Assembly (NCBI GenBank): GCA_964036045.1
Contig: OZ038385.1
Span: 60,607,919 to 60,671,918, forward strand
Direction of reading: 5' to 3'
DNA length: 64,000 nt
Source of the DNA: Eutreptiella sp. 'Long Island Sound 2002'
Lineage: Eukaryota > Euglenozoa > Euglenophyceae > Eutreptiales > Eutreptiaceae
Part shown: one piece after another, positions 1-64,000 of the stretch
Position numbering within the stretch: position 1 is the stretch's first letter
How the letters are laid out: each line of letters starts with the position of its first letter
Notes under the pieces: model-generated
The model's database searches: none
Seen by the model: the letters and a program-made list of their open reading frames with translations, nothing else
What the model was told of the DNA's origin: nothing
Position numbers and translations under genes: made by a program

Positions 1-3000
1 GGCGCGGCAGATTCCCGCATCGACCTCTGCTACGCGGACTCGGCACACGTCGAGGTGACGCGGGTGCAATACCACGACCTGCCATCCAAGATCACCGGAC
101 ACCGACCCCTGGAGGTACAAATCAAGGTGCTTCAGGTACCCCCGGCCTCCAGGGATGGCATGGACCACGAAGAACAACCACCCATCCAACCGCCAGGAGA
201 GAACGACACCCACGGATGGGTAGCATACTACCGCACGGTACAACGCATCCTGGGCCAGCAAGACAAAACGGAGCTCAACCTCGCCATGCGACAGGCGGCC
301 ACGGCATGCGGCCTCAGCGGGCAGCGCAGAACACAGGACGACGCCACCCCGCATCACGACCTACCATCCCTGGTCACAACCATATGGCACGACAAGCGAG
401 CACTGCACACGGCAATGCACTTACATGACCTGCAAGCCCAACATGACAACCAGGAAATCGCAGCACGACTAGAAACCGCACGCCAGCAACTCAGAGAATG
501 GCACGTCCGCCGGGCGAGGGAGCTGGCGCAAGAACAACAGCGCTACTTCCAAAACCCCCAACCCTACAAATCACTGAAACACGTGGACAAGGTCCTGGGG
601 GAGACGGGCCACCGAGGCATCAAGGCGGTACGCCTACAGGACGGCACAGTGACCAACGATCCCAAGGTGGTCCTGGAAGAAGTCCTCAACAGCTTCCTGC
701 GCCAGCACAACACTGAGGATAGCGAACTGTCAGCATACACAGAGGAACTGATATCCCACCTGCCGAGACTCTACAACCGGACACAGCGACGAGACATGCA
801 CCGAACCCCGTTCACCATTCGAGAGCTCGATGAGGTGTTGTACAAACTACAACCGGGGAAAACTCCGGGAGTGGACGGACTCGCGGCGGAGCTCTACCGT
901 AGACTACCACTGAACCTGAAGAGACACTTAGCCGCGCGCCTGTGGGATATCGCCATCAGGAAAACGGACGTTCCACCCCAATGGGCGAACCTAGTACACC
1001 CGCTCTATAAGAAAGGCGACTGGGCGAACCCCAACAATTGGAGACCCATCGTGTGCGCCACCACGGAGGCCAAACTCATATGGATGCTCATCCTCAAACG
1101 GGTGGCCCCGGCAGTGTACCGGGCTGTACCGCCCACCATGTGGGGGGCCATACCGGGTAGATCACCGTTGGAGGCCATATTTATGCAAGACGCCGTGGTG
1201 GACATGGACCCGATCAGCCTCATCATCATATCCCTGGACGTCAAGGGGGCCTTCCCCAAAACCCGGCACCGCCTCCTACGGGCCGTCTGGGAACACATGG
1301 GACTCCCCTTCCAGGGCTTCTTCCAAGCATACCTCGCCACCCGCATGTACGCCGTGAAAACCGACGTGGGCACCACCCCATGGGTCCACCCCGCCAGTGG
1401 GGTCCCACAAGGGGGTGCAGAGGGCCCATTCCTCTTCCTACTCGTCACCCTCCCGCTGGCGTTTTACATCCGACACACGTACCCGGACGTGGCACCATAT
1501 CCCCTACGGACCACGCTCCTAGCGTTTGCGGACGACATGGCGGTGGTGACCGCCACCGCGCGCCAACCCCTGCCGACCACCCCGGACCCTGCCAGAGCCA
1601 CCAGGGTCCTCCACGTCGTCACCACCTATCTGGAGGGCAATCAGCTGCTGGTACACAACCTCAAATCTGCCACCATCGTACACAATGCACCGCCGCCACC
1701 CCTCCGCCCCGGGGACCTGCCCATGGACCCAGTAAACACGGCCACCTACCTGGGAGTCCAGCAAGCGGCCACCGCAGGCGGGGTCACCCTACCGCCAAAC
1801 CTGTTACGGCAGCTGACAAGGACACTGGTTATAGCACGCATCACAGCACTCTCCACCCAGGCCCTGGCATACTTCCTACAAGCCGTGCTCAACGCAGCTA
1901 TAGGATTCCAAGCCTTGCACCTAACCCACCCCCAACACATGCTACAAGCGGCCACCACCACAGTACGACAAGCGTGGACCATCAACGGCCACCGGCCCAC
2001 GTCACTGCCTGCAACGGTGCGTGCGGCATCGCCACCGTACTACGGAGACAACACCGACCACCTCGTCCACAACGCGTACACAGCTCACACTGCGGCCCAC
2101 CTGCATCGTCTCATGCACAATCACGAGCCGGAGGTACGGGAAGTCTTCACGCTGACGCTGCGGGAGGCCCAGTACCACCGCAACACCTGCCTCCAATACA
2201 TACTTCACCTGCGTGGTCTCCCCACCAAGGTGGGGACCCGCATATGGAACTACCTACAACTCCTACTGCCCCACCACAGCCACGTCATCCAAACGAACCA
2301 TCGGTGCAGGGAAACCGGCCCTCAGGCGGTCCTTCACACCGATGTGGGGGGGGGACCAGCGGGTAGCACCACCACTCTGGACCTGTTGGGCACCACCATC
2401 CACCTCGTACGGGTCACCCCGAACCAGATGAAAGCCCTCCAACGAGTGGGCACACACCACGTCCCATTCCTACAACACCCGGAGTGGCCCAACAAATCAC
2501 TCCTGGAGAACCACATGCGCAGTGCGGCCACCCAAACCGGGCACCCCAAGCCAACAGATGGGGAAGTACGTGAGGCGTACAACCTGTTTTGGAACACGCA
2601 CAAACGACCACTGCCACCGAGCCCACCGCAAGGGAACCAAGCCAACCACCGGCCACAGGAGCAAGTGGAATATGTACCCAGCACCACGGTACCAGCGGTA
2701 CTCCTCCTAGCACCCAACGGGCTAAAGACCACGTTGCGGGCGGGCAAAGCGGGGGGCAACCTGTGGATGCTACCGCCACCCACGGCGCGCCCCTTCTGTC
2801 CGCCGCCACTATCGCAAGACAAGCTGACGGGCACCCCCACCACTTGCTGGCGATGTGGGCCCCACGCGCTGGCCACCCAATGGCCCCTCCTCCAGTTACT
2901 GGCGCGCTACCACCCCATGCCAACGGCCCACGCTACCCCGGAACAGCACCGGTGGCTGCGCACGCACTTCGAACAGGCCGCAGAGAGTGACACGGCCACG

Positions 3001-4695
3001 ATGACGTCGGACCCCAGCACGAAGGCGGAATGGAGATTCGGCAGGGGCACGTGGAACACCCAGCACCCAGCCATCACCTTCCCGGTGATAGCCAAGCACC
3101 GCAGCGCCACGCCGGAGGCCCCAGCCTACCCGGTCAAACACCGATGCTCCCAAGTACAGGACTGGCAGACGGTCGAGTGGACCACATTCCACCCGCAGAC
3201 AGCATACTTATTCCAGTACGTGTACGGCTACCTGACACAGGGCCATGAAAGGAACAATGACTATGTCCGCATGAACCCGGCGGCAACCGAGATCATCCGC
3301 CAGGGGGTGGGGGTGTATGCTACCCGGAGACTCCGATCGGACACCAACACGCCGTGGGCCGACACGGAACGGGGAGCACACATCCATGCTTACCAACCAA
3401 CGATGCCGTGCCGCCTGCCGCACCCGGACAACCACACCAAGATCATCTTCGCGGATGCCTCCGGCACTACAAGCCTCACCCCGGCAGCCGGGGGGGCGGC
3501 TTTAGAGTTGGAAGTGGACACGACAAACCGACTGCACCAACGCCACCTCAGAGGGGCTACCATCTTCGGGGCCTCCTCTCACGGAGAACTGAAGACGCTG
3601 GCGATCGTCGTGGACGCCGTCAATGACACCCACCAAACGCCGCGTGACCAGACGCACCATGTGTGGGTAGTAGTGGACGCAGCGGTGGACTTCCAAATCG
3701 TCCGCAGGCTGGCACAGCAACCCCTGCACAAGGCGACTGACTCTAGCCTGGGCACCCAGGCCCTACACCTCTGGACAGCCCTGAGGCGCCTCCCGAAACA
3801 CGTCATCCTGCATCTCGTCAAACAAGAATCTCATCGGTATAGCCTGGGCAACGGACACATAGACCTGCATGCCCACAACCAGCTTGCCGAGCACATCCCG
3901 GACGGCGAGGACCGACCGCTACGAGACCACATGCACACACACCTCCAGCACCTACCACCCATTCCACGCCCCGGGGGACCACCAGCCTGGGTGCCAGACG
4001 ATCCCATCTATAACGACACGGGGAGGGCATACCACTACCCACAACCCATCCGCACCATGGCGCACATTCGGGGCAGTCAAGCCGACAACGCCCTTTTGAG
4101 CCGTCTCCAACACGAAATGCGCACCGCATTGTACTTCTCGGCTCTTGACCCATCCCTAATGCCTGTGCACCTGCAGACACGACGTGCCCAGTCCTTGCTC
4201 GAGCAGCTACCCCTTCTAGACAGGGTGGCACGCTGGTATGCCCGGCGAGGTATAGACATAGCCCCGGAATACACCATATGCCCCTGCCATCTCCAACAGC
4301 CAGAAACATGGGAACACTTCAGACGCTGCCCACTAGCCCAAGGGGACAACCACCTGGCCACGTGGGCACCGGAGAACACCATCCCACAACACGCCGGATG
4401 GGGCCCGGCCACGCCACCGGCAAATGAGGTTCCACGCCTGATGCGACAGCCGGAAATCAAGGAGGCAGTGCTCAGAGGAGCGGTGCCACTCCAGCTTTAC
4501 AGGGTCGTCGCCGACCACGCCCCAGAACCCAGGGCCACGATACGTCACATGCAGGTCACCGCCGTCAAAAGGGCGGACGCACAGCTGCAGCACCGCGTCC
4601 AAGTATACACACAGGAAGCACAACAAACATCCCACGACCGCCGCACGTACTATAATCTCCTCATCGGCTACCAACATGCGCAACCTAGCGACTAG
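1..4695 (+). CDS. LINE-A pol: APE C-terminus, reverse transcriptase, RNase H, zinc knuckle (5' partial, intact)
   Basis: Copies element RNA into DNA at a nicked target. The frame is open from base 1 (first Met at 55), so the CDS is cut by the window edge. Residues counted from base 1: the end of the APE domain has SRIDLCYA at about 5 and the GHRPL motif near 32. RT has YKKGDW near 335, motif A SLDVKGAF near 410, motif B GVPQGGAEGP near 460 and motif C FADD near 509. RNase H has FADAS near 1151, GASSHGEL near 1193, VVVDA near 1223 and GNGHIDLHAHNQLA near 1283. A C-x-C-x8-H-x3-C knuckle lies near 1427, typical of LINE C-termini. It ends in TAG with no internal stop over 1,564 codons. Copy B has the same domains but is broken. 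Family: APE-type LINE with RNase H; the clade (I/Tad-like or other) is not resolved. Confidence 0.93.
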   Translation, partial: GAADSRIDLCYADSAHVEVTRVQYHDLPSKITGHRPLEVQIKVLQVPPASRDGMDHEEQPPIQPPGENDTHGWVAYYRTVQRILGQQDKTELNLAMRQAATACGLSGQRRTQDDATPHHDLPSLVTTIWHDKRALHTAMHLHDLQAQHDNQEIAARLETARQQLREWHVRRARELAQEQQRYFQNPQPYKSLKHVDKVLGETGHRGIKAVRLQDGTVTNDPKVVLEEVLNSFLRQHNTEDSELSAYTEELISHLPRLYNRTQRRDMHRTPFTIRELDEVLYKLQPGKTPGVDGLAAELYRRLPLNLKRHLAARLWDIAIRKTDVPPQWANLVHPLYKKGDWANPNNWRPIVCATTEAKLIWMLILKRVAPAVYRAVPPTMWGAIPGRSPLEAIFMQDAVVDMDPISLIIISLDVKGAFPKTRHRLLRAVWEHMGLPFQGFFQAYLATRMYAVKTDVGTTPWVHPASGVPQGGAEGPFLFLLVTLPLAFYIRHTYPDVAPYPLRTTLLAFADDMAVVTATARQPLPTTPDPARATRVLHVVTTYLEGNQLLVHNLKSATIVHNAPPPPLRPGDLPMDPVNTATYLGVQQAATAGGVTLPPNLLRQLTRTLVIARITALSTQALAYFLQAVLNAAIGFQALHLTHPQHMLQAATTTVRQAWTINGHRPTSLPATVRAASPPYYGDNTDHLVHNAYTAHTAAHLHRLMHNHEPEVREVFTLTLREAQYHRNTCLQYILHLRGLPTKVGTRIWNYLQLLLPHHSHVIQTNHRCRETGPQAVLHTDVGGGPAGSTTTLDLLGTTIHLVRVTPNQMKALQRVGTHHVPFLQHPEWPNKSLLENHMRSAATQTGHPKPTDGEVREAYNLFWNTHKRPLPPSPPQGNQANHRPQEQVEYVPSTTVPAVLLLAPNGLKTTLRAGKAGGNLWMLPPPTARPFCPPPLSQDKLTGTPTTCWRCGPHALATQWPLLQLLARYHPMPTAHATPEQHRWLRTHFEQAAESDTATMTSDPSTKAEWRFGRGTWNTQHPAITFPVIAKHRSATPEAPAYPVKHRCSQVQDWQTVEWTTFHPQTAYLFQYVYGYLTQGHERNNDYVRMNPAATEIIRQGVGVYATRRLRSDTNTPWADTERGAHIHAYQPTMPCRLPHPDNHTKIIFADASGTTSLTPAAGGAALELEVDTTNRLHQRHLRGATIFGASSHGELKTLAIVVDAVNDTHQTPRDQTHHVWVVVDAAVDFQIVRRLAQQPLHKATDSSLGTQALHLWTALRRLPKHVILHLVKQESHRYSLGNGHIDLHAHNQLAEHIPDGEDRPLRDHMHTHLQHLPPIPRPGGPPAWVPDDPIYNDTGRAYHYPQPIRTMAHIRGSQADNALLSRLQHEMRTALYFSALDPSLMPVHLQTRRAQSLLEQLPLLDRVARWYARRGIDIAPEYTICPCHLQQPETWEHFRRCPLAQGDNHLATWAPENTIPQHAGWGPATPPANEVPRLMRQPEIKEAVLRGAVPLQLYRVVADHAPEPRATIRHMQVTAVKRADAQLQHRVQVYTQEAQQTSHDRRTYYNLLIGYQHAQPSD

Positions 4696-4810
4696 CCACA
4701 CGCACGGGCCCGCGGCAACAGCCGGGCACCTACCGTAGCACCGCCCGGAGCGCGCGCGCCCCCTCCCCTGTAGTGGCCCGATCGTCCTGCGAAGAGCACC
4801 TCTCCTCAGG

Positions 4811-5673
4811 ATGCTCGAAGGTGAAGCACGGCATCCACGGCCGGGGAACCCATGCGGGGTCTGCATGGAGGTAGACGACGACGACGGAACCCCCTTCGCG
4901 GGCATGACCTCGGCTGCGGCGGCACGGAACAGCTGCACTGGTTCTGCAGCCCGTGCATCGCGAACTTGTGGTCGTGCCCACTCTGCCGGCGACCGCACCG
5001 ACTCTGCACGGCTCTGCCGCCGCGCGAAACGCAAGACGAAGACCTCACACTCCAGACGCTGCGGACTCTGATCCGGCAAAACATCTGGAACGACGGCGCG
5101 GGGGAGGACAGCCCCAACGTCGAGTGGTTGGACGTCCTCATCGACGAGGACCCAGCGACGCCCCCCCCCGCCCCCCCTGGTGCGCACCAACCTGGGCGCT
5201 GCCAGACCCGGACGCGGACCCCACGGTCTACGTCCCCGACCACGAGGACTACAACAACGCACCACGGGGCAGTCTGCCCCCCATTGGCAACCTGCCCGGC
5301 AGTTGGGGCTACGTCAGCCCCACGAACCAAAACAACTACCGCAACATCGTCGTCACCCTCACCACCCGCCTCCCGATCGCCTTCGGCTGGCTGCTGGGGG
5401 ACGCGGAGTGGGCGATGGGCATCGCCCGCGGTGCCCATGGCGCCGAGTGGGGGGAATTTTTTCAACCGCGGCGAGGCCATGACCCCGGGGGCGACCGAGA
5501 GGCTGACGGGGGCCTACCTCACGTGGAGGGGCATACCCCCTCCACGCAGCCTCGAATCGCTGATACAGCGCACCCTGCAGCCGCACGTCCCGCCACCACA
5601 ACCGGGCACATACGGCAATGCAGCGGTGGCCAGGATGATGGCCAGAGGTACCCGGCTTGACGGCTCATCCTAA
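4811..5673 (+). pseudogene. LINE-A ORF3 N-terminal part with RING-like zinc finger (frameshifted)
   Basis: Starts 115 bp after pol. The ATG at 4811 is chosen because copy B has a matching ATG at 55231 with the same following residues (GNPCGV). A Cys/His cluster spans about 4853-4990: CGVC, then GCGG, LHWFC, SPC and WSCPLC, i.e. C-x2-C ... C-x6-H-x2-C-x2-C-x6-C-x2-C. RING fingers often act as E3 ubiquitin ligases; the C-to-H spacing is longer than usual, so a PHD-like or other treble clef is possible. The first two Cys are in one frame and the rest in another, with the shift near 4890-4905. Further shifts lie in C-runs near 5165 and near 5455, and a TAA at 5671 replaces a TTC of copy B. The block before it (GYVSP ... 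LTWRGIPPPRS) is conserved between the copies but I recognise no family. Confidence 0.6.
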
Positions 5674-7095
5674 TCCCCCCGGAGAACCACCGCAACCATC
5701 ACCACCCCCCCGCCCCGATCCCGCGCCACGACAGCGACTTGGGCCACGAACGTACGGGCCCGAACGTCGGCCGCGACCTCCTCCACATCCCCCAACCCAT
5801 CCACCTCCGCCCCCCCCACGCCCGCTGCCGAACGACACCAACAACACGCCGCCGACGCCACGCGGACTACAGGCGGTCCGGCACCATCTAGGGCCGGCAC
5901 ACCACAGAGCCCCCGACAAGAGCGTGCGTCCAAACGGGAGGCGCAACGACAACCAACGCAACACCACGCGACCACAGGGAGCCGGGGACACCTAGCATCA
6001 CCTGCAAGGAGCGGAGCCCTACCCGGCCCCACGAATACGGGGGCGGTGGGTACCCAGCCCGGGCAGCCCCCCGGCACCGCACACCCGCACAGGGTTCCGG
6101 CCCCGAGCCCCACAGGGAGCCCGCAACCCCTAACACCACCCGTCGCGCCTGCGCACGGCCCACGGCCGGCAGCCAGCCAAGCGGCAACAACACAGGCCCA
6201 CCCGGAACCCCGCCCGCACCATGGCGCACCTGACCGGCCGGCAGCGGACTCAACGTACACGCCGACCGACAACCTCCCCACACGGACACACACCGCTACA
6301 CCGACCGACGCCTCCACCGCCCGGCCCTCCAACGCCGGGCACCCCCACACCCATGGCCCCACCGGGGGCCTAACCCCCCGGGCTTCGGCAACGTCCGGCA
6401 CGGAGGACCTACTGGCCACAACGCATGGCGGGTCGGTGCCCCAGCAGCACCACGCCCCACCAACCAGACCACCGGCACGACCGGCAGAACCGTCATCTCC
6501 CGGCCGCCCGGCCCCCGGCCCAGGCCCTGGTCCGGATCCGCCACGCACCGCCGCCCCGGCGGACGCCCCGCAGCCCGCGGACCCTGGGGGCCTACCCGAG
6601 CCACCACCCGTGGCCGGAGGCCACGCCCGGGGGGCACTGCCGCCCGCGGACGATGGCGCCGAACCGCCTACACCGCCGACCCAACCGCAGTGCCACGCGC
6701 CCGCGGTGGGGGCGGAAGGACTGCAGAGACCCCCGCAACGAACTCCGACACCAGCACCAATCGGGGAACCTGGCGGAGGAACGGACCAGACACCAGTGCG
6801 GAGTGCCGACCTGACGAACGACACGGCACATGGAGGAGACGAGGCATTGGCAGACGGCCAGCCTGACGCGGAACCCGAGGGGCCAGCTCCGAACACTGGG
6901 TGTGCGGACGGACCCCACCGGCCCTCGACCGCGGATCACGCAGGCGCCGCCCCCCGGGCGCACCTGGCAGCCCGCGCAGACACGAGCACGCCAGGGCAGG
7001 CGCTGCCGCGAGATCCGGCGGAAACCAACGCGGGGTCAGAGGCCCGGGAAACCACACCCGACACGCCCGGCGCGCGGACGAAGGAGGAACGTCAC
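5674..7095 (+). pseudogene. LINE-A ORF3 Pro/Thr/His-rich linker
   Basis: Continuation of ORF3 after the TAA at 5671, readable from about 6046 in the frame used up to that stop. The product is low-complexity, dominated by Pro, Thr, Ala and His, and aligns with copy B at 56050-57450 (shared stretches such as TGSPQPLTPPV and GTPDRP/GAPDRP). No folded domain is visible and it is probably a disordered spacer. Near 7040-7100 the homologous reading moves to another frame. The antisense strand also has long ORFs here (for example 5670-6896), which I attribute to the C-rich composition. Function unknown. Confidence 0.45.
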
Positions 7096-8579
7096 CCAGC
7101 GGGCACAACCGCGACGACAACTCCTTCGATGCCTTCATGGACTCCTGCAGGGATGACCCCCGGGCGGTCCCAGCACCGGAGATGCCACGCGTCCACCCGG
7201 AGCCGCAACGCGACCAGGCGGACGATACGCCCCTCCCGATGCCACGGCAAGCGCACCTCCACCGCGACTACACCAACCTGGGGCAGATTACCGCTACGGG
7301 CGAGGGGCAGACGACCGCGAGCGGCGCGGCGGACCGGACTACGGACGAGCGCAACGCCCCAGGTGAGGGCACGCGCGTGGAAGCGGCCACCAACACCGCG
7401 AATGAGCCTGTCGCCCCACCGCCGGGGGCCGCCCCGCCCTGGGGGCGGGGACACCTGGACTATGAACGCTTGGAGGGTGACGCCGGCCACGCCAGCGAAC
7501 AAGCAGAGCAAGAAGCGACCCAAGACTTAAGCTTCTGGATCCCCAGGCTTGTCACAGGGGAGCAGCTCGAACTGGCGGTCCGCATACGATGGGTACTTTC
7601 TTCGTGGTCCCGCCACCTCGCGGAGGGAACACGCACCATGGCAGACGTCACGTTTGGTCATCAGACAGGGCACACGCCCCCCACCACCATGGACCGCCCC
7701 GACCAATGGCGCTATGTGGCCACCCGGCTCGTGGCGCATATGGGAGCCTACAGCCCAGATGAAATGAACGGACTGCACTGGCGGTGGCACCAGCGCGCCG
7801 CCCTGCGCATCAGTGCGGCCATGCAGGACCATAATATCTGGAACATCCCTGGATCACTGGGCCACCAGGGACACGCCTCAGGCCACCGGCAACCGCGGTC
7901 CCAAGACGTCCCGGACCCCCCCAGACAGGCGGCGCGCCGAAACTCACCGGAACACCCACGGGGTCCACCACCCGGTAGGGGTTCCCCCTCTGGCACATAC
8001 AGCAGCCCCCTGCGGCCGTTCGCCCCACGGAGGAGCGCGGGCAGTCCCCACGCCTCGAGGGTGCAGGGGACACGCCGGAGCAGCGCCAAGAAACGAGGCA
8101 CCCTGGCCGATCCCGTCGCCGCAGCCGCATGCCGCCCCCCGCAGCGCGACGAGTCGTTCTCAATGAGGGTATGGACAGGGACCACGGGGGCCCCCGCGAC
8201 CCCCAAGCTCGGCGAACATCATCGACCTCCGACCCCAGACGCCGCTCCAAGAGGCCCCGCACCGAGCGGACGCACATCCTCACCATTCTCACGCCGGCCG
8301 AGCGCGAGCGGCAAGCAACGTTTCAAGCGGACCCTCGCCAGACGGCGGGCGAAACGTCCAGCTCATCTGCCGCCTCCCTGCCGGGGTCAGCGGCCGATCC
8401 GCTACCGAGAGGACCACACGCCACGGACACGCGACCAAGGGAGCCCGCGCCCGACCCAAGCCCTAAGCAAGGGGCTGGGGGGCAGCCCTCCCCGCAGTCC
8501 AGAAGCCGCCAGGCCACGGAGGGCACATCGCGGCAGCCGCGACACGACGCGAGCGGACCAAGGGCGGACACAGAGATGA
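6900..8579 (+). CDS. LINE-A ORF3 central conserved block, unknown function
   Basis: Open frame of 559 codons; the first ~60 codons are probably out of the true frame. The part from about 7100 to 7980 matches copy B at 57480-58390 well: DDNSFDAF, a GRGHLDYERLEGD motif, an acidic/helical stretch with SFWIPRLVTGEQLE, then MADVTFGH, YVATRLVAHMGAYSPDEM, HWRWHQRAALRI and DHNIWNIPG. Tryptophans and charged residues at fixed positions in both copies suggest a folded domain rather than linker. I do not recognise the family. After about 8150 an overlapping ORF in the -1 frame looks more protein-like, so the tail of this ORF (to 8579) may not be used. Confidence 0.5.
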   Translation: MCGRTPPALDRGSRRRRPPGAPGSPRRHEHARAGAAARSGGNQRGVRGPGNHTRHARRADEGGTSPSGHNRDDNSFDAFMDSCRDDPRAVPAPEMPRVHPEPQRDQADDTPLPMPRQAHLHRDYTNLGQITATGEGQTTASGAADRTTDERNAPGEGTRVEAATNTANEPVAPPPGAAPPWGRGHLDYERLEGDAGHASEQAEQEATQDLSFWIPRLVTGEQLELAVRIRWVLSSWSRHLAEGTRTMADVTFGHQTGHTPPTTMDRPDQWRYVATRLVAHMGAYSPDEMNGLHWRWHQRAALRISAAMQDHNIWNIPGSLGHQGHASGHRQPRSQDVPDPPRQAARRNSPEHPRGPPPGRGSPSGTYSSPLRPFAPRRSAGSPHASRVQGTRRSSAKKRGTLADPVAAAACRPPQRDESFSMRVWTGTTGAPATPKLGEHHRPPTPDAAPRGPAPSGRTSSPFSRRPSASGKQRFKRTLARRRAKRPAHLPPPCRGQRPIRYREDHTPRTRDQGSPRPTQALSKGLGGSPPRSPEAARPRRAHRGSRDTTRADQGRTQR

Positions 8580-8818
8580 CAGGGACCTCCAGCCCCCAGG
8601 AGCCCGCTGGCCCGCTGTCCACCGCCACGCCCTGCTCGATGCCCAGGCAACGGGAACCCCCCACGGAGTACGTGCCTGGGGGACAACCGGGCGCCACCTC
8701 ACGGCACCCCTCCCCGGCTGATGCGGCACTGGACAAAGATCGGGTGGCCATGCCCCCCCCCCGCCCCCCCGACCGCCACAGCAACGGGGCACGGATCCCT
8801 TCGACGACGCGGAACTGA
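8129..8818 (+). CDS. LINE-A ORF3 segment in -1 frame (overlaps previous ORF)
   Basis: ORF of 229 codons overlapping the previous ORF by about 450 bp. It contains a basic stretch (DPRRRSKRPRTER), then HILTILTPAERERQ, a Ser-run (GETSSSSAASLPG), and a Gln/Arg-rich tail with TEMTGTS and EYVPGGQPG. Copy B has the equivalent ORF at 58551-59126 with the same -1 relation to its upstream ORF, so the overlap is inherited and not specific to A. The basic stretch could be a nuclear localisation signal, which is inference only. Either a frameshift fixed in an ancestor of both copies or programmed -1 frameshifting would explain the arrangement. Confidence 0.45.
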   Translation: MPPPAARRVVLNEGMDRDHGGPRDPQARRTSSTSDPRRRSKRPRTERTHILTILTPAERERQATFQADPRQTAGETSSSSAASLPGSAADPLPRGPHATDTRPREPAPDPSPKQGAGGQPSPQSRSRQATEGTSRQPRHDASGPRADTEMTGTSSPQEPAGPLSTATPCSMPRQREPPTEYVPGGQPGATSRHPSPADAALDKDRVAMPPPRPPDRHSNGARIPSTTRN

Positions 8819-9855
8819 AGGCGCTCTACGACATCCACGCTTCCACGCCCTCGAGCGAGCTGGTGGCGACCCTCCGGGAACACCTCCGTAACGTCGACCC
8901 GAACCGGCTTTTTGCCGTAGTCCCCCTGCCACATGCCCTGACAACCCAAATCTTTGTGCGACAGCTCCAGGCGCTCGTCACCCCCGGGACACAGGTCTCT
9001 GACGACCTCATTGAAGCGTGGATCTGGTGGTTCAACACCCACCAACCGGCCCAAGGGGGCGTATGGGTCCCACACCTGGGCTGGGTACACACGCTCATAG
9101 CGCCACCGACGGACCCCAGGCCCGCACCCACCACCGGAGTCCGGGAGCGGGCCGCCCCACCACCGAGACCCGACAACCTCCGTATCCCACCGCACGAGGG
9201 CCTGGAGGCATGGGAAAGCGGGACCGCTCGTAGCAGGGGGCACAACCTCACGAACCAGACGGCGCACTACCCGGAGACGACGCGCGCAGCACCCCCGCCG
9301 CGCGAACGTGACCCCGCTACCATCGCCATGATCGTATTGGAGAATGGCCACTACTACAAGGTGCGGATCATCCCGCACCCGCAGGACAACCATTGGAGCC
9401 TGGAGGCCGTCGACTCCATGCTCCGGGCGACCACGGGCCTGCCGGACAACCCTACCCCCCTGCTCCCAAACCAATCCCCGGACCCCCTGACGGCCATTGT
9501 GTCGGGGGCGGCAGGCACCTGGCACCCAGGCCACGCCCTCTACTGCCTCTGGCGGTGGGCGCGGCGCTGCTGGCCGCACACCAGGGCGCGGTCAGCGGCG
9601 TGGAGATTCTACCTCGACGGCCGGCAGCAGATGGAGGCCATCCTGGAACCGACGGCGGAAACCCCCACTGAGCCCAACCTATGCCCCGTCTTCGCGGTCC
9701 ACCAGATTGGGGCACTGGCGCTGGGTGGGCAGCTGCAGCCCGCCATCCGCACTGAGACGGAGGCCCGGGTGGCGCACGCGGCCCTGGTGCACGAAATCTT
9801 CAGTGCCCTCCGCAGCGCCCTTGTACGACGTGCGGGTAACCCCCCAGGGCCCTGA
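8788..9855 (+). CDS. LINE-A ORF3 C-terminal domain, tentative C48/Ulp1-like protease fold
   Basis: Open from about 8788, first Met at 8863. It follows the preceding ORF in the -1 frame. In order: FDDAELKALYDIHAS, VDPNRLFAVVPLP, a helix with VSDDLIEAWIWWFN, WVPHLGWVHTL, a Pro-rich insert, then IAMIVLENGHYYKVRII and LEAVDSM, and later HPGHALYCLWRWA. The 'surface helix, aromatic WVPHLGW, His, ...VDSM' order resembles Ulp1/C48 cysteine proteases (which cleave SUMO/ubiquitin-like tags), with His in GHYY and Asp in VDSM as candidate catalytic residues. The expected Q...DCG segment is not clear; the nearest Cys is in LYCLW. It may be an inactive or distant relative, or another fold. The domain is well conserved in copy B (59018-60325). 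Confidence is low for function, high for being a real conserved protein. Confidence 0.4.
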   Translation, partial: GTDPFDDAELKALYDIHASTPSSELVATLREHLRNVDPNRLFAVVPLPHALTTQIFVRQLQALVTPGTQVSDDLIEAWIWWFNTHQPAQGGVWVPHLGWVHTLIAPPTDPRPAPTTGVRERAAPPPRPDNLRIPPHEGLEAWESGTARSRGHNLTNQTAHYPETTRAAPPPRERDPATIAMIVLENGHYYKVRIIPHPQDNHWSLEAVDSMLRATTGLPDNPTPLLPNQSPDPLTAIVSGAAGTWHPGHALYCLWRWARRCWPHTRARSAAWRFYLDGRQQMEAILEPTAETPTEPNLCPVFAVHQIGALALGGQLQPAIRTETEARVAHAALVHEIFSALRSALVRRAGNPPGP

Positions 9856-11015
9856 CCCGCGACCAACCACGGGACCTGCAGAGACGACGCACGGCCGCAC
9901 GCGCACGGCACGAGTCCCGCACCAGCCACGCGCAAGGAAGAAACGGCGCGGCGGACCCGGGACCGCCTCCTCCCACCAGAGACCCGGACGACGACTGCCA
10001 CGACAGCGGCAGCGGGGTCGGCCACGAACCACAACGACCCCTACCGGGCAGACCTCGCCCAACACGACCCCTCGTACAACCCAGCAACGCGCGGCCGCGC
10101 AACATGCTACGGCACCACCCGTCGACCGGACACACCGACGGGGACAGCGTCCACCTGCCCAGCACGCACAACGGACACCCAAGGAGTGGAGGCTAGCCTT
10201 AGCAACCCACGGTGTCGGACGCAAATACGACCCCAGCGACCTCTTCCCACATCCCCCGGACAAGGGCCGCACTTCCCGGACCTCAGCGACCCGCCTCCAA
10301 CAAGGAAAGGGGGCAGCGCCACACCCGGGACCGCCATCCCACCTGACCCTCCTCTCCAACGTAACGGGTCTGCGAGGGGCCGGGCAAAGGGGCCAGCCAA
10401 ACACGAGGAGCCCGCGGCCGAACCGATGACCACGGGGGTGATGTCGAACAGCGCACGCCACCGGCTCCGAGCACTGGCGCTGGGCGATTGACGGCAACCC
10501 GCCGTCCGCACTGAGGCGGAGACCCGGGCAGCACGCCCAGCCCTTGTGCACACATACTTCAGTAACCTCCACGGCGCCCCGGTGCGACGCATGGGACGCC
10601 CCCCCAGGACCCTGAGCCGCGCCTGGCGACAGGTCCTACCGCGACGACCCGGTGGCACACAGCCGCGCAACACACCCCAGCAACACCTGACAGTCCGACA
10701 AACCGACGAGACGGACGTCAACATGCCCGACACATGCAACAGATGCCCGGAGAGTGGAGGCCAGCCCTCGCAACCTGTGGTGTCAAGCACACACGGAAAC
10801 CCCACGACTTCCTCCTACAACCCCCCGGGCGAGGGCCACGCTTCTCGGACCCCGCGACCCACCTGCAGCAGGGAACGGGGCGGCGCCACGCCCGGACCCG
10901 TCCTCCCGCCTCACCCTCTTATCCCGCGAGCCGGATCCACAAGGGGCCGGGCAAAGGGCCCGGCCAAATACGCGGAACCCGCGGCCGGGCCGATAACCAC
11001 AAGAATGTTAACGAA
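9697..11015 (+). repeat. Tandem duplication (~760 bp) of ORF3 3' end and downstream DNA, copy A
   Basis: The sequence around 9697 (end of ORF3, ACTGGCGCTGGG at about 9714) recurs near 10457-10485, offset about 759 bp, followed by matching downstream blocks. The second unit carries a mutated fragment of the ORF3 C-terminus that does not read through. Copy B has the same duplication with a 745-bp offset (60073 and 60818), so it predates the split of A and B. Confidence 0.75.
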
Positions 11016-11899
11016 CCACCGGCCAGAGTATTACCGTCCAGGGCGAGCATCCGGAGATAAGTGCACTGCAGGGACCAGCGCACACCTCCGCCGGGGAGTT
11101 GGGCGCCTGGAACGCGTAAGGTTACCACACGTATAACCTGTGCCAATGGTAGGAGGGGCACACCCCCCACAGACAGTTAACAGCGTCCATGAGAGGGAGG
11201 GGGGCTGCAACACTACCTGGTACTCCTGTCCTCCACAACCCTACCCGGGGCATGCGGGGGGCCACAAGCTCACCACACAGGGCCGCGCCGACCCCCCTGC
11301 CAACAGGCACGGGTGTGTTACGCCGAGCCCAACCCGCCACGTCGGACGGAGCGTCCCGACACCACAGCACAAGCCGAACCACCCTAACCATCCTAGCCAC
11401 CACACCCGGCACCGTGACACAGACACGCGACCCGAATGACCCGCAACGCACGACACGAGAAGGCCACGGCAGACAGACAGGCACGAGCACGAGCACAGCA
11501 CCACCGAGCTGGAGCAACGCCCCCGGGCTCCCATGGGCAGCACAGGGACACACCGAGGGGGACCGGCGGGGCCTTGCCACCGACGGGGGTGTACATATGA
11601 GTGGCACAAGCGAAACTGGAATTACGGCTACGGAGCACCACGAAATACCGGATAATGGATTGTGCATGCAACACTGCCAGGGCGGGGCAGGGAACAGGGC
11701 ACCGACAGGGGAAATTTTTTTTACAGCGGTCCAACCACTTGTCATGGCTTTTCTCCCCCGCGGCGGGCGGGCGGCGCACAGTACAAACGTACCGTGCCGG
11801 CCCCACACACCTGGCACGGACCAACATCGCAACAAGCGGCACACCTGCACACGACAAATCCGACTGCGCGAACGCCAGCTGCGGCGACAAGGAACGAAC
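11016..11899 (+). other. LINE-A 3' untranslated region, non-repeat part
   Basis: No convincing coding region. Conserved with copy B at 61563-62440, including a T-run followed by ACAGCGGTC (near 11716-11732 in A and 62272-62290 in B). Short ORFs here show no conserved frame. Confidence 0.6.
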
Positions 11900-13310
11900 G
11901 CCGAACCAACCAACCAAGAGACGACTAACACGACCATACACCGCCAGAACCACTACAGCGGACGCAACGTGACCGTAAACACACCGCGCGCGCACTGATC
12001 AGCGCCAAGCTGGCCGGGCGTGCATGGACCGGTGCGAGAGCGACGACCAACGAGCTAGCGACACCGTAGCGAGCCGCGCCCCCCGACCACCATGGCCACA
12101 AGCACAGAGGAACACTGCGACTCTACCGCTGCGGACGCGGCCCACGAACATTCCCAAACTACACTACACGACACTTGTACAAACCAAGACACCACAAACC
12201 GACGCAGACACAAACGTGCTAGCTAAACGGGCAGGATTCGACGATACGACCACCGGCAGCAGCGCAACAGACCCCAAACACAAACCCGGCCAACCATGAG
12301 GCGGCCACGACAACCGCGGCACCAACCACACCACAGCTGCAGCCACCACTTGACCGTAAACAGACCACACGCAAGCCGGCCAACGCCGAACCAGCCAGGC
12401 GTGCACGGGTCGAAACGGAAACGGCGCCCAGCGGGTTGTCAACACCGTGGTGCGCCACGCCCACCGACGATCGTACCCAGGAACACAGCAGAACGCCACA
12501 ACACTGCCAATACAAACGCGACCAACCAACGGTAACAAACTACACAACACTACACTTGGACAAACCACGACGCCACTGACCAGCACCGACACGGACATGC
12601 CAGCTGCGTAAACAACATGCTGCGGGACGACCACCGGCAGCAGCGCAATGGAACCCACACAAACCAAGCCGACCATGAGGCGGCAGAGACGACCGCGAAC
12701 CAACAACACCGCAGCTGCAGCCGCCACTTGACTGTAAACAGACCACACGCAAGCCGGCCAACACCAAACCAGCCAGGCGTGCACGGGTCCAAACGGAAAC
12801 GGCGCCCAACGGGCTGGCAACACCATGGTGCGCCACGCCCACCGACGATCGTACCCACGAACATAGCAGCACACCACAACGCTGCCAATACAAACGCGAC
12901 CAACCAACGGTAACAAACTACACGACACCACACTTGGACAAACCACGACGCCACTGACCAGTACCGACACGGACATGCCAGCTGCATAAACAACATGCGG
13001 CGGAACGACCACCGGCAGCAGCGCAATGGAAACCACGCAAACCAAGCCGACCATGAGGCGGCCAAGACGACCGCGAACCAACAACACCGCAGCTGCAGCC
13101 GCCACTTGACCGTAAACAGACCACACGCAAGCCGGCCAACACCAAACGAGCCAGGCGTGCACGGGTCGAAACGGGAACGGCGTCCAAAGGGTTGGTGACA
13201 CAGTGGTGCGCCGCGCCCGCCGACGACCATGCCCACGATCAAAACTTGGCTCTACCATTACGCAACCGACCAACCTACATTAACAAACTACACCGCAACC
13301 GTACCATACG
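11900..13310 (+). repeat. 378-bp tandem repeat array in LINE-A 3' region (about 4 copies)
   Basis: Landmark GACCGTAAAC or GACTGTAAAC occurs near 11979, 12350, 12728 and 13105 (spacing 371-378), and CATGAGGCGGC near 12295, 12674 and 13052. The first unit is the most diverged. Each unit is A/C-rich on the + strand with no conserved ORF. Copy B has three units (62440-63490), so the number varies between copies. Confidence 0.9.
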
Positions 13311-13781
13311 ACAGACCAACAAACCACAACGATCTACTTCGAACCCCCGGCCCCCCGGGAGAGCGGAAGCTCGACCGAGTCAGGAGGCGTGAGTGTGCCC
13401 CACGGCATGCGAGTCCCGTAGCACGTGCTTCTTCAAGTCGCCTCACACCTACTGAAAACCAACCCAGGTGGGGGTGCCTGCAGGACAGGGCCTTTGGCCT
13501 GGCTCCGGGCCCCTGGGCCCCAGAATCCAGAGGTTGATGAGGATGTGCGGTTGGACCCTCCCCCACGTATCATCCGCCCGAAGGAGAGGAATGTGAGACC
13601 TCGGTCGAACATGGGTTACCTCTCTGGGCAGAACCCGCTGTAGGGTACTGCTCGCGGCGACTGCGCCCTTCTGCCATATGGGGGAGCCGCTTTGTGGGGG
13701 CACGTGAAGTAGGGCCGTGGGTGGGTGAGCAGAAGCCCCTTGGTAAGTCCCCCCTGTGGGGCGACCCCAGTCCCGAGTCGA
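13311..13781 (+). other. LINE 3'-terminal conserved segment (copy A)
   Basis: About 450 bp nearly identical to copy B (63491-63958), including the GC-rich CCCCGGCCCCCCGGGAGAGC near 13345 and a stretch ending CCCGAGTCGA just before the tail. A strongly conserved unique 3' end next to the tail is where LINE RT recognition structures lie in other LINEs; that role is inferred. Confidence 0.6.
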
Positions 13782-13795
13782 CCTACCTACCTACC
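13782..13795 (+). repeat. LINE-A 3' tail, (CCTA)3CC
   Basis: CCTACCTACCTACC closes copy A; the identical 14 bases close copy B at 63959-63972, after which the flanks differ. A short tandem tail in place of poly(A) is known in several LINE groups. Confidence 0.8.
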
Positions 13796-13798
13796 TGA

Positions 13799-15209
13799 AC
13801 CAAGTACGGAACGGAGGTCCTGGAGGGACACACGGGGCCACCGGATGCCACGTCCCGCACAACATGGGACAACGTAGTGCCAGACGGAGACATCGGAGCA
13901 CTGGCTACGACTGTTCGCACCACGTTCCAAGACTGCTCCAGACCCCACCACCCGTTTGGAGACAACAGCAACCCCGCCATCACGAACGCCATCCTGGCCT
14001 ACCACAGCTGGTCGACTCAGCAAAGCATCCACCTCCACACCCCGCACGATGACCCACGCGAGTGGCACCCTATTGGGCCACCAGCGCCGGAGTTCTACCT
14101 GCACAAAGATGCACCCACCGGAGCACACAACATCACCAGCATTCGGCCTACAATGCCACAACCAATACCGGAGCCACACATACCCCCGAGTCCTACGAAA
14201 CCCCAAACGCCCACGCAACACGAACATGGGCCCCCCCAACAAGGGCACAGCCCAGCAGCCCACAAAAGGGCCGAACCCCCCAAATGCCACCACAACTGTC
14301 CAACAACTCGACAAGCCTCTCACTTTGCGTCACGTCCCAGACAACTACCAACTACCCCGAGGAAGGAACCACACAAGGAGCACGGCAACGACATGGCGAC
14401 TACCGACGGGCGCCATCGATTGGAAGAAAATCCTCCCAAGGATAACAACGATGGTATCCATGCGCCTCCTTACGCCACACCAAGTACAACTAACGCAGGC
14501 CATGCACCTCTTTCTAACCAGCCAGGGCACGGCAGCCATGGAAGGCGCAGCCCTGGGCGACGACGACCAAACGCCCCAGGCGAGACCCACACAAGCTATC
14601 TGGATAAACGCAACAACGGGTACCGACATTACCGTCGACCCCGACCCGGAGTGGATGGCTATCCACTATACCCTAGACTGCGCCGAGAACGACCCCAGAC
14701 TGACAGAATGGCAGACAAGGTGGGCCGCTGAAGCCAACCGCCTTGACGAGGTCACCCTCGACGACAGCCTCACGCCGCAGACAATGGAGCCCGCGGGACG
14801 TACCGCCCGAACACACCGGGAACCCACCAAGCACACCCTCTGGCACTAACCCACTACCATACATCCGGAGGCAGGAAACCAGATCAAAGAGGCGCTCTCT
14901 CTGACCCTCCCGGACACCCACAACGCCCACCAGCCGGGGATGTTCACAATATACTGGAACTTCCCAGCAGACACCGGCATGGTGCCCGAGGTCGCTGAAC
15001 CCCCACTGCCCCCTACCGTCACGGCACTCGCCAAGGCGGCCCAAGCCATGGCGCAATGGGAGGGTGCCTCGCAGGACTGGACACCAAACGTCCTCATCTA
15101 GCAACACGCCCACCATAACGCCAACAAAGCGCAGCAGGCTGGACGCCAAATACACCAGCTGTTCCACGACAAAGACGGTAACCTCCAGCCCCACAGCCCA
15201 TGGAGGGTA
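13799..15209 (+). pseudogene. LINE-B ORF1/polyprotein, first part
   Basis: Reads from 13799 (just after a TGA at the junction with A) through HTGPPDATS and VVPDGDIGALATTV, then a Pro/His/Thr-rich stretch. It shifts frame near 14230 and continues with QQLDKPLTLRHVPDN, AIDWKKILPRITTMV and WMAIHYTLDCAENDPRL. In-frame stops are TAA at 14847 and TAG near 15099. The frame then runs to SPWRV at 15209, where a 4-kb LTR element is inserted, and resumes with YFILEDH at 19272. LINE ORF1 proteins usually bind RNA; I recognise no RRM or CCHC motif here, so the role is unknown. No start codon is visible. Confidence 0.55.
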
Positions 15210-15768
15210 AAATGATTTCTGCCTTACACCCTAGCACAAAGCAAAAATTCAGGATCAAACTTGCTGATGAAAGTCCACCACTGATTGTAGGTCCATGGCA
15301 TAAAAGGCTAGACAAATGACCCAAAAATATGCACAAGTCTTTAGAGCATAAAATACATGAAAAAGATATGTTTCTGTGGTTTCTGGGCCTTTTACTATGA
15401 CAAAAGTTCAGTTCTGACCTTTATCTCTTGAACTGCCCACTCAGTAGGACTGGCCATCATGGAGCCATTCATGTGCCCCATCGTGACCCATCATGTCATT
15501 TCTGCATCATGATCTGATTATGAACAATTAGACTTCTCAGAATCTGCCCGTCACCACCATCTTCCATCTTTCTTCTGATTTACTGTTCATCTCCACTGTT
15601 CATGCAGGGCAATCTTGGATTAGCAGCATCATGCTGTACATTCTGGGATCTGGATCTGGATCTGGATTCAAGTAGGAAATTCACTACCAGAGTTCAGCTT
15701 GATAACTGAATGCTCATATAAATAGGCATGTTCTCAAAAAGAAACAGCCTCGGTGGGTCCATCTAACT
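15210..15768 (-). repeat. 3' LTR of the chromodomain LTR element
   Basis: Matches 18708-19265 base for base apart from about a dozen substitutions. The outer few bases are uncertain: the AAA(T)GATTT edge differs by one base between the two LTRs and I see no clean TG...CA. Confidence 0.85.
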
Positions 15769-16830
15769 CCCCCCCTGCAGCGCTGCAAGTTCTTTGCGTG
15801 CGTCGCAAAAGGTATAACCCTTAGATGGGCTCACCACATGCTTGCGCAATATTCTTACACCCATTCCTTGCTTGTGGTCAGACCTTAGGTGCTCTGGAAT
15901 AGCGCATGTGAGTTGCGCGTGTGGTTTGGGGTCGTGCTCAGTCAAGCTGCTTGCGCGCGCCGTCCTTCATCGCCATGATCTGTTCGTTGCGTAGGCCTGG
16001 AGGCGTCTGACACTTCCTTCAGCAGCTTTGCGTAGCGCGTACCTTGATTTCCACGCGTTGATCCCAATGTCCTTGTCGCTGTAGGCAGTCAGGTTGATCT
16101 TCTTGTATTCAGTCTGCAGGTAGCTGTAGTAGAGGTACTTGATACTCATCCGTCTCTCCCTCGTGCTCCGTCACTCTCGTAGTAAAGGTCCTGGTACGGG
16201 CAAGTTGCTGAGGTGGACCTTCGTTAGCATCGCATAGATCACGCCGTGGTTTACGTGCTTGTTTAACAAAATCGTAGTCATCCTGCGAGCGTCCTTTGAT
16301 CCACTTGGCAGGGTGTAGTCACCGTACTGCCGGGGTGGCCGTTGTACTGCTCAGAGAGGCCAGCGTGCGCGTGTTGATTCGCTCATTGGTGAGAAGGGAA
16401 TGAAATAATTGATTCGCACAAGGTGAAAACGATGTCACGAGGAGTAAAGGATGTCACTGTACGCCATTCCCACTCGGCGTTCACCGCTCGCTTAGTACCT
16501 GGCTGCGTAGGCGTCTACCCCTGGTTACAGTGACCTGGCGCCCTAGCTACCGAGAACCTCGCTGGCGGAGTTCGCTGTTTTCAGCGTGGGTTTCATAAAG
16601 TTTTTTGTCGTATCCCCTCCCCCCCGGTCTGTCACCCTCTTCTCTTCCCCCCTTCTCTGTCTTGCTCTCTCTCTTTCGTCTGGCCTTTCTGTTGGTTTGG
16701 GTTCTTGAGTTCGCGCGCGACAGTTGGTCAGAGGGACACAAACTCCTGTTCTGGCACTTTAAACGATACCTTACTGCTGACAGTAGTGCCGTGACTTGTA
16801 TGGTTTTACAGCTCATTTTACAAGGAAGTC
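15769..16830. other. Interior of LTR element, no supported gene
   Basis: Only short ORFs in unrelated frames on both strands; no motif recognised. It could be the 3' untranslated part of the minus-strand element. Confidence 0.5.
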
Positions 16831-17747
16831 ATGGACCGTAGAAAGTCGACCGGTAAAGGCGTGCCCAAGCCCAAGCCCAAGCCTCTGCCCAAGCCCTTAC
16901 GGAAACCAGCCAAACCCTACCCCACACCTCCCCTTGCATCCAGTGCCCCCAGTGCACAGGCTTTGTCCCAGCTCGTGCCCTTTTTGCACTGATGCTGCAA
17001 CTGCCAGCACCGGCACCTCCGGCAGTAACAGCGCCGCCTCAGTTGGCAAACGTGCCGCTCCCCGCGGCTCTGGCGCCGCCTCCGATGCACCCTCCTCCTC
17101 CTCCTTCTTCTTCTACTTCCGGTGCATCTCTTGCATCTCCATCTCCTGCATCTACTCTTGAGTCCATCTACAATTCTCCGCTCCCCTTCTCCGGCACTCC
17201 GCCTCCCCGCATCCCTCCTCCCCTCACCAACACCCGCATCCTTTTCCCCCGCTCCCACCTGCCCGTCCAGGCCCTCTTCGGGCCTGGGCGCCAGCTGGAG
17301 CCCGTAGGCCGTTGGGCAGTCATGCCCAACTCTGATGGGCTACGGCTGTACTGGGCAGATGCTCAGCTGGACAGCGCCCAGCTGAGTGAGCCTCGTTGGC
17401 TGCCGGGAGCGGTGGACCCAAGGCTGGTGCCCGCATTGGTCGAGCCGGATCAACAGCCACAGGCGCAGCCGGATCAACAGCCGCAGACGCAGCCAGATCA
17501 GCAGCCGCAGACGCAGCCGGATCAACAGCCATTGGCACAGCCGCAGGCGCAGTTGGATCAGCAGCTGCAGGCAGGTGAGGAATGCTCCGAGACGGTGTCC
17601 GTGAACGTGCTCGATCCCTCCCCCGTGGAGTCGGCTGACTTGGGAGAAGAGTCTTCAGGTTCTTACTTGTTGTGCTTTTCGTGCTCCTTCTTACTCTTGA
17701 TCTCCGCTAGTTTGAGCACTTTCTGCGATTCGTTGGCGTGGCAGTAG
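16831..17747 (+). CDS. Possible Pro/Gln-rich protein on the strand opposite the chromodomain gene
   Basis: A start at 16831 reads MDRRKSTGKGVPKPKPKP and stops at 16990. An overlapping ORF (16992-17747) continues with Pro/Ala-rich sequence, a more globular piece (GLRLYWADAQ, PRWLPGAVDPRLVP) and a PDQQPQAQ repeat encoded by about five 24-bp units at 17447-17573. It overlaps the 3' end of the minus-strand chromodomain ORF. No family is recognised. The protein-like composition and in-frame 24-bp repeat argue for past coding, but direction relative to the LTRs is antisense, so it may be a captured fragment or chance. Confidence 0.3.
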
Positions 17748-18556
17748 TTCCAAAATACCGCACTCACGTTTCCATGGTTCAAAATAAACACCGTGTAGGG
17801 TTCCCACGTTGCCTCTGCCACAGAGTAACCCTCCCACTTGACCAAGAATCTCCAGACATGCCTGTACTTCGAACGCATAATAGCTTCCACCTTGTAAAAA
17901 CCCTTTGCCTTCATCTCCTTCGCGTCCATATCCGGCAGCTGTCCTTCTCCTTCAGAGAGCTCCGCGCTGCCGAGCTCCGACGTCATGTCCTCATCCTGAT
18001 CGTCGTTGAGCTCATCCTCCTCAGCCGCCACTTCGTGATCTTCTAACCATTCGCACTCCGCATCAACTTCACGTGTTTGTCCACTTTCGCGCGAAGGACC
18101 AACCTCGCATGTGCGTGTGGTCCACTCTCCGTTCGCATAACCAGTCTCTGGCACCTGCATTGCTTCACGCATGGGTCTTGCTTCGCGCGCAGGATCAGTC
18201 TCGAATGCTATCCTGGTTTCGCGCGCAGGCCTTATCTCGCGTGCAGGACCTGCTTGGGGCGCGAGCCTTACCCTCTCTCGATGCGCGTGAGTGTCTTCGT
18301 GCGCGCACCCAGAAGATTGCAAGGGAGTTGGTACAGGCTTTGCTTCTGTTAGAGTGTTAGCGCCGTGCGATGTTAACCCCTCTGACTCTCTCAATCTTGA
18401 CTTCTCTGACTCTCTTATCCTTGCATCCCTTGCTTTCAGTGCCCTGACTCTCTCTCGCTCGGCGCTCCCTTTTAACCTTATCCCTGAACGCACACGTACC
18501 CTTCTGAGTGTCTTATCTTCTCGCCTCTTTGCCTTTGAACTTTTTGGTGGGGCCAT
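17663..18556 (-). CDS. Chromodomain protein of the LTR element
   Basis: 297 codons, intact, first Met at 18556, about 135 bp downstream of the primer-binding site on the minus strand, so it is the first ORF of the element's transcript. Residues 1-60 are Arg/Lys/Ser-rich (MAPPKSSKAKRRED). About 85-135 holds repeated REx-type motifs (PAREIRPARE). About 165-210 is strongly acidic. A chromodomain occupies about 219-270, with FYKVEAIM, the LVKWEGYSVAEATWEP core and conserved aromatics. The tail is Lys-rich. Chromodomains bind methylated histone tails and in chromoviruses sit at the end of integrase to steer insertion. Here it stands alone with no integrase catalytic residues, so a targeting, Gag-like or host-derived role is inferred. 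Confidence 0.8.
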   Translation of the reverse strand: MAPPKSSKAKRREDKTLRRVRVRSGIRLKGSAERERVRALKARDARIRESEKSRLRESEGLTSHGANTLTEAKPVPTPLQSSGCAHEDTHAHRERVRLAPQAGPAREIRPARETRIAFETDPAREARPMREAMQVPETGYANGEWTTRTCEVGPSRESGQTREVDAECEWLEDHEVAAEEDELNDDQDEDMTSELGSAELSEGEGQLPDMDAKEMKAKGFYKVEAIMRSKYRHVWRFLVKWEGYSVAEATWEPYTVFILNHGNVSAVFWNYCHANESQKVLKLAEIKSKKEHEKHNK

Positions 18557-18690
18557 GTCAAACAGCTGGGTGGTAGAACTAGAGGGCTAGCCTGGGGTTG
18601 ATGAAATGTGATGATGATTGAGATGATGAAAATCTCAGATTTTTCAATTTTCAAAAATCCGCCAGGCAGGGTCCTGGAGGTGCTACAGCT

Positions 18691-18706
18691 CCGGCATCTG
18701 CTACCA
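18691..18706 (-). other. Primer-binding site (initiator tRNA-Met type)
   Basis: Minus-strand TGGTAGCAGATGCCGG lies 4 bases inside the LTR. The first 10 bases match the complement of the ...CUGCUACCA 3' end of initiator tRNA-Met found in many eukaryotes, and the site sets element orientation. Confidence 0.7.
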
Positions 18707-18707
18707 G

Positions 18708-19265
18708 AAAGATTTCTGCCTTACGCCCTAGCACAAAGCAAAAATTCAGGATCAAACTTCCTGATGAAAGTCCACCACTGATTGTAGGTCCATGGCATAA
18801 AAGGCTAGACAAATGACCCAAAAATATGCACAAGTCTTTAGAGCATAACATACATGAAAAAGATATGTTTCTGTGGTTTCTGGGCCTTCTACTATGACCA
18901 AAGTTCAGTTCTGACCTTTATCTCTTGAACTGCTTACTCAGTAGGACTGGCCATCATGGAGCCATTCATGTGGCCCATCGTGACCCATCATGTCATTTCT
19001 GCATCATGATCTGATTATGAACAATTAGACTTCTCAGAATCTGCCCGTCACCACCATCTTCCATCTTTCTTCTGATTTACTGTTCATCTCCACTGTTCAT
19101 GCAGGACAATCTTGGATTAGCAGCATCATGCTGTACATTCTGGGATCTGGATCTGGATCTGGATTCAAGTAGGAAATTCACTACCAGAGTTCAGCTTGAT
19201 AACTAAATGCTCATATAAATAGGCATGTTCTCAAAAAGAAACAGACTCAGTGCGTCCATCTAACT
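18708..19265 (-). repeat. 5' LTR of the chromodomain LTR element
   Basis: Direct repeat of 15210-15768. Called 5' because the primer-binding site lies immediately inside it on the minus strand. Confidence 0.85.
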
Positions 19266-20432
19266 ATGGTATACTTCATACTGGAAGACCATGGGGACAA
19301 ACGGAAGGGCACGGAAGTACAAATCACGCACGCCGTGGCGCACACGCACCTCACTTACACCGTCCCCACCTCAAATATGCTCGTCACCTGCGGCGAAGCA
19401 CGGAAGTCCACGTACAGACTGCAGGCCGACACCGAGGGCAGGGCATACACGGTGTACACCTGGGCACGATACGGGGACTTACCAGCCCCCATCTGGCACC
19501 CGGACCCGTCCTTGGACCAACCCCTCCACGGGAGGCGAGTACCCCGCCAGAGCATCAAAACCGCGGGGAACACCGCCACCGGCACCCACAGCAACCCACC
19601 CCCCCTCAACATCATAAACTCCGCCCTCGCAAACGCCAGAATGTCTCTCATAGACACGGGGTGCCCCACCTCAGATGACGCCACCCGACGCCGAACGTGG
19701 GGCACCATCAGAAGGGCCTTACACCACGACATTGACCGCGACCAAGCCACCTGGATCAAGCAGCGCTCTGTCAGCATCAGGGTCGGGGGGTTGTTGAGCA
19801 CCCTAAACCCCCAAAAACTACGCAGGGTGGCGGGGCCCTACATACTATATCCCGTACCCCACGGCATGGATGGCCCCTGCCCAGGGCTCCGGCCCGGGGA
19901 CCCCCCCTGCGGCCACCCCTGCCCCCACGCCCTGTTCCAGCCATTGCCCCCACAACCCGCCCCACTCCCAGGTGTCTACCTAAACACGGTAACAGGCGCC
20001 AAAGGAGTGTACCACACGACAGAAGACACCACGGGCCAAGCCATCCCTCTCGATCAGGTAGACCGCATGGCCCTGGGGCCACGACTATCCAACGACGACA
20101 AACCACGGCACCCGTTGGCGAGACACGGCGCACGCGACCCCAGGCCCATGGAACCAAACGCCCCAGACCCCGACAGGACGCTACTGCACCTTCCCATAAA
20201 ACACACGGCCAAACTCCCAGCCACCCTGGCGGGGGAAAAGTACTTCATCGTGGAGGGCCTGACGGACGATGTCATCACCCTGGCGGCCAACACCCTGGCG
20301 GCCACCACGGACGCATGGGACGTTGCCGTGGGCCACCCCACGGCACGTAAGGACAGAGTACAGGACACAGAAGTCACCCTGACGCCGGACCTTGTGAACC
20401 ACCTGGTGACCCTGACGAGCCCAGAGGAGTAG
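19266..20432 (+). pseudogene. LINE-B ORF1/polyprotein, second part
   Basis: Resumes the reading frame after the LTR element (YFILEDHGDKRK, then TYTVPTSNMLVTCG). Middle: WARYGDLPAPIW, a segment with TWIKQRSVSIRV, and a Cys/His-containing stretch CPGLRPGDPPCGHPC that could bind zinc. End: GEKYFIVEGLTDDVITLAANTL and VTLTPDLVNHLV. TAG at 20430 interrupts, but the same frame continues to 21536, so this was probably one ORF with the next part. The apparent ATG at 19266 is formed by element/target sequence and is not a real start. No family is recognised. Confidence 0.55.
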
Positions 20433-21539
20433 CACGACCAGAAAGCCGAAGGTCCGAAGGTCACTCACTGGGCGGGCTTTATTGACAGGCCCCCGGATAC
20501 CCCCACCCCGACACTAACATGCCACCAACACACATGGTGGGTGGCACAGTGGAACGCCACGGGCACAATGGACAGGGTCCACACATTCACACCGGAAGCA
20601 AAACTGGCGACCCCACTGGCACTGGGGGACCGCTTTAAACACTCCACCCACCACACCAACCACCCCAGGGCGCACTGGTTGGCCCTCAAAAGGGCGATGC
20701 ACTGGACAGTGGATGCCCCAGCCACGGACACCACGCTGCCCGAGACGTGGCTTACACTCACGCGCAACCTGGCGGCCTATGTGCGAAAGCACGGGACAGC
20801 ACAGGCGCAGCGCTGGATGTCCTGGCCCACGAACACGGAGCGAACTCTCAAACTTCTCACCACCAGCCTACAAGAACACGCAAACCAGCTTCGGGATATG
20901 CACCGGCCACAGGAGGGACAGGGACCGGCATACAGCATATTCCGCCGCGACGCACCGAAGCTCGCCCCCGAACCGGCACCAGAACAACCCTGGCCAAAAC
21001 CGAGGCCCCGCCCAGGGGGAGCGGACGCTTCGGCCCGCCGGGCCAAACGGCCCAAACCGGAGCCAAAAGCGGCCCCAGCGCCACCACCACCCGATCCACA
21101 ACCGAAGCCGAAGGCCCCAGCGTGCCCATATTTCACGCCGGCGGAACGTGCCGCCATGCACCCCGAATGGCCAGATGGCGCAGAAGTACAGGGAGTATTC
21201 GGAGCCACGCTTAGAGGACAACCAAAGCAATTTGTATGGTTCCGGGGCAAGATACAGGGCAGACTGGCAACACCGGGCCAACATGGCAACCTGCAGTTGA
21301 AAATCAAGTGGCGAGCACTCCTCGAGTGGGGCGAAAAAGTGGAGACCTCAAACCTCGAACTCTGGGACGACAGACAATTCCCGGAGTGCCCGGTGCAGCT
21401 CCGCACACCCGCCAACCAGGTACCACCGGGCACCATCTGGACAGGTGACGTACCGCACATATGGCTGGAGGAGCCGGATATACCGGAGGAACAAAGGGTG
21501 GCCACAGCAATCAACCACAAACTGCGCCTGGGACAATGA
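20433..21539 (+). pseudogene. LINE-B ORF1/polyprotein, third part with possible Tudor-like barrel
   Basis: Same frame as the previous part, continuing HWAGFIDRPPD, TWWVAQWNATGT and LALKRAMHWTVD, then a helical piece (LTRNLAAYVRKHG), a basic Pro/Lys-rich linker (RRAKRPKPEPKAAP) and a compact C-terminal domain. That domain has FVWFRGKIQGRL, GNLQLKIKWRALLEWG and ETSNLELWDD. The W-x-G ... KIKW ... L pattern recalls Tudor/SH3-like barrels that bind modified histones or nucleic acid; this is pattern-level inference. It ends at TGA 21537, overlapping an ATG at 21536, but homology to APE continues in this same frame beyond the stop. Confidence 0.5.
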
Positions 21540-22381
21540 GTACTACCACGCCGCACCAGGGACCCCCCAGGAGCCACCAAGGCGCGCACCCACGAGGTCA
21601 CAACTGCGCTCGTCACTCCCATGTCCCTCAACGAACCAGGCGCCCTGTACGACGCGGCCAAAGCTCCGGACCTACAAGACGTACCTGTCATGGCGAAATG
21701 CGACCCGGACGCCATGGTGTGGCAGGAACAGGCCCTCAAAACCTAGGCAGTCTGCCCCAACCTAACCCCCGTCCTCACCAGGAAGTGACACCAATACCGC
21801 ACCACGTGGGTCAAGGGAGTGCCCATATCCCACAAAGGTGAAGTCCAAGTGAAAGTCCACCACCACCCCGGGGAAGAAGGCCGCCTAGCGGCATACGAAC
21901 TCGTAGGCCCAACGTGGCAGCTGAATGTCATCAACGTACACGTACCCTTTGGAGACGCCACGGAGACATTCCTCGAACACCTCATGGAGGCCTACCGACA
22001 ACGTGCCATGATGGGGCCAACTGTCATCATAGGGGCTTTCAATGCAGCCCCGTCAGCGGACGATCGAGGAGGGCGACAGACGCCCGGGGACGCAGCGGTG
22101 CAAGTGGCCATGCAACACCTGGGCCTGCAGGACCTCAGAGTTTCTCTACGAGGCCAGCCCTCGCACAGACCACCGCAACCTTGCTCGGCAGATTCCCGCA
22201 TCGACCTCTGCTACGCGCACTCAGCACACGTTGAGGTGACACGGGCGCCATACCACGACGTACCATCCAAGATCACCGGACATCGACCCCTGGAGATACA
22301 AATCAAGGTACTTGAAGTACCCCCGGCCTCCAGGGATGGCATGGACCACGAGGAGCAACCACTCATCAGGCCGCCAGAAGA
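21540..22381 (+). pseudogene. LINE-B APE-type endonuclease domain (inactivated)
   Basis: Nicks target DNA to start reverse transcription. In the frame of the preceding ORF: DAMVWQEQAL carries the catalytic-type Glu, followed by TAG at 21744 and TGA near 21787, then WQLNVINVHVPFG, VIIGAFNAAPS, SRIDLCYA and ITGHRPLEIQI. The usual GDFN is GAFN here, so the catalytic Asp is lost. The last two motifs are shared with copy A (bases 13-110). TAG at 22384 ends this stretch. Confidence 0.75.
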
Positions 22382-22969
22382 GTAGGACACCCACAAATGG
22401 ATAGCGTACTACCGCACGGTACAACGCATCCTAGGCCATCAAGACGAGACGGACCTCAACCTCGCCATGCGGCAAGGTCACGGCGTGCGGCCTCCACGGG
22501 CAACACAGAACACAGGACGATGCCACCCCGCATCAAGACCTACGGTCCCTGGTCACAGCCATATGGCACGACAAGCGAGCACTACACACGGCAGTGCACT
22601 CACATGACCTACAAGCACAACATGACGCCCAGGAAATCGCCGCACGGCCGGACACCACACGCCGGCAACTCAGGGAATGGCACATCCGCTGGGCAAAGGA
22701 ACTGGCACAAGAACAACAACGCTACTTTCAAAACCCCCAACGCTACAAATCCTTGAAACACGTGGACAAGGTCCTGGGAGAAACAGGCCACCAAGGCATC
22801 AAGGCGGTACACCTACAGGACGGCACATTGACCAACGATCCCAAGGTGGTCCTGGAAGAAGTCCTCAACAGCTTCCTGCGCCAACACAACACTGAGGATG
22901 GCGAGCTGTCCGCGTACACGGAGGAAGTGATATCATACCTGCCGAAACTCTACAACCGGACACAGCGAC
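22382..22969 (+). pseudogene. LINE-B RT region, N-terminal part
   Basis: Aligns with copy A 204-791: WIAYYRTVQRILG, a frameshift near 22470, then DLQAQHDAQEIAARP, WAKELAQEQQRYFQNPQ, SLKHVDKVLGETG and LYNRTQR. It stops at 22969, where the 15-kb LINE-2 is inserted, and resumes at 38032. It supplies the linker between APE and RT fingers. Confidence 0.8.
22954..22969. repeat. Left target-site duplication of LINE-2 (16 bp)
   Basis: AACCGGACACAGCGAC, identical to 38016-38031 and present once in uninterrupted copy A near 776-791. Confidence 0.95.
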
Positions 22970-23976
22970 CACATGCCCATGATACCTTAGGAATTGATAC
23001 AAATCAACTCATGTTGGAGAAGCACCACAAGCAAATCATCTATGACCAAGTACACCCAACAATAGACCTTTGCGCGAGCGACGGATGCACCTTTTTCCAT
23101 GACATTGATTGCTCCGGCAACAATGCCTACTCCACAATCGGACATGGCAATTTTAGGTACCTGAAAGAGATCCTTCATCACCACCCAAAATTCTACATTT
23201 TTCCACACCCACAGGATTACTACAACTCCAAATACAAATACGGCAACACGTGGACGGAGTGGGCCCATGCCATCAACGAAGCCTTGCAAGAAGCCTTTGA
23301 TTCCGGTGTTGTGTACGAAGGTTCCTTCATTCTCCCGGGAACGGAAGACAACCTTTTGGCGGAGACCCTCTACATGAACCCCTTGAACCCCGGCATGATC
23401 TCCCTTGCCCCTTGGGTATGTGGAGTAGACCGGCTTTCGGATGCCAACACGTACAACCCCTCACCCAATCCCGATGGCTCCGTGCGGCTCAACTTGCTTG
23501 ACTCTCCTCAATACCCATATTTTCACCTTCACCTCTCCACCCGTCACAAGCACCACGCACACATCCGCTACGGCGACATCATGCACCCTCACGCTTCCCT
23601 ACAATGGGCGATAAATGAGGTGGACGGCACCGTCGAAGTGGCCGCCGTGCGCACAACGCTACGATTCGAAGTTGCACGGCATTTGCTCACGAACTTCACC
23701 CCCTCTTCTCCAAAAGAGCTCTCCAAAAAATCCAAGCGGGAACGAGGAGAGTATAGGCGGCGCCGTGGTAACGCCTGGGACTTTTTTGTCCTCGTCAACC
23801 GCCTTTTCCATTTCGAAAACGACCACATCTCGGTCAACTCCCAAAATGCTTTCTTTCCGGAGGAACGCATACAGCCTCTACAATCATCCTCTGAACATAT
23901 GTTCTGCTTTGACTACACCATTCCAACCCCCCTCGCCGAGAAGCTTCTCTCCAACATCTTACAACACCCCTTGTAG
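22970..23976 (+). pseudogene. LINE-2 ORF1 N-terminal part, unknown protein
   Basis: About 335 codons open from the element's left edge to TAG at 23974. Segments: IDLCASDGCTFFHDIDCSG, YLKEILHHHPKFYIFPHPQD, WTEWAHAINEALQEAF, VYEGSFILPGTEDN, MISLAPWVCGVDRL, YPYFHLHLSTRHKHHAHIRY and WAINEVDGTVEVAAVRTTLRFEVARHLL. It then has a basic patch (KELSKKSKRERGEYRRRRG) and WDFFVLVNRLFHFENDHI. It reads like a folded protein with Cys/His pairs, but no family is recognised. Translation upstream of 22970 in the same frame belongs to LINE-B and is chance fusion. Confidence 0.6.
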
Positions 23977-24407
23977 ACGCTTGGCAAAGTCTTATGCATC
24001 CGTGGCTCCGATCTAGGGAAGGACAAAACTTTCAAAGTTGTCCCTTCTAAAGCATACAAACAGACCAGGCCGGACTTCAAACAAATTGACGTGTGGGAAT
24101 CCCTCCTTACTAGCGAAGCCGCGCGACGGTGCGGTATCCTAGGGGCCATTCCCAGAACACACCACGAGTTTTACGTGTGCATGAACTATCACAACATCCC
24201 CTTGCTCCCCCAACGAGATTCCCTCACTGCCATGAGTTACATGCTCTTCCAAAAGAATAATCTTGTCACCTATCGGGGCACTACGGGTGCCATGATCTCT
24301 TGGGGAGGATACTCCTCGTGGCGCTCCAAACACCCGGGACACAAAATAAACCTATCTGCTTCCCCCCGAAATGTGCACAAAGATGTCCCTCCCCCAGCTT
24401 CCCAGTG
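23977..24407 (+). pseudogene. LINE-2 ORF1, second part in another frame
   Basis: After the stop at 23974 the protein-like reading continues in another frame: VLCIRGSDLGKDKTFKVVPS, FKQIDVWESLLTSEAARRCG and FYVCMNYHNIPLLPQRDSL, then NLVTYRGTTGAMISWGGYSS, ending near 24407. Beyond about 24400 the reading moves to the AlkB frame. No recognised domain. Probably part of one long ORF1 with its neighbours before frameshifts. Confidence 0.5.
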
Positions 24408-24416
24408 AAGGCTTGC

Positions 24417-25519
24417 TTCAACCCCCTCTCTGAGCCTCCGGAACCGGAACTTGTAGAAGTTCACGCCCTGTCATCCACGCCGGACGTTGATGTAATGTTC
24501 GGGGTCTCCCTGCTTGGGAAAATTCGGCACATTTCCTTGTTCAGCGCCCCCATGGCTAAGGTGCGGGTCTACCGAGTGAAATATGTTCATCACGAGTCCG
24601 CGCTCCTTGCGGAAGGCTTCACTGTATCACAACTCGTATTTCATCCCGAATGCCCCGACACGGCGGCGCGCGACATCCTTTTGGGTCACGCCAACCCCCT
24701 AGTTTCGGAAGCCCAGGATTTCCTATCACGTGTCATCGAGGCGGCGACTGCCTACGGCAGCGCGGAACAACTAAGTCTCGTGAGGGACCATTACTTGTCC
24801 ACAAGCAAGCCCCTCTCCCTCACAGAAAAGATCGCACAGCTCCACCCCCAAACGGGGAAAACTTTGGACCCCATCCCGGAAATAGCAGGAGCCTTCATAT
24901 CCAATGAATTTTTCTCAGAAGAAGAAGAAGCCCTGGTGATGTCTCTCAGTGCGGATGAAAATCACCAGTGGCTGTCCGAGGGGCACCGCACAATGCTTCA
25001 TTTCGGATTCAGGTACAATCCAGAATCAAAAGAAGTTGAACCTTTTGAACCGACCCCTCCTGAGTTTATTCAAGCGATTGGGCTACGGGCATTCTCTGCC
25101 TGCGCCCAGGTCCTGCCTTTCCCTCTCTTATGCCCCAATATGTGGTCAGTAGCTCGATACAGCCCGGCAGTGGCCTGAGGAGCCACGTAGACGTCCCTCA
25201 GCTAGGCCCTTATGTCCTGGATGGCTCCTTTGGGTCAGGTGCGGAAATGGTTTTCGAACCGCGTCCCGTCCCCGGATCCACCCTCTTTAAGAAAAGGCGA
25301 AAAGTCTTCCTACAGCGCCGCAGCCTCCTCCTAATTTCTCGGGAAGCCTGCGACAAGTGGAAGCACCAAATCCCAGCCTGCGACTATGACACAGTGGAGA
25401 AGCGGCGCATTCCCCGAGACTCCAGGGTATCCCTTGCCTTCCGTCACACTGGTGTAGGAACGGACCTCCATACGACATCCTCAGAGCCCCCTGACCCAGG
25501 GCAACATGAGACGCCTTAA
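24417..25519 (+). pseudogene. AlkB-type 2OG-Fe(II) dioxygenase domain in LINE-2
   Basis: AlkB enzymes remove methyl groups from nucleic-acid bases using Fe(II) and 2-oxoglutarate. The frame ending at 25178 gives ARDILLGHANPLVSEAQDFL, then IAGAFISNEFFSEEEEALV and RTMLHFGFRYNPE, the usual N-terminal AlkB pattern. A frameshift near 25130-25178 moves to the next frame, giving LRSHVDVPQLGPYVLDGSFG (iron ligands H and D at 25183-25191), LLLISREACDKWKHQIPA (third ligand His at 25364-25366) and RDSRVSLAFRHTG (2OG-binding Arg pair). The order, spacing and all key residues fit the ALKBH6/ALKBH8-like group. It lies between ORF1 and APE on the same strand inside the 16-bp duplications, so it belongs to the element. 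The frameshift makes this copy non-functional unless it is an assembly error. Confidence 0.87.
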
Positions 25520-26280
25520 TGAAACCTGCGCTCGGCGTCACCCTTCTGTGCACACGAGACGTGGTCTGCGCTCTAAGACCACGAATACCCTCCATCACCA
25601 TTATTGCATGTTCTCAGGCATGGCAAGGCCATCGCTCTACCACTCCCCCTGTACGTAACATGAATTCCTTAACCCCTGTGACCGCCAGGTATGCCCTCGA
25701 CGGGCCGATCTGCGCTCACTGTGTGCCGGACCACAAAGTCCTGTGGTTTCCCTGGTGGGGAGCTCTGATGAGTCTATCGAATGCTACCCGTCCGCGTATT
25801 CTTTCTGCCCCCCTTCCACCCGTCAGTGCCACCGCAGGATATGTAACATGAGACGGTGTCAAGAGGTCCTCGCCCGCTTGGGCGTGCACGGTCCCTCCCT
25901 CACCGCCACCGTCTCTCGCATCGCGGAGATTCTCCCTGTGGAGCAAGCACACATCAACCCGAGAGTATTGGTCCCACACACAAGTGTCTCTACAAACCTG
26001 ACTATACACCCCTCTCTTTGCACTGCCTGTGACACAGCCCTACACCACTCGCCCAAAGCATACGCACAAGCACTTCACTCACGGATTTCTACACTAGAAC
26101 AGTGCGACCCCAACCCCTCAATACGGAATGAGGACCCTGCCGGCATACCAGCGCTCCTGACACCAGACTCCACCCTGGATGCCCGCTCTTCCTCCATTCG
26201 GACACCGTCCTTCCCACCCCCCCCCCCCAAGTGCACAAGTCCTTCAAGCCTAGACGCTTGCGCCGCCCCCCCCCCCTTCT
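25519..26280 (+). pseudogene. Cys/His-rich and Pro-rich segment between AlkB and APE
   Basis: Two overlapping frames. YALDGPICAHCVPDHKVLWF is followed in the next frame by SSDESIECYPSAYSFC, RQCHRRICNMRRCQEVL and LTATVSRIAEILPVEQAHI; later LCTACDTALHH and a Pro/Ser-rich linker with a long C-run near 26217-26230. The C-x2-C ... C-x6-C ... CH-x3-C spacing suggests a zinc-binding module, perhaps for nucleic acid, but no named family fits well. The frame change is near 25740. Confidence 0.4.
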
Positions 26281-27165
26281 CTTCCCTCCGTCCAGGCCAT
26301 CCGTGTCGTGTCCTTCAACACGGCAAAGAGCCAGAACACGCCCGCGTCAATTTTGCATTTCCTAAACGAGGGATATGACATTATACTCCTTCAAGAGCTA
26401 AACTCTCCTCCTCTCCTCCCACAGCGGTACGCCTTTGGCAATGACCGCGCTAAAGTCTTCTTGAATGTCTGCGGCCACAAACACGGGGTGTCGGTCATTG
26501 CAGGCCCGTGCATCGCGAGATATACCAGCTGTGTCCCGCCCAGAGACAGCGACGGCCTTATCTGTGGTGCCAAAATATCCCTTCCGGAAGCAACTCCCCT
26601 GCACGTCTTCTCAGTTTACTCCCCCCCGGTGCGCACGGGGGCCCCAGCTCCTTACCGTGACACCATACAGCGAGTTCTTGCGTCTTATTTCAACGATCAT
26701 CCCAATCACATCCTGGGGGGTGATTTTAACTGCGTTCTGGATCCCGAACTTGACCAGCACAGCTTGGTCGATCTGCATGAGTGGCACTGGCTCAGGGGGG
26801 AAGTGGAATACCTCCCATCTAGGTTGGTGGACACTTTCAGGTCAGGGCGGCCCTCCCTCAGGCAGTATACCCGCTACGCAAGCGACCGCTGGGACACCGA
26901 AGCAGAACTAGACTACATCTTTGCGTCCCCTCGCCTGGTGTCGCACATTCCCCTCCTGGATGCGTCGGTCCTCACGGACTACACCATCTCTGACCACCAC
27001 CCAGTGGTTTCCGTCTTCCAGTGCCCCTCCCCAATCCTTCTGTCTCAGCCCGCACTCCCCCCTTGCATTTTTTGGAAGCTTTCTAGTGACGAAAAGCAAC
27101 AATTCTCCAAAAGCGTAAAGCTCATCTCCGACTGGTGCCGGGACCTCCAGGACGCCCCTGCCTGA
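26281..27165 (+). CDS. LINE-2 APE-type endonuclease domain
   Basis: Continuous ORF of about 290 codons (first internal Met near 26308) carrying the full exonuclease-endonuclease-phosphatase motif set. These are VSFNTAKS, IILLQELNSP (catalytic Glu), VFSVYSPPV, ILGGDFNCVLDPE (Asp and Asn), AELDYIFAS and ISDHHPVVSVF (terminal Asp-His). In LINEs this domain nicks the target to prime reverse transcription. It ends at TGA 27163, and the RT region continues 6 bp later in the same frame (27172), so the stop may have split a single pol ORF. All catalytic residues are kept, in contrast to LINE-B. Confidence 0.9.
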   Translation, partial: LPSVQAIRVVSFNTAKSQNTPASILHFLNEGYDIILLQELNSPPLLPQRYAFGNDRAKVFLNVCGHKHGVSVIAGPCIARYTSCVPPRDSDGLICGAKISLPEATPLHVFSVYSPPVRTGAPAPYRDTIQRVLASYFNDHPNHILGGDFNCVLDPELDQHSLVDLHEWHWLRGEVEYLPSRLVDTFRSGRPSLRQYTRYASDRWDTEAELDYIFASPRLVSHIPLLDASVLTDYTISDHHPVVSVFQCPSPILLSQPALPPCIFWKLSSDEKQQFSKSVKLISDWCRDLQDAPA

Positions 27166-27171
27166 GCGCCC

Positions 27172-28410
27172 TTGGAAGAGATCATCGCCGCCACTGATTC
27201 TCTCCTTATGCAGGTTGGGTCTGCGTACCACAAAATCACACGTCCAAAGCCGCAGCGCAAGGACCAAGAGGGCTATGGCAAGCTCAGGAAATTATTACGC
27301 TCGCCCCCGCCTCCTTCTTCCCCGGCATTTCCCGAGCACATAGCGGAAGTTCACTCTGTGGTAAACACCTTACGGTCCTCGGACGAAACCAAAGCGAAGA
27401 GAAAGCTTCACAGCAGTCTGGTCCGGGGGGTCCAGGTGAAAAGCACTGTTGCTTGCACCCTCTGCCTCAAAGACCTAGAGCCTCTCGTTGTCAGAAATCC
27501 AGCTACCAAAGAGCTCCTGAGTGACCTGGCAGATGTAGCTAAAGTTTACGGGGACACCCTGCTCCATGTTGGAGGGCATCCAGATTACGCCCCCCCCCAG
27601 GACTTCGTCGAAGAGGTCCTGTCCCACTCGCCCATATGCCCCGTTTCTGCCAAGAACGACCACATACCACCTGTGACGTGGCAGGAGTTCCTGAACCACT
27701 TAAAACACAGTGAACCGTCAAAAGCCGGGGGACCAGACAAAACAAACAACCACATCCTGGCCCTCTTGTCCGGAACCCATCCAGCATTTTTTCCACTCCA
27801 TTTTAAATCGCTTCCTCCATTCACCGCTGCTGCGGCACTGGCTATGCGCGAAAATATGTTTACTTTACAAAAAAGGCGACCCTTTCTCCCCCTCAAACTA
27901 CCGTCCTATTGCCCTCTTAAACTGTATTTACAAACTCTTGGCCACTTTTGCCTGCAAACACCTGCGCGCTCAGGCTTTTGCACACGACATCCTTTCAAAA
28001 ATCCAGCACGGTTGCCTTCCCGGCCACCAATGCGCTGATCATCTGTATCATCTCAAAGCCCTTTATGCGAAATCGAAGAAGAGCTCTCGCTGTTCATCGA
28101 TTTCAATAAAGCCTTTGATTCGGTGCCCCATGGCACACTCTGGACCGTCCTCGAACGGGCAAATTTTTCTACTTCCACAATTTCTCTCATTAAGCAACTA
28201 TACTCCTTCCCTCAAGACAGCCCCATCTTCAATGGCCGCACTCCCCACGCTTACCTCCAAACCAGAGGCCTCCGACAAGGATGTCCCCTCTCCCCCCTAC
28301 TCTTCATTCTCTATCTCAACTCCCTCTTCCACCATTTTTTTGCCACTGTGCCCCCCCCCCCCGGGCAAATGCCCGCACTAGCCACCACGCTTAAATCGAC
28401 GACATCCTGA
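27172..28410 (+). pseudogene. LINE-2 reverse transcriptase, fingers and palm (frameshifted)
   Basis: Starts with LLMQVGSAYHKITRP and a linker with CTLCLKDLEP and WQEFLNHLKH. RT then reads SKAGGPDKTNNH. It shifts frame near 27740 to LCAKICLLYKKGDPFSPSNY and RPIALLNCIYKLLATF, shifts again near 28070 to LSLFIDFNKAFDSVPHGTLW (motif A), and continues to TRGLRQGCPLSPLLFILYLN (motif B). Motif C follows at about 28396 as IDDILI, but the codon before it is TAA, so the catalytic loop is cut. At least two frameshifts plus this stop. Several breaks lie in A or C runs. Confidence 0.85.
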
Positions 28411-29723
28411 TCAAAAGTGAGGACGTAGTCTACATCCAAAATAGTCTCAACTACTTCGATGGGCCAGCCAGGGAATGGGGTCTGGACATGAATGTGTCTA
28501 AAACCGAAGTCCACGCCAATGGCACAGCCCCCCAAAAAGAGTTTCTGACACCCAGGGGCTCGGAATTCCTCACGTACAACAAAAAAACGGGTCGCCCGCA
28601 CACATGCTATAAATACCTGGGGGTTTATCTTTTTACTTGCCACCAAGCAAGGGGCCGGTTTCACATGCTCAAGGCGGGGATCCAGAGTTTTTTTGCCCGA
28701 CTTTCTCCCTTGCCTCTTACACTCAGTGAGAAGGTCCGCCTGACGAACTCTCAGCTGGTTGCAGCGCTCGCCTACCGCTTAATCATCCACTCTCTTTCCC
28801 CCAACCAGCTCGAAAAGCTTCAGTCACTCATCAGGGCGGGAGTTGCGTCTCGAAGCATCACACGTCTAGTCTCCCCGAAAGACCGTTTCGCGGCTGGCCC
28901 AAAGGGAGGGTTGGGTATGAAATTTCTACCGCACAGCGTCCACGTTGCCACTGTGAACTATGGATTCCGGGCCCTTTGCGGCCTCGCCCCAAAGTCAGTT
29001 GGCCCCCTGTACGTCCAGTCTTTACTCAGCTCGAACCAGAGGGCCTCGGATCCGGTGCAAAACTCTTTTATGGACTCCATCCATGCCCTAGGCATATCTT
29101 TCCACAGCATAGGCCCGTGGAGACCCACTGCTATTCGGGATCTAACGCCTCGTACCCAGCTAACTGTGAGGTTCAAATCAGGACAGGCCATAGGAAGGGT
29201 GACCGAGGCCACCTCCAAATGGGCCAACGTCTCGTTCCACGACGGGGTCTACTCGGTGGATACCCACACGTCCTACACCATGCAGATGCCATGCCACGCC
29301 GTCATGGATTACTCCTGCCCCTCTCACTTCCAGCTAGTCCCTGAATTTGTGCGCCCTCAAGAGACCATCCTGGAACCCCCAGCGCCACCGCACAACGCAC
29401 ATGCATTGGGGATCAGCCAACACGACCATCTCTTTGCTCTGCAGGCACAACACTACCTAGAGAAGAAGTCTCTCGACGAGTGGGGATGCCACGATCCCGC
29501 GGAGGCACTAACCAGGCCGCCGGCCCCCGGCCTACACGGGGTGTGGCTCTATTCCGATGGTTCCTCCGGAGAGTCCGGCCATGCGGCCGCCGTCACGGCC
29601 TTTCTACCCGACGGCACGACCAGAGTCCTGTGCCTATCCTCACCGCATCCCTCTTTTCTGGGTTCGGAGTTCTGGGGGTGGGTAGCAGCCATTCGCTGGA
29701 TCCACAGGGAACTTTCCCAATAA
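28403..29723 (+). pseudogene. LINE-2 RT thumb/connection and start of RNase H
   Basis: Open from motif C onward: IDDILIKSED, GLDMNVSKTEVHANG, RPHTCYKYLGVYLF (the YLG motif after the palm), FHMLKAGIQSFFARLSPLPL and VRLTNSQLVAALAYRLI. It then has GPKGGLGMKFLP and GVWLYSDGSSGESGHAAAV, the first RNase H Asp. GSEFWGWVAAIRW gives the RNase H Glu. It terminates at TAA 29721, and the RNase H continues in other frames, so RNase H is split. Confidence 0.85.
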
Positions 29724-29732
29724 AAAGTATGT

Positions 29733-31069
29733 TTGTTGATTGACAACGAACAGGTGGTGTCCACCCTTCAAAAATGCCAAGTCTATAGGCCCAGCCCGTT
29801 CCAACAAACACATGGACCGTGGCCGTACACAGCGCCCTACTTCTCATCACCAACTGCCTCCACATCATGTGGATTAAAGGTCACGCCAATTTTTTTGGCA
29901 ACGAAATCTGCGACCATTTCTCTAAATGGGCAGCTCACAGTCTGATTTTTACCCCAGACCTCCTTTCCCCTCCCCCCCTGGGTTCAGAGGCGGTACACCA
30001 CCTGCCTGTCCTCCACAAGTTTGAGGCGCAGCAATTCCATCACCTACTGCCGCAGCATTCCCATAACAACATAGCGGTCGGCCCCAGCTTCAGCCTGTAC
30101 AATAAAGCTTCCTGGTTTTCGTCCTTGTTTTTCAAACTGGCGTCCGGGTGCTACAATGTGCACGGGTACAAGTGGAGCAATATGCTTCACGACTACCACT
30201 GTTCCATGTGCGGACAGCACCATCCCTTCGACCCTCTATCCTGCCTGGCCTTCTGCAAAGCGTTAGGCCAGCACGTCCAGTCATACGTCTCTTCCTGGGG
30301 GCCCCTTTTCAGCCCCATTGTCCTGCACTGGTGGCTCTCTGGACCCTCAAAGGCTGACCGCAGGAACTTCATGAGAACTCTGGTGCCTAAGTCCCTATGG
30401 TCCTGCCTCTCCCAGCCAATCCCGGGCTCAACTGGCGCCAAGCACAAGGCCATGCTTGGCCTGGCCCTAGAGGAACGCGTAAAGCACCTGGACAAGGCTG
30501 TCCACCAAGCACATGACTGGCTGTGTTCGAATCCTCTCCCTTGGGACCCAATATCTTGGGCGCACCCCCCCGACCCTCTCAACCCCTTCTCGGTTTCGCA
30601 CGGTGCGTTCAGTACCTCCGTCCACATGTGCCCTCGGACCCGCCCCGCATACCAACACCCCCCACCTCTCCCCAAACACGCCTTAAAAAAGCCGTCCAAG
30701 CCATCGTCAGCCAAAGCACAACCAGCCACTCGTCGCGCGCCAAAAAACTCCAAACGCCCATCCAGCCGCGCATCCGCACCACGCCCCCCCCCCCCCCCCT
30801 CCGAGTCAGCCCAGGGCCCATCCCTGCCACCCCCCGAGGGTGCCCCCCGAGGGAGAACGGTGCTGTGCTGTGAGGGACAGGCACCCTCCCCTGTCGTGCA
30901 CCCGGGCCACCCAGCCTCACCCGCGCTCTCCCTTCCCAGGGTTCGCGCCCCTGCCGCACCGCCATATCCCCCGCGCGTACTCGTGACCGTGCCGACGTGC
31001 GAAGGGACGAGCAGTGGCCTCCGTCTCGACGCGGGGGCCGCCGCGGTTGGGGGCCCTGAGTGCTGCTAA
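29733..31069 (+). pseudogene. LINE-2 RNase H end and Cys-containing C-terminus
   Basis: LLIDNEQVV (RNase H Asp) in one frame, then from 29819 IMWIKGHANFFGNEICDHFS (RNase H His/Asp). Downstream: VHHLPVLHKFEAQQFHHLL, CYNVHGYKWSNMLHDYHC, a SMCGQHH ... LSCLAFC cluster comparable to LINE C-terminal zinc knuckles, WWLSGPSKADRRNFMRTL and a helical region. A basic Pro/Ser tail (KKPSKPSSAKAQ) ends at TAA 31067, about 40 bp before the minisatellite, so pol stops before the repeats. Confidence 0.8.
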
Positions 31070-31110
31070 TGGCAGTCAATTGGTGCAGACGAGGAGTTGG
31101 ACCCCGTGCC

Positions 31111-34100
31111 CCGTGCGACTGCCGTGGGGCTGGGCCCCAGAAGCCGAGTGGGGCAGGGCCCCGTGCGATCACCGAGGGGCTGGGCCCCAGAAGCCGAGTG
31201 GGGCAGGGCCCCGTGCGACCGCCGTGGGGCTGGGCCCCGGAATTCGAGTGGGGCAGGGCCCCGTGCGACCGCCGTGGGGCTGGGCCCCAGAAGCCGAGTG
31301 GGGCAGGGCCCCGTGCGACCGCCGAGGGGCTGGGCCCCAGAAGCCGAGTGGGGCAGGGCCCCGTGCGAACGCCGAGGGGCTGGGCCCCAGAAGCCGAGTG
31401 GGGCAAGGCCCCGTGCGACCGCCGTGGGGCTGGGCCCCAGAAGCCGAGTGGGGCAGGGCCCCGTGCGACCGCCGAGGGGCTGGGCCCCAGAAGCCGAGTG
31501 GGGCAGGGCCCCGTGCGACCGCCGAGGGGCTGGGCCCCAGAAGCCGAGTGGGGCAGGGCCCCGTGTGACCGCCGTGGGGCTGGGCCCCAGAAGCCGAGTG
31601 GGGCAGGGCCCCGTGTGACCGCCGAGGGGCTTGGCCCCAGAAGCCGAGTGGGGCAGGGCCCCGTGCGACCGCCGTGGGGCTGGGCCCCAGAAGCCGAGTG
31701 GGGCAGGGCCCCGTGCGACCGCCGAGGGGCTGGGCCCCAGAAGCCGAGTGGGGCAGGGCCCCGTGCGACCGCCGAGGGGCTGGGCCCCAGAAGCCGAGTG
31801 GGGCAGGGCCCCGTGTGACCGCCGAGGGGCTGGGCCCCAGAAGCCGAGTGGGGCAGGGCCCCGTGCGACCGCCGTGGGGCTGGGCCCCAGAATCCGAGTG
31901 GGGCAGGGCCCCGTGCGACCGCCGAGGGGCTGGGCCCCAGAAGCCGAGTGGGGCAGGGCCCCGTGCGACCGCCGTGGGGCTGGGCCCCAGAATCCGAGTG
32001 GGGCAGGGCCCCGTGCGACCGCCGTGGGGCTGGGCCCCAGAAGCCGAGTGGGGCAGGGCCCCGTGTGACCGCCTTGGGGCTGGGCCCCAGAAGCCGTGTG
32101 GGGCAGGGCCCCGTGCGACCGCCGAGGGGCTGGGCCCCAGAAGCCGAGTGGGGCAGGGCCCCGTGCGACCGCCGAGGGGCTTGGCCCCAGAAGCCGAGTG
32201 GGGCAGGGCCCCGTGCGACCGCCGAGGGGCTGGGCCCCAGAAGCCGAGTGGGGCAGGGCCCCGTGCGACCGCCGAGGGGCTGGGCCCCAGAAGCCGAGTG
32301 GGGCAGGGCCCCGTGTGACCGCCGTGGGGCTGGGCCCCAGAAGCCGAGTGGGGCAGGGCCCCGTGCGACCGCCGAGGGGCTGGGCCCCAGAAGCCGAGTG
32401 GGGCAGGGCCCCGTGCGACCGCCGAGGGGCTTGGCCCCAGAAGCCGAGTGGGGCAGGGCCCCGTGCGACCGCCGAGGGGCTGGGCCCCAGAAGCCGAGTG
32501 GGGCAGGGCCCCGTGCGACCGCCGAGGGGCTGGGCCCCAGAAGCCGAGTGGGGCAGGGCCCCGTGTGACCGCCGTGGGGCTGGGCCCCAGAAGCCGAGTG
32601 GGGCAGGGCCCCGTGCGACCGCCGTGGGGCTGGGCCCCAGAAGCCGAGTGGGGCAGGGCCCCGTGCGACCGCCGTGGGGCTGGGCCCCAGAAGCCGAGTG
32701 GGGCAGGGCCCCGTGTGACCGCCGTGGGGCTGGGCCCTGAAGCCGAGTGGGGCAGGGCCCCGTGCGACCGCCGAGGGGCTGGGCCCCAGAAGCCGAGTGG
32801 GGCAGGGCCCCGTGCGACCGCCGAGGGGCTGGGCCCCAGAAGCCGAGTGGGGCAGGGCCCCGTGTGACCGCCGTGGGGCTGGGCCCCAGAAGCCGAGTGG
32901 GGCAGGGCCCCGTGTGACCGCCGAGGGGCTGGGCCCCAGAAGCCGAGTGGGGCAGGGCCCCGTGCGACCGCCGTGGGGCTGGGCCCCAGAATCCGAGTGG
33001 GGCAGGGCCCCGTGCGACCGCCTTGGGGCTGGGCCCCAGAAGCCGAGTGGGGCAGGGCCCCGTGCGACCGCCGTGGGGCTGGGCCCCAGAAGCCGAGTGG
33101 GGCAGGGCCCCGTGTGACCGCCTTGGGGCTGCGCCTCAGAAGCCGAGTGGGGCAGGGCCCCGTGCGACCGCCGAGGGGCTGGGCCCCAGAAGCCGAGTGG
33201 GGCAGGGCCCCGTGCGACCGCCGAGGGGCTTGGCCCCAGAAGCCGAGTGGGGCAGGGCCCCGTGCGACCGCCGTGGGGCTGGGCCCCAGAAGCCGAGTGG
33301 GGCAGGGCCCCGTGTGACCGCCTTGGGGCTGGGCCCCAGAATCCGAGTGGGGCAGGGCCCCGTGCGAACGCCGTGGGGCTGGGCCCCAGAAGCCGAGTGG
33401 GGCAGGGCCCCGTGCGACCGCCGAGGGGCTGGGCCCCAGAAGCCGAGTGGGGCAGGGCCCCGTGCGACCGCCGTGGGGCTGGGCCCCAGAATCCGAGTGG
33501 GGCAGGGCCCCGTGCGACCGCCTTGGGGCTGGGCCCCAGAAGCCGAGTGGGGCAGGGCCCCGTGCGACCGCCGTGGGGCTGGGCCCCAGAAGCCGAGTGG
33601 GGCAGGGCCCCGTGTGACCGCCTTGGGGCTGGGCCTCAGAAGCCGAGTGGGGCAGGGCCCCGTGCGACCGCCGAGGGGCTGGGCCCCAGAATCCGAGTGG
33701 GGCAGGGCCCCGTGCGACCGCCGTGGGGCTGGGCCCCAGAAGCCGAGTGGGGCAGGGCCCCGTGTGACCGCCTTGGGGCTGGGCCCCAGAAGCCGAGTGG
33801 GGCAGGGCCCCGTGTGACCGCCGAGGGGCTGGGCCCCAGAAGCCGAGTGGGGCAGGGCCCCGTGCGACCGCCGTGGGGCTGAGCCCCAGAAACCGAGTGG
33901 GGCAGGGCCCCGTGCGACCGCCGAGGGGCTGGGCCCCAGAAGCCGAGTGGGGCAGGGCCCCGTGCGACCGCCGAGGGGCTGGGCCCCAGAAGCCGAGTGG
34001 GGCAGGGCCCCGTGCGACCGCCGTGGGGCTGGGCCCCAGAAGCCGAGTGGGGCAGGGCCCCGTGCGACCGCCGAGGGGCTGGGCCCCAGAAGCCGAGTGG

Positions 34101-36394
34101 GGCAGGGCCCCGTGTGATCACCGAGGGGCTGGGCCCCAGAAGCCGAGTGGGGCAGGGCCCCGTGCAAGCGCCGTGGGGCTGGGCCCCAGAAGCCGAGTGG
34201 GGCAGGGCCCCGTGTGACCGCCGAGGGGCTTGGCCCCAGAAGCCGAGTGGGGCAGGGCCCCGTGCGACCGCCGTGGGGCTGGGCCCCAGAATCCGAGTGG
34301 GGCAGGGCCCCGTGCGACCGCCGTGGGGCTGGGCCCCAGAATCCGAGTGGGGCAGGGCCCCGTGCGACCGCCGAGGGGCTGGGCCCCAGAAGCCGAGTGG
34401 GGCAGGGCCCCGTGTGACCGCCGTGGGGCTGGGCCCCAGAATCCGAGTGGGGCAGGGCCCCGTGCGACCGCCGAGGGGCTGGGCCCCAGAAGCCGAGTGG
34501 GGCAGGGCCCCGTGTGACCGCCGTGGGGCTGGGCCCCAGAATCCGAGTGGGGCAGGGCCCCGTGCGACCGCCGAGGGGCTGGGCCCCAGAATCCGAGTGG
34601 GGCAGGGCCCCGTGCGACCGCCGAGGGGCTGGGCCCCAGAAGCCGAGTGGGGCAGGGCCCCGTGTGACCGCCGTGGGGCTGGGCCCCAGAAGCCGAGTGG
34701 GGCAGGGCCCCGTGTGACCGCCGTGGGGCTGGGCCCCAGAAGCCGAGTGGGGCAGGGCCCCGTGCGATCACCGTGGGGCTGGGCCCCAGAAGCCGAGTGG
34801 GGCAGGGCCCCGTGCGACCGCCGTGGGGCTGGGCCCCAGAAGCCGAGTGGGGCAGGGCCCCGTGCGATCACCGTCGGGCTGGGCCCCAGAAGCCGAGTGG
34901 GGCAGGGCCCCGTGTGACCGCCGAGGGGCTGGGCCCCAGAATCCGAGTGGGGCAGGGCCCCGTGCGACCGCCTTGGGGCTGGGCCTCAGAAGCCGAGTGG
35001 GGCAGGGCCCCGTGTGACCGCCTTGGGGCTGGGCCCCAGAAGCCGAGTGGGGCAGGGCCCCGTGCGACCGCCGTGGGGCTGGGCCCCAGAAGCCGAGTGG
35101 GGCAGGGCCCCGTGTGACCGCCGAGGGGCTGGGCCCCAGAAGCCGAGTGGGGCAGGGCCCCGTGCGACCGCCGAGGGGCTGGGCCCCAGAAGCCGAGTGG
35201 GGCAGGGCCCCGTGCGACCGCCGTGGGGCTGGGCCCCAGAAGCCGAGTGGGGCAGGGCCCCGTGCGACCGCCGAGGGGCTTGGCCCCAGAAGCCGAGTGG
35301 GGCAGGGCCCCGTGCGACCGCCGTGGGGCTGGGCCCCAGAAGCCGAGTGGGGCAGGGCCCCGTGTGACCGCCGTGGGGCTGGGCCCCAGAAGCCGAGTGG
35401 GGCAGGGCCCCGTGCGACCGCCGAGGGGCTGGGCCCCAGAATCCGAGTGGGGCAGGGCCCCGTGCGACCGCCGTGGGGCTGGGCCCCAGAAGCCGAGTGG
35501 GGCAGGGCCCCGTGTGACCGCCGTGGGGCTGGGCCCCAGAAGCCGAGTGGGGCAGGGCCCCGTGCGACCGCCGAGGGGCTGGGCCCCAGAATCCGAGTGG
35601 GGCAGGGCCCCGTGCGACCGCCGTGGGGCTGGGCCCCAGAAGCCGAGTGGGGCAGGGCCCCGTGTGACCGCCGTGGGGCTGGGCCCCAGAAGCCGAGTGG
35701 GGCAGGGCCCCGTGTGACCGCCGTGGGGCTGGGCCCCAGAAGCCGAGTGGGGCAGGGCCCCGTGCGACCGCCGAGGGGCTGGGCCCCAGAATCCGAGTGG
35801 GGCAGGGCCCCGTGCGACCGCCGTGGGGCTGGGCCCCAGAAGCCGAGTGGGGCAGGGCCCCGTGTGACCGCCGTGGGGCTGGGCCCCAGAAGCCGAGTGG
35901 GGCAGGGCCCCGTGCGACCGCCGAGGGGCTGGGCCCCAGAAGCCGAGTGGGGCAGGGCCCCGTGCGACCGCCGAGGGGCTGGGCCCCAGAATCCGAGTGG
36001 GGCAAGGCCCCGTGCGAACGCCGTGGGGCTGGGCCCCAGAAGCCGAGTGGGGCAGGGCCCCGTGTGACCGCCGTGGGGCTGGGCCCCAGAAGCCGAGTGG
36101 GGCAGGGCCCCGTGCGACCGCCGAGGGGCTGGGCCCCAGAGGCCGAGTGGGGCAGGGCCCCGTGTGACCGCCTTGGGGCTGGGCCCCAGAAGCCGAGAGG
36201 GGCAGGGCCCCGTGCGACCGCCGAGGGGCTGGGCCCCAGAAGCCGAGTGGGGCAGGGCCCCGTGCGACCGCCGAGGGGCTGGGCCCCAGAGGCCGAGTGG
36301 GGCAGGGCCCCGTGTGACCGCCTTGGGGCTGGGCCCCAGAAGCCGAGAGGGGCAGGGCCCCGTGCGACCGCCGAGAGGCTGGGCCCCAGAAGCA
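31111..36394 (+). repeat. 50-bp minisatellite, 105 full units plus a partial unit, within LINE-2
   Basis: Units start at CCGTG[C/T]GA every 50 bases from 31111; one unit near 32710-32759 is 49 bp, giving exactly 105 units to 36359 and a partial last one. Almost all variation is at a few sites: C/T in CGTG[C/T]GA, A/T or a T substitution in GCCG[A/T]GGGG, and G/T in AGAA[G/T]CCG. Each unit holds two short hairpins (GGGGC-TGG-GCCCC and GGGGC-AGG-GCCCC). All six frames are largely open because the unit lacks most stops, so ORFs here are not evidence of genes. Local 150-bp higher-order repeats are seen at about 35360-35860 and 36114-36393. Confidence 0.97.
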
Positions 36395-36921
36395 GTTCCA
36401 AGTGCGGTGCAGTGGTCCTCGGAGGCGGAGTGTGCTGTGACTACTCCGATGACTGCGCCGCTCCCGGGGGACCCAAATTTTTCTACCTAGACGGGTCCGT
36501 CGCATTTTTCAAGTCGGGAGAGTCCAACCCAACCCAACCCAACCCCCCCCCCCCCTCGGCCATTCCCCGCCCTCCTCAGCACTCACGCCCACGGCAACCA
36601 CAAAAACGCCATCCATCATCACAAACCCATCAGACCACAATCGTTTGGGCGCCTCCAAAGCGCGCCAAGACCACTCCCCCTCTCCCAGTCCCACGCTCCA
36701 AGGCACGCTACCGTCAAACACGCCTACCTCTCCCCTCTAGGCCCACCGCTACTAGGTGCCCAGGTCCGTCTGCCCCTGCCCCCCCCCACTCCAGCGCCTC
36801 CCGGGACATCCGATATTTTTTCCGCCCATCCAGCAACTTTGTGTCCCCTCCTCTCGACCCCTTCAGCCCTTTGCCCCTTCCCGAACCCCCACATCCACAC
36901 ACCCGCGCCCACAGCACGTGA
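36395..36921 (+). CDS. Possible Pro-rich ORF after the minisatellite
   Basis: The frame open through the last repeats continues with SSKCGAVVLGGGVCCDY, PKFFYLDGSVAFFKSGE, Pro/Ser/Arg-rich linker, APPKRAKTTPP and SRDIRYFFRPSSN, ending at TGA 36919. No start codon of its own outside the repeat. A C-run (36546-36556) makes the frame uncertain. Function unknown; may be fortuitous. Confidence 0.25.
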
Positions 36922-38015
36922 GTAGCGGACCCCAACAGCCCGCCCAGTGGGCGGGCAGTCGGGGGAGGGGGAGCGCCTGACCTCAGACGCCCCTCGCAAC
37001 AACAGCCCCAAGCCAGGTAGTGGGGAACCCGGACCGGACCGCCCCCCCCCAAGCACGCCGGTAGGAGCAAGGGACCGCGGCAGGACACGCGGAGCTGCAC
37101 GGACCACGTGGAAGGGCCCTACCAGCGCCCAGTGCCGGGACCGCGCGAGGTGCGCACGCCACACCATCCAGGGGGGGGGGGGGGCGGACGCCGCGGGAGC
37201 GCAAGCGCACACACACGCAAAGGGCACGCGGGGACTACGGGAAGGGCAATCGGACCGAGCTCGCGGAACGCACAGACCGCATGGAATGGCGTACCAGGGA
37301 GCGAGGGTAAGTGACACCCGGACGGAACGGTCCGCCACACGCAGCGCGGGACACGCGGGGTGGGGTGGGGGAAACGGGAGAGACACAACACCAGGTACCG
37401 GCCCGAGCCCCCCGAACCGGCCGCAAGCGCCGCGCACACACGGACGGGGCACTGCACCCGGCAAGGCAGTAGTGGCGCACTGCGCCACGCCCCAAGCCCT
37501 AGGCTAGGCAGCCTCCGCGCCAGCCCAAGGGGTTCCCACTGGCGACAAGCCAGTAGGACGGGCCCCGCGGCGCCGGCGCCCCGGGCGACCACGCATTAGG
37601 GGGGCGACGCGGTGGGTAAGCGCCCACAGCCACGGCTGCGAATTGATGCACTGACCGGGGAGTGGCGAAACGGGGAAGCCGGGGAGGGACCAGGCTCCAA
37701 GCCCTGTGAACCCTGGGGAGTCCGCCACCAGGCAGGAGGTGCGTCTTGGAGGGCCCCCCACTAGGACCCGGTGGGGAGGATATCACCTGGCCCGACCAGG
37801 TGGCCACCCGGGCCCGAAAGGCGTCCAGTACCCGCAAAATCAAAACTCAAGCCTCAATTCTTCCTGAACCCCCCCCCTCCCCCACAGGGTAAATCAGCAT
37901 TCATCTAACCTTAGCATCAGAGCAACCGTGTACACATCATAATATGTTGTTGTAAATACTTTCGTTGGGGGACGTCAGCCCGAGAACAAGTTGATGCGGT
38001 TAAGAACATTCGAAT
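36922..38015 (+). other. LINE-2 3' region, no supported gene
   Basis: GC-rich with G/C runs up to 37840, then an AT-richer stretch (37840-38015). Short ORFs only, on both strands, none with a recognisable motif. The element ends ...CATTCGAAT just before the target duplication. Confidence 0.6.
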
Positions 38016-38031
38016 AACCGGACACAGCGAC
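38016..38031. repeat. Right target-site duplication of LINE-2 (16 bp)
   Basis: Identical to 22954-22969; LINE-B homology resumes directly after it (GAGACATGCACCGAGCC). Confidence 0.95.
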
Positions 38032-39820
38032 GAGACATGCACCGAGCCCCGCTCACCATTCGGGAACTCCATTAGGTGTTGTACAAGCTACAACCGGGAA
38101 AAACCCCGGGGACGGACGGACTCCCGGCAGAGCTCTACCGTAGGCTCCCGCTGAACCTGAAGAGGCACTTGGCCACGCGCCATTGGGATATCGCCATCGG
38201 GAAAACTGACGTACCACCCGACTGGGCAAACCTAGTACACCCGCTATATAAGAAAGGCGACTGGGCAAACCCCGACAACTGGAGACCCATCGTATGCGCC
38301 ACCACGGAAGCCAAACTCATATGGATGCTCATCCTCTAGCGGGTGGCCCCGGCACTGTACCGGGCTATACCGCCCACAACCTGGGGGGCCATACCGGGTA
38401 GGTCGCCATTGGAGGCCATATTTATGCAAGACGCCGTGGTGGACATGGACCCGATCAGCCTGTCATCAAATCCCTGGATGTCAAAGGGGCCTTCCCGAAC
38501 ACCCCGCACCGCCTCCTACGGCCGGTGTGGGAGCACATGGGACTCCCCTTCCAGGGCTTCCTGCAAGCGTACCTCGCCCCCCGCATGTACGCAATAAAAA
38601 CCGACGTGGGCACCACCCCATGGTTCCACCCCGCCAGTGGGGTCCCGCAAGGGGGTGCGGAGGGCCCATTCCCCTTCCTACTCGTCACCCTCCCGCTGGC
38701 GTTTTACATCCGACGCACATACCCGGACGTGGCACCATACCCCCTACGGACCACGCTCCTGGCATTTGCGGACGACATGGCGGTGGTGACCGCCACCGCA
38801 CGTCAACCCCTGTCGACCACCCCAGACCCCACCAGGGCCACCAGAGTCCTCCACGTCGTCACCACCTATCTGGAGGGCGGCCAGCTGCTGGTACACAACG
38901 TCAAATCTGCCACCATGGTGCACAATGCACCGCCGCCGCCCCTCCACCCCGGGGACCCGCCCATGAACCCAGTAAGCACGGCCACCTACCTGGGGGTCCA
39001 ACAAGCGGCCACCGCAGGCGGGGTCACCCTACCACCAAACCTGATACGGCAGCTTACACGGACACTGGTCATAGCACGCATCACGGCACTCTCCACCCAG
39101 GCCCTGGCGTACTTCCTACAAGCCGTGCTCAACGCCGCTGTGGGATTCCAGGCCTTGCAAGTAACGCACCCCCAACACATGCTGCAAGCGGCCGCTACCA
39201 CAGTGCAACGAGCGTGGACCATCCACGGCCACCGGCCCACATCGCTACCTGCAACGGTACGCGCGGCATCGCCACCGTACTACGGAGACAACACCAATCA
39301 CCTCGTCAACAACACGTACACAGCTCACACTGCGGCCCACCTGCATCGTCTCATGCACAATCATGAGCCAGAGGTACGAGAGGTCTTCACGCCGATGCTG
39401 CGAGAGGCCCAGTACCATTGCAACACCTGCCCCCAATACATACTTCACCAGCGGGGCCTCGCCACCAAGGTGGGGACCCGCGTATGGAACCACCTACACC
39501 TCCTGCTACCCCACCACCAGCACGTCATTCAAACGAACCATCAGTGCAGGGAGACTGGCCCTCTGGCGGTCCTACACACCAATGTGGGGGGAGGGACAAC
39601 GGGAAGCACCACCACTCTGGACCTGGTGGGCACCACCCTCGACCTCGTACGGGTCACCCTAAGCCAGATGCGATCCCTCCAACGGGTGGGCACACACCAC
39701 GTCCCATTCCTACAACACCCAGAGTGGCCCAACAAATCACTCCTGGAGAACCACATGCGCAGTGCGGCCACCCAAACCGGGCACCTCCAACCGACAGATG
39801 GGGGAGTACGTGAAGCGTAA
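38032..39820 (+). pseudogene. LINE-B reverse transcriptase domain (decayed)
   Basis: Aligns with copy A 792-2580. Breaks: TAG at about 38073 (GAG in A), TAG at about 38337 (AAA in A), a frameshift near 38462 in the motif A region, and TAA at 39818 (TAC in A). Readable motifs: KLQPGKTPGTDGLPAELYRR, YKKGDW, SLDVKGAFP (in another frame), GVPQGGAEGPFPFL and LAFADDMAVV. The catalytic FADD is intact but the ORF is not. It lies between LINE-2 and the gypsy element. Confidence 0.85.
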
Positions 39821-41275
39821 TACCTGTTTTGGAACACGCACAAACTGCCACTGCCACCGAGCCCACCGCGAGGGAACCAGGCCAACCACCGGCCACCGGA
39901 GCAAGTGGAATATGTACCTGGTGCCACGGTGCCAGCAGAACTCCCCCTAGCGCCCAACGGGCTCAAAGCCACATTGCGGCCGGGCAGAGCAAGGGGCAAC
40001 TTGTGGATGCTACCGCCACCCACGGCGCGCCCCTTCTGTCCGCTGCCACTGTCGCAAGACAAGCTGACGGGCACCCCCACCACTGGCTGGAGATGTGCAC
40101 CCCAAGCGCTGGCCACCCGGTGGCCCCTCCTCCAGTTACTGGCGCGCTACCACCCCATGCCAACGGCCGACGCTACCCCGGAACAACACCGGTGGCTACA
40201 CACGCACTTCGAACGGGCCGCGGAGAGGGACACGGCCACAGTGGCGTTGGACCCCAGCGCCCAGGCGGAATGGAGGTTCCACCGGGGAACGTGGGACACG
40301 CAACACCCGGCCATCAACTTCCCGGTGCTGGCCAAACAACGCAGCGCCACGCCGGAGGCCCCCGCCTACCCAGTCAAACACCGATGCTCCCAAGTACAGG
40401 ACTGGCAGACGGTCGAGTGGACCACATTCCACCCGCAGACAGTGTACCTGCTCCAGTATGTGTACGGCTATCTGACACAGGGCCACAAGGGGAACAACGA
40501 CTATGTCCGCATGAACCCGGCGGCAACCAAGATCATCAGCCAGGGGGTGGGTGTGTATGTTACCCGGAGACTCCAACGGGACGCCAACACACCGTGGGCC
40601 ACCATGCAACGGGGAGCACACATCCATGCTTACCAACCAACGATGCCATGCCGCCTGCCGCACCCGGACGACCACAACACCGTCATTTTCGCGGATGCCT
40701 CCGGCACTACAAGCCTCACCCCAGCGGCCGGGGGGGCAGCTTTGGAGTTGAAAGCAGACACGACAGGCCGACTGCACCAACACCACCCCACAGAGGCTAC
40801 CATCTTCGGGGCCTCCTCTCACGGGGAACTGAGGACACTGCCGATCGTCGTGGACGCCGTCAATGACACCCATCAGGAACCGCGTGAACACACGCACCAT
40901 GTGTGGGTAGTGGTAGGCGCAGCGGTGGACTTCCAAATCGTCCGCAGACTGGCACGACAGCCCCTGCACAAGGCGACTGACTCTAGCCTGGGCACTCAGG
41001 CCCTACACCTCTGGACTGCCTTGCGGCACCTCCCCAAGCACGTCGTCTTACATCTCATCGAACAAGAGTCTCATCGGTATAGCCTGGGCAACAGACACAT
41101 AGATTTACACGCCCACAACCAGCTTGCCGAACATATGCCGGACGGCGAGGACCCGCCGCTACAAGACCACATGCACACACACCTCCAGCACCTGCCGCCA
41201 GTCCCACGCCCCGGGGAACCACCAGCCTGGGTGCCAGACGATGGAATCTATAACGACACGGGGCGGGCATACCAC
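39821..41275 (+). pseudogene. LINE-B connection and RNase H domain
   Basis: Readable from 39905 with VPAELPLAPNGLKATL, LWMLPPPTARPFCPLPL and WQTVEWTTFHPQTVYLLQYV, then RNase H: VIFADASGTTSL, GASSHGELRTL, VWVVVGAAVDFQIV (Gly replaces the Asp of copy A) and GNRHIDLHAHNQLAEHM. It stops where the gypsy element enters after CATACCAC at 41275; the remaining C-terminus is at 54456. Loss of the RNase H Asp is a further inactivating change. Confidence 0.85.
41271..41275. repeat. Left target-site duplication of gypsy element (ACCAC)
   Basis: ACCAC recurs at 54451-54455; copy A has it once within CATACCACTACCC near 4029. Confidence 0.9.
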
Positions 41276-43631
41276 TAAAGAAGGTCCCTACCAGGACCGG
41301 CCCCCGCTGTGCCCCTTCCGCCTGTAACCCCTGCCGATTTGCTCCTGATCAACGATTGCATTGCTCAAAATCCAAGGTTCGAAATCCAAAAATATAGAAA
41401 ATAAAATCCTCCTTCAACCCTGAATGGCAACCAGATCCCACAAATACAGCAATAACCCAATTCACAATCCAAATCAGGCGGCGGGCTTCCGTTCAGCACA
41501 CCGGTCGTCTCACGGTGGCGGGCATGTACAAGAATTGCACCAAAGAAGAAAGCCCTGAAATTGGCATATGAACACAAATAAAACAAAGTTGGGGAAAGAT
41601 GGAAACTTATACAATCACAGCCATAGACCCCTCTTTCCCTGGACTCAAGACCTTCCCTTGACTCACCAACATAATGCCCTGAACCCAGTCCAATAAGATG
41701 GTTAAATGCCACATGTCAAAAGTCATCACATAAACCCCAAAAATGTGTTCACTCCCAACCCTCTAAATCCTAGCCCAATAAGGGAGGTGGCGTATCATGG
41801 CCTAGAGTGACACTCAGGACCATGCCCTACCCTGACATAACCTTGGTTGGACTTGGGGTCGAATGGGCTTGGAGATATGCCCCATGAGTTTGAACTCATA
41901 ACATGCCAAAAAACTGCCAATTCACACCATATTCGCCATATATCAAATATATGCTCAAAATTGAAGTTACCACTTATCCGAAGGCTCCAAGCATGCATGG
42001 AATCGAAGTCTACTATTCATGGAGGATAGGAACCAAAGGCCAATGCCCATGTACATCCCCATCTTACCCTCCAAACCCCTTCAGATATGGGCGCCACGCA
42101 CTGCCCAAGTCAGCCCATGATCTTGAGACCAATTCTTGTGATCCTTCGTGCGCCAAGCCAAATGGAGTACGCGATCCGGCATATGGTGGTGTTCAAATCC
42201 AAAGCATATGCCAACATATGAACAACATACCATGGTTCGACTCTCCATAGGCTTCTTGCTGTTTGCCGACCAGGTAAGTACACAAAACGCAAAAATGAGC
42301 AAAAATTGAGGTCAAAAACATGAAAATATGACCAAATACAAAGTTGTCATGATAGTATATCTCTATGCTCACCCATGATATCCGCTCATGATTCAATACA
42401 CAAATGATTGGAACCATTTGCGAACAATTCCCCCACTTGGATCCCCAATCGGGCACATGGAGATACTCTCGCCACTAATATCTACATGCCCCATGAAAAT
42501 GGGAGTGCACCCATGGATCTCTTTGTCAAACATACCATGAGCAATACATACGCGGTAGACTTGGTCTAGCGCTTTGAATTCCACAATTGGGACATGGGCA
42601 AAGCCCTTGTCACGTATGGCTCCCCATCTCTTCGGCCACACGAAGATATATAACATGGGCGTGAGCATATCAAACATATACCATGCATACAACACATACC
42701 CTCAAAATATGGCTCCCACCATGATATGCCATGTCCCTCCATTGACATAACTTCACGTTAAAAATACGTAGGAACCCAAGGAAAGTTGCTATGCAACCCC
42801 AACACTCATGCGGTACACTCTAAAGTCACAATAAAATGTTCGGTTGCACGGTCCAAGAGTTATATATCACTTTATACCCTCTTGACCATTATCCCTTGCT
42901 ATATCGGGCATGTGTACACACCAAAGGCGTTTGATGCTTCCTAAATTAAGTTGAGACCAAGGCGTTTGCAACCCAACCTTCCTTATTCTCTTTCCTCACA
43001 CTCGCGCGTAGATATGGTCCTTCAAAGTGGTCCCACGATTCACTTTTGTTTCCCTTATATCTCCAAGTCAAATGGGTGGCAAGCATAAGGGAAACCTGAT
43101 TCGGGCATAGGGAAAGGAGTATGACCACTCGAAGAAGTCCAAATCAAGTGCGGCGATGTCGAAGTCGAAAATCCGATTTCGACATCGCGAAAAATTCAGA
43201 ATAAAATTTCGAGTGCTTATTTAGAAAATTGCGGAAGCAACGAACCCTTTGCTGATGAAATCTGACCCTTCAACGGAGTATCCGCCAAAATATCTGGAAA
43301 TAACAGTTAACCAATCGGTTAACGCAAAATCACGAGCCAACTGACGGTCGCCGATACATTGACCATCAGAACGAAAGGCTGAAAAATTACGGAAACATTA
43401 TGATAATAAAACCCTGTTGATTCCTGATATTCCGATATATAAATCTCCGCTGGCGGCGCCTCGGTACTGAATATGGCCGCTCATAGCCGGAATGGCCAAA
43501 CCCATCACACTATCACATCGGGTTAGGTCAGGTGGATGGGAGAGTATGATATCAGCCAATGGCGGCTTGCCGGCACATAGATACACACCCCAAGTGACCC
43601 CAAGATGGCCACGGGGGTCCGAACCGGCTTC
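41276..43631 (-). repeat. 3' LTR of gypsy element (2,356 bp)
   Basis: Begins TAAAGAAGG and ends CCGGCTTC on the + strand; matches 52094-54450 almost completely. ORFs inside are short and without motifs. A 2.36-kb LTR is long for this superfamily. Confidence 0.95.
43434..43445 (-). promoter_or_regulatory. TATA-like element in 3' LTR
   Basis: Minus-strand GATTTATATATC about 190 bp from the LTR's upstream edge; the same sequence is at 54253-54264 in the 5' LTR. Position fits the start of U3-driven transcription, by inference. Confidence 0.4.
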
Positions 43632-44003
43632 ACCCCCCTTCTCAGAGCAATGTTACCGCTCGGAAGTCATTGAAGAGAGGACCCCCCCCTTCCATGTCCC
43701 AAGGACACATGGAGGCCCCACACACGTGGTACGCGTCCCCCATGCCCCAAGGGAGGGGTGAGGACACTGATACTCAGCGCCCTACGCCATATCCGGTCTC
43801 CACTTGATCTACAACATGGACCAAGGGGATCAAAGATAGAAAAACGTCGTCGGTCGACCTAAATAAGTATACCACAGTGAAATATATACGTGGAGATCGA
43901 GTGAAGGGGGTATATGGCCAATCAAGGCCGAAAAATCCCCGGATGAACGCCCTCACCCGTCTCCCCAAGCACAGAAACAAACAAAATGCCAAGGGGGGAT
44001 CCA
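43632..44003 (-). other. Polypurine tract and 3' untranslated region of gypsy element
   Basis: Minus-strand GAGAAGGGGGGT (43632-43643) directly abuts the 3' LTR, as expected for the plus-strand primer. The rest lies downstream of the integrase stop and shows no supported gene. Confidence 0.65.
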
Positions 44004-44750
44004 TTACGGTGCTACAGCAGCAACCAAATGGACCAACACATCCTTGACATCCAAAGAAATATTCTTTTTCTTTAGGTAGTCCATCCAGACCGTGGTATAC
44101 CTCGGCACGAAACTGCTCGGAGGTTCCCACGAATCCCTGGATGCGGCGAATCCCTTCCAACGAACTTTATAAAGCCTGCCCCCAGGCGTCCCCGGGTCCG
44201 GCTTGTCCGCCAGGATTCTCTCGGCGGTGAAGTCGTCGTCCTCACCCTCATCGTCCGAGTCCACATCACCGGCCGTGACCTCGAAGGTGACGGGACGTCC
44301 GCTGGGGTCTGGTGCTCGGGGACGAAGCTGGGTATGGTCGCGGTCCAGGATCTTGTTGTCCCCCACATGAACCGCATACACATCCTGCCCGACCTTCCGC
44401 ACGATTACCCCCGGCACATACCAAGATGCCTGCCGATGCCTGGACAGGACATCCTTGTGGTGCCGCTCCACCCACACGGTGTCTTGGAGAGCATACTTCT
44501 GGACTTTTCCCTGCTTGAAGTACTTGGCCCTCTTGTCATGCTCGTCCTGAAGTGCCTTGCACACCTTGGCCGCCGTGTCGTCCGCCTCAGCCATCATGGC
44601 GTTCGCATCCCGGGCCACTTTGCCATGGTTCAACCACGGGAGAGTGCGTGACACTCGATCCCGTAGGAACAGGATGCGATGGGGCGACAGTCCAGTGGGC
44701 CCCGGAAGTCGTGATACGCTTGGAGTACCCTCCACAGCAAATTGTACCAA
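44004..44750 (-). CDS. Gypsy integrase C-terminus with chromodomain
   Basis: The last coding part of pol. Its first ~20 codons overlap the upstream frame, and the true join is a frameshift near 44690. LSPHRILFLRDRVSRTLPWL continues the end of the integrase core. It is followed by a helical region (MMAEADDTAAKVCKALQDEH), a small barrel (YALQDTVWVERHH, WYVPGVIVRKVGQDVYAVHV) and an acidic linker. A chromodomain spans residues about 172-225 (FTAERILADK, YKVRWKGFAASRDSWEP). Integrase inserts element DNA, and the chromodomain can guide it to marked chromatin in this lineage. Confidence 0.9.
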   Translation of the reverse strand: MVQFAVEGTPSVSRLPGPTGLSPHRILFLRDRVSRTLPWLNHGKVARDANAMMAEADDTAAKVCKALQDEHDKRAKYFKQGKVQKYALQDTVWVERHHKDVLSRHRQASWYVPGVIVRKVGQDVYAVHVGDNKILDRDHTQLRPRAPDPSGRPVTFEVTAGDVDSDDEGEDDDFTAERILADKPDPGTPGGRLYKVRWKGFAASRDSWEPPSSFVPRYTTVWMDYLKKKNISLDVKDVLVHLVAAVAP

Positions 44751-45043
44751 TTCCAGCCCGGTTCGTCGATGTGCAGCTGGCGGAACTTCTCGAACATCTG
44801 CCGCCCGGCCACCTCAGCCCGGCCATTTGACCGGCTGTGGTATGCCACGGTCTTGGCGTGCCGAATTCCCATGTGCTTGCACATCGTCTTGAACCACGTC
44901 CCCACGAATTGACTGCCCCGATCGCTGCAGATGACAGCTGGGACATCAAAAATCGTCAGCCAATGCCTGATCATGGCATTAGCGACGGTCTTGGCCTGCA
45001 GCCCCACTCCATGCTTGTCCTTTTTGTCCTTCTTCTTGGACTT
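44630..45043 (-). pseudogene. Gypsy integrase core, central part
   Basis: Same frame as the upstream pol ORF but separated by a TAG at 45044-45046. It begins with a Lys/Asp-rich stretch (KSKKKDKKDKHGVG), then VANAMIRHWLTIFDVPAVIC, SDRGSQFVG (second catalytic Asp) and HSRSNGRAEVAGRQMFEKF (catalytic Glu), then WNWYNLLWRVLQAYHD. The frame shifts near 44690, where the C-terminal ORF takes over. The stop makes integrase non-functional unless read through. Confidence 0.9.
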
Positions 45044-48000
45044 CTAGCCAGGGACCGCCACGATATACCCACTGTGCCTATCCACCGCCAGGATGACACA
45101 GTCGTAGGTCTCTCCTTCCACGGTGACCTCAGGCATGGCGAATACATCCATGGCCACGGACCGCATAGGGGCCTCCGGTATAGCCGTATACACCGGGTTG
45201 CCCGCTGTGGAGTGGTTGGGGCTCTTCGTGGCCCGACACACGGCACAGTCGCTGCAGTACCTATCCAGGATGGCGTAGTACCCCGGAGGGAACTTGAAAC
45301 GCCACTCCAGGTCCTGCTGCATCTTGTCTCGGCCAGGGTGCATGAGCTGGGCGTTGTGCCAATGGTCAATGAGCTCCTCCACTCGGTTCTCGGGCACCAG
45401 CAGCTTGTCCTTGAGGAACAACTTGTCCCCATCCTCGGTCAAGCCCTCGGGCCATTCGTCGTCCGACGGGGCGCTCACGGCATTCCAGTACTTGCTCCAG
45501 TGCTCGGATGCCGCATAGTCATCCGACCAGTCCTCTGTGAGCAGGGACCTGACTAGCTCTACAGGGGCCACCATCCATTGCTCGAGGGTTTCCTCTCGAA
45601 TAGCTTGGACGCGGGCAGCCCGGAACTTGGCCAGGTCCGTACGATTTGCCATCACCACAAAGCACTTGACCCCCTCTTGCTCCATGACCTTCTCCATCTC
45701 GATGATGCGCTTGGCCTCCTCGGTCTCCTCGGCGTCGCCATGGCTGGATATGTCCATCCACGCCTTGCCCGCGGGGTAGGCCCAGCGACTGAGGCAATCT
45801 GCCACAGTGTTGTCCTTTCCCGGGACGTACACGACGCTGAGGTCGAACTTGGCGAACGTCTCATGCCATCGGGCCCTCCTTGCCGCCGGTCCCGAGGGGG
45901 TGTCAACGTGCTCCTTGTGCCAGCTCTGCAAGGACTGATGTTCCGTGCAAACCACCACCGGTTGCAATCCGATGTGGCCAGACCACTTCCTGAGCGCACA
46001 TACAATGGCGTACGTCTCCTTCTCCCTCGCAGTCCAGGTGCGGCGTTGGCCCTCGGCCAGGATCCGGCTCCAGAACGCCACGGGTACATGTGACCCGTCG
46101 TCTCGGATCTGCTCGAGGACTGCCCCCACAGCATAGTCCGAGGCGTCTGTCCGTAGCACGAATCCCTTGTCCGGGTCCACCAGGAACAGCCCCAACTGCC
46201 CCAGGAGTCGCTCCTTCAGGCTGTTGAACGCATCTTCAGTCTCAGGGGTCCAGGCAAGCTTCTTCTTGCTCCCCTTCCGGCCATCGAACTTGCCCACTTG
46301 CAGCATCTTGTGCAGCGGCCCCGAGAGTTCTGCATACATCCGGACATAGCCCGAATAGTAATTGCAGAACCCCATGAAGGACCGGAGTTCGCTGATGGTC
46401 CGGGGCTTCTCCCAGTGGTGCAGGGACGCCAGTTTCCCAGGCATGGGACGGCGTTGCCCGTGACCAACCACGTGACCCGCGAACTCCACCTCCTTCACGA
46501 AGAGTGAGGCTTTGGTGGGCTTGCACACCATGTTGTGCTTGTCCAACTCGCTGAGCACTCGGCGCAGATCCTTCTCATGCGCATCGATGAGCTCGTCCTC
46601 AGTCATGTTCTCCGTGCCGGACCCGATGATGATGTCATCCTCGAAGGGGTCGGCACAGTCCCGGACAGGACCAAGTAGGTCCTCCATCATGCGCTGGAAA
46701 GCGGTGTTGCCATTCTTGGCACCCATAGGCACCACTTTCCAGTGCATGGGCCCCAGCGGCGTCGACATCGCTGTGCAGGGCCTGGAGTCTGGGTGTAGCG
46801 GCATCTGGTGGTAACCGTGTTTCAGGTCCAACACCGTGAAAATCCGCTTTTTCTGTTGTTTTTGGAGGATGGAGTCGATCAGAGGAAGCGAGTACGAGTC
46901 GTGCTCGGTCTGCTCGTTCAAACCTCTGTAATCAACCACCAACCTCCACTCGCCGTTCTCCTTCTTGGGCACGATGAAGGCTGGGCTGGCCCACTCACTG
47001 TCGGAGGGTTCGATCCATCCCCGCTCAATGAACTCGGCCAACAGCTTCTTCATGGCCTCGGCCCGATCGCCCTGAAGTCGGTACTCCCGATGACGATAGA
47101 TCTTGGGGTTCGTCTTCAGCTTGATCTTCGCTGTGCCAAACCTCCCACGATCTGGAGGGTTCTTGTTGGCGACACCACTGAATAGCCGCGGATAGGCCTT
47201 GATCAGCCTCTCCTTCAGCTCGGCGACCTTCGGGTTCTCCTGGGCCTCTTCAGCCGCTTGCTTCGGTATAGATACAACCGACCGCACTGCGGTATAGGCC
47301 TCTTCTGGGTCCGATTCCGACTTCTCCTCGTCCGATATGCCGTCTTCATCGTCGTGGGGTGCACTTCCCACCGATAATCTTCGAAAATTTGCGGCCTCGG
47401 GCTGGTGACTGTCGCTATCGACACCCATTCTTGGAAAATCCCATGTTGGTGGGTCCGATCCAACCGGACCATCGTATTGGTCCGCGATGTGATCCATGAC
47501 CCTCGCCACGAACTCATCCTTCTCGTACTTGCCGGTGACCAACACCTTGTCATCCCACCAACGCGGAGATGTGACCATGGCCCGCCTCTTCTTGGCTGCC
47601 ACACGGTCGTGCATCCCCATTCGCATGTAGTTGACGACGTCGTCAATCTCGGCGTGGGACAGGACGTCAATGCCATCAATAGGCTGATCCGTTCCCTCCT
47701 TGGGCTCAAACATGACCTTCATGGGCACCGCTTCCACCCTACGGATGAATGCTTCATCACCCGTGGGCTGGGCTTGCGCTCCATCCACCAGGAAAGCCTT
47801 GGTACCCCACGCTTGACCCGGGGAGGGCATTGATACACCCTTGGCGTCGATGAACAACTCCTCCTCTGGCCCGAATGACATCTCGTTCAGGGTGATGGAG
47901 TCCAGCGTCGACTTGAGACCCTCCAGCGGACACGGGGTGGATCCTATGCCGGTTATGACCAGGATCCCCTTCGCCCTATCCGCGATGATCTTCTCCACCG

Positions 48001-48505
48001 TACGTCTCGTATTGTCCAGGGAGCCATGCCAATACATGGGTCCCCACTCCTTCAAACCCCAATGCCTGTGCCAGGCTGGGTCTCCTCGATGCCAATGCCT
48101 CCTACACTTCCGCAGAAGTGGGGCATCTCGGGAAGCGAAGACGTCCGTCTCGGGCCCTTCGGCTCCCAGCGTCTGGATCATCCTGTCGTACACCTGCGGC
48201 GCCATTCCATACTCCGTGAGCTGAACTCCGCGGTCTCCTCTGGACTTGGCACCCACAGCTTGCACCGCTCGGACGACCCGATCCTCTTCCTCAGCATTCC
48301 ACTGGGATGATCCGCATGCATAGTCCGTGGACAGCCATGTGAGGCATTCATCATCCTCCCGGACCAGCGTTGCACGATGGGGAAGGGCTCCAATGGCGTT
48401 TGCCACCATGAAGTCATACCCCATGATCATATCCCAATCGGTGATGTCGGCCACATAGAAGTTCCCGGATAGAGTGCTTCTCTTCGCCTGATCAGGGCGG
48501 TTCAA
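45044..48505 (-). pseudogene. Gypsy pol: protease end, reverse transcriptase, RNase H, integrase zinc-binding and start of core
   Basis: 1,153 codons. Residues 10-40 finish the protease (TDWDMIMGYDFM). 45-470 is a long connector with acidic patches and no recognised domain, unusually long for gypsy pol. RT spans about 490-690: WASPAFIVPKKENGEWRLVV, FTVLDLKHGYHQMP (motif A, 556-570), NTAFQRMMEDLLG, then FEDDIII at 621 where most elements have YxDD. RNase H about 785-905: RTDASDYAVGAVLEQ, AREKETYAIV, TEHQSL and GKDNTVADCLSR. The integrase HHCC finger is about 1048-1090 (DHWHNAQLMHPG, CSDCAVC) and the first core Asp is near 1120. It ends at TAG. The ORF is otherwise unbroken. Confidence 0.93.
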
Positions 48506-48517
48506 GCGCTCATGTTC

Positions 48518-49069
48518 TCAGAATTCCATACTGATAGTGGCCTCATGGGTGCCACCACCCATGATCTCTCCATTGGCGACCTTCAGGCGGACCGGTCTCC
48601 GGCTGGGCTGCAGGAGTTCCTCCTTGAACAACCCTCTCCGGACCAGGCTCACCTGGGCACCCGTATCCACTAACACATCCACCACCTTCTCCTCTCGTCC
48701 GCACCGTACTCGCACTTTCAAGTGCAACTGCCGCTCGTCGCCATGAGGTTTATGGACGACTCTCACGGCATGCAACTCTAGCACGTCCGGGTGCATCAGG
48801 GCTTCAAGGGTATGGTCACGGATGGTGTAGATCTTCGGTTGGTCCTGCCCGTCCACGAGGCTCTCCGTGGTCGCTCCTTCCTTCTTGCCATGTCCTGTAC
48901 CCACATGTACTTCCCTTGGCAGGGCGCTCCGGGGGTTGGGAGTGGCGAAACTCAGTGGTTTTGGCTCTTCCGGAGCCTTCTTCGGCACCCGATGTGCCTT
49001 CGCTTTCTCTGGGATTCCACTGATTTTCGGAGGAGAGACCTCCGAGGTCCCACTCCCTTGGGGGCTCCT
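48518..49069 (-). pseudogene. Gypsy aspartic protease region
   Basis: Frame continuous with pol but ended by a TGA at 48518-48520 inside the protease. After a linker (PKKAPEEPKPLSFATPNP) come IYTIRDHTLEALMHP, VRVRCGREEKVVDVLVDTGA with the catalytic DTGA, QVSLVRRGLF and VANGEIMGGGTHE. The protease normally cuts Gag-Pol into mature proteins. The stop separates the DTGA half from the GYDFM half in the next ORF. Confidence 0.88.
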
Positions 49070-49687
49070 CTAGACTTGGCTTCCCGCAGCCCCTTCCGGC
49101 TGCGATCCGCCAGGACTTTGTCCACCACGTTGCTGGGCTTTGCGTTCCTCCAACGTCCTCAACATGTCCTCAGCAACCTCCCCGATTGACCTCACTCGTC
49201 GGTCTTGGCCAGGTCCACCACCATAGCCTCTTCCTCCGCCTTTTCCTTGGCCTTTGCCTTGGCATTTTCCCCCGTCTCCGCCCTTCGCCTTCCAATCAGA
49301 AATCCGCTGCTCCTTGGGCTTCTTCTCGGGCTGGGCGGCGAAGTAGGCCTTCTTGTCCGCCTCATACACCTTGCACTGACGGTGGTCGTGTGCATGGTTG
49401 TTTCCCTTGTCATAACAGACCCAGCACCCGTCGTGCTGAGACCTGTACTCCCGGAACGAGAGCGGTGGGTTCCCGATCCTCCTTGGCGCTCTGCTCTTAT
49501 TGGGTCCCACCTGGCTCCATCTGGACCGATCCTGCCCATGATTCCTCACGTTGTGCGCCACAAACGCGAAGAAGTGGGCCTCCTCGTGATCCTCCCGGGA
49601 CCCGGTCCAGTGGTCTGGGCCATTTCCACTACCATCCTCCGCGGAGTTGGCCGTGTCCTCCTGGATCTCCCGATGATGGCGGTCTTC
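49070..49687 (-). pseudogene. Gypsy Gag C-terminal part with zinc knuckle (nucleocapsid-like)
   Basis: Lies between a TGA (49688) and a TAG (49070) in the same frame as pol. DRHHREIQEDTANS and AHFFAFVAHNVRNHG, then CWVCYDKGNNHAHDHRQC, a variant Cys/His knuckle with longer spacing than the standard C-x2-C-x4-H-x4-C, then a Lys/Gly-rich RNA-binding-like tract (KCQGKGQGKGGGRGYGGG). The TAG at its end could be the natural Gag/Pol stop, since pol follows in the same frame. Confidence 0.75.
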
Positions 49688-51873
49688 TCAGTGTCCTCGT
49701 TGTCCATGACCATGTCGATCCTGCACGTGAGCCTCTTTCTTCGCATTGAGCTTCAACTCCACCGTGATGTACTTCACGATCTCGTCCAGGCTCATGCGGG
49801 CGAAGATGACCTGCATCCTCAGTGGCTCCCCGCGCCTCCACTCCACGTTGTTGAGGCGCAGCAACCTTTGCCCCATGGAGTCTCCGAACACCTCCACGTA
49901 CACGGCGTTCTTCAGTCCCAACATCCGGTTGGGCTCGCGCAGGTTCCTCCTGAAGAACTCCATGATACCCGCATGGGTATGCTCCGCGCCATAATCCTCA
50001 CCGCCACCCGCTTCTTGGCGCGCTTCTTCTCCTCGTCCTCCACACGTCTCTTCCAGTTGCTGGGGAGGACGTCCTTCAGGAGGTGGCGGATCTCGCTGGC
50101 CTCGTTCCAGTCCTCCACCAGCTTGAGGCATCTGCGGTACTTCCGCAGATACCGGTTCCACTCCCGGACCCGCAATTCACCGCGGTCCAGCGGCAGTGGG
50201 ATGGACCACAGGTCCTCCAGCTTCTGATTCGGAGCGTCCACCCGCTCCTCATCCTCCAACCACTGGAGGCAGGCCTGCTCCGTACGGATCAATCCTTCCC
50301 GGATCTGATCCCGCAGCTCCTCCTTCAGGTCCTGCGCCAGTCGGTGTGGGAATGTCCGACATACCCACTTGTCCCGCGGCGCTCCCCGCATCTCGCCGAC
50401 GACCTCCTCGGCGAAGTCCTCCCAGTCCAGGATGAAGTCATCCCGGTTGGAAGGGTTGCCATCGTAGTAGGGGATTTTGATTCCCCTGAGGTCGTCAATC
50501 CTGATGGCGTCTCCGACGTCTCCAGCCACCACTCCACCGAGACGGATACCACCTGTGGCCGGGGGGTGTGAGTACACTCCCCGTACATCCCTCTCCTCCA
50601 TGGAGTGCGGTCCAGTTGGGCCTGAACCCATGGGGTTTGGAATGCGGGAAGGATTTGCTCCATCGGCCGTCCATATCCCCGTATTGGGGTCCTTCGCCCA
50701 CAGGTTTCCGCTTGGATGACCTCGACCATGTCCGTTGGCGCTTCCCATGGTTCGCCCCTGCATGGTGTGGTTCTCGATCTTCTCTTCCGCATACACTACC
50801 ATATTCGTCGTGATCGGTACATCCTGGGCGGCATGGGACATCTGTACCGTCAGGCTCCTCGGGTCCGTGGTTACGTGCCCTTCCCGCATGGACCCAGCAG
50901 GTGCCGTGTGTTCCCCGAGCATTGTGGATTCGCTGAACATGGGAACAAACGGCAGCGCACCCGGGTCAACACGCGGAGGCGCGTATGGTGCCTCTGCAGG
51001 GCCGCCCATGGGTTTCTCCATGGCGCTCCTGAGGGTCCTAACCCGCTCCACCAGCTCTACCGCGGCCGGCTTTGCCGGGAGCTCCGGACCCGAGGCGAGG
51101 GGCTGTAGCTCCTCTAGCCTTTTCAGGCGTCCCGACATGTCCTCCACCAGGTGGAGGAGGCTGTCCACGACTCGCTGCTGCTTCTCCAGGGCCAGCTCCA
51201 GATTCTCCCGGTACCGGTCCCGTTCCGCTCGCAGCTCCTCCATGTCTTTTCCCGTGGCCGACTGGTCGTCCAGGATCCCCGCGACGTCCTCCTCTAGACC
51301 GTCCTTGGCGTTGTCCAGGCGGTCAAGGCGATGCACGATGGCGTCCATCCCCATCTTCGGGTACTTGCCCATGAGGAAGGACACGTGCTCGCAGTGGCAC
51401 GCAGCGTGCTTTCCGCCGGATTCAGCACATCCCGCGGTTCCCGGCACCTCAGACCCATCGCCCATGGGCGTATCGCCTATGGCGTCCGTCTCTGGTCCCG
51501 TGTGCCGGGGCACAGGTGCCGTCCGGGCCCTGGCTGGCCTTTCCAAGCCCTCGGCGTCGTGCTTCAGGGCGGGCTCGGGGGGCGTATGCGCCCTGGCGAT
51601 CGGCGCTGACGTCTCCGGCTCCGAGGGTGGCTCATGGGCTGTCCGATAGCCCTCGGACTGCCCCTCGGACTCCCACAGCCTGACCGGGCTGGGGTCCGTG
51701 TCCATAGCCCCGGCGTCCCTTGCCGCGGACTTGGGTGACCCGCGCTTCCGGTAGCGCCGGGCCCGTCCTCCACTGCTGCCTGGATGGCAGGCCTCGTCAG
51801 AGTCCTCCGCGGCGGAGCGGAGGTTGCATGCCTTTCGGCAGCCACGCTCGCACATGGAGACCAGGTCCTCCAT
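49688..51873 (-). pseudogene. Gypsy Gag
   Basis: Start at 51873 (MEDLVSMCERGC) is preferred; an in-frame Met at 52179 lies inside the LTR. N-terminal half is charged and disordered, followed by a coiled-coil-like stretch (MEELRAERDRYRENLELALE, VDSLLHLVEDMSGRLKRLEE). The capsid-like part reads IKIPYYDGNPSNRDDFILDW, FPHRLAQDLKEELRDQI and WNRYLRKYRRCLKLVEDW, matching the retrotransposon Gag pattern. Near 49990 the frame shifts, and the protein continues with MEFFRRNLREPNRMLGLKN and MSLDEIVKYITVELKL to a TGA at 49688. Gag packages element RNA into particles. Confidence 0.8.
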
Positions 51874-52080
51874 GTCACGTCCTCTTCTTCCCGAATGTTG
51901 TACTTCTCTTCGGGCTTCAACTTCCGGAGTTCGCCATGTTCTTGAACGTCTCGGTCCTTCTATGACTCCAATCTCCGGCGTGGTCTCCACCGAGTCCACA
52001 ATACGCACCCGGGGCGTACTTGGGCAGGGCTCATAAGGGCCCAAGTCCCCGGGCCGGCGGTTGGTAGGGGCAGCAGGTAA

Positions 52081-52093
52081 GCCTCTGCTACCA
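52081..52093 (-). other. Primer-binding site of gypsy element
   Basis: Minus-strand TGGTAGCAGAGGC starts directly at the LTR edge and matches the 3' end of initiator tRNA-Met (…CUCUGCUACCA) known from animals and other eukaryotes. The 51874-52080 leader between it and gag shows nothing else. Confidence 0.9.
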
Positions 52094-54450
52094 TAAAGAA
52101 GGTCCCTACCAGGACCGGCCCCCGCTGTGCCCCTTCCGCCTGTAACCCCTGCCGATTTGCTCCTGATCAACGATTGCATTGCTCAAAATCCAAGGTTCCA
52201 AATCCAAAAATATAGAAAATAAAATCCTCCTTCAACCCTGAATGGCAACCAGATCCCACAAATACAGCAATAACCCAATTCACAATCCAAATCAGGCTGC
52301 GGGCTTCCGTTCAGCACACCGGTCGTCTCACGGTGGCGGGCATGTACAAGAATTGCACCAAAGAAGAAAGCCCTGAAATTGGCATATGAACACAAATAAA
52401 GCAAAGTTGGGGAAAGATGGAAACTTATACAATCACAGCCATAGACCCCTCATTCCCTGGACTCAAGACCTTCCCTTGACTCACCAACATAATGCCCTGA
52501 ACCCAGTCCAATAAGATGGTTAAATGCCACATGTCAAAAGTCATTACATAAACACCAAAAATGTGTTCACTCTCAAGCCTCTAAATCCTAGTCCAATAGG
52601 GGAGGTGGCGTGTCATGGCCTAGAGTGGCACTCAGGACCATGCCCTACCCTGACATAACCTTGATTGGACTTGGAGTCGAATGGGCTTGGAGATATGCCC
52701 CATGAGTTTGAACTCATAACATGCCAAAAAACTGCCAATTCACACCATATTGGCCATATATCAAATATATGCTCAAAATTGAAGTTACCACTTATCCGAA
52801 GGCTCCAAGCATGCATGGAATCGAAGTCCACTATTCATGGAGGATAGAGACCAAAGGCCAATGCCCATGTACATCCCCACGTTACCCTCCAAACCTCTTC
52901 AGATATGGGCGCCACGCACTGCCCAAGTCAGCCCATGATCTTGAGACCAATTCTTGTGATCCTTCGTGCGCCAAGCCAAATGGAGTACGCGATCCGGCAT
53001 ATGGTGGTGTTCAAATCCAAAGCATATGCCAACATATGAACAACATACCATGGTTCGACTCTCCATAGGCTTCTTGCTGCTTGCCGACCAGGTAAGTACA
53101 CAAAACGCAGAAATGAGCAAAAATTGAGGTCAAAAACATGAAAATATGACCAAATACAAAGTTGTCATGATAGTATATCTCTATGCTCACCCATGATATC
53201 CGCTCATGATTCAATACACAAATGATTGGAACCATTTGCGAACAAATCCTTCCACTTGGATCCCCAATCGGGCGCATGGAGATACCTTCGCCACTAATAT
53301 CTACATGCCCCATGAAAATGGGAGTGCACCCATGGATCTCTTTGTCAAACATACCATGAGCAATACATACGCGGTAGACTTGGTCTAGCGCTTTGAATTC
53401 CACAATTGGGACATGGGCAAAGCCCTTGTCACGTATGGCTCCCCATCTCTTCGGCCACACGAAGATATATAACATGGGCGTGAGCATATCAAACATATAC
53501 CATGCATACAAGACATACCCTCAAAATATGGCTCCCACCATGATATGCCATGTCCCTCCATTGACATAACTTCACGTTAAAAATACGTAGGAACCCAAGG
53601 AAAGTTGCTATGCAACCCCAACACTCATGCGGTACACTCGAAAGTCACAATAAAATGTTCGGTTGCACGGTCCAAGAGTTACATATCACTTTATACCCTC
53701 TTGACCATTATCCCTTGCTATATCGGGCATGTGTACACACCAAAGGCGTTTGATGCTTCCTAAATTAAGTTGAGACCAAGGCGTTTGCAACCCAACCTGC
53801 CTTATTCTCTTTCCTCACACTTGCGCGTAGATATGGTCCTTCAAAGTGGTCCCACGATTCACTTTTGTTTCCCTTATATCTCCAAGTCAAATGGGTGGCA
53901 AGCATAAGGGAAACCTGATTCGGGCATAGGGAAAGGAGTATGACCACTCGAAGAAGTCCAAATCAAGTGCGGCGATGTCGAAGTCGAAAATCCGATTTCG
54001 ACATCGCGAAAAATTCAGAATAAAATTTCGAGTGCTTATTTGAAAAATTGCGGAAGCAACGAACCCTTTGCTGATGAAATCTGACCCTTCAACGGAGTAT
54101 CCGCCAAAATATCTGGAAAGAACAGTTAACCAATCGGTTAACGCAAAATCGCGAGCCAACTGACGGTCGCCGATACATTGACCATCAGAACGAAAGGCTG
54201 AAAAATTACGGAAACATCATGATAAGAAAACCCTGTTGATTCCTGATATTCCGATATATAAATCTCCGCTGGCGGCGCCTCGGTACTGAATATGGCCGCT
54301 CATAGCCGGAATGGCCAAACCTATCACACTATCACATCGGGTTAGGTCAGGTGGATGGGAGAGTATGATATCAGCCAATGGCCGCTTGCCGGCACATAGA
54401 TACACACCCCAAGTGACCCCAAGATGGCCACGGGGGTCCGAACCGGCTTC
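52094..54450 (-). repeat. 5' LTR of gypsy element (2,357 bp)
   Basis: Direct repeat of 41276-43631. Called 5' because the primer-binding site adjoins its inner edge on the minus strand. Confidence 0.95.
54253..54264 (-). promoter_or_regulatory. TATA-like element in 5' LTR
   Basis: Same minus-strand GATTTATATATC as in the other LTR; candidate core promoter for the element's transcript. Confidence 0.4.
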
Positions 54451-54455
54451 ACCAC
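54451..54455. repeat. Right target-site duplication of gypsy element (ACCAC)
   Basis: Matches 41271-41275; LINE-B homology resumes with TACCCACAACCC as in copy A. Confidence 0.9.
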
Positions 54456-55115
54456 TACCCACAACCCGTCCGCACCATGGCGCACATTCGAGGCAGTCAA
54501 GCCGACAACGCCCTTCAGAGCCATCTCCAGCATACAATGCGCACCGCAAAATACTTCTCGGCTCTTGACCCATCCCTAATACCGGTGCACCTGCAAACGC
54601 GACGTGCCCAACTCTTGCTCGAACAACTACCCCTCCTAGACAGGGTGGCACGCTGGTATGCCCGGCGAGGTAGAGACATACCTCCAGAATACACCATATG
54701 CCCCTGCCATCTCCAACAGCCAGAAACATTGGAGCATTTCAAACAATGCCCATTAGCCCAAGGGGGAAACCACCTGGCCACGTAGACACCAGAGGACACC
54801 ATAGCACAACACGCCGGATGGGGCCCGGCCACGCCACCGGCAAATGAGGTTTGGCGCCTGATGCGGCAACCGGAGATCAAGGACGCGGTACTCAGGGGAG
54901 CGGTGCCACTCCAACTCTACAGGGTCATCGCCCACCACGCCCCAGAACCTAGGGCCACAATACGTCACATGCAGCTCACCGCCATCAAGAGGGCGGACGC
55001 ACAGTTACAGCAGCGCGTCCAGGTATACGCACAGGAAGCACAACAAACATCCCACAACCGCCGCACGTATTATAACCTCCTCATCCACTACCAACATGCA
55101 CAGCCCAGCGACTAG
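54456..55115 (+). pseudogene. LINE-B pol C-terminus with zinc knuckle
   Basis: Aligns with copy A 4035-4695: MAHIRGSQADNALQSHLQH, LLEQLPLLDRVARWYARRG, CPCHLQQPETLEHFKQCPLA (C-x-C-x8-H-x3-C knuckle), a TAG near 54784 (TGG in A), then MRQPEIKDAVLRGAVPLQLY and YYNLLIHYQHAQPSD. It ends at the same TAG stop as copy A. Confidence 0.85.
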
Positions 55116-55230
55116 CCACACGCACGGGCCCGCGGCGACCGCCAGGCATCTGCTGTCGCGCCGTCCAGAGCGCGCGCACCCCCTCCCGTGTAGAGGCCCG
55201 ATCGTCCTACAAACAATACCTCTCCTCAGG

Positions 55231-58200
55231 ATGCCCGAAGATGAAGCTCCACATCTGCGGCTGGGAAACCCGTGCGGAGTCCGCTGGGAGGTGACCTCGG
55301 CTGCGGCGGCTCTGAGCAGCTGCACTGGTTCTGCAGCCCGTGCATCACGAACTTGTGGTCGTGCCCACTCTGCCGGCTACTCCATCCCCTCTGCACAGCT
55401 CTGCCGCCGCGAGAAAGGCAAGACGAAGACCTCACACTCCAGACACTGCGCACTCTGGTCCGGCAAAACGTCTGGAACAATGGCGGGGGGGGGGGACAAC
55501 CCCGACATCGAGTGGTTGGACGTCCTCACCGATGAGGACCCCGCGACACCACCCCGGCGCCCCCCCTGGCGCGCATCAACCTGGGCGCTGCCAGACCTGG
55601 GGGCAGACCCCACGATTTACGTCCCCGACTACGAACATTACGATAACGCGCCACGGGGCAGTCTACCCCCAAATTGGCAATCTGCCAGACAGTTGGGGCC
55701 CCGTCACCCCCTTGAACCACAACAACTACCGCACCATCGTCGTCACCCTCACCTCCCGATCGCCTTCGGCTGGCTGGTGGGGGACGCGGAATGGGCGATT
55801 GGCATCGCCCGCGGCGCCCATGGCGGCAAGTGGGGGGAATTCTTCCACCGCGGCGGGACCATAACCCCAGGGGCGACCGAGAGGCTGATGGCGGCCCACC
55901 TCACGTGGAGGGGCATCCCCCCCCCACGCAGCCTGCGGCCACTGGCACAGCGTGCCCAGCAGCCGCACGTCCCGCCGCCGCAACCGGGCACTTACGGCAA
56001 TGCGGCAGTGGCCAGAATGATGGCCAGAGGTACCCGGCTCGACGGCTCATCCTTCTCCTCCTGGAGAACCGCGACCATCACCACCCCCCCGCCACCATCC
56101 CGCGCCACGACAGCGACTAGGGCCACAAATGTACGCGCTCGAACATCGGCCGCAACGTCCTCCACGTCCCCCAGCCCATCCACCTCCGCCCCCCCCACAC
56201 CCGTCGCCACATCACACCAACAGCGCGCCACCGACGCCACGCAGACTACGGACGCTCTGGCATCATCGAGGGCCGGCACGCCACAGAGCCCCCGACAGGA
56301 GCGTGTGTCCAAACAGGCGGCGCAACGACAACCACCACAACACCACACGGCCACTGGGATCCATGGACACCGGGCGTCACCTGCCGGGAGCGGAGCCATA
56401 CCGAGCCCCAAGAATACGGGGGTGGTGGGCATCCAGCCCGAACAACCCCCTGGCACCGCACACCTGCACAGAGAGCCGACCTCGAGCCCCACAGGAAGCC
56501 CGCAACCCCTAACACCACCCGTCGCGTCCGCGCACGGTCAACGGCCGGCAGCCAGCCAGGCGGCAGCAACACAGGCCCACCCGGAATCCCGCCCGCACCA
56601 TGGCACACCTGACCGGCCGACAGCGGGCCCAGCACACGCGCCGCCCGACGGCCCCCCCACGCAGGCACACACCGCTACCCCGACCGACACCACCACCGCC
56701 CGGCCCTCCGACTCCGTGCACCCCCACACCCACGACCCCACCGAGGGCCTAGTCCCCCAGGCTCAGGCAACGTCCGGCGCGGAGGATCTACCGACCACGA
56801 CACACGACGGACCGGCGCCCCAGCGGCACCACGCCCCACTAACCGGGCCGAAGGCGCGGCCAGCAGAGCCGTCATCTCCTGGTCGCCCAGACCCCGACTC
56901 CGGCCCCGGCCTGGACCCGGCACGCACCACCGCCCTGGCGGGAGCCCTGCAGCCCGCGGGCCCGGGAAGCCAACCTGAGCCGCCGCCCGTGGCGGAAGGC
57001 CACGCCCGAGGGGCAACGCAACCGACGAACGATGAAGCCGGGCCGCCTGCACTGCCAGCCCAACCGCAGCGCGGGGAGCCCACGGTGGGCGCGGAAGAAA
57101 TGCGGGGGCCCCCACAACGGACAGCAATACCAACACCAATGGGGGAACCTGGCGGGGGAGCGGACCGGCTGGCAATGCAGAGTGCGGACCCACGGGACAC
57201 AGCAGCACACGGAGGCGGCGAGGCGTTGAACGCTGACCAGCCTGACACGGAACCTGAAGGACCAACGCCGGACACCGACTCTGAGGACAGCCTCCACCAA
57301 CCATCAGCCACAGATCGCGCGGGCGCCGCCCCCCTGGCGAACTTAGCACGTCGCGCCGGCGCAAGCACGCCGGGGGGGGGCGCCGCCGCGAAACCCACCG
57401 GAAACGCGCGCGGTGTCAGATACCCGGGAAGCCACACCCGACTGCCCCAGCGCGCGGCCGACAGGGAAACGTCACCCAGCAGACACAACTGGGACGACGA
57501 CTCTTTCGATGCCTTCAAGGAGTCCTGCATGGGTGATGCCCCCATGGTCCCAGCACCGGCTGCGCCACGCGTCCACCCGGAGCCACGACGCGACCATGCG
57601 GAGGACACACCCCTCACGATATCACGTCAGGCACACCTCCAGCGCGATTACACCGCCCTGGGGCATGTTACCGCTGCGGCTGAGGGGCATGCGACCGCCA
57701 GCGGCGCGGCGGACCGGACCACGGACGAGCCCGGCGCCCCAGGAGATGGCGCGTGCGTGGAAGCGGCCACCAACACCGCTAGCGAGCCTACCGACCCGCC
57801 GCCGGGGACCGCCCCGCCCTGGGGGCGGGGACACCTGGACTACGCACGCTTGGAGGGTGACGCCAACCGCCCCGGCGAAAAAGCGGAACAAGCGGCGGCC
57901 CGAGACCTGGGCCTATGGATCCCCAGGCTTACCGCAGGGGAGCAGCTTGCCTGGGCAGTCAGCATCCGATGGCTGCTTACTTCGCCGTCCTGCCACCTCG
58001 CTGAGGGAACCCGCACCATGGCAGACATTACCTTGGGCCATGGGATGGGGCACACGCCCCCCGCCACCATGGACCACCCCGGCGAATGGCACTATGTGGC
58101 CACCCGGTTCATGGCGCATATGGGGGCCTACAGCCCGGATGAAATGGATAGACTCCACTGGCAGTGGCACCAGCGCGCCGCCCTGCGCATCCGTGCGACC

Positions 58201-58959
58201 ATGCGGGACCATGATATCTGGGAAATCCCTGGGTCACGGGGCTACCAAGGACACGCCTCAGGCCACCGGCGGCCGCGGTCCCAAGACGTCCCGGAGCCTC
58301 CCAGGCACGCGGCGCGCCGTAACTCCCCGGAACGCCCACGGGGGCCACCACCGGGGATGGGTTCCCCCTCTCGCACATACAGAAGCCCCCTGCGACCGTT
58401 CGCCCCACAGAGGGGCCCGGGCAAATCTCATCCCTCGGGGATGCAGGGCGGCACGCCGGAACACGCCAAGAGACAAGGAACCCTGGTCGATCCCGTCACC
58501 GCAGCCGCACGCCGCCTCCCGCGGCGTGGCGAGTCGTCTTCCATGAGGGTATGGACAGGGACCACGAGGGCCCCTGCGACCCCCACGCCCAGCGGACATC
58601 ATCTACCACCATTCTCCGACGCCGGTCCAAGAGGCCCTGCACCAAACGGGCGCACATCCCCACCATTCTCACGCCGGTTGAGCGCGAGCGGCAGGCAGTG
58701 CTTCACGCAAGCCTCCGCCGGGCAGCGGACGGAACATCCAGCTCATCCGCCGCCTCCCTCCCAGGGTCAGCGGCCAATCCGCTGTCGGGGGGACAACACG
58801 CCACGGACGCGCGACCAAGGGAGCCTGCGGCCGACCCGAGACCTGCGCAAGGAGCGGGGGGACAGCCCCCCCAAGAGCCCCAGAACCGCCAAGCCACGGA
58901 GGGCACATCGCAACAACCGGGGCACGACGCGAGCAGCCCAAGGGCGGACGCAGAAATGA
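55231..58959 (+). pseudogene. LINE-B ORF3: RING-like finger, Pro-rich region, conserved central block
   Basis: ATG at 55231 corresponds to 4811 in A. One frame is open to 58959, but the zinc-finger half lies in another frame (about 55290-55490: GCGGSEQLHWFC, SPCITNLWSCPLC), with shifts near 55290 and at the 11-G run near 55485-55495. The first Cys pair is CGVR instead of CGVC, so one ligand is lost. Then come IEWLDVLTDEDPATPP, YVPDYEHY, LPIAFGWLVGDAEWAIGIAR, LTWRGIPPPRSL, a long Pro/Thr/Ala-rich part, and the central block (WDDDSFDAFKES, YARLEGDANRPGEKAEQA, YVATRFMAHMGAYSPDEM). As in A, the tail after about 58540 is probably not the coding frame. Confidence 0.6.
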
Positions 58960-59126
58960 CAGGGACCTCCGCTCTCAGGAGTCCGCCGGCCCACTGCCCG
59001 CCGCCACGACCTGCTCGGTGCCCCAGCAACAGGAGCCCTGCACGGAGTACGTGCCTGGGGGACACCCTGGCACCACCTCACGGCACCCCTCCCCGACTAG
59101 CGCCACGCTGGACCAGGACCGGGTGA
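58551..59126 (+). CDS. LINE-B ORF3 segment in -1 frame
   Basis: Equivalent of 8129-8818 in copy A, with the same frame offset from its upstream neighbour. Contains RRRSKRPCTKRAHIPTILTP, VERERQAVLHASLRRAAD and GTSSSSAASLPGSA, a basic then Ser-rich sequence. Homology to the A product fades after EMTGTS because of another shift near 58975. No known domain. Confidence 0.45.
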   Translation: MDRDHEGPCDPHAQRTSSTTILRRRSKRPCTKRAHIPTILTPVERERQAVLHASLRRAADGTSSSSAASLPGSAANPLSGGQHATDARPREPAADPRPAQGAGGQPPQEPQNRQATEGTSQQPGHDASSPRADAEMTGTSALRSPPAHCPPPRPARCPSNRSPARSTCLGDTLAPPHGTPPRLAPRWTRTG

Positions 59127-60325
59127 CCCTGCCCCCCCCACCCCCCCGGCCGCCGCAGCAAAGGGGCACGGGTCTCTTCGACGACGCGGAACTGAGAGCA
59201 CTCTACGGCATCCACGCATCCACACCCTCGAGCGAGCAGGTGGCAACCGTCCGGGAAGACCTCCGTGATGTCAACCCGAACAGGCTATTCGCCGTGGTTC
59301 CCCTGCCACAGGCCGCAAGAACCGAAATCTTTGTGCGGCAGCTCCAGGCGCTCATCACCCCCGGGGCACAGGTCTCTGGTGACCTTGTTGAAGCGTGGAT
59401 CTGGTGGTTCAACACCCATCAACCAGCCCAGGGGGGCGTGTGGGTCCCACACCTGGGCTGGGTACACACGCTCATAGCAACCCCCACGGACCCCAGACCT
59501 GAGCCCAGCACCGGCGGCCGGGAGCGGGCCGCGCTGCCACCGAGGCCCGAGACCCTCCGTATCCCGCCGTACGAAGGCCTGGCGGCATGGGAAGGCGGGA
59601 CCGCCCGTGACAGGGGGCGCAACCTCACGAGCCTGGCGGCGCGCTACCCGGAGACGGCGCGCGCAGCGCCCCCGCCGCGCGAACGTGACCCCAGCACCAT
59701 CGCCATGATCGTGTTGGAGAATGGCCACTACTACCAAGTGCGGATCATCCCGCATCCGCAGGAGAGCCAATGGGGCTTGGAGGCCGTCGACTCCATGCTC
59801 CCGGCGACCACGGCCCTACCGGACAGCCCCAACCCCCTGCTCCCAGGCCAGCCCCCGGACCCCCTGACGGCCATCGTGTCGGGGACCGCCGGCACTTGGC
59901 ACCCAGGCCACGCCCTCTACTGCCTCTGGCGGTGGGCGCAGCGCCGCAGGCCACACACCAGGGTATGGTCAGCGACGTGCACATTCTACCCCCACGGCCG
60001 GCAGCAGTTGGAAGCCATCCCGGAAGGGACGTCAGAGACCTCCACTGCGCCCAACCTGTGCCCCGTCTTCGCGATCCACCAGATCCGGGCGCTGGCACTG
60101 GGCGAGCAACTGCAGCCCGCCATTCGCACTGAGACGGAGGCCCAGGGGGCACACGCGGCCCTTGTGCACGAAATCTTCAGTGCCCTCCGCAGCGCCCTTG
60201 TGCGACGCGTGGGTAACCCCGCAGCCGGCCACAGGACCTGCAGCGACGACGCACAGCCGCACACGCGCGACGCGAGTCCCGCACTGGCCATGCGCAAGGG
60301 AGGAGATGACACGGCGGCCACGTGA
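59018..60325 (+). CDS. LINE-B ORF3 C-terminal domain, tentative C48/Ulp1-like
   Basis: Open frame of 435 codons, intact. It aligns with copy A 8788-9855 and carries the same blocks: LFDDAELRALYGIHAS, VNPNRLFAVVPLP, VSGDLVEAWIWWFN, WVPHLGWVHTL, MIVLENGHYYQVRII, LEAVDSM and HPGHALYCLWRWA. Conserved His (GHYY), Asp (VDSM) and Cys (LYCLW) in both copies are the candidate catalytic set if this is a C48-type cysteine protease; the usual DCG motif is not visible, so the call stays tentative. After about 60200 it runs into the duplicated 3' segment, which adds a tail (GNPAAGHRTCSDD) absent from A. Confidence 0.4.
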   Translation: MPQQQEPCTEYVPGGHPGTTSRHPSPTSATLDQDRVTLPPPPPRPPQQRGTGLFDDAELRALYGIHASTPSSEQVATVREDLRDVNPNRLFAVVPLPQAARTEIFVRQLQALITPGAQVSGDLVEAWIWWFNTHQPAQGGVWVPHLGWVHTLIATPTDPRPEPSTGGRERAALPPRPETLRIPPYEGLAAWEGGTARDRGRNLTSLAARYPETARAAPPPRERDPSTIAMIVLENGHYYQVRIIPHPQESQWGLEAVDSMLPATTALPDSPNPLLPGQPPDPLTAIVSGTAGTWHPGHALYCLWRWAQRRRPHTRVWSATCTFYPHGRQQLEAIPEGTSETSTAPNLCPVFAIHQIRALALGEQLQPAIRTETEAQGAHAALVHEIFSALRSALVRRVGNPAAGHRTCSDDAQPHTRDASPALAMRKGGDDTAAT

Positions 60326-61562
60326 TCACCTCCTCCCACCAGAGGACCCGGCGATGGACGTCACACCAACGGGTGCGGAGTCGGCCATGAACCACGACGA
60401 CCCCGGGCGAGCCAACCTCGCCCAAAAGGACCCCCTCGTACAACCCAACAACCCGCGGCCGCGCAACACACTCCAGCAACGCCTGTCGGTCGGGCACACC
60501 AGCAGGGAAGACGTCAACCTGCCCGGCACGTGCAACGGACACCCAAAGAGTAGAGGCTAACCTTAGCAGCCTGTGGTGTCGGACACGAACAAAAACTCAA
60601 CGACCTGCTCCCACATCCCCCGGGCGGGGGCCGCGCTTCCGGGACCCCCGCGACCCGCCTGCAACAGAGAAAGGGGCGCGGCCAAACCCGGACCCGTCGT
60701 TCCACCTGACCCTCCTCTCCCGCGAGCCGGATCCGCGAGGGGCCAGGCAAAGGGGCCAGCCAAACACGCGGGGCCCACGGCCAGGCCGATGACAACGGGA
60801 ATGTTATCGAGCAGCGTGATCCACCAGATCCGGGCGCTGGCGCTGGGCGAGCAACTGCAGCCCGCCATTCGCACTGAGACGGAGGCCCAGGCGGCACACG
60901 CGGCCCTTGTGCACGAAATCTTCAGTGCCCTCCGCAGCCCCCTTCTGCGACGCGTGGGAAACCCCCCAGGGCCCTGAGCCACAGCCGGCCACATGACCTG
61001 CAGCAACGACGCACCGCCACACACGCGCAACACGAGTCCCGCACCGGCCATATGCAAGGAAGGAGACGACACGGCGGCCGCGGGATCACCTCCTCCGACC
61101 GCAGGACCTGGCGATGGACGTCACACCAACGGCTGCGGAATCAGCCATAAACCACGACGACCCCGGGCGAGCCAACCTCGCCCAAAAGGACCCCCTCGTA
61201 CAACCCAACGACCCGCGGCCGCGCGACACACTCCAGCAACGCCTGTCGGTCGGGCACACCGGCGGGAAAGACGTCAACCTGCCCGGCACATGCAACGGAC
61301 AACCAAAGAGTAGAGGGTAGCCTTAGCAGCCCGTGGTGTTGAACACGAACAAAAACCCAACGACTTCCTCCCACATCCCCCCGGGCGGGGGCCACGCTTC
61401 CCCAACCCCCGCAGCCCGCCTGCAACAGAGAAAGGGGCGGCGCCAAACCCGGACCCGTCCTTCCACCTGACCCTCCTCTCCCGCGAGCCGGATCCGCAAG
61501 GCGCCGGGCAAAGGGGCCAGCCAAACACGCGGGACCCATGGCCGGGCCGATGATCACGGGAA
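60073..61562 (+). repeat. Tandem duplication (745 bp) of ORF3 3' end and downstream DNA, copy B
   Basis: GATCCACCAGATCCGGGCGC starts at 60073 and again at 60818; the two units match closely to 60817 and 61562. The second unit carries the ORF3 C-terminal codons without an upstream coding context (60815-60977). Confidence 0.9.
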
Positions 61563-62439
61563 TGTTATAGAACAATCATCCAGAATGTTACCTTCCAAGG
61601 CGAGAATCAAGGGATACGTGCACTGCGGGGACCGGCGCACACCTCCTCCGGGAAAGTTAAACGCCTGGGACGCTGGGGGGGATTCGGCACATATAACCTG
61701 CGAGAATGGTACGAGAGACACACTCCCCGCAGAAAGCTAACAGCGTCAAAAAGCGAGAGGGGGGCTGCAACACTGCCCGGTATTCCTATCCTCCGAAACC
61801 CCAGCCAGGGCACGCAAGGGACCACAGGCTCGCCACACGGGGCCACGCTGACCCCCTGCCACCAGGCACGAATGTGTTACGCCGAGCCCAGCCCACCACA
61901 CCGGACGGAACGTCCCAGCACCACAGCACGAGCTGAACCGCCCTAACCATCCTAACTGCCAAACTGAGCACTGCGACACAGGCACACCAGCCACATGACC
62001 CGCAAAACACGGCACGATATGGCGCACGGCAGGCAGGCAGACACGAGCACGAGCACGGCACCACCGAGCCGGAACAGCACCCTGGGGCTCCCATGGGGAG
62101 CACGGGGACGCACCAAGGGGGACTGACGGGGCCTTGCCACTGACGGGGGGTGTGCATATGAATGGCACGGGCGAAGCTGGAAGGACGGCCACAGAGCACC
62201 GCGAAGTACCAGATGATGTGTTGTGCATGTAACGCTGCCAGGGCGGGGCTGGGGAAAGGGCACCAAATTTGAAAAACTTTTTACAGCGGTCAAACCACTT
62301 ATCATTACTTTTCTCCCCCACGGTGGGGAGACGGCGCACAGTAAAAATGTACCGTGCCGGCCCCACGCAACTGGCACCAACCAACACCGCAACAAGCAGG
62401 GCAACTGCGCGCAACAAATCCGACTGCGCAAGCGCCCGC
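61563..62439 (+). other. LINE-B 3' untranslated region, non-repeat part
   Basis: Homologous to 11016-11899 of copy A; no conserved ORF. Confidence 0.6.
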
Positions 62440-63490
62440 TGCAGCGCCAAGGAACCAACGCCGAACAACCCGACCAAGAGGCGGCTAACACGACCGCGCA
62501 CCAACAAAACCACTGCAGCGGCCACGACGTGACGATAAACAGACCGCACGCACGCCGGCCAACACGAAACTGGCCGGACATGCATGGGTCGGTACAGGAG
62601 CGGCGTCCAACGGGCTGGCGACACTGTGGTGAGCCACGCCCGCCGACCACCATGCCCACGAACACAGCACAACACTGTAACTCTACCAGTACGAACACGA
62701 CCAACCAACGTTAACAAACTACACTACACTACACTTGGACAAACCAAGACGCAAGTAACAAGCACCAACACGGATGTGCCGGCTACACAGACAGGACTTG
62801 ATGATAAGACCACCGGCAGCAGCGCGGCGGAACTCACGCGAGCCTAGCCAACCATGAGGCGGCCACGACAACCGCGCACCAACCACACCGCAGCTGCACC
62901 CGCCACATGACCGTAAACAGACCACACGCAAGCCGGCCAACGCAAAACCAGCCAGGCGTGCACGGGTCGAAACAAGAACAGCGTCCAACGGGATGGCAGC
63001 ACCGCGGTGCGCCACGCCCGCCAACAACCATGCCCACGAACGCAACAGACAACCGCAACTCTACCATTACGAGCGCCGCCAACCAACGTTGACAAACTGC
63101 ACTACGCTACACTTGGACCAACCAAGACGCAACTGGCCAGCACCGACACAGATGTGCCGGCTGCACAAACAACATTCGGCGATACGACCACCGGCAGCAG
63201 GGCGACGGAACCCACACAAACCAAGCCGACCATGAGGCGGCCAAGACAACCGTGCACCAACCACACCGCAGCTGCAGACGCCACTTGACCGTAAACAGAC
63301 CACACTCCAGCCGGCCAACACCAAACCAGCCAGGCGTGCACAGGTCGAAACGGGAACGGCGTCCAACCGGTTGGCGACACCGTGGTGCGCCACGCCCGCC
63401 GACGACCACATCCATGAACAAAACCGTGACTCTACAATCACGCAACCGACCAACCAACGTCAACAAACTACGCCGAACGGTTAAACGACC
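62440..63490 (+). repeat. 378-bp tandem repeat array in LINE-B 3' region (about 3 copies)
   Basis: Landmark TGACCGTAAACAGACC (TGACGATAAAC in the first unit) near 62529, 62907 and 63286, spacing 378-379. Same family as 11900-13310 but one unit fewer. Confidence 0.9.
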
Positions 63491-63958
63491 GACCAACCAA
63501 CCACGACGACCTACTTCGAACCCCCGGCCCCCCGGGAGAGCGCAAGCTCGACCAAGTCAGGAGGCGTGAGTGTGCGCCACGGCATGCGACCCCCGTAGCA
63601 CCTGCTTCTTCAAGTCGCCTCACGCCTACTGAAAACCAACCCAGGTGGGGCTGCCTGCAGGACAGGGCCCTTGGCCTCGCTCCCGGCCCCTGGGCCCCGG
63701 AATCCGGAGGTTGATGAGGATGTGCGATGGGACCCTCCCCCACGTATCATCCGCCCAAAGGAGAGGAATGTGAGACTTTGGTCGAACATGGGTTACCTCT
63801 CTGGGCAGAACCCGCTGTAGGGTACTGCTCGCGGCGACCGCGCCCTTCCCCCATGTGGGGGAGCCGCTTTGTGGGGGCACGTGCAGTAGGGCCCCGGGTG
63901 GGTGAGCAAAAGCCCCTTGGTAAGACCCCCCAGCGGGGCAACCCCAGTCCCGAGTCGA
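63491..63958 (+). other. LINE 3'-terminal conserved segment (copy B)
   Basis: Nearly identical to 13311-13781 of copy A up to the tail. Confidence 0.6.
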
Positions 63959-63972
63959 CCTACCTACCTACC
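63959..63972 (+). repeat. LINE-B 3' tail, (CCTA)3CC
   Basis: Same 14 bases as 13782-13795; the following 28 bases (CTCTAACAAATGGGG...) are unrelated flank and too short to classify. Confidence 0.8.
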
Positions 63973-64000
63973 CTCTAACAAATGGGGGGGAAATAATCCT

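Follow-up and report, generated by a model that had tools for sequence, protein, structure and literature searches.

Capture of an AlkB-type dioxygenase by a retrotransposon has been described before. In the excerpted text of one report (PMC9289625), a Ty3/gypsy element of Phalaenopsis is an LTR-type element of 25 kb that carries its AlkB in a separate extra ORF, and this orchid AlkB, placed within the ALKBH5 group, has the HxD...H and R-x5-R motifs and demethylates m6A RNA in vitro, an activity abolished by a change of a ligand histidine. The same excerpts place AlkB domains in the Alphaflexiviridae, Betaflexiviridae and Closteroviridae, families of plant viruses. LINEs with an added nucleic-acid enzyme are also on record, the R1 elements described in the excerpted part of PMC4686597 having a tobamovirus-like helicase. 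Text searches of the open-licence PubMed Central literature returned no LINE with an AlkB domain among the matches listed, and an AlkB domain in a LINE ORF1 appears to be unreported in the literature searched; since Repbase and the subscription literature lie outside that search, priority for this combination is not proven.

The locus studied here belongs to Eutreptiella sp. 'Long Island Sound 2002' (assembly GCA_964036045.1, contig OZ038385.1). The whole stretch of DNA that was analysed, 64,000 nucleotides in length, is referred to as the window; the contig that contains it is 80.6 Mb long, in an assembly of 2.28 Gb, and CpG is mildly depleted. A first-pass annotation, made from the letters of the window, had proposed that positions 24417-25519 encode an AlkB domain that is carried by a LINE and lies between ORF1 and the apurinic-type endonuclease.

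Results

Layout of the LINE copy in the window

The LINE insertion lies between the two copies of an exact 16-bp target-site duplication, the sole match of at least 13 bp between the stretches compared (window positions 22301-23400 and 29001-64000). Alignment to copy L032 gives 93% identity over 7.8 kb and opens at L032 position 1625, the element start being at position 498, and it shows the window copy to be 5'-truncated by ~1.13 kb, with broken frames and two inserts. Copy L032 itself is a ~9.4-kb element with an open 1134-codon ORF1, enclosed by a perfect 15-bp duplication, and the two duplications together bear out the earlier placement of the AlkB domain inside a retrotransposon. The features, in window coordinates, are as follows.

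22954..22969, + strand: target-site duplication, 5' copy, 16 bp, AACCGGACACAGCGAC; exact repeat of 38016-38031
22970..38015, + strand: LINE insertion, bounded by the target-site duplication and supported by the L032 alignment
22984..24408, + strand: ORF1 middle region, beginning near residue 290 of 1134; interrupted by an in-frame stop and by a change of frame
24411..24866, + strand: ORF1 stretch preceding AlkB, with no recognised domain
24867..25460, + strand: AlkB domain (PF13532), C-terminal part of ORF1; ends placed via the L032 alignment
25184..25192, + strand: HVD, Fe ligands 1 and 2 (His 25184-25186, Asp 25190-25192); pairs with HID of ALKBH8
25364..25366, + strand: distal His of WKH, third Fe ligand; pairs with WTH of ALKBH8
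25424..25444, + strand: RVSLAFR, with the 2-oxoglutarate (2OG) arginines six residues apart (Arg 25424-25426 and 25442-25444)
25848..27165, + strand: ORF2 N-terminus and apurinic-type endonuclease (EEP); PF03372 E 2.2e-9, Pfam-matched part ~26311-26997
27704..28700, + strand: reverse transcriptase, frame-broken; RVT_1 E 7.4e-6, 26.3 bits, below the 29.6-bit cut-off
29540..29940, + strand: RNase H, weak and frame-broken; PF00075 E 0.0077, below the 25.8-bit cut-off
30798..36542, no strand: insert between poly-C runs, foreign to the LINE; missing from L032 and L034
36543..36890, + strand: end of the ORF2 C-terminal region, joined to the 30797 side by the L032/L034 alignment
36891..37859, no strand: second insert, ~970 bp; missing from L032, L034 and L061
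37860..38015, + strand: LINE 3' end, ...GTTGATGCGGTTAAGAACATTC; common to L061 and L062
38016..38031, + strand: target-site duplication, 3' copy, 16 bp; sequence of the outer LINE comes next

The ORF1 middle region of the window copy matched no Pfam family above cut-off, and the ORF2 start at 25848 is supported by a matching Met that opens the ORF2 frame of copy L033. The first insert, which falls within the LINE's ORF2 end, contains a G+C-rich minisatellite with a 50-bp unit (105.7 copies, 31108-36393). Judged from the flanks, the copy seems to be nested in a further, outer LINE, represented upstream by an endonuclease-like frame at 21789-22382 (PF03372, 21.9 bits, below the 24.5-bit cut-off) and downstream by an RVT_1 match in 38402-39817.

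Other mobile-element and repeat sequences were seen in the window. Positions 44007-48517 on the - strand encode a Ty3/gypsy-like pol (RVT_1, RNase H and integrase zinc-binding domains), and a frame close by matches a chromodomain, features suggestive of a chromovirus-like LTR element. An open frame of 1564 codons on the + strand (1-4692), which extends past the window edge and matches RVT_1 (E 3e-17), would represent another retrotransposon pol, possibly a LINE ORF2. Two arrays with a 378-bp unit and a similar-looking consensus, 2.6 copies each, lie far apart at 12246-13238 and 62441-63408. Searches of the window gave no Rfam match, and no match was found to a dinoflagellate spliced-leader relic.

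Identity of the AlkB domain

The AlkB segment is spread over two frames of the + strand. Frame A stops at 25176-25178 and frame B is open over 25064-25519, including its stop codon, with the break between them near 25160-25178. Alone, frame A gave no Pfam match and frame B matched PF13532 below the 31.2-bit cut-off (E 1.1e-4, 22.9 bits); when the two frames were read through, the match, covering about 25002-25444, rose above it (E 7.6e-9, 36.5 bits), so that the AlkB profile similarity on which the first-pass annotation depends is present. In a sequence search of the PDB, the best match of the read-through segment was human ALKBH8 (5.2e-8), with S. pombe Ofd2 also among the best. The open ORF1 of L032 matched PF13532 at residues 962-1110 (E 4.3e-10, 40.6 bits) and had ALKBH8 as its top PDB match by sequence (E 5.7e-10), as did a profile built from LINE copies alone (E 1.6e-13). 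Protein P0146 also exceeded the PF13532 cut-off (41.5 bits), and P0156, from the sister lineage described below, fell under it (28.0 bits).

An AlphaFold2 model of a 569-aa relative, with moderate pLDDT (mostly 55-84) in the AlkB part and poor values elsewhere, predicts the double-stranded beta-helix fold of AlkB enzymes. When this model was compared with the PDB by Foldseek, the best 50 of 484 matches (E up to 10) were all AlkB-family enzymes, and among the matches listed ALKBH6 and ALKBH5 ranked above ALKBH8. These 50 include Ofd2 and NMAD-1, which are counted here as AlkB-family members. Because the alignment behind the model held general AlkB sequences, as did one query, the independent tests are the Pfam search and the PDB searches, by sequence and by LINE profile, that were free of them. 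The earlier identification, made from HVD, WKH and the RxxRVSLAFR block, thus agrees with PF13532, with the ALKBH8 match in the PDB and with the Foldseek results.

The residues expected of an Fe(II)/2OG enzyme are largely retained. The Fe triad (HxD...H) is kept in 53 of 56, 54 of 56 and 36 of 40 relatives, as well as in P0156, and the R-x5-R arginines, to which the excerpts of PMC9289625 assign a role in 2OG binding, are kept in 35/35 and 28/33. In the N-x-Y motif for 2OG, the Tyr is kept in 55 of 57 relatives and the Asn, the position of the 2OG-stabilising N193 of ALKBH5 (PMC9289625, excerpts), is replaced by Ala in 54 of 57. Since the profile, the triad, the arginine pair and the fold are all those of AlkB, we read this replacement as a departure within the superfamily and not as exclusion from it; altered or lost catalysis is a possibility that the substitution raises. 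Across relatives, the six AlkB positions have conservation values of 0.85 to 1.00, little above the domain mean of 0.885.

The AlkB domain as part of ORF1, and the structure of ORF2

To describe the family, long copies were fetched, six of 20 first selected, five of which were picked for an open frame of 1142 codons and the sixth of which (L036) has a shorter one. The order ORF1-AlkB-EEP-RT-RNase H was found in all six. In five, ORF1 and AlkB form a single open frame of 1134 residues, with equivalent ATG starts; the upstream portion of ORF1 is missing from L036. This single frame, with the Pfam match near its end, makes AlkB the C-terminal domain of ORF1. The first-pass annotation had placed AlkB between ORF1 and the endonuclease as a unit of its own, whereas the domain belongs to ORF1 itself, and of the span assigned to AlkB there only about 24867-25460 belongs to the domain, 24417-24866 being other ORF1 sequence.

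In the L032 ORF1, AlkB was the only domain that Pfam recognised, and neither an RRM nor a methyltransferase partner domain was found there; NCBIfam, PHROGs and further Pfam searches gave no match in the proteins scanned, and a model of full ORF1 (mean pLDDT 35.5) was of too low quality to reveal an RNA-binding fold. The ORF1 middle comprises ~500 residues (~22984-24408 in the window) with ~60% identity between lineages and no recognisable family. A 75-bp direct repeat, seen in the N-terminal part of ORF1 at about 1109-1255 of L032 and also in L031, L034 and L035, is a possible source of the differing open-frame lengths (1118 or 1142 codons).

In ORF2, one frame of L033 contains PF03372 and the start of RVT_1, and L034 matched RVT_1 (E 3.2e-32) and, below the 25.8-bit cut-off, RNase H (PF00075, E 1.6e-4). 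The best PDB matches of the family's RT were L1 and R2 proteins. None of the six fetched copies had an uninterrupted ORF2 frame; a genome search based on the endonuclease found frames of up to 1702 codons at other loci. Integrase was not found in Pfam scans of the L033 and L034 ORF2 frames, and no LTRs were seen, as the two ends of the fetched copies did not match each other, the last tens of bases lying outside those loci. The element is a non-LTR retrotransposon, or LINE, with EEP and RT in ORF2, target-site duplications and 5' truncation. We regard the identity of AlkB and the LINE architecture as established with very little room for doubt.

Copies in the genome and evidence of mobility

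A genome search with the AlkB frame gave a match at all 129 places scored. The open frame was exactly 1142 codons long at 17 of them, and at 16 of these the matched part was free of stops. First-look candidates, which are not confirmed copies, numbered 1780 with the AlkB frame, 2852 with the endonuclease and 3188 in a later search, of which 41 were scored. When a protein collection was searched, 41 of 42 matches belonged to this LINE family (16 of the 41 with a precomputed PF13532 label), and a search with full ORF1 found a cluster of 113 members whose 1134-aa representative has PF13532. An AlkB-RT fusion in protein P0163 (RVT_1 and PF13532) was set aside as a probable nested insertion because its RT appears, by eye, to be of LTR type. 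No relative was found in viral contigs.

The first-pass annotation had called for a search for other copies with the AlkB-APE-RT order, and had held that copies without the domain would speak against it. At 27 of 29 loci picked by AlkB, the window being excluded, the start of the endonuclease follows downstream in the same orientation, and the two misses are a contig end (L005) and an AlkB match that ends at residue 95 (L009); the 29 include four of the six long copies, and possible duplicates with identical scores (L003-L005; L027 and L028) were left in the counts. Conversely, AlkB lies upstream at all nine loci picked by the endonuclease (window again excluded), with a frame break in L038 and a match starting at residue 9 in L043. 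Thus, a full-structured copy lacking AlkB was not found among the AlkB- and endonuclease-picked loci examined, the one truncated domain and the one contig-end cut aside. The main matches of the later genome search all reach the AlkB end (41/41), but this is no proof that AlkB-less relatives are absent, because ranking by score favours AlkB-complete copies.

The five full copies share a common 5' end. Compared with L033, the other four are 95.9-97.9% identical over 9.4 kb, which suggests recent activity, and L036 is 91.9% identical over 7.1 kb. The 3' end was traced in two copies only, L032, with its clean duplication, and L034, where a fragment of another copy comes next and the flank is satellite, so that no clean duplication can be read. 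The LINE family is large and high-copy and, judging from these sequence comparisons, probably recently active.

A sister lineage and selection on AlkB

A sister lineage with the same domain order as the main family was found in the same genome at locus L047 (G000:C4:154495774-154499124), which encodes P0156 in an open ORF1 of 1117 aa with AlkB. L048, 80% identical and with two stops, is its sole close relative among the 41 scored candidates. P0156 and the main lineage are 53% identical over ORF1 and 46% in AlkB, where P0156 nevertheless keeps the Fe triad, both arginines and the Tyr. The first 100 residues of ORF1 are 73% identical between the lineages, the middle ~60% and most of ORF1 59-73%, and only residues 101-280 (31.5%) and the last residues (27%) fall below the value for AlkB.

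A dN/dS analysis of AlkB, also called for by the first-pass annotation, gave 0.16 in one subfamily pair and 0.41 in two closer pairs. In the subfamily pair, L032-L058 (three stops in the L058 ORF1 match), Nei-Gojobori values were 0.161 (AlkB), 0.105 (AlkB core), 0.088 (endonuclease) and 0.12-0.14 (ORF1 middle). The corresponding values for L047-L048 were 0.406 (AlkB), 0.274 (core), 0.43 (endonuclease) and 0.80 (ORF1 middle), and for L032-L036 they were 0.413 (AlkB), 0.453 (core) and 0.21 (endonuclease). Synonymous sites in AlkB were saturated between L032 and either L047 or L048.

We also counted single-base changes in 33 distinct AlkB sequences. Shared changes comprised 26 synonymous and 19 nonsynonymous (site ratio 0.23), and singletons 101 nonsynonymous and 66 synonymous (site ratio 0.48), so that the nonsynonymous share is lower in the shared class (Fisher p 0.04); a binomial test against site numbers, which ignores mutation bias and shared descent, gave p 1e-6. 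In three other regions tested the shared-change ratio was 0.07-0.08. Given these ratios, AlkB is constrained, but less than its neighbours, and we read the pattern as purifying selection that is weaker on AlkB than on neighbouring regions, in a sample biased toward conserved loci and copies by their choice through similarity.

Discussion

The explanation that we favor, with a probability of about 0.6, is that the AlkB domain of the ORF1 protein (ORF1p) demethylates the element's own RNA. Of its parts, we consider it probable that AlkB is an active nucleic-acid demethylase, and we lean slightly toward the element's own RNA as the main substrate. LINE ORF1 proteins generally bind their own RNA, and an AlkB domain at the end of such a protein would therefore act on the template RNA. 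ORF1p would bind its own LINE transcript, and its Fe(II)/2-oxoglutarate AlkB would oxidatively demethylate bases of that RNA in cis. One gain could be removal of m1A/m3C-type blocks, so that the element's reverse transcriptase could still read the ~9.4-kb template, and another, not exclusive of the first, could be the removal of host m6A marks from element RNA. The m6A version is favoured by the activity of the orchid AlkB on m6A RNA (PMC9289625, excerpts), and the host genome has MT-A70 matches, five above cut-off; counting against it, in excerpts of a study of mammals (PMC7873242), L1 is promoted by METTL3 and m6A and suppressed by the eraser enzyme ALKBH5. A template-linked RNA demethylase of this kind, in which ORF1p coats element RNA and clears methylation that blocks RT or marks the RNA for the host as part of the cycle of an old LINE lineage, is in our judgement an even bet. 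The role in RNA protection or counter-silencing suggested by the first-pass annotation is plausible, although the mammalian results on m6A and L1 speak against it.

It is unlikely, in our assessment, that the AlkB fold has been retained without catalysis, serving ORF1p as a terminal RNA-binding or structural module, as might be supposed from the Asn-to-Ala replacement at the 2OG contact in both lineages and from the weaker constraint on AlkB than on neighbouring regions. Against this stand the Fe triad, both 2OG arginines and the Tyr that P0156 keeps at 46% identity, and the lower dN/dS of the core than of the whole domain in L032-L058 and L047-L048, although this argument from core constraint fails in L032-L036, where the core exceeds the domain. 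Chance capture of AlkB in a single copy, or a gene nested within the LINE, would be in keeping with the state of the window copy, which taken alone is broken and has two inserts missing from the copies compared; we rejected such an origin, with hardly any reservation, because AlkB holds a constant position across the long copies, the loci picked by either domain and the sister lineage, and in five copies it is read in a single open frame together with ORF1.

Two further readings accept catalysis and differ in the substrate. Both DNA and RNA are substrates of AlkB enzymes, and DNA complexes are among the Foldseek matches; the LINE domain might instead clear methyl marks or alkyl damage from host chromatin, or from nascent cDNA, and so counter silencing by DNA methylation. 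In keeping with this, knockout of Alkbh1 in mouse ES cells increased both N6-methyladenine and repressive marks on young L1s, according to excerpts of PMC4982230. The solved relative closest by sequence is, however, ALKBH8, whose PDB title describes a tRNA-modifying enzyme. Known LINE ORF1 proteins, moreover, are RNA binders, and we think a DNA substrate rather improbable. That same top-ranking match by sequence would fit an ALKBH8-like modification of the wobble uridine of host tRNA that boosts translation of the element, but the similarity to ALKBH8 is distant, ALKBH6 and ALKBH5 rank higher by fold among the matches listed, and Pfam recognises neither partner domain in ORF1, which makes a tRNA role very improbable.

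If demethylation of element RNA by an active ORF1p AlkB is correct, non-LTR retrotransposons would join the mobile elements with AlkB, namely some plant RNA viruses and the orchid LTR element, which would point to base methylation as a recurrent pressure on RNA-based parasites. It would also set this LINE apart from mammalian L1, which gains from m6A (PMC7873242, excerpts). The fusion to ORF1p makes the role testable with a single domain, a single residue change and a single retrotransposition readout.

Among the known systems, the cellular enzymes ALKBH8, Ofd2 and ALKBH6 (PDB 3thp, 5yl6, 7vjs) have the same fold and Fe/2OG residues, at a distant sequence similarity to the LINE AlkB. The plant viruses, like this LINE, are parasites that replicate through RNA and carry AlkB, but they are RNA viruses, whereas the domain here is in a LINE ORF1, and the likeness is drawn from their description. 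R1 elements are likewise LINEs with an added nucleic-acid enzyme, but their helicase is at the end of ORF2 (PMC4686597, excerpts), whereas the dioxygenase is in ORF1. The Phalaenopsis element is, like ours, a retrotransposon with an AlkB that has HxD...H and R-x5-R. The Ty3-type RT, integrase and LTRs of an orchid-type element contrast, however, with a LINE-type RT here and with ORF2 frames of L033 and L034 in which Pfam found no integrase, and the LINE AlkB has Ala at the position of the 2OG-contact Asn (N193 in ALKBH5; PMC9289625, excerpts). Thus, unlike the orchid element, this LINE is a non-LTR element of ~9.4 kb in which AlkB is fused to ORF1p and has ALKBH8 as its nearest solved relative by sequence.
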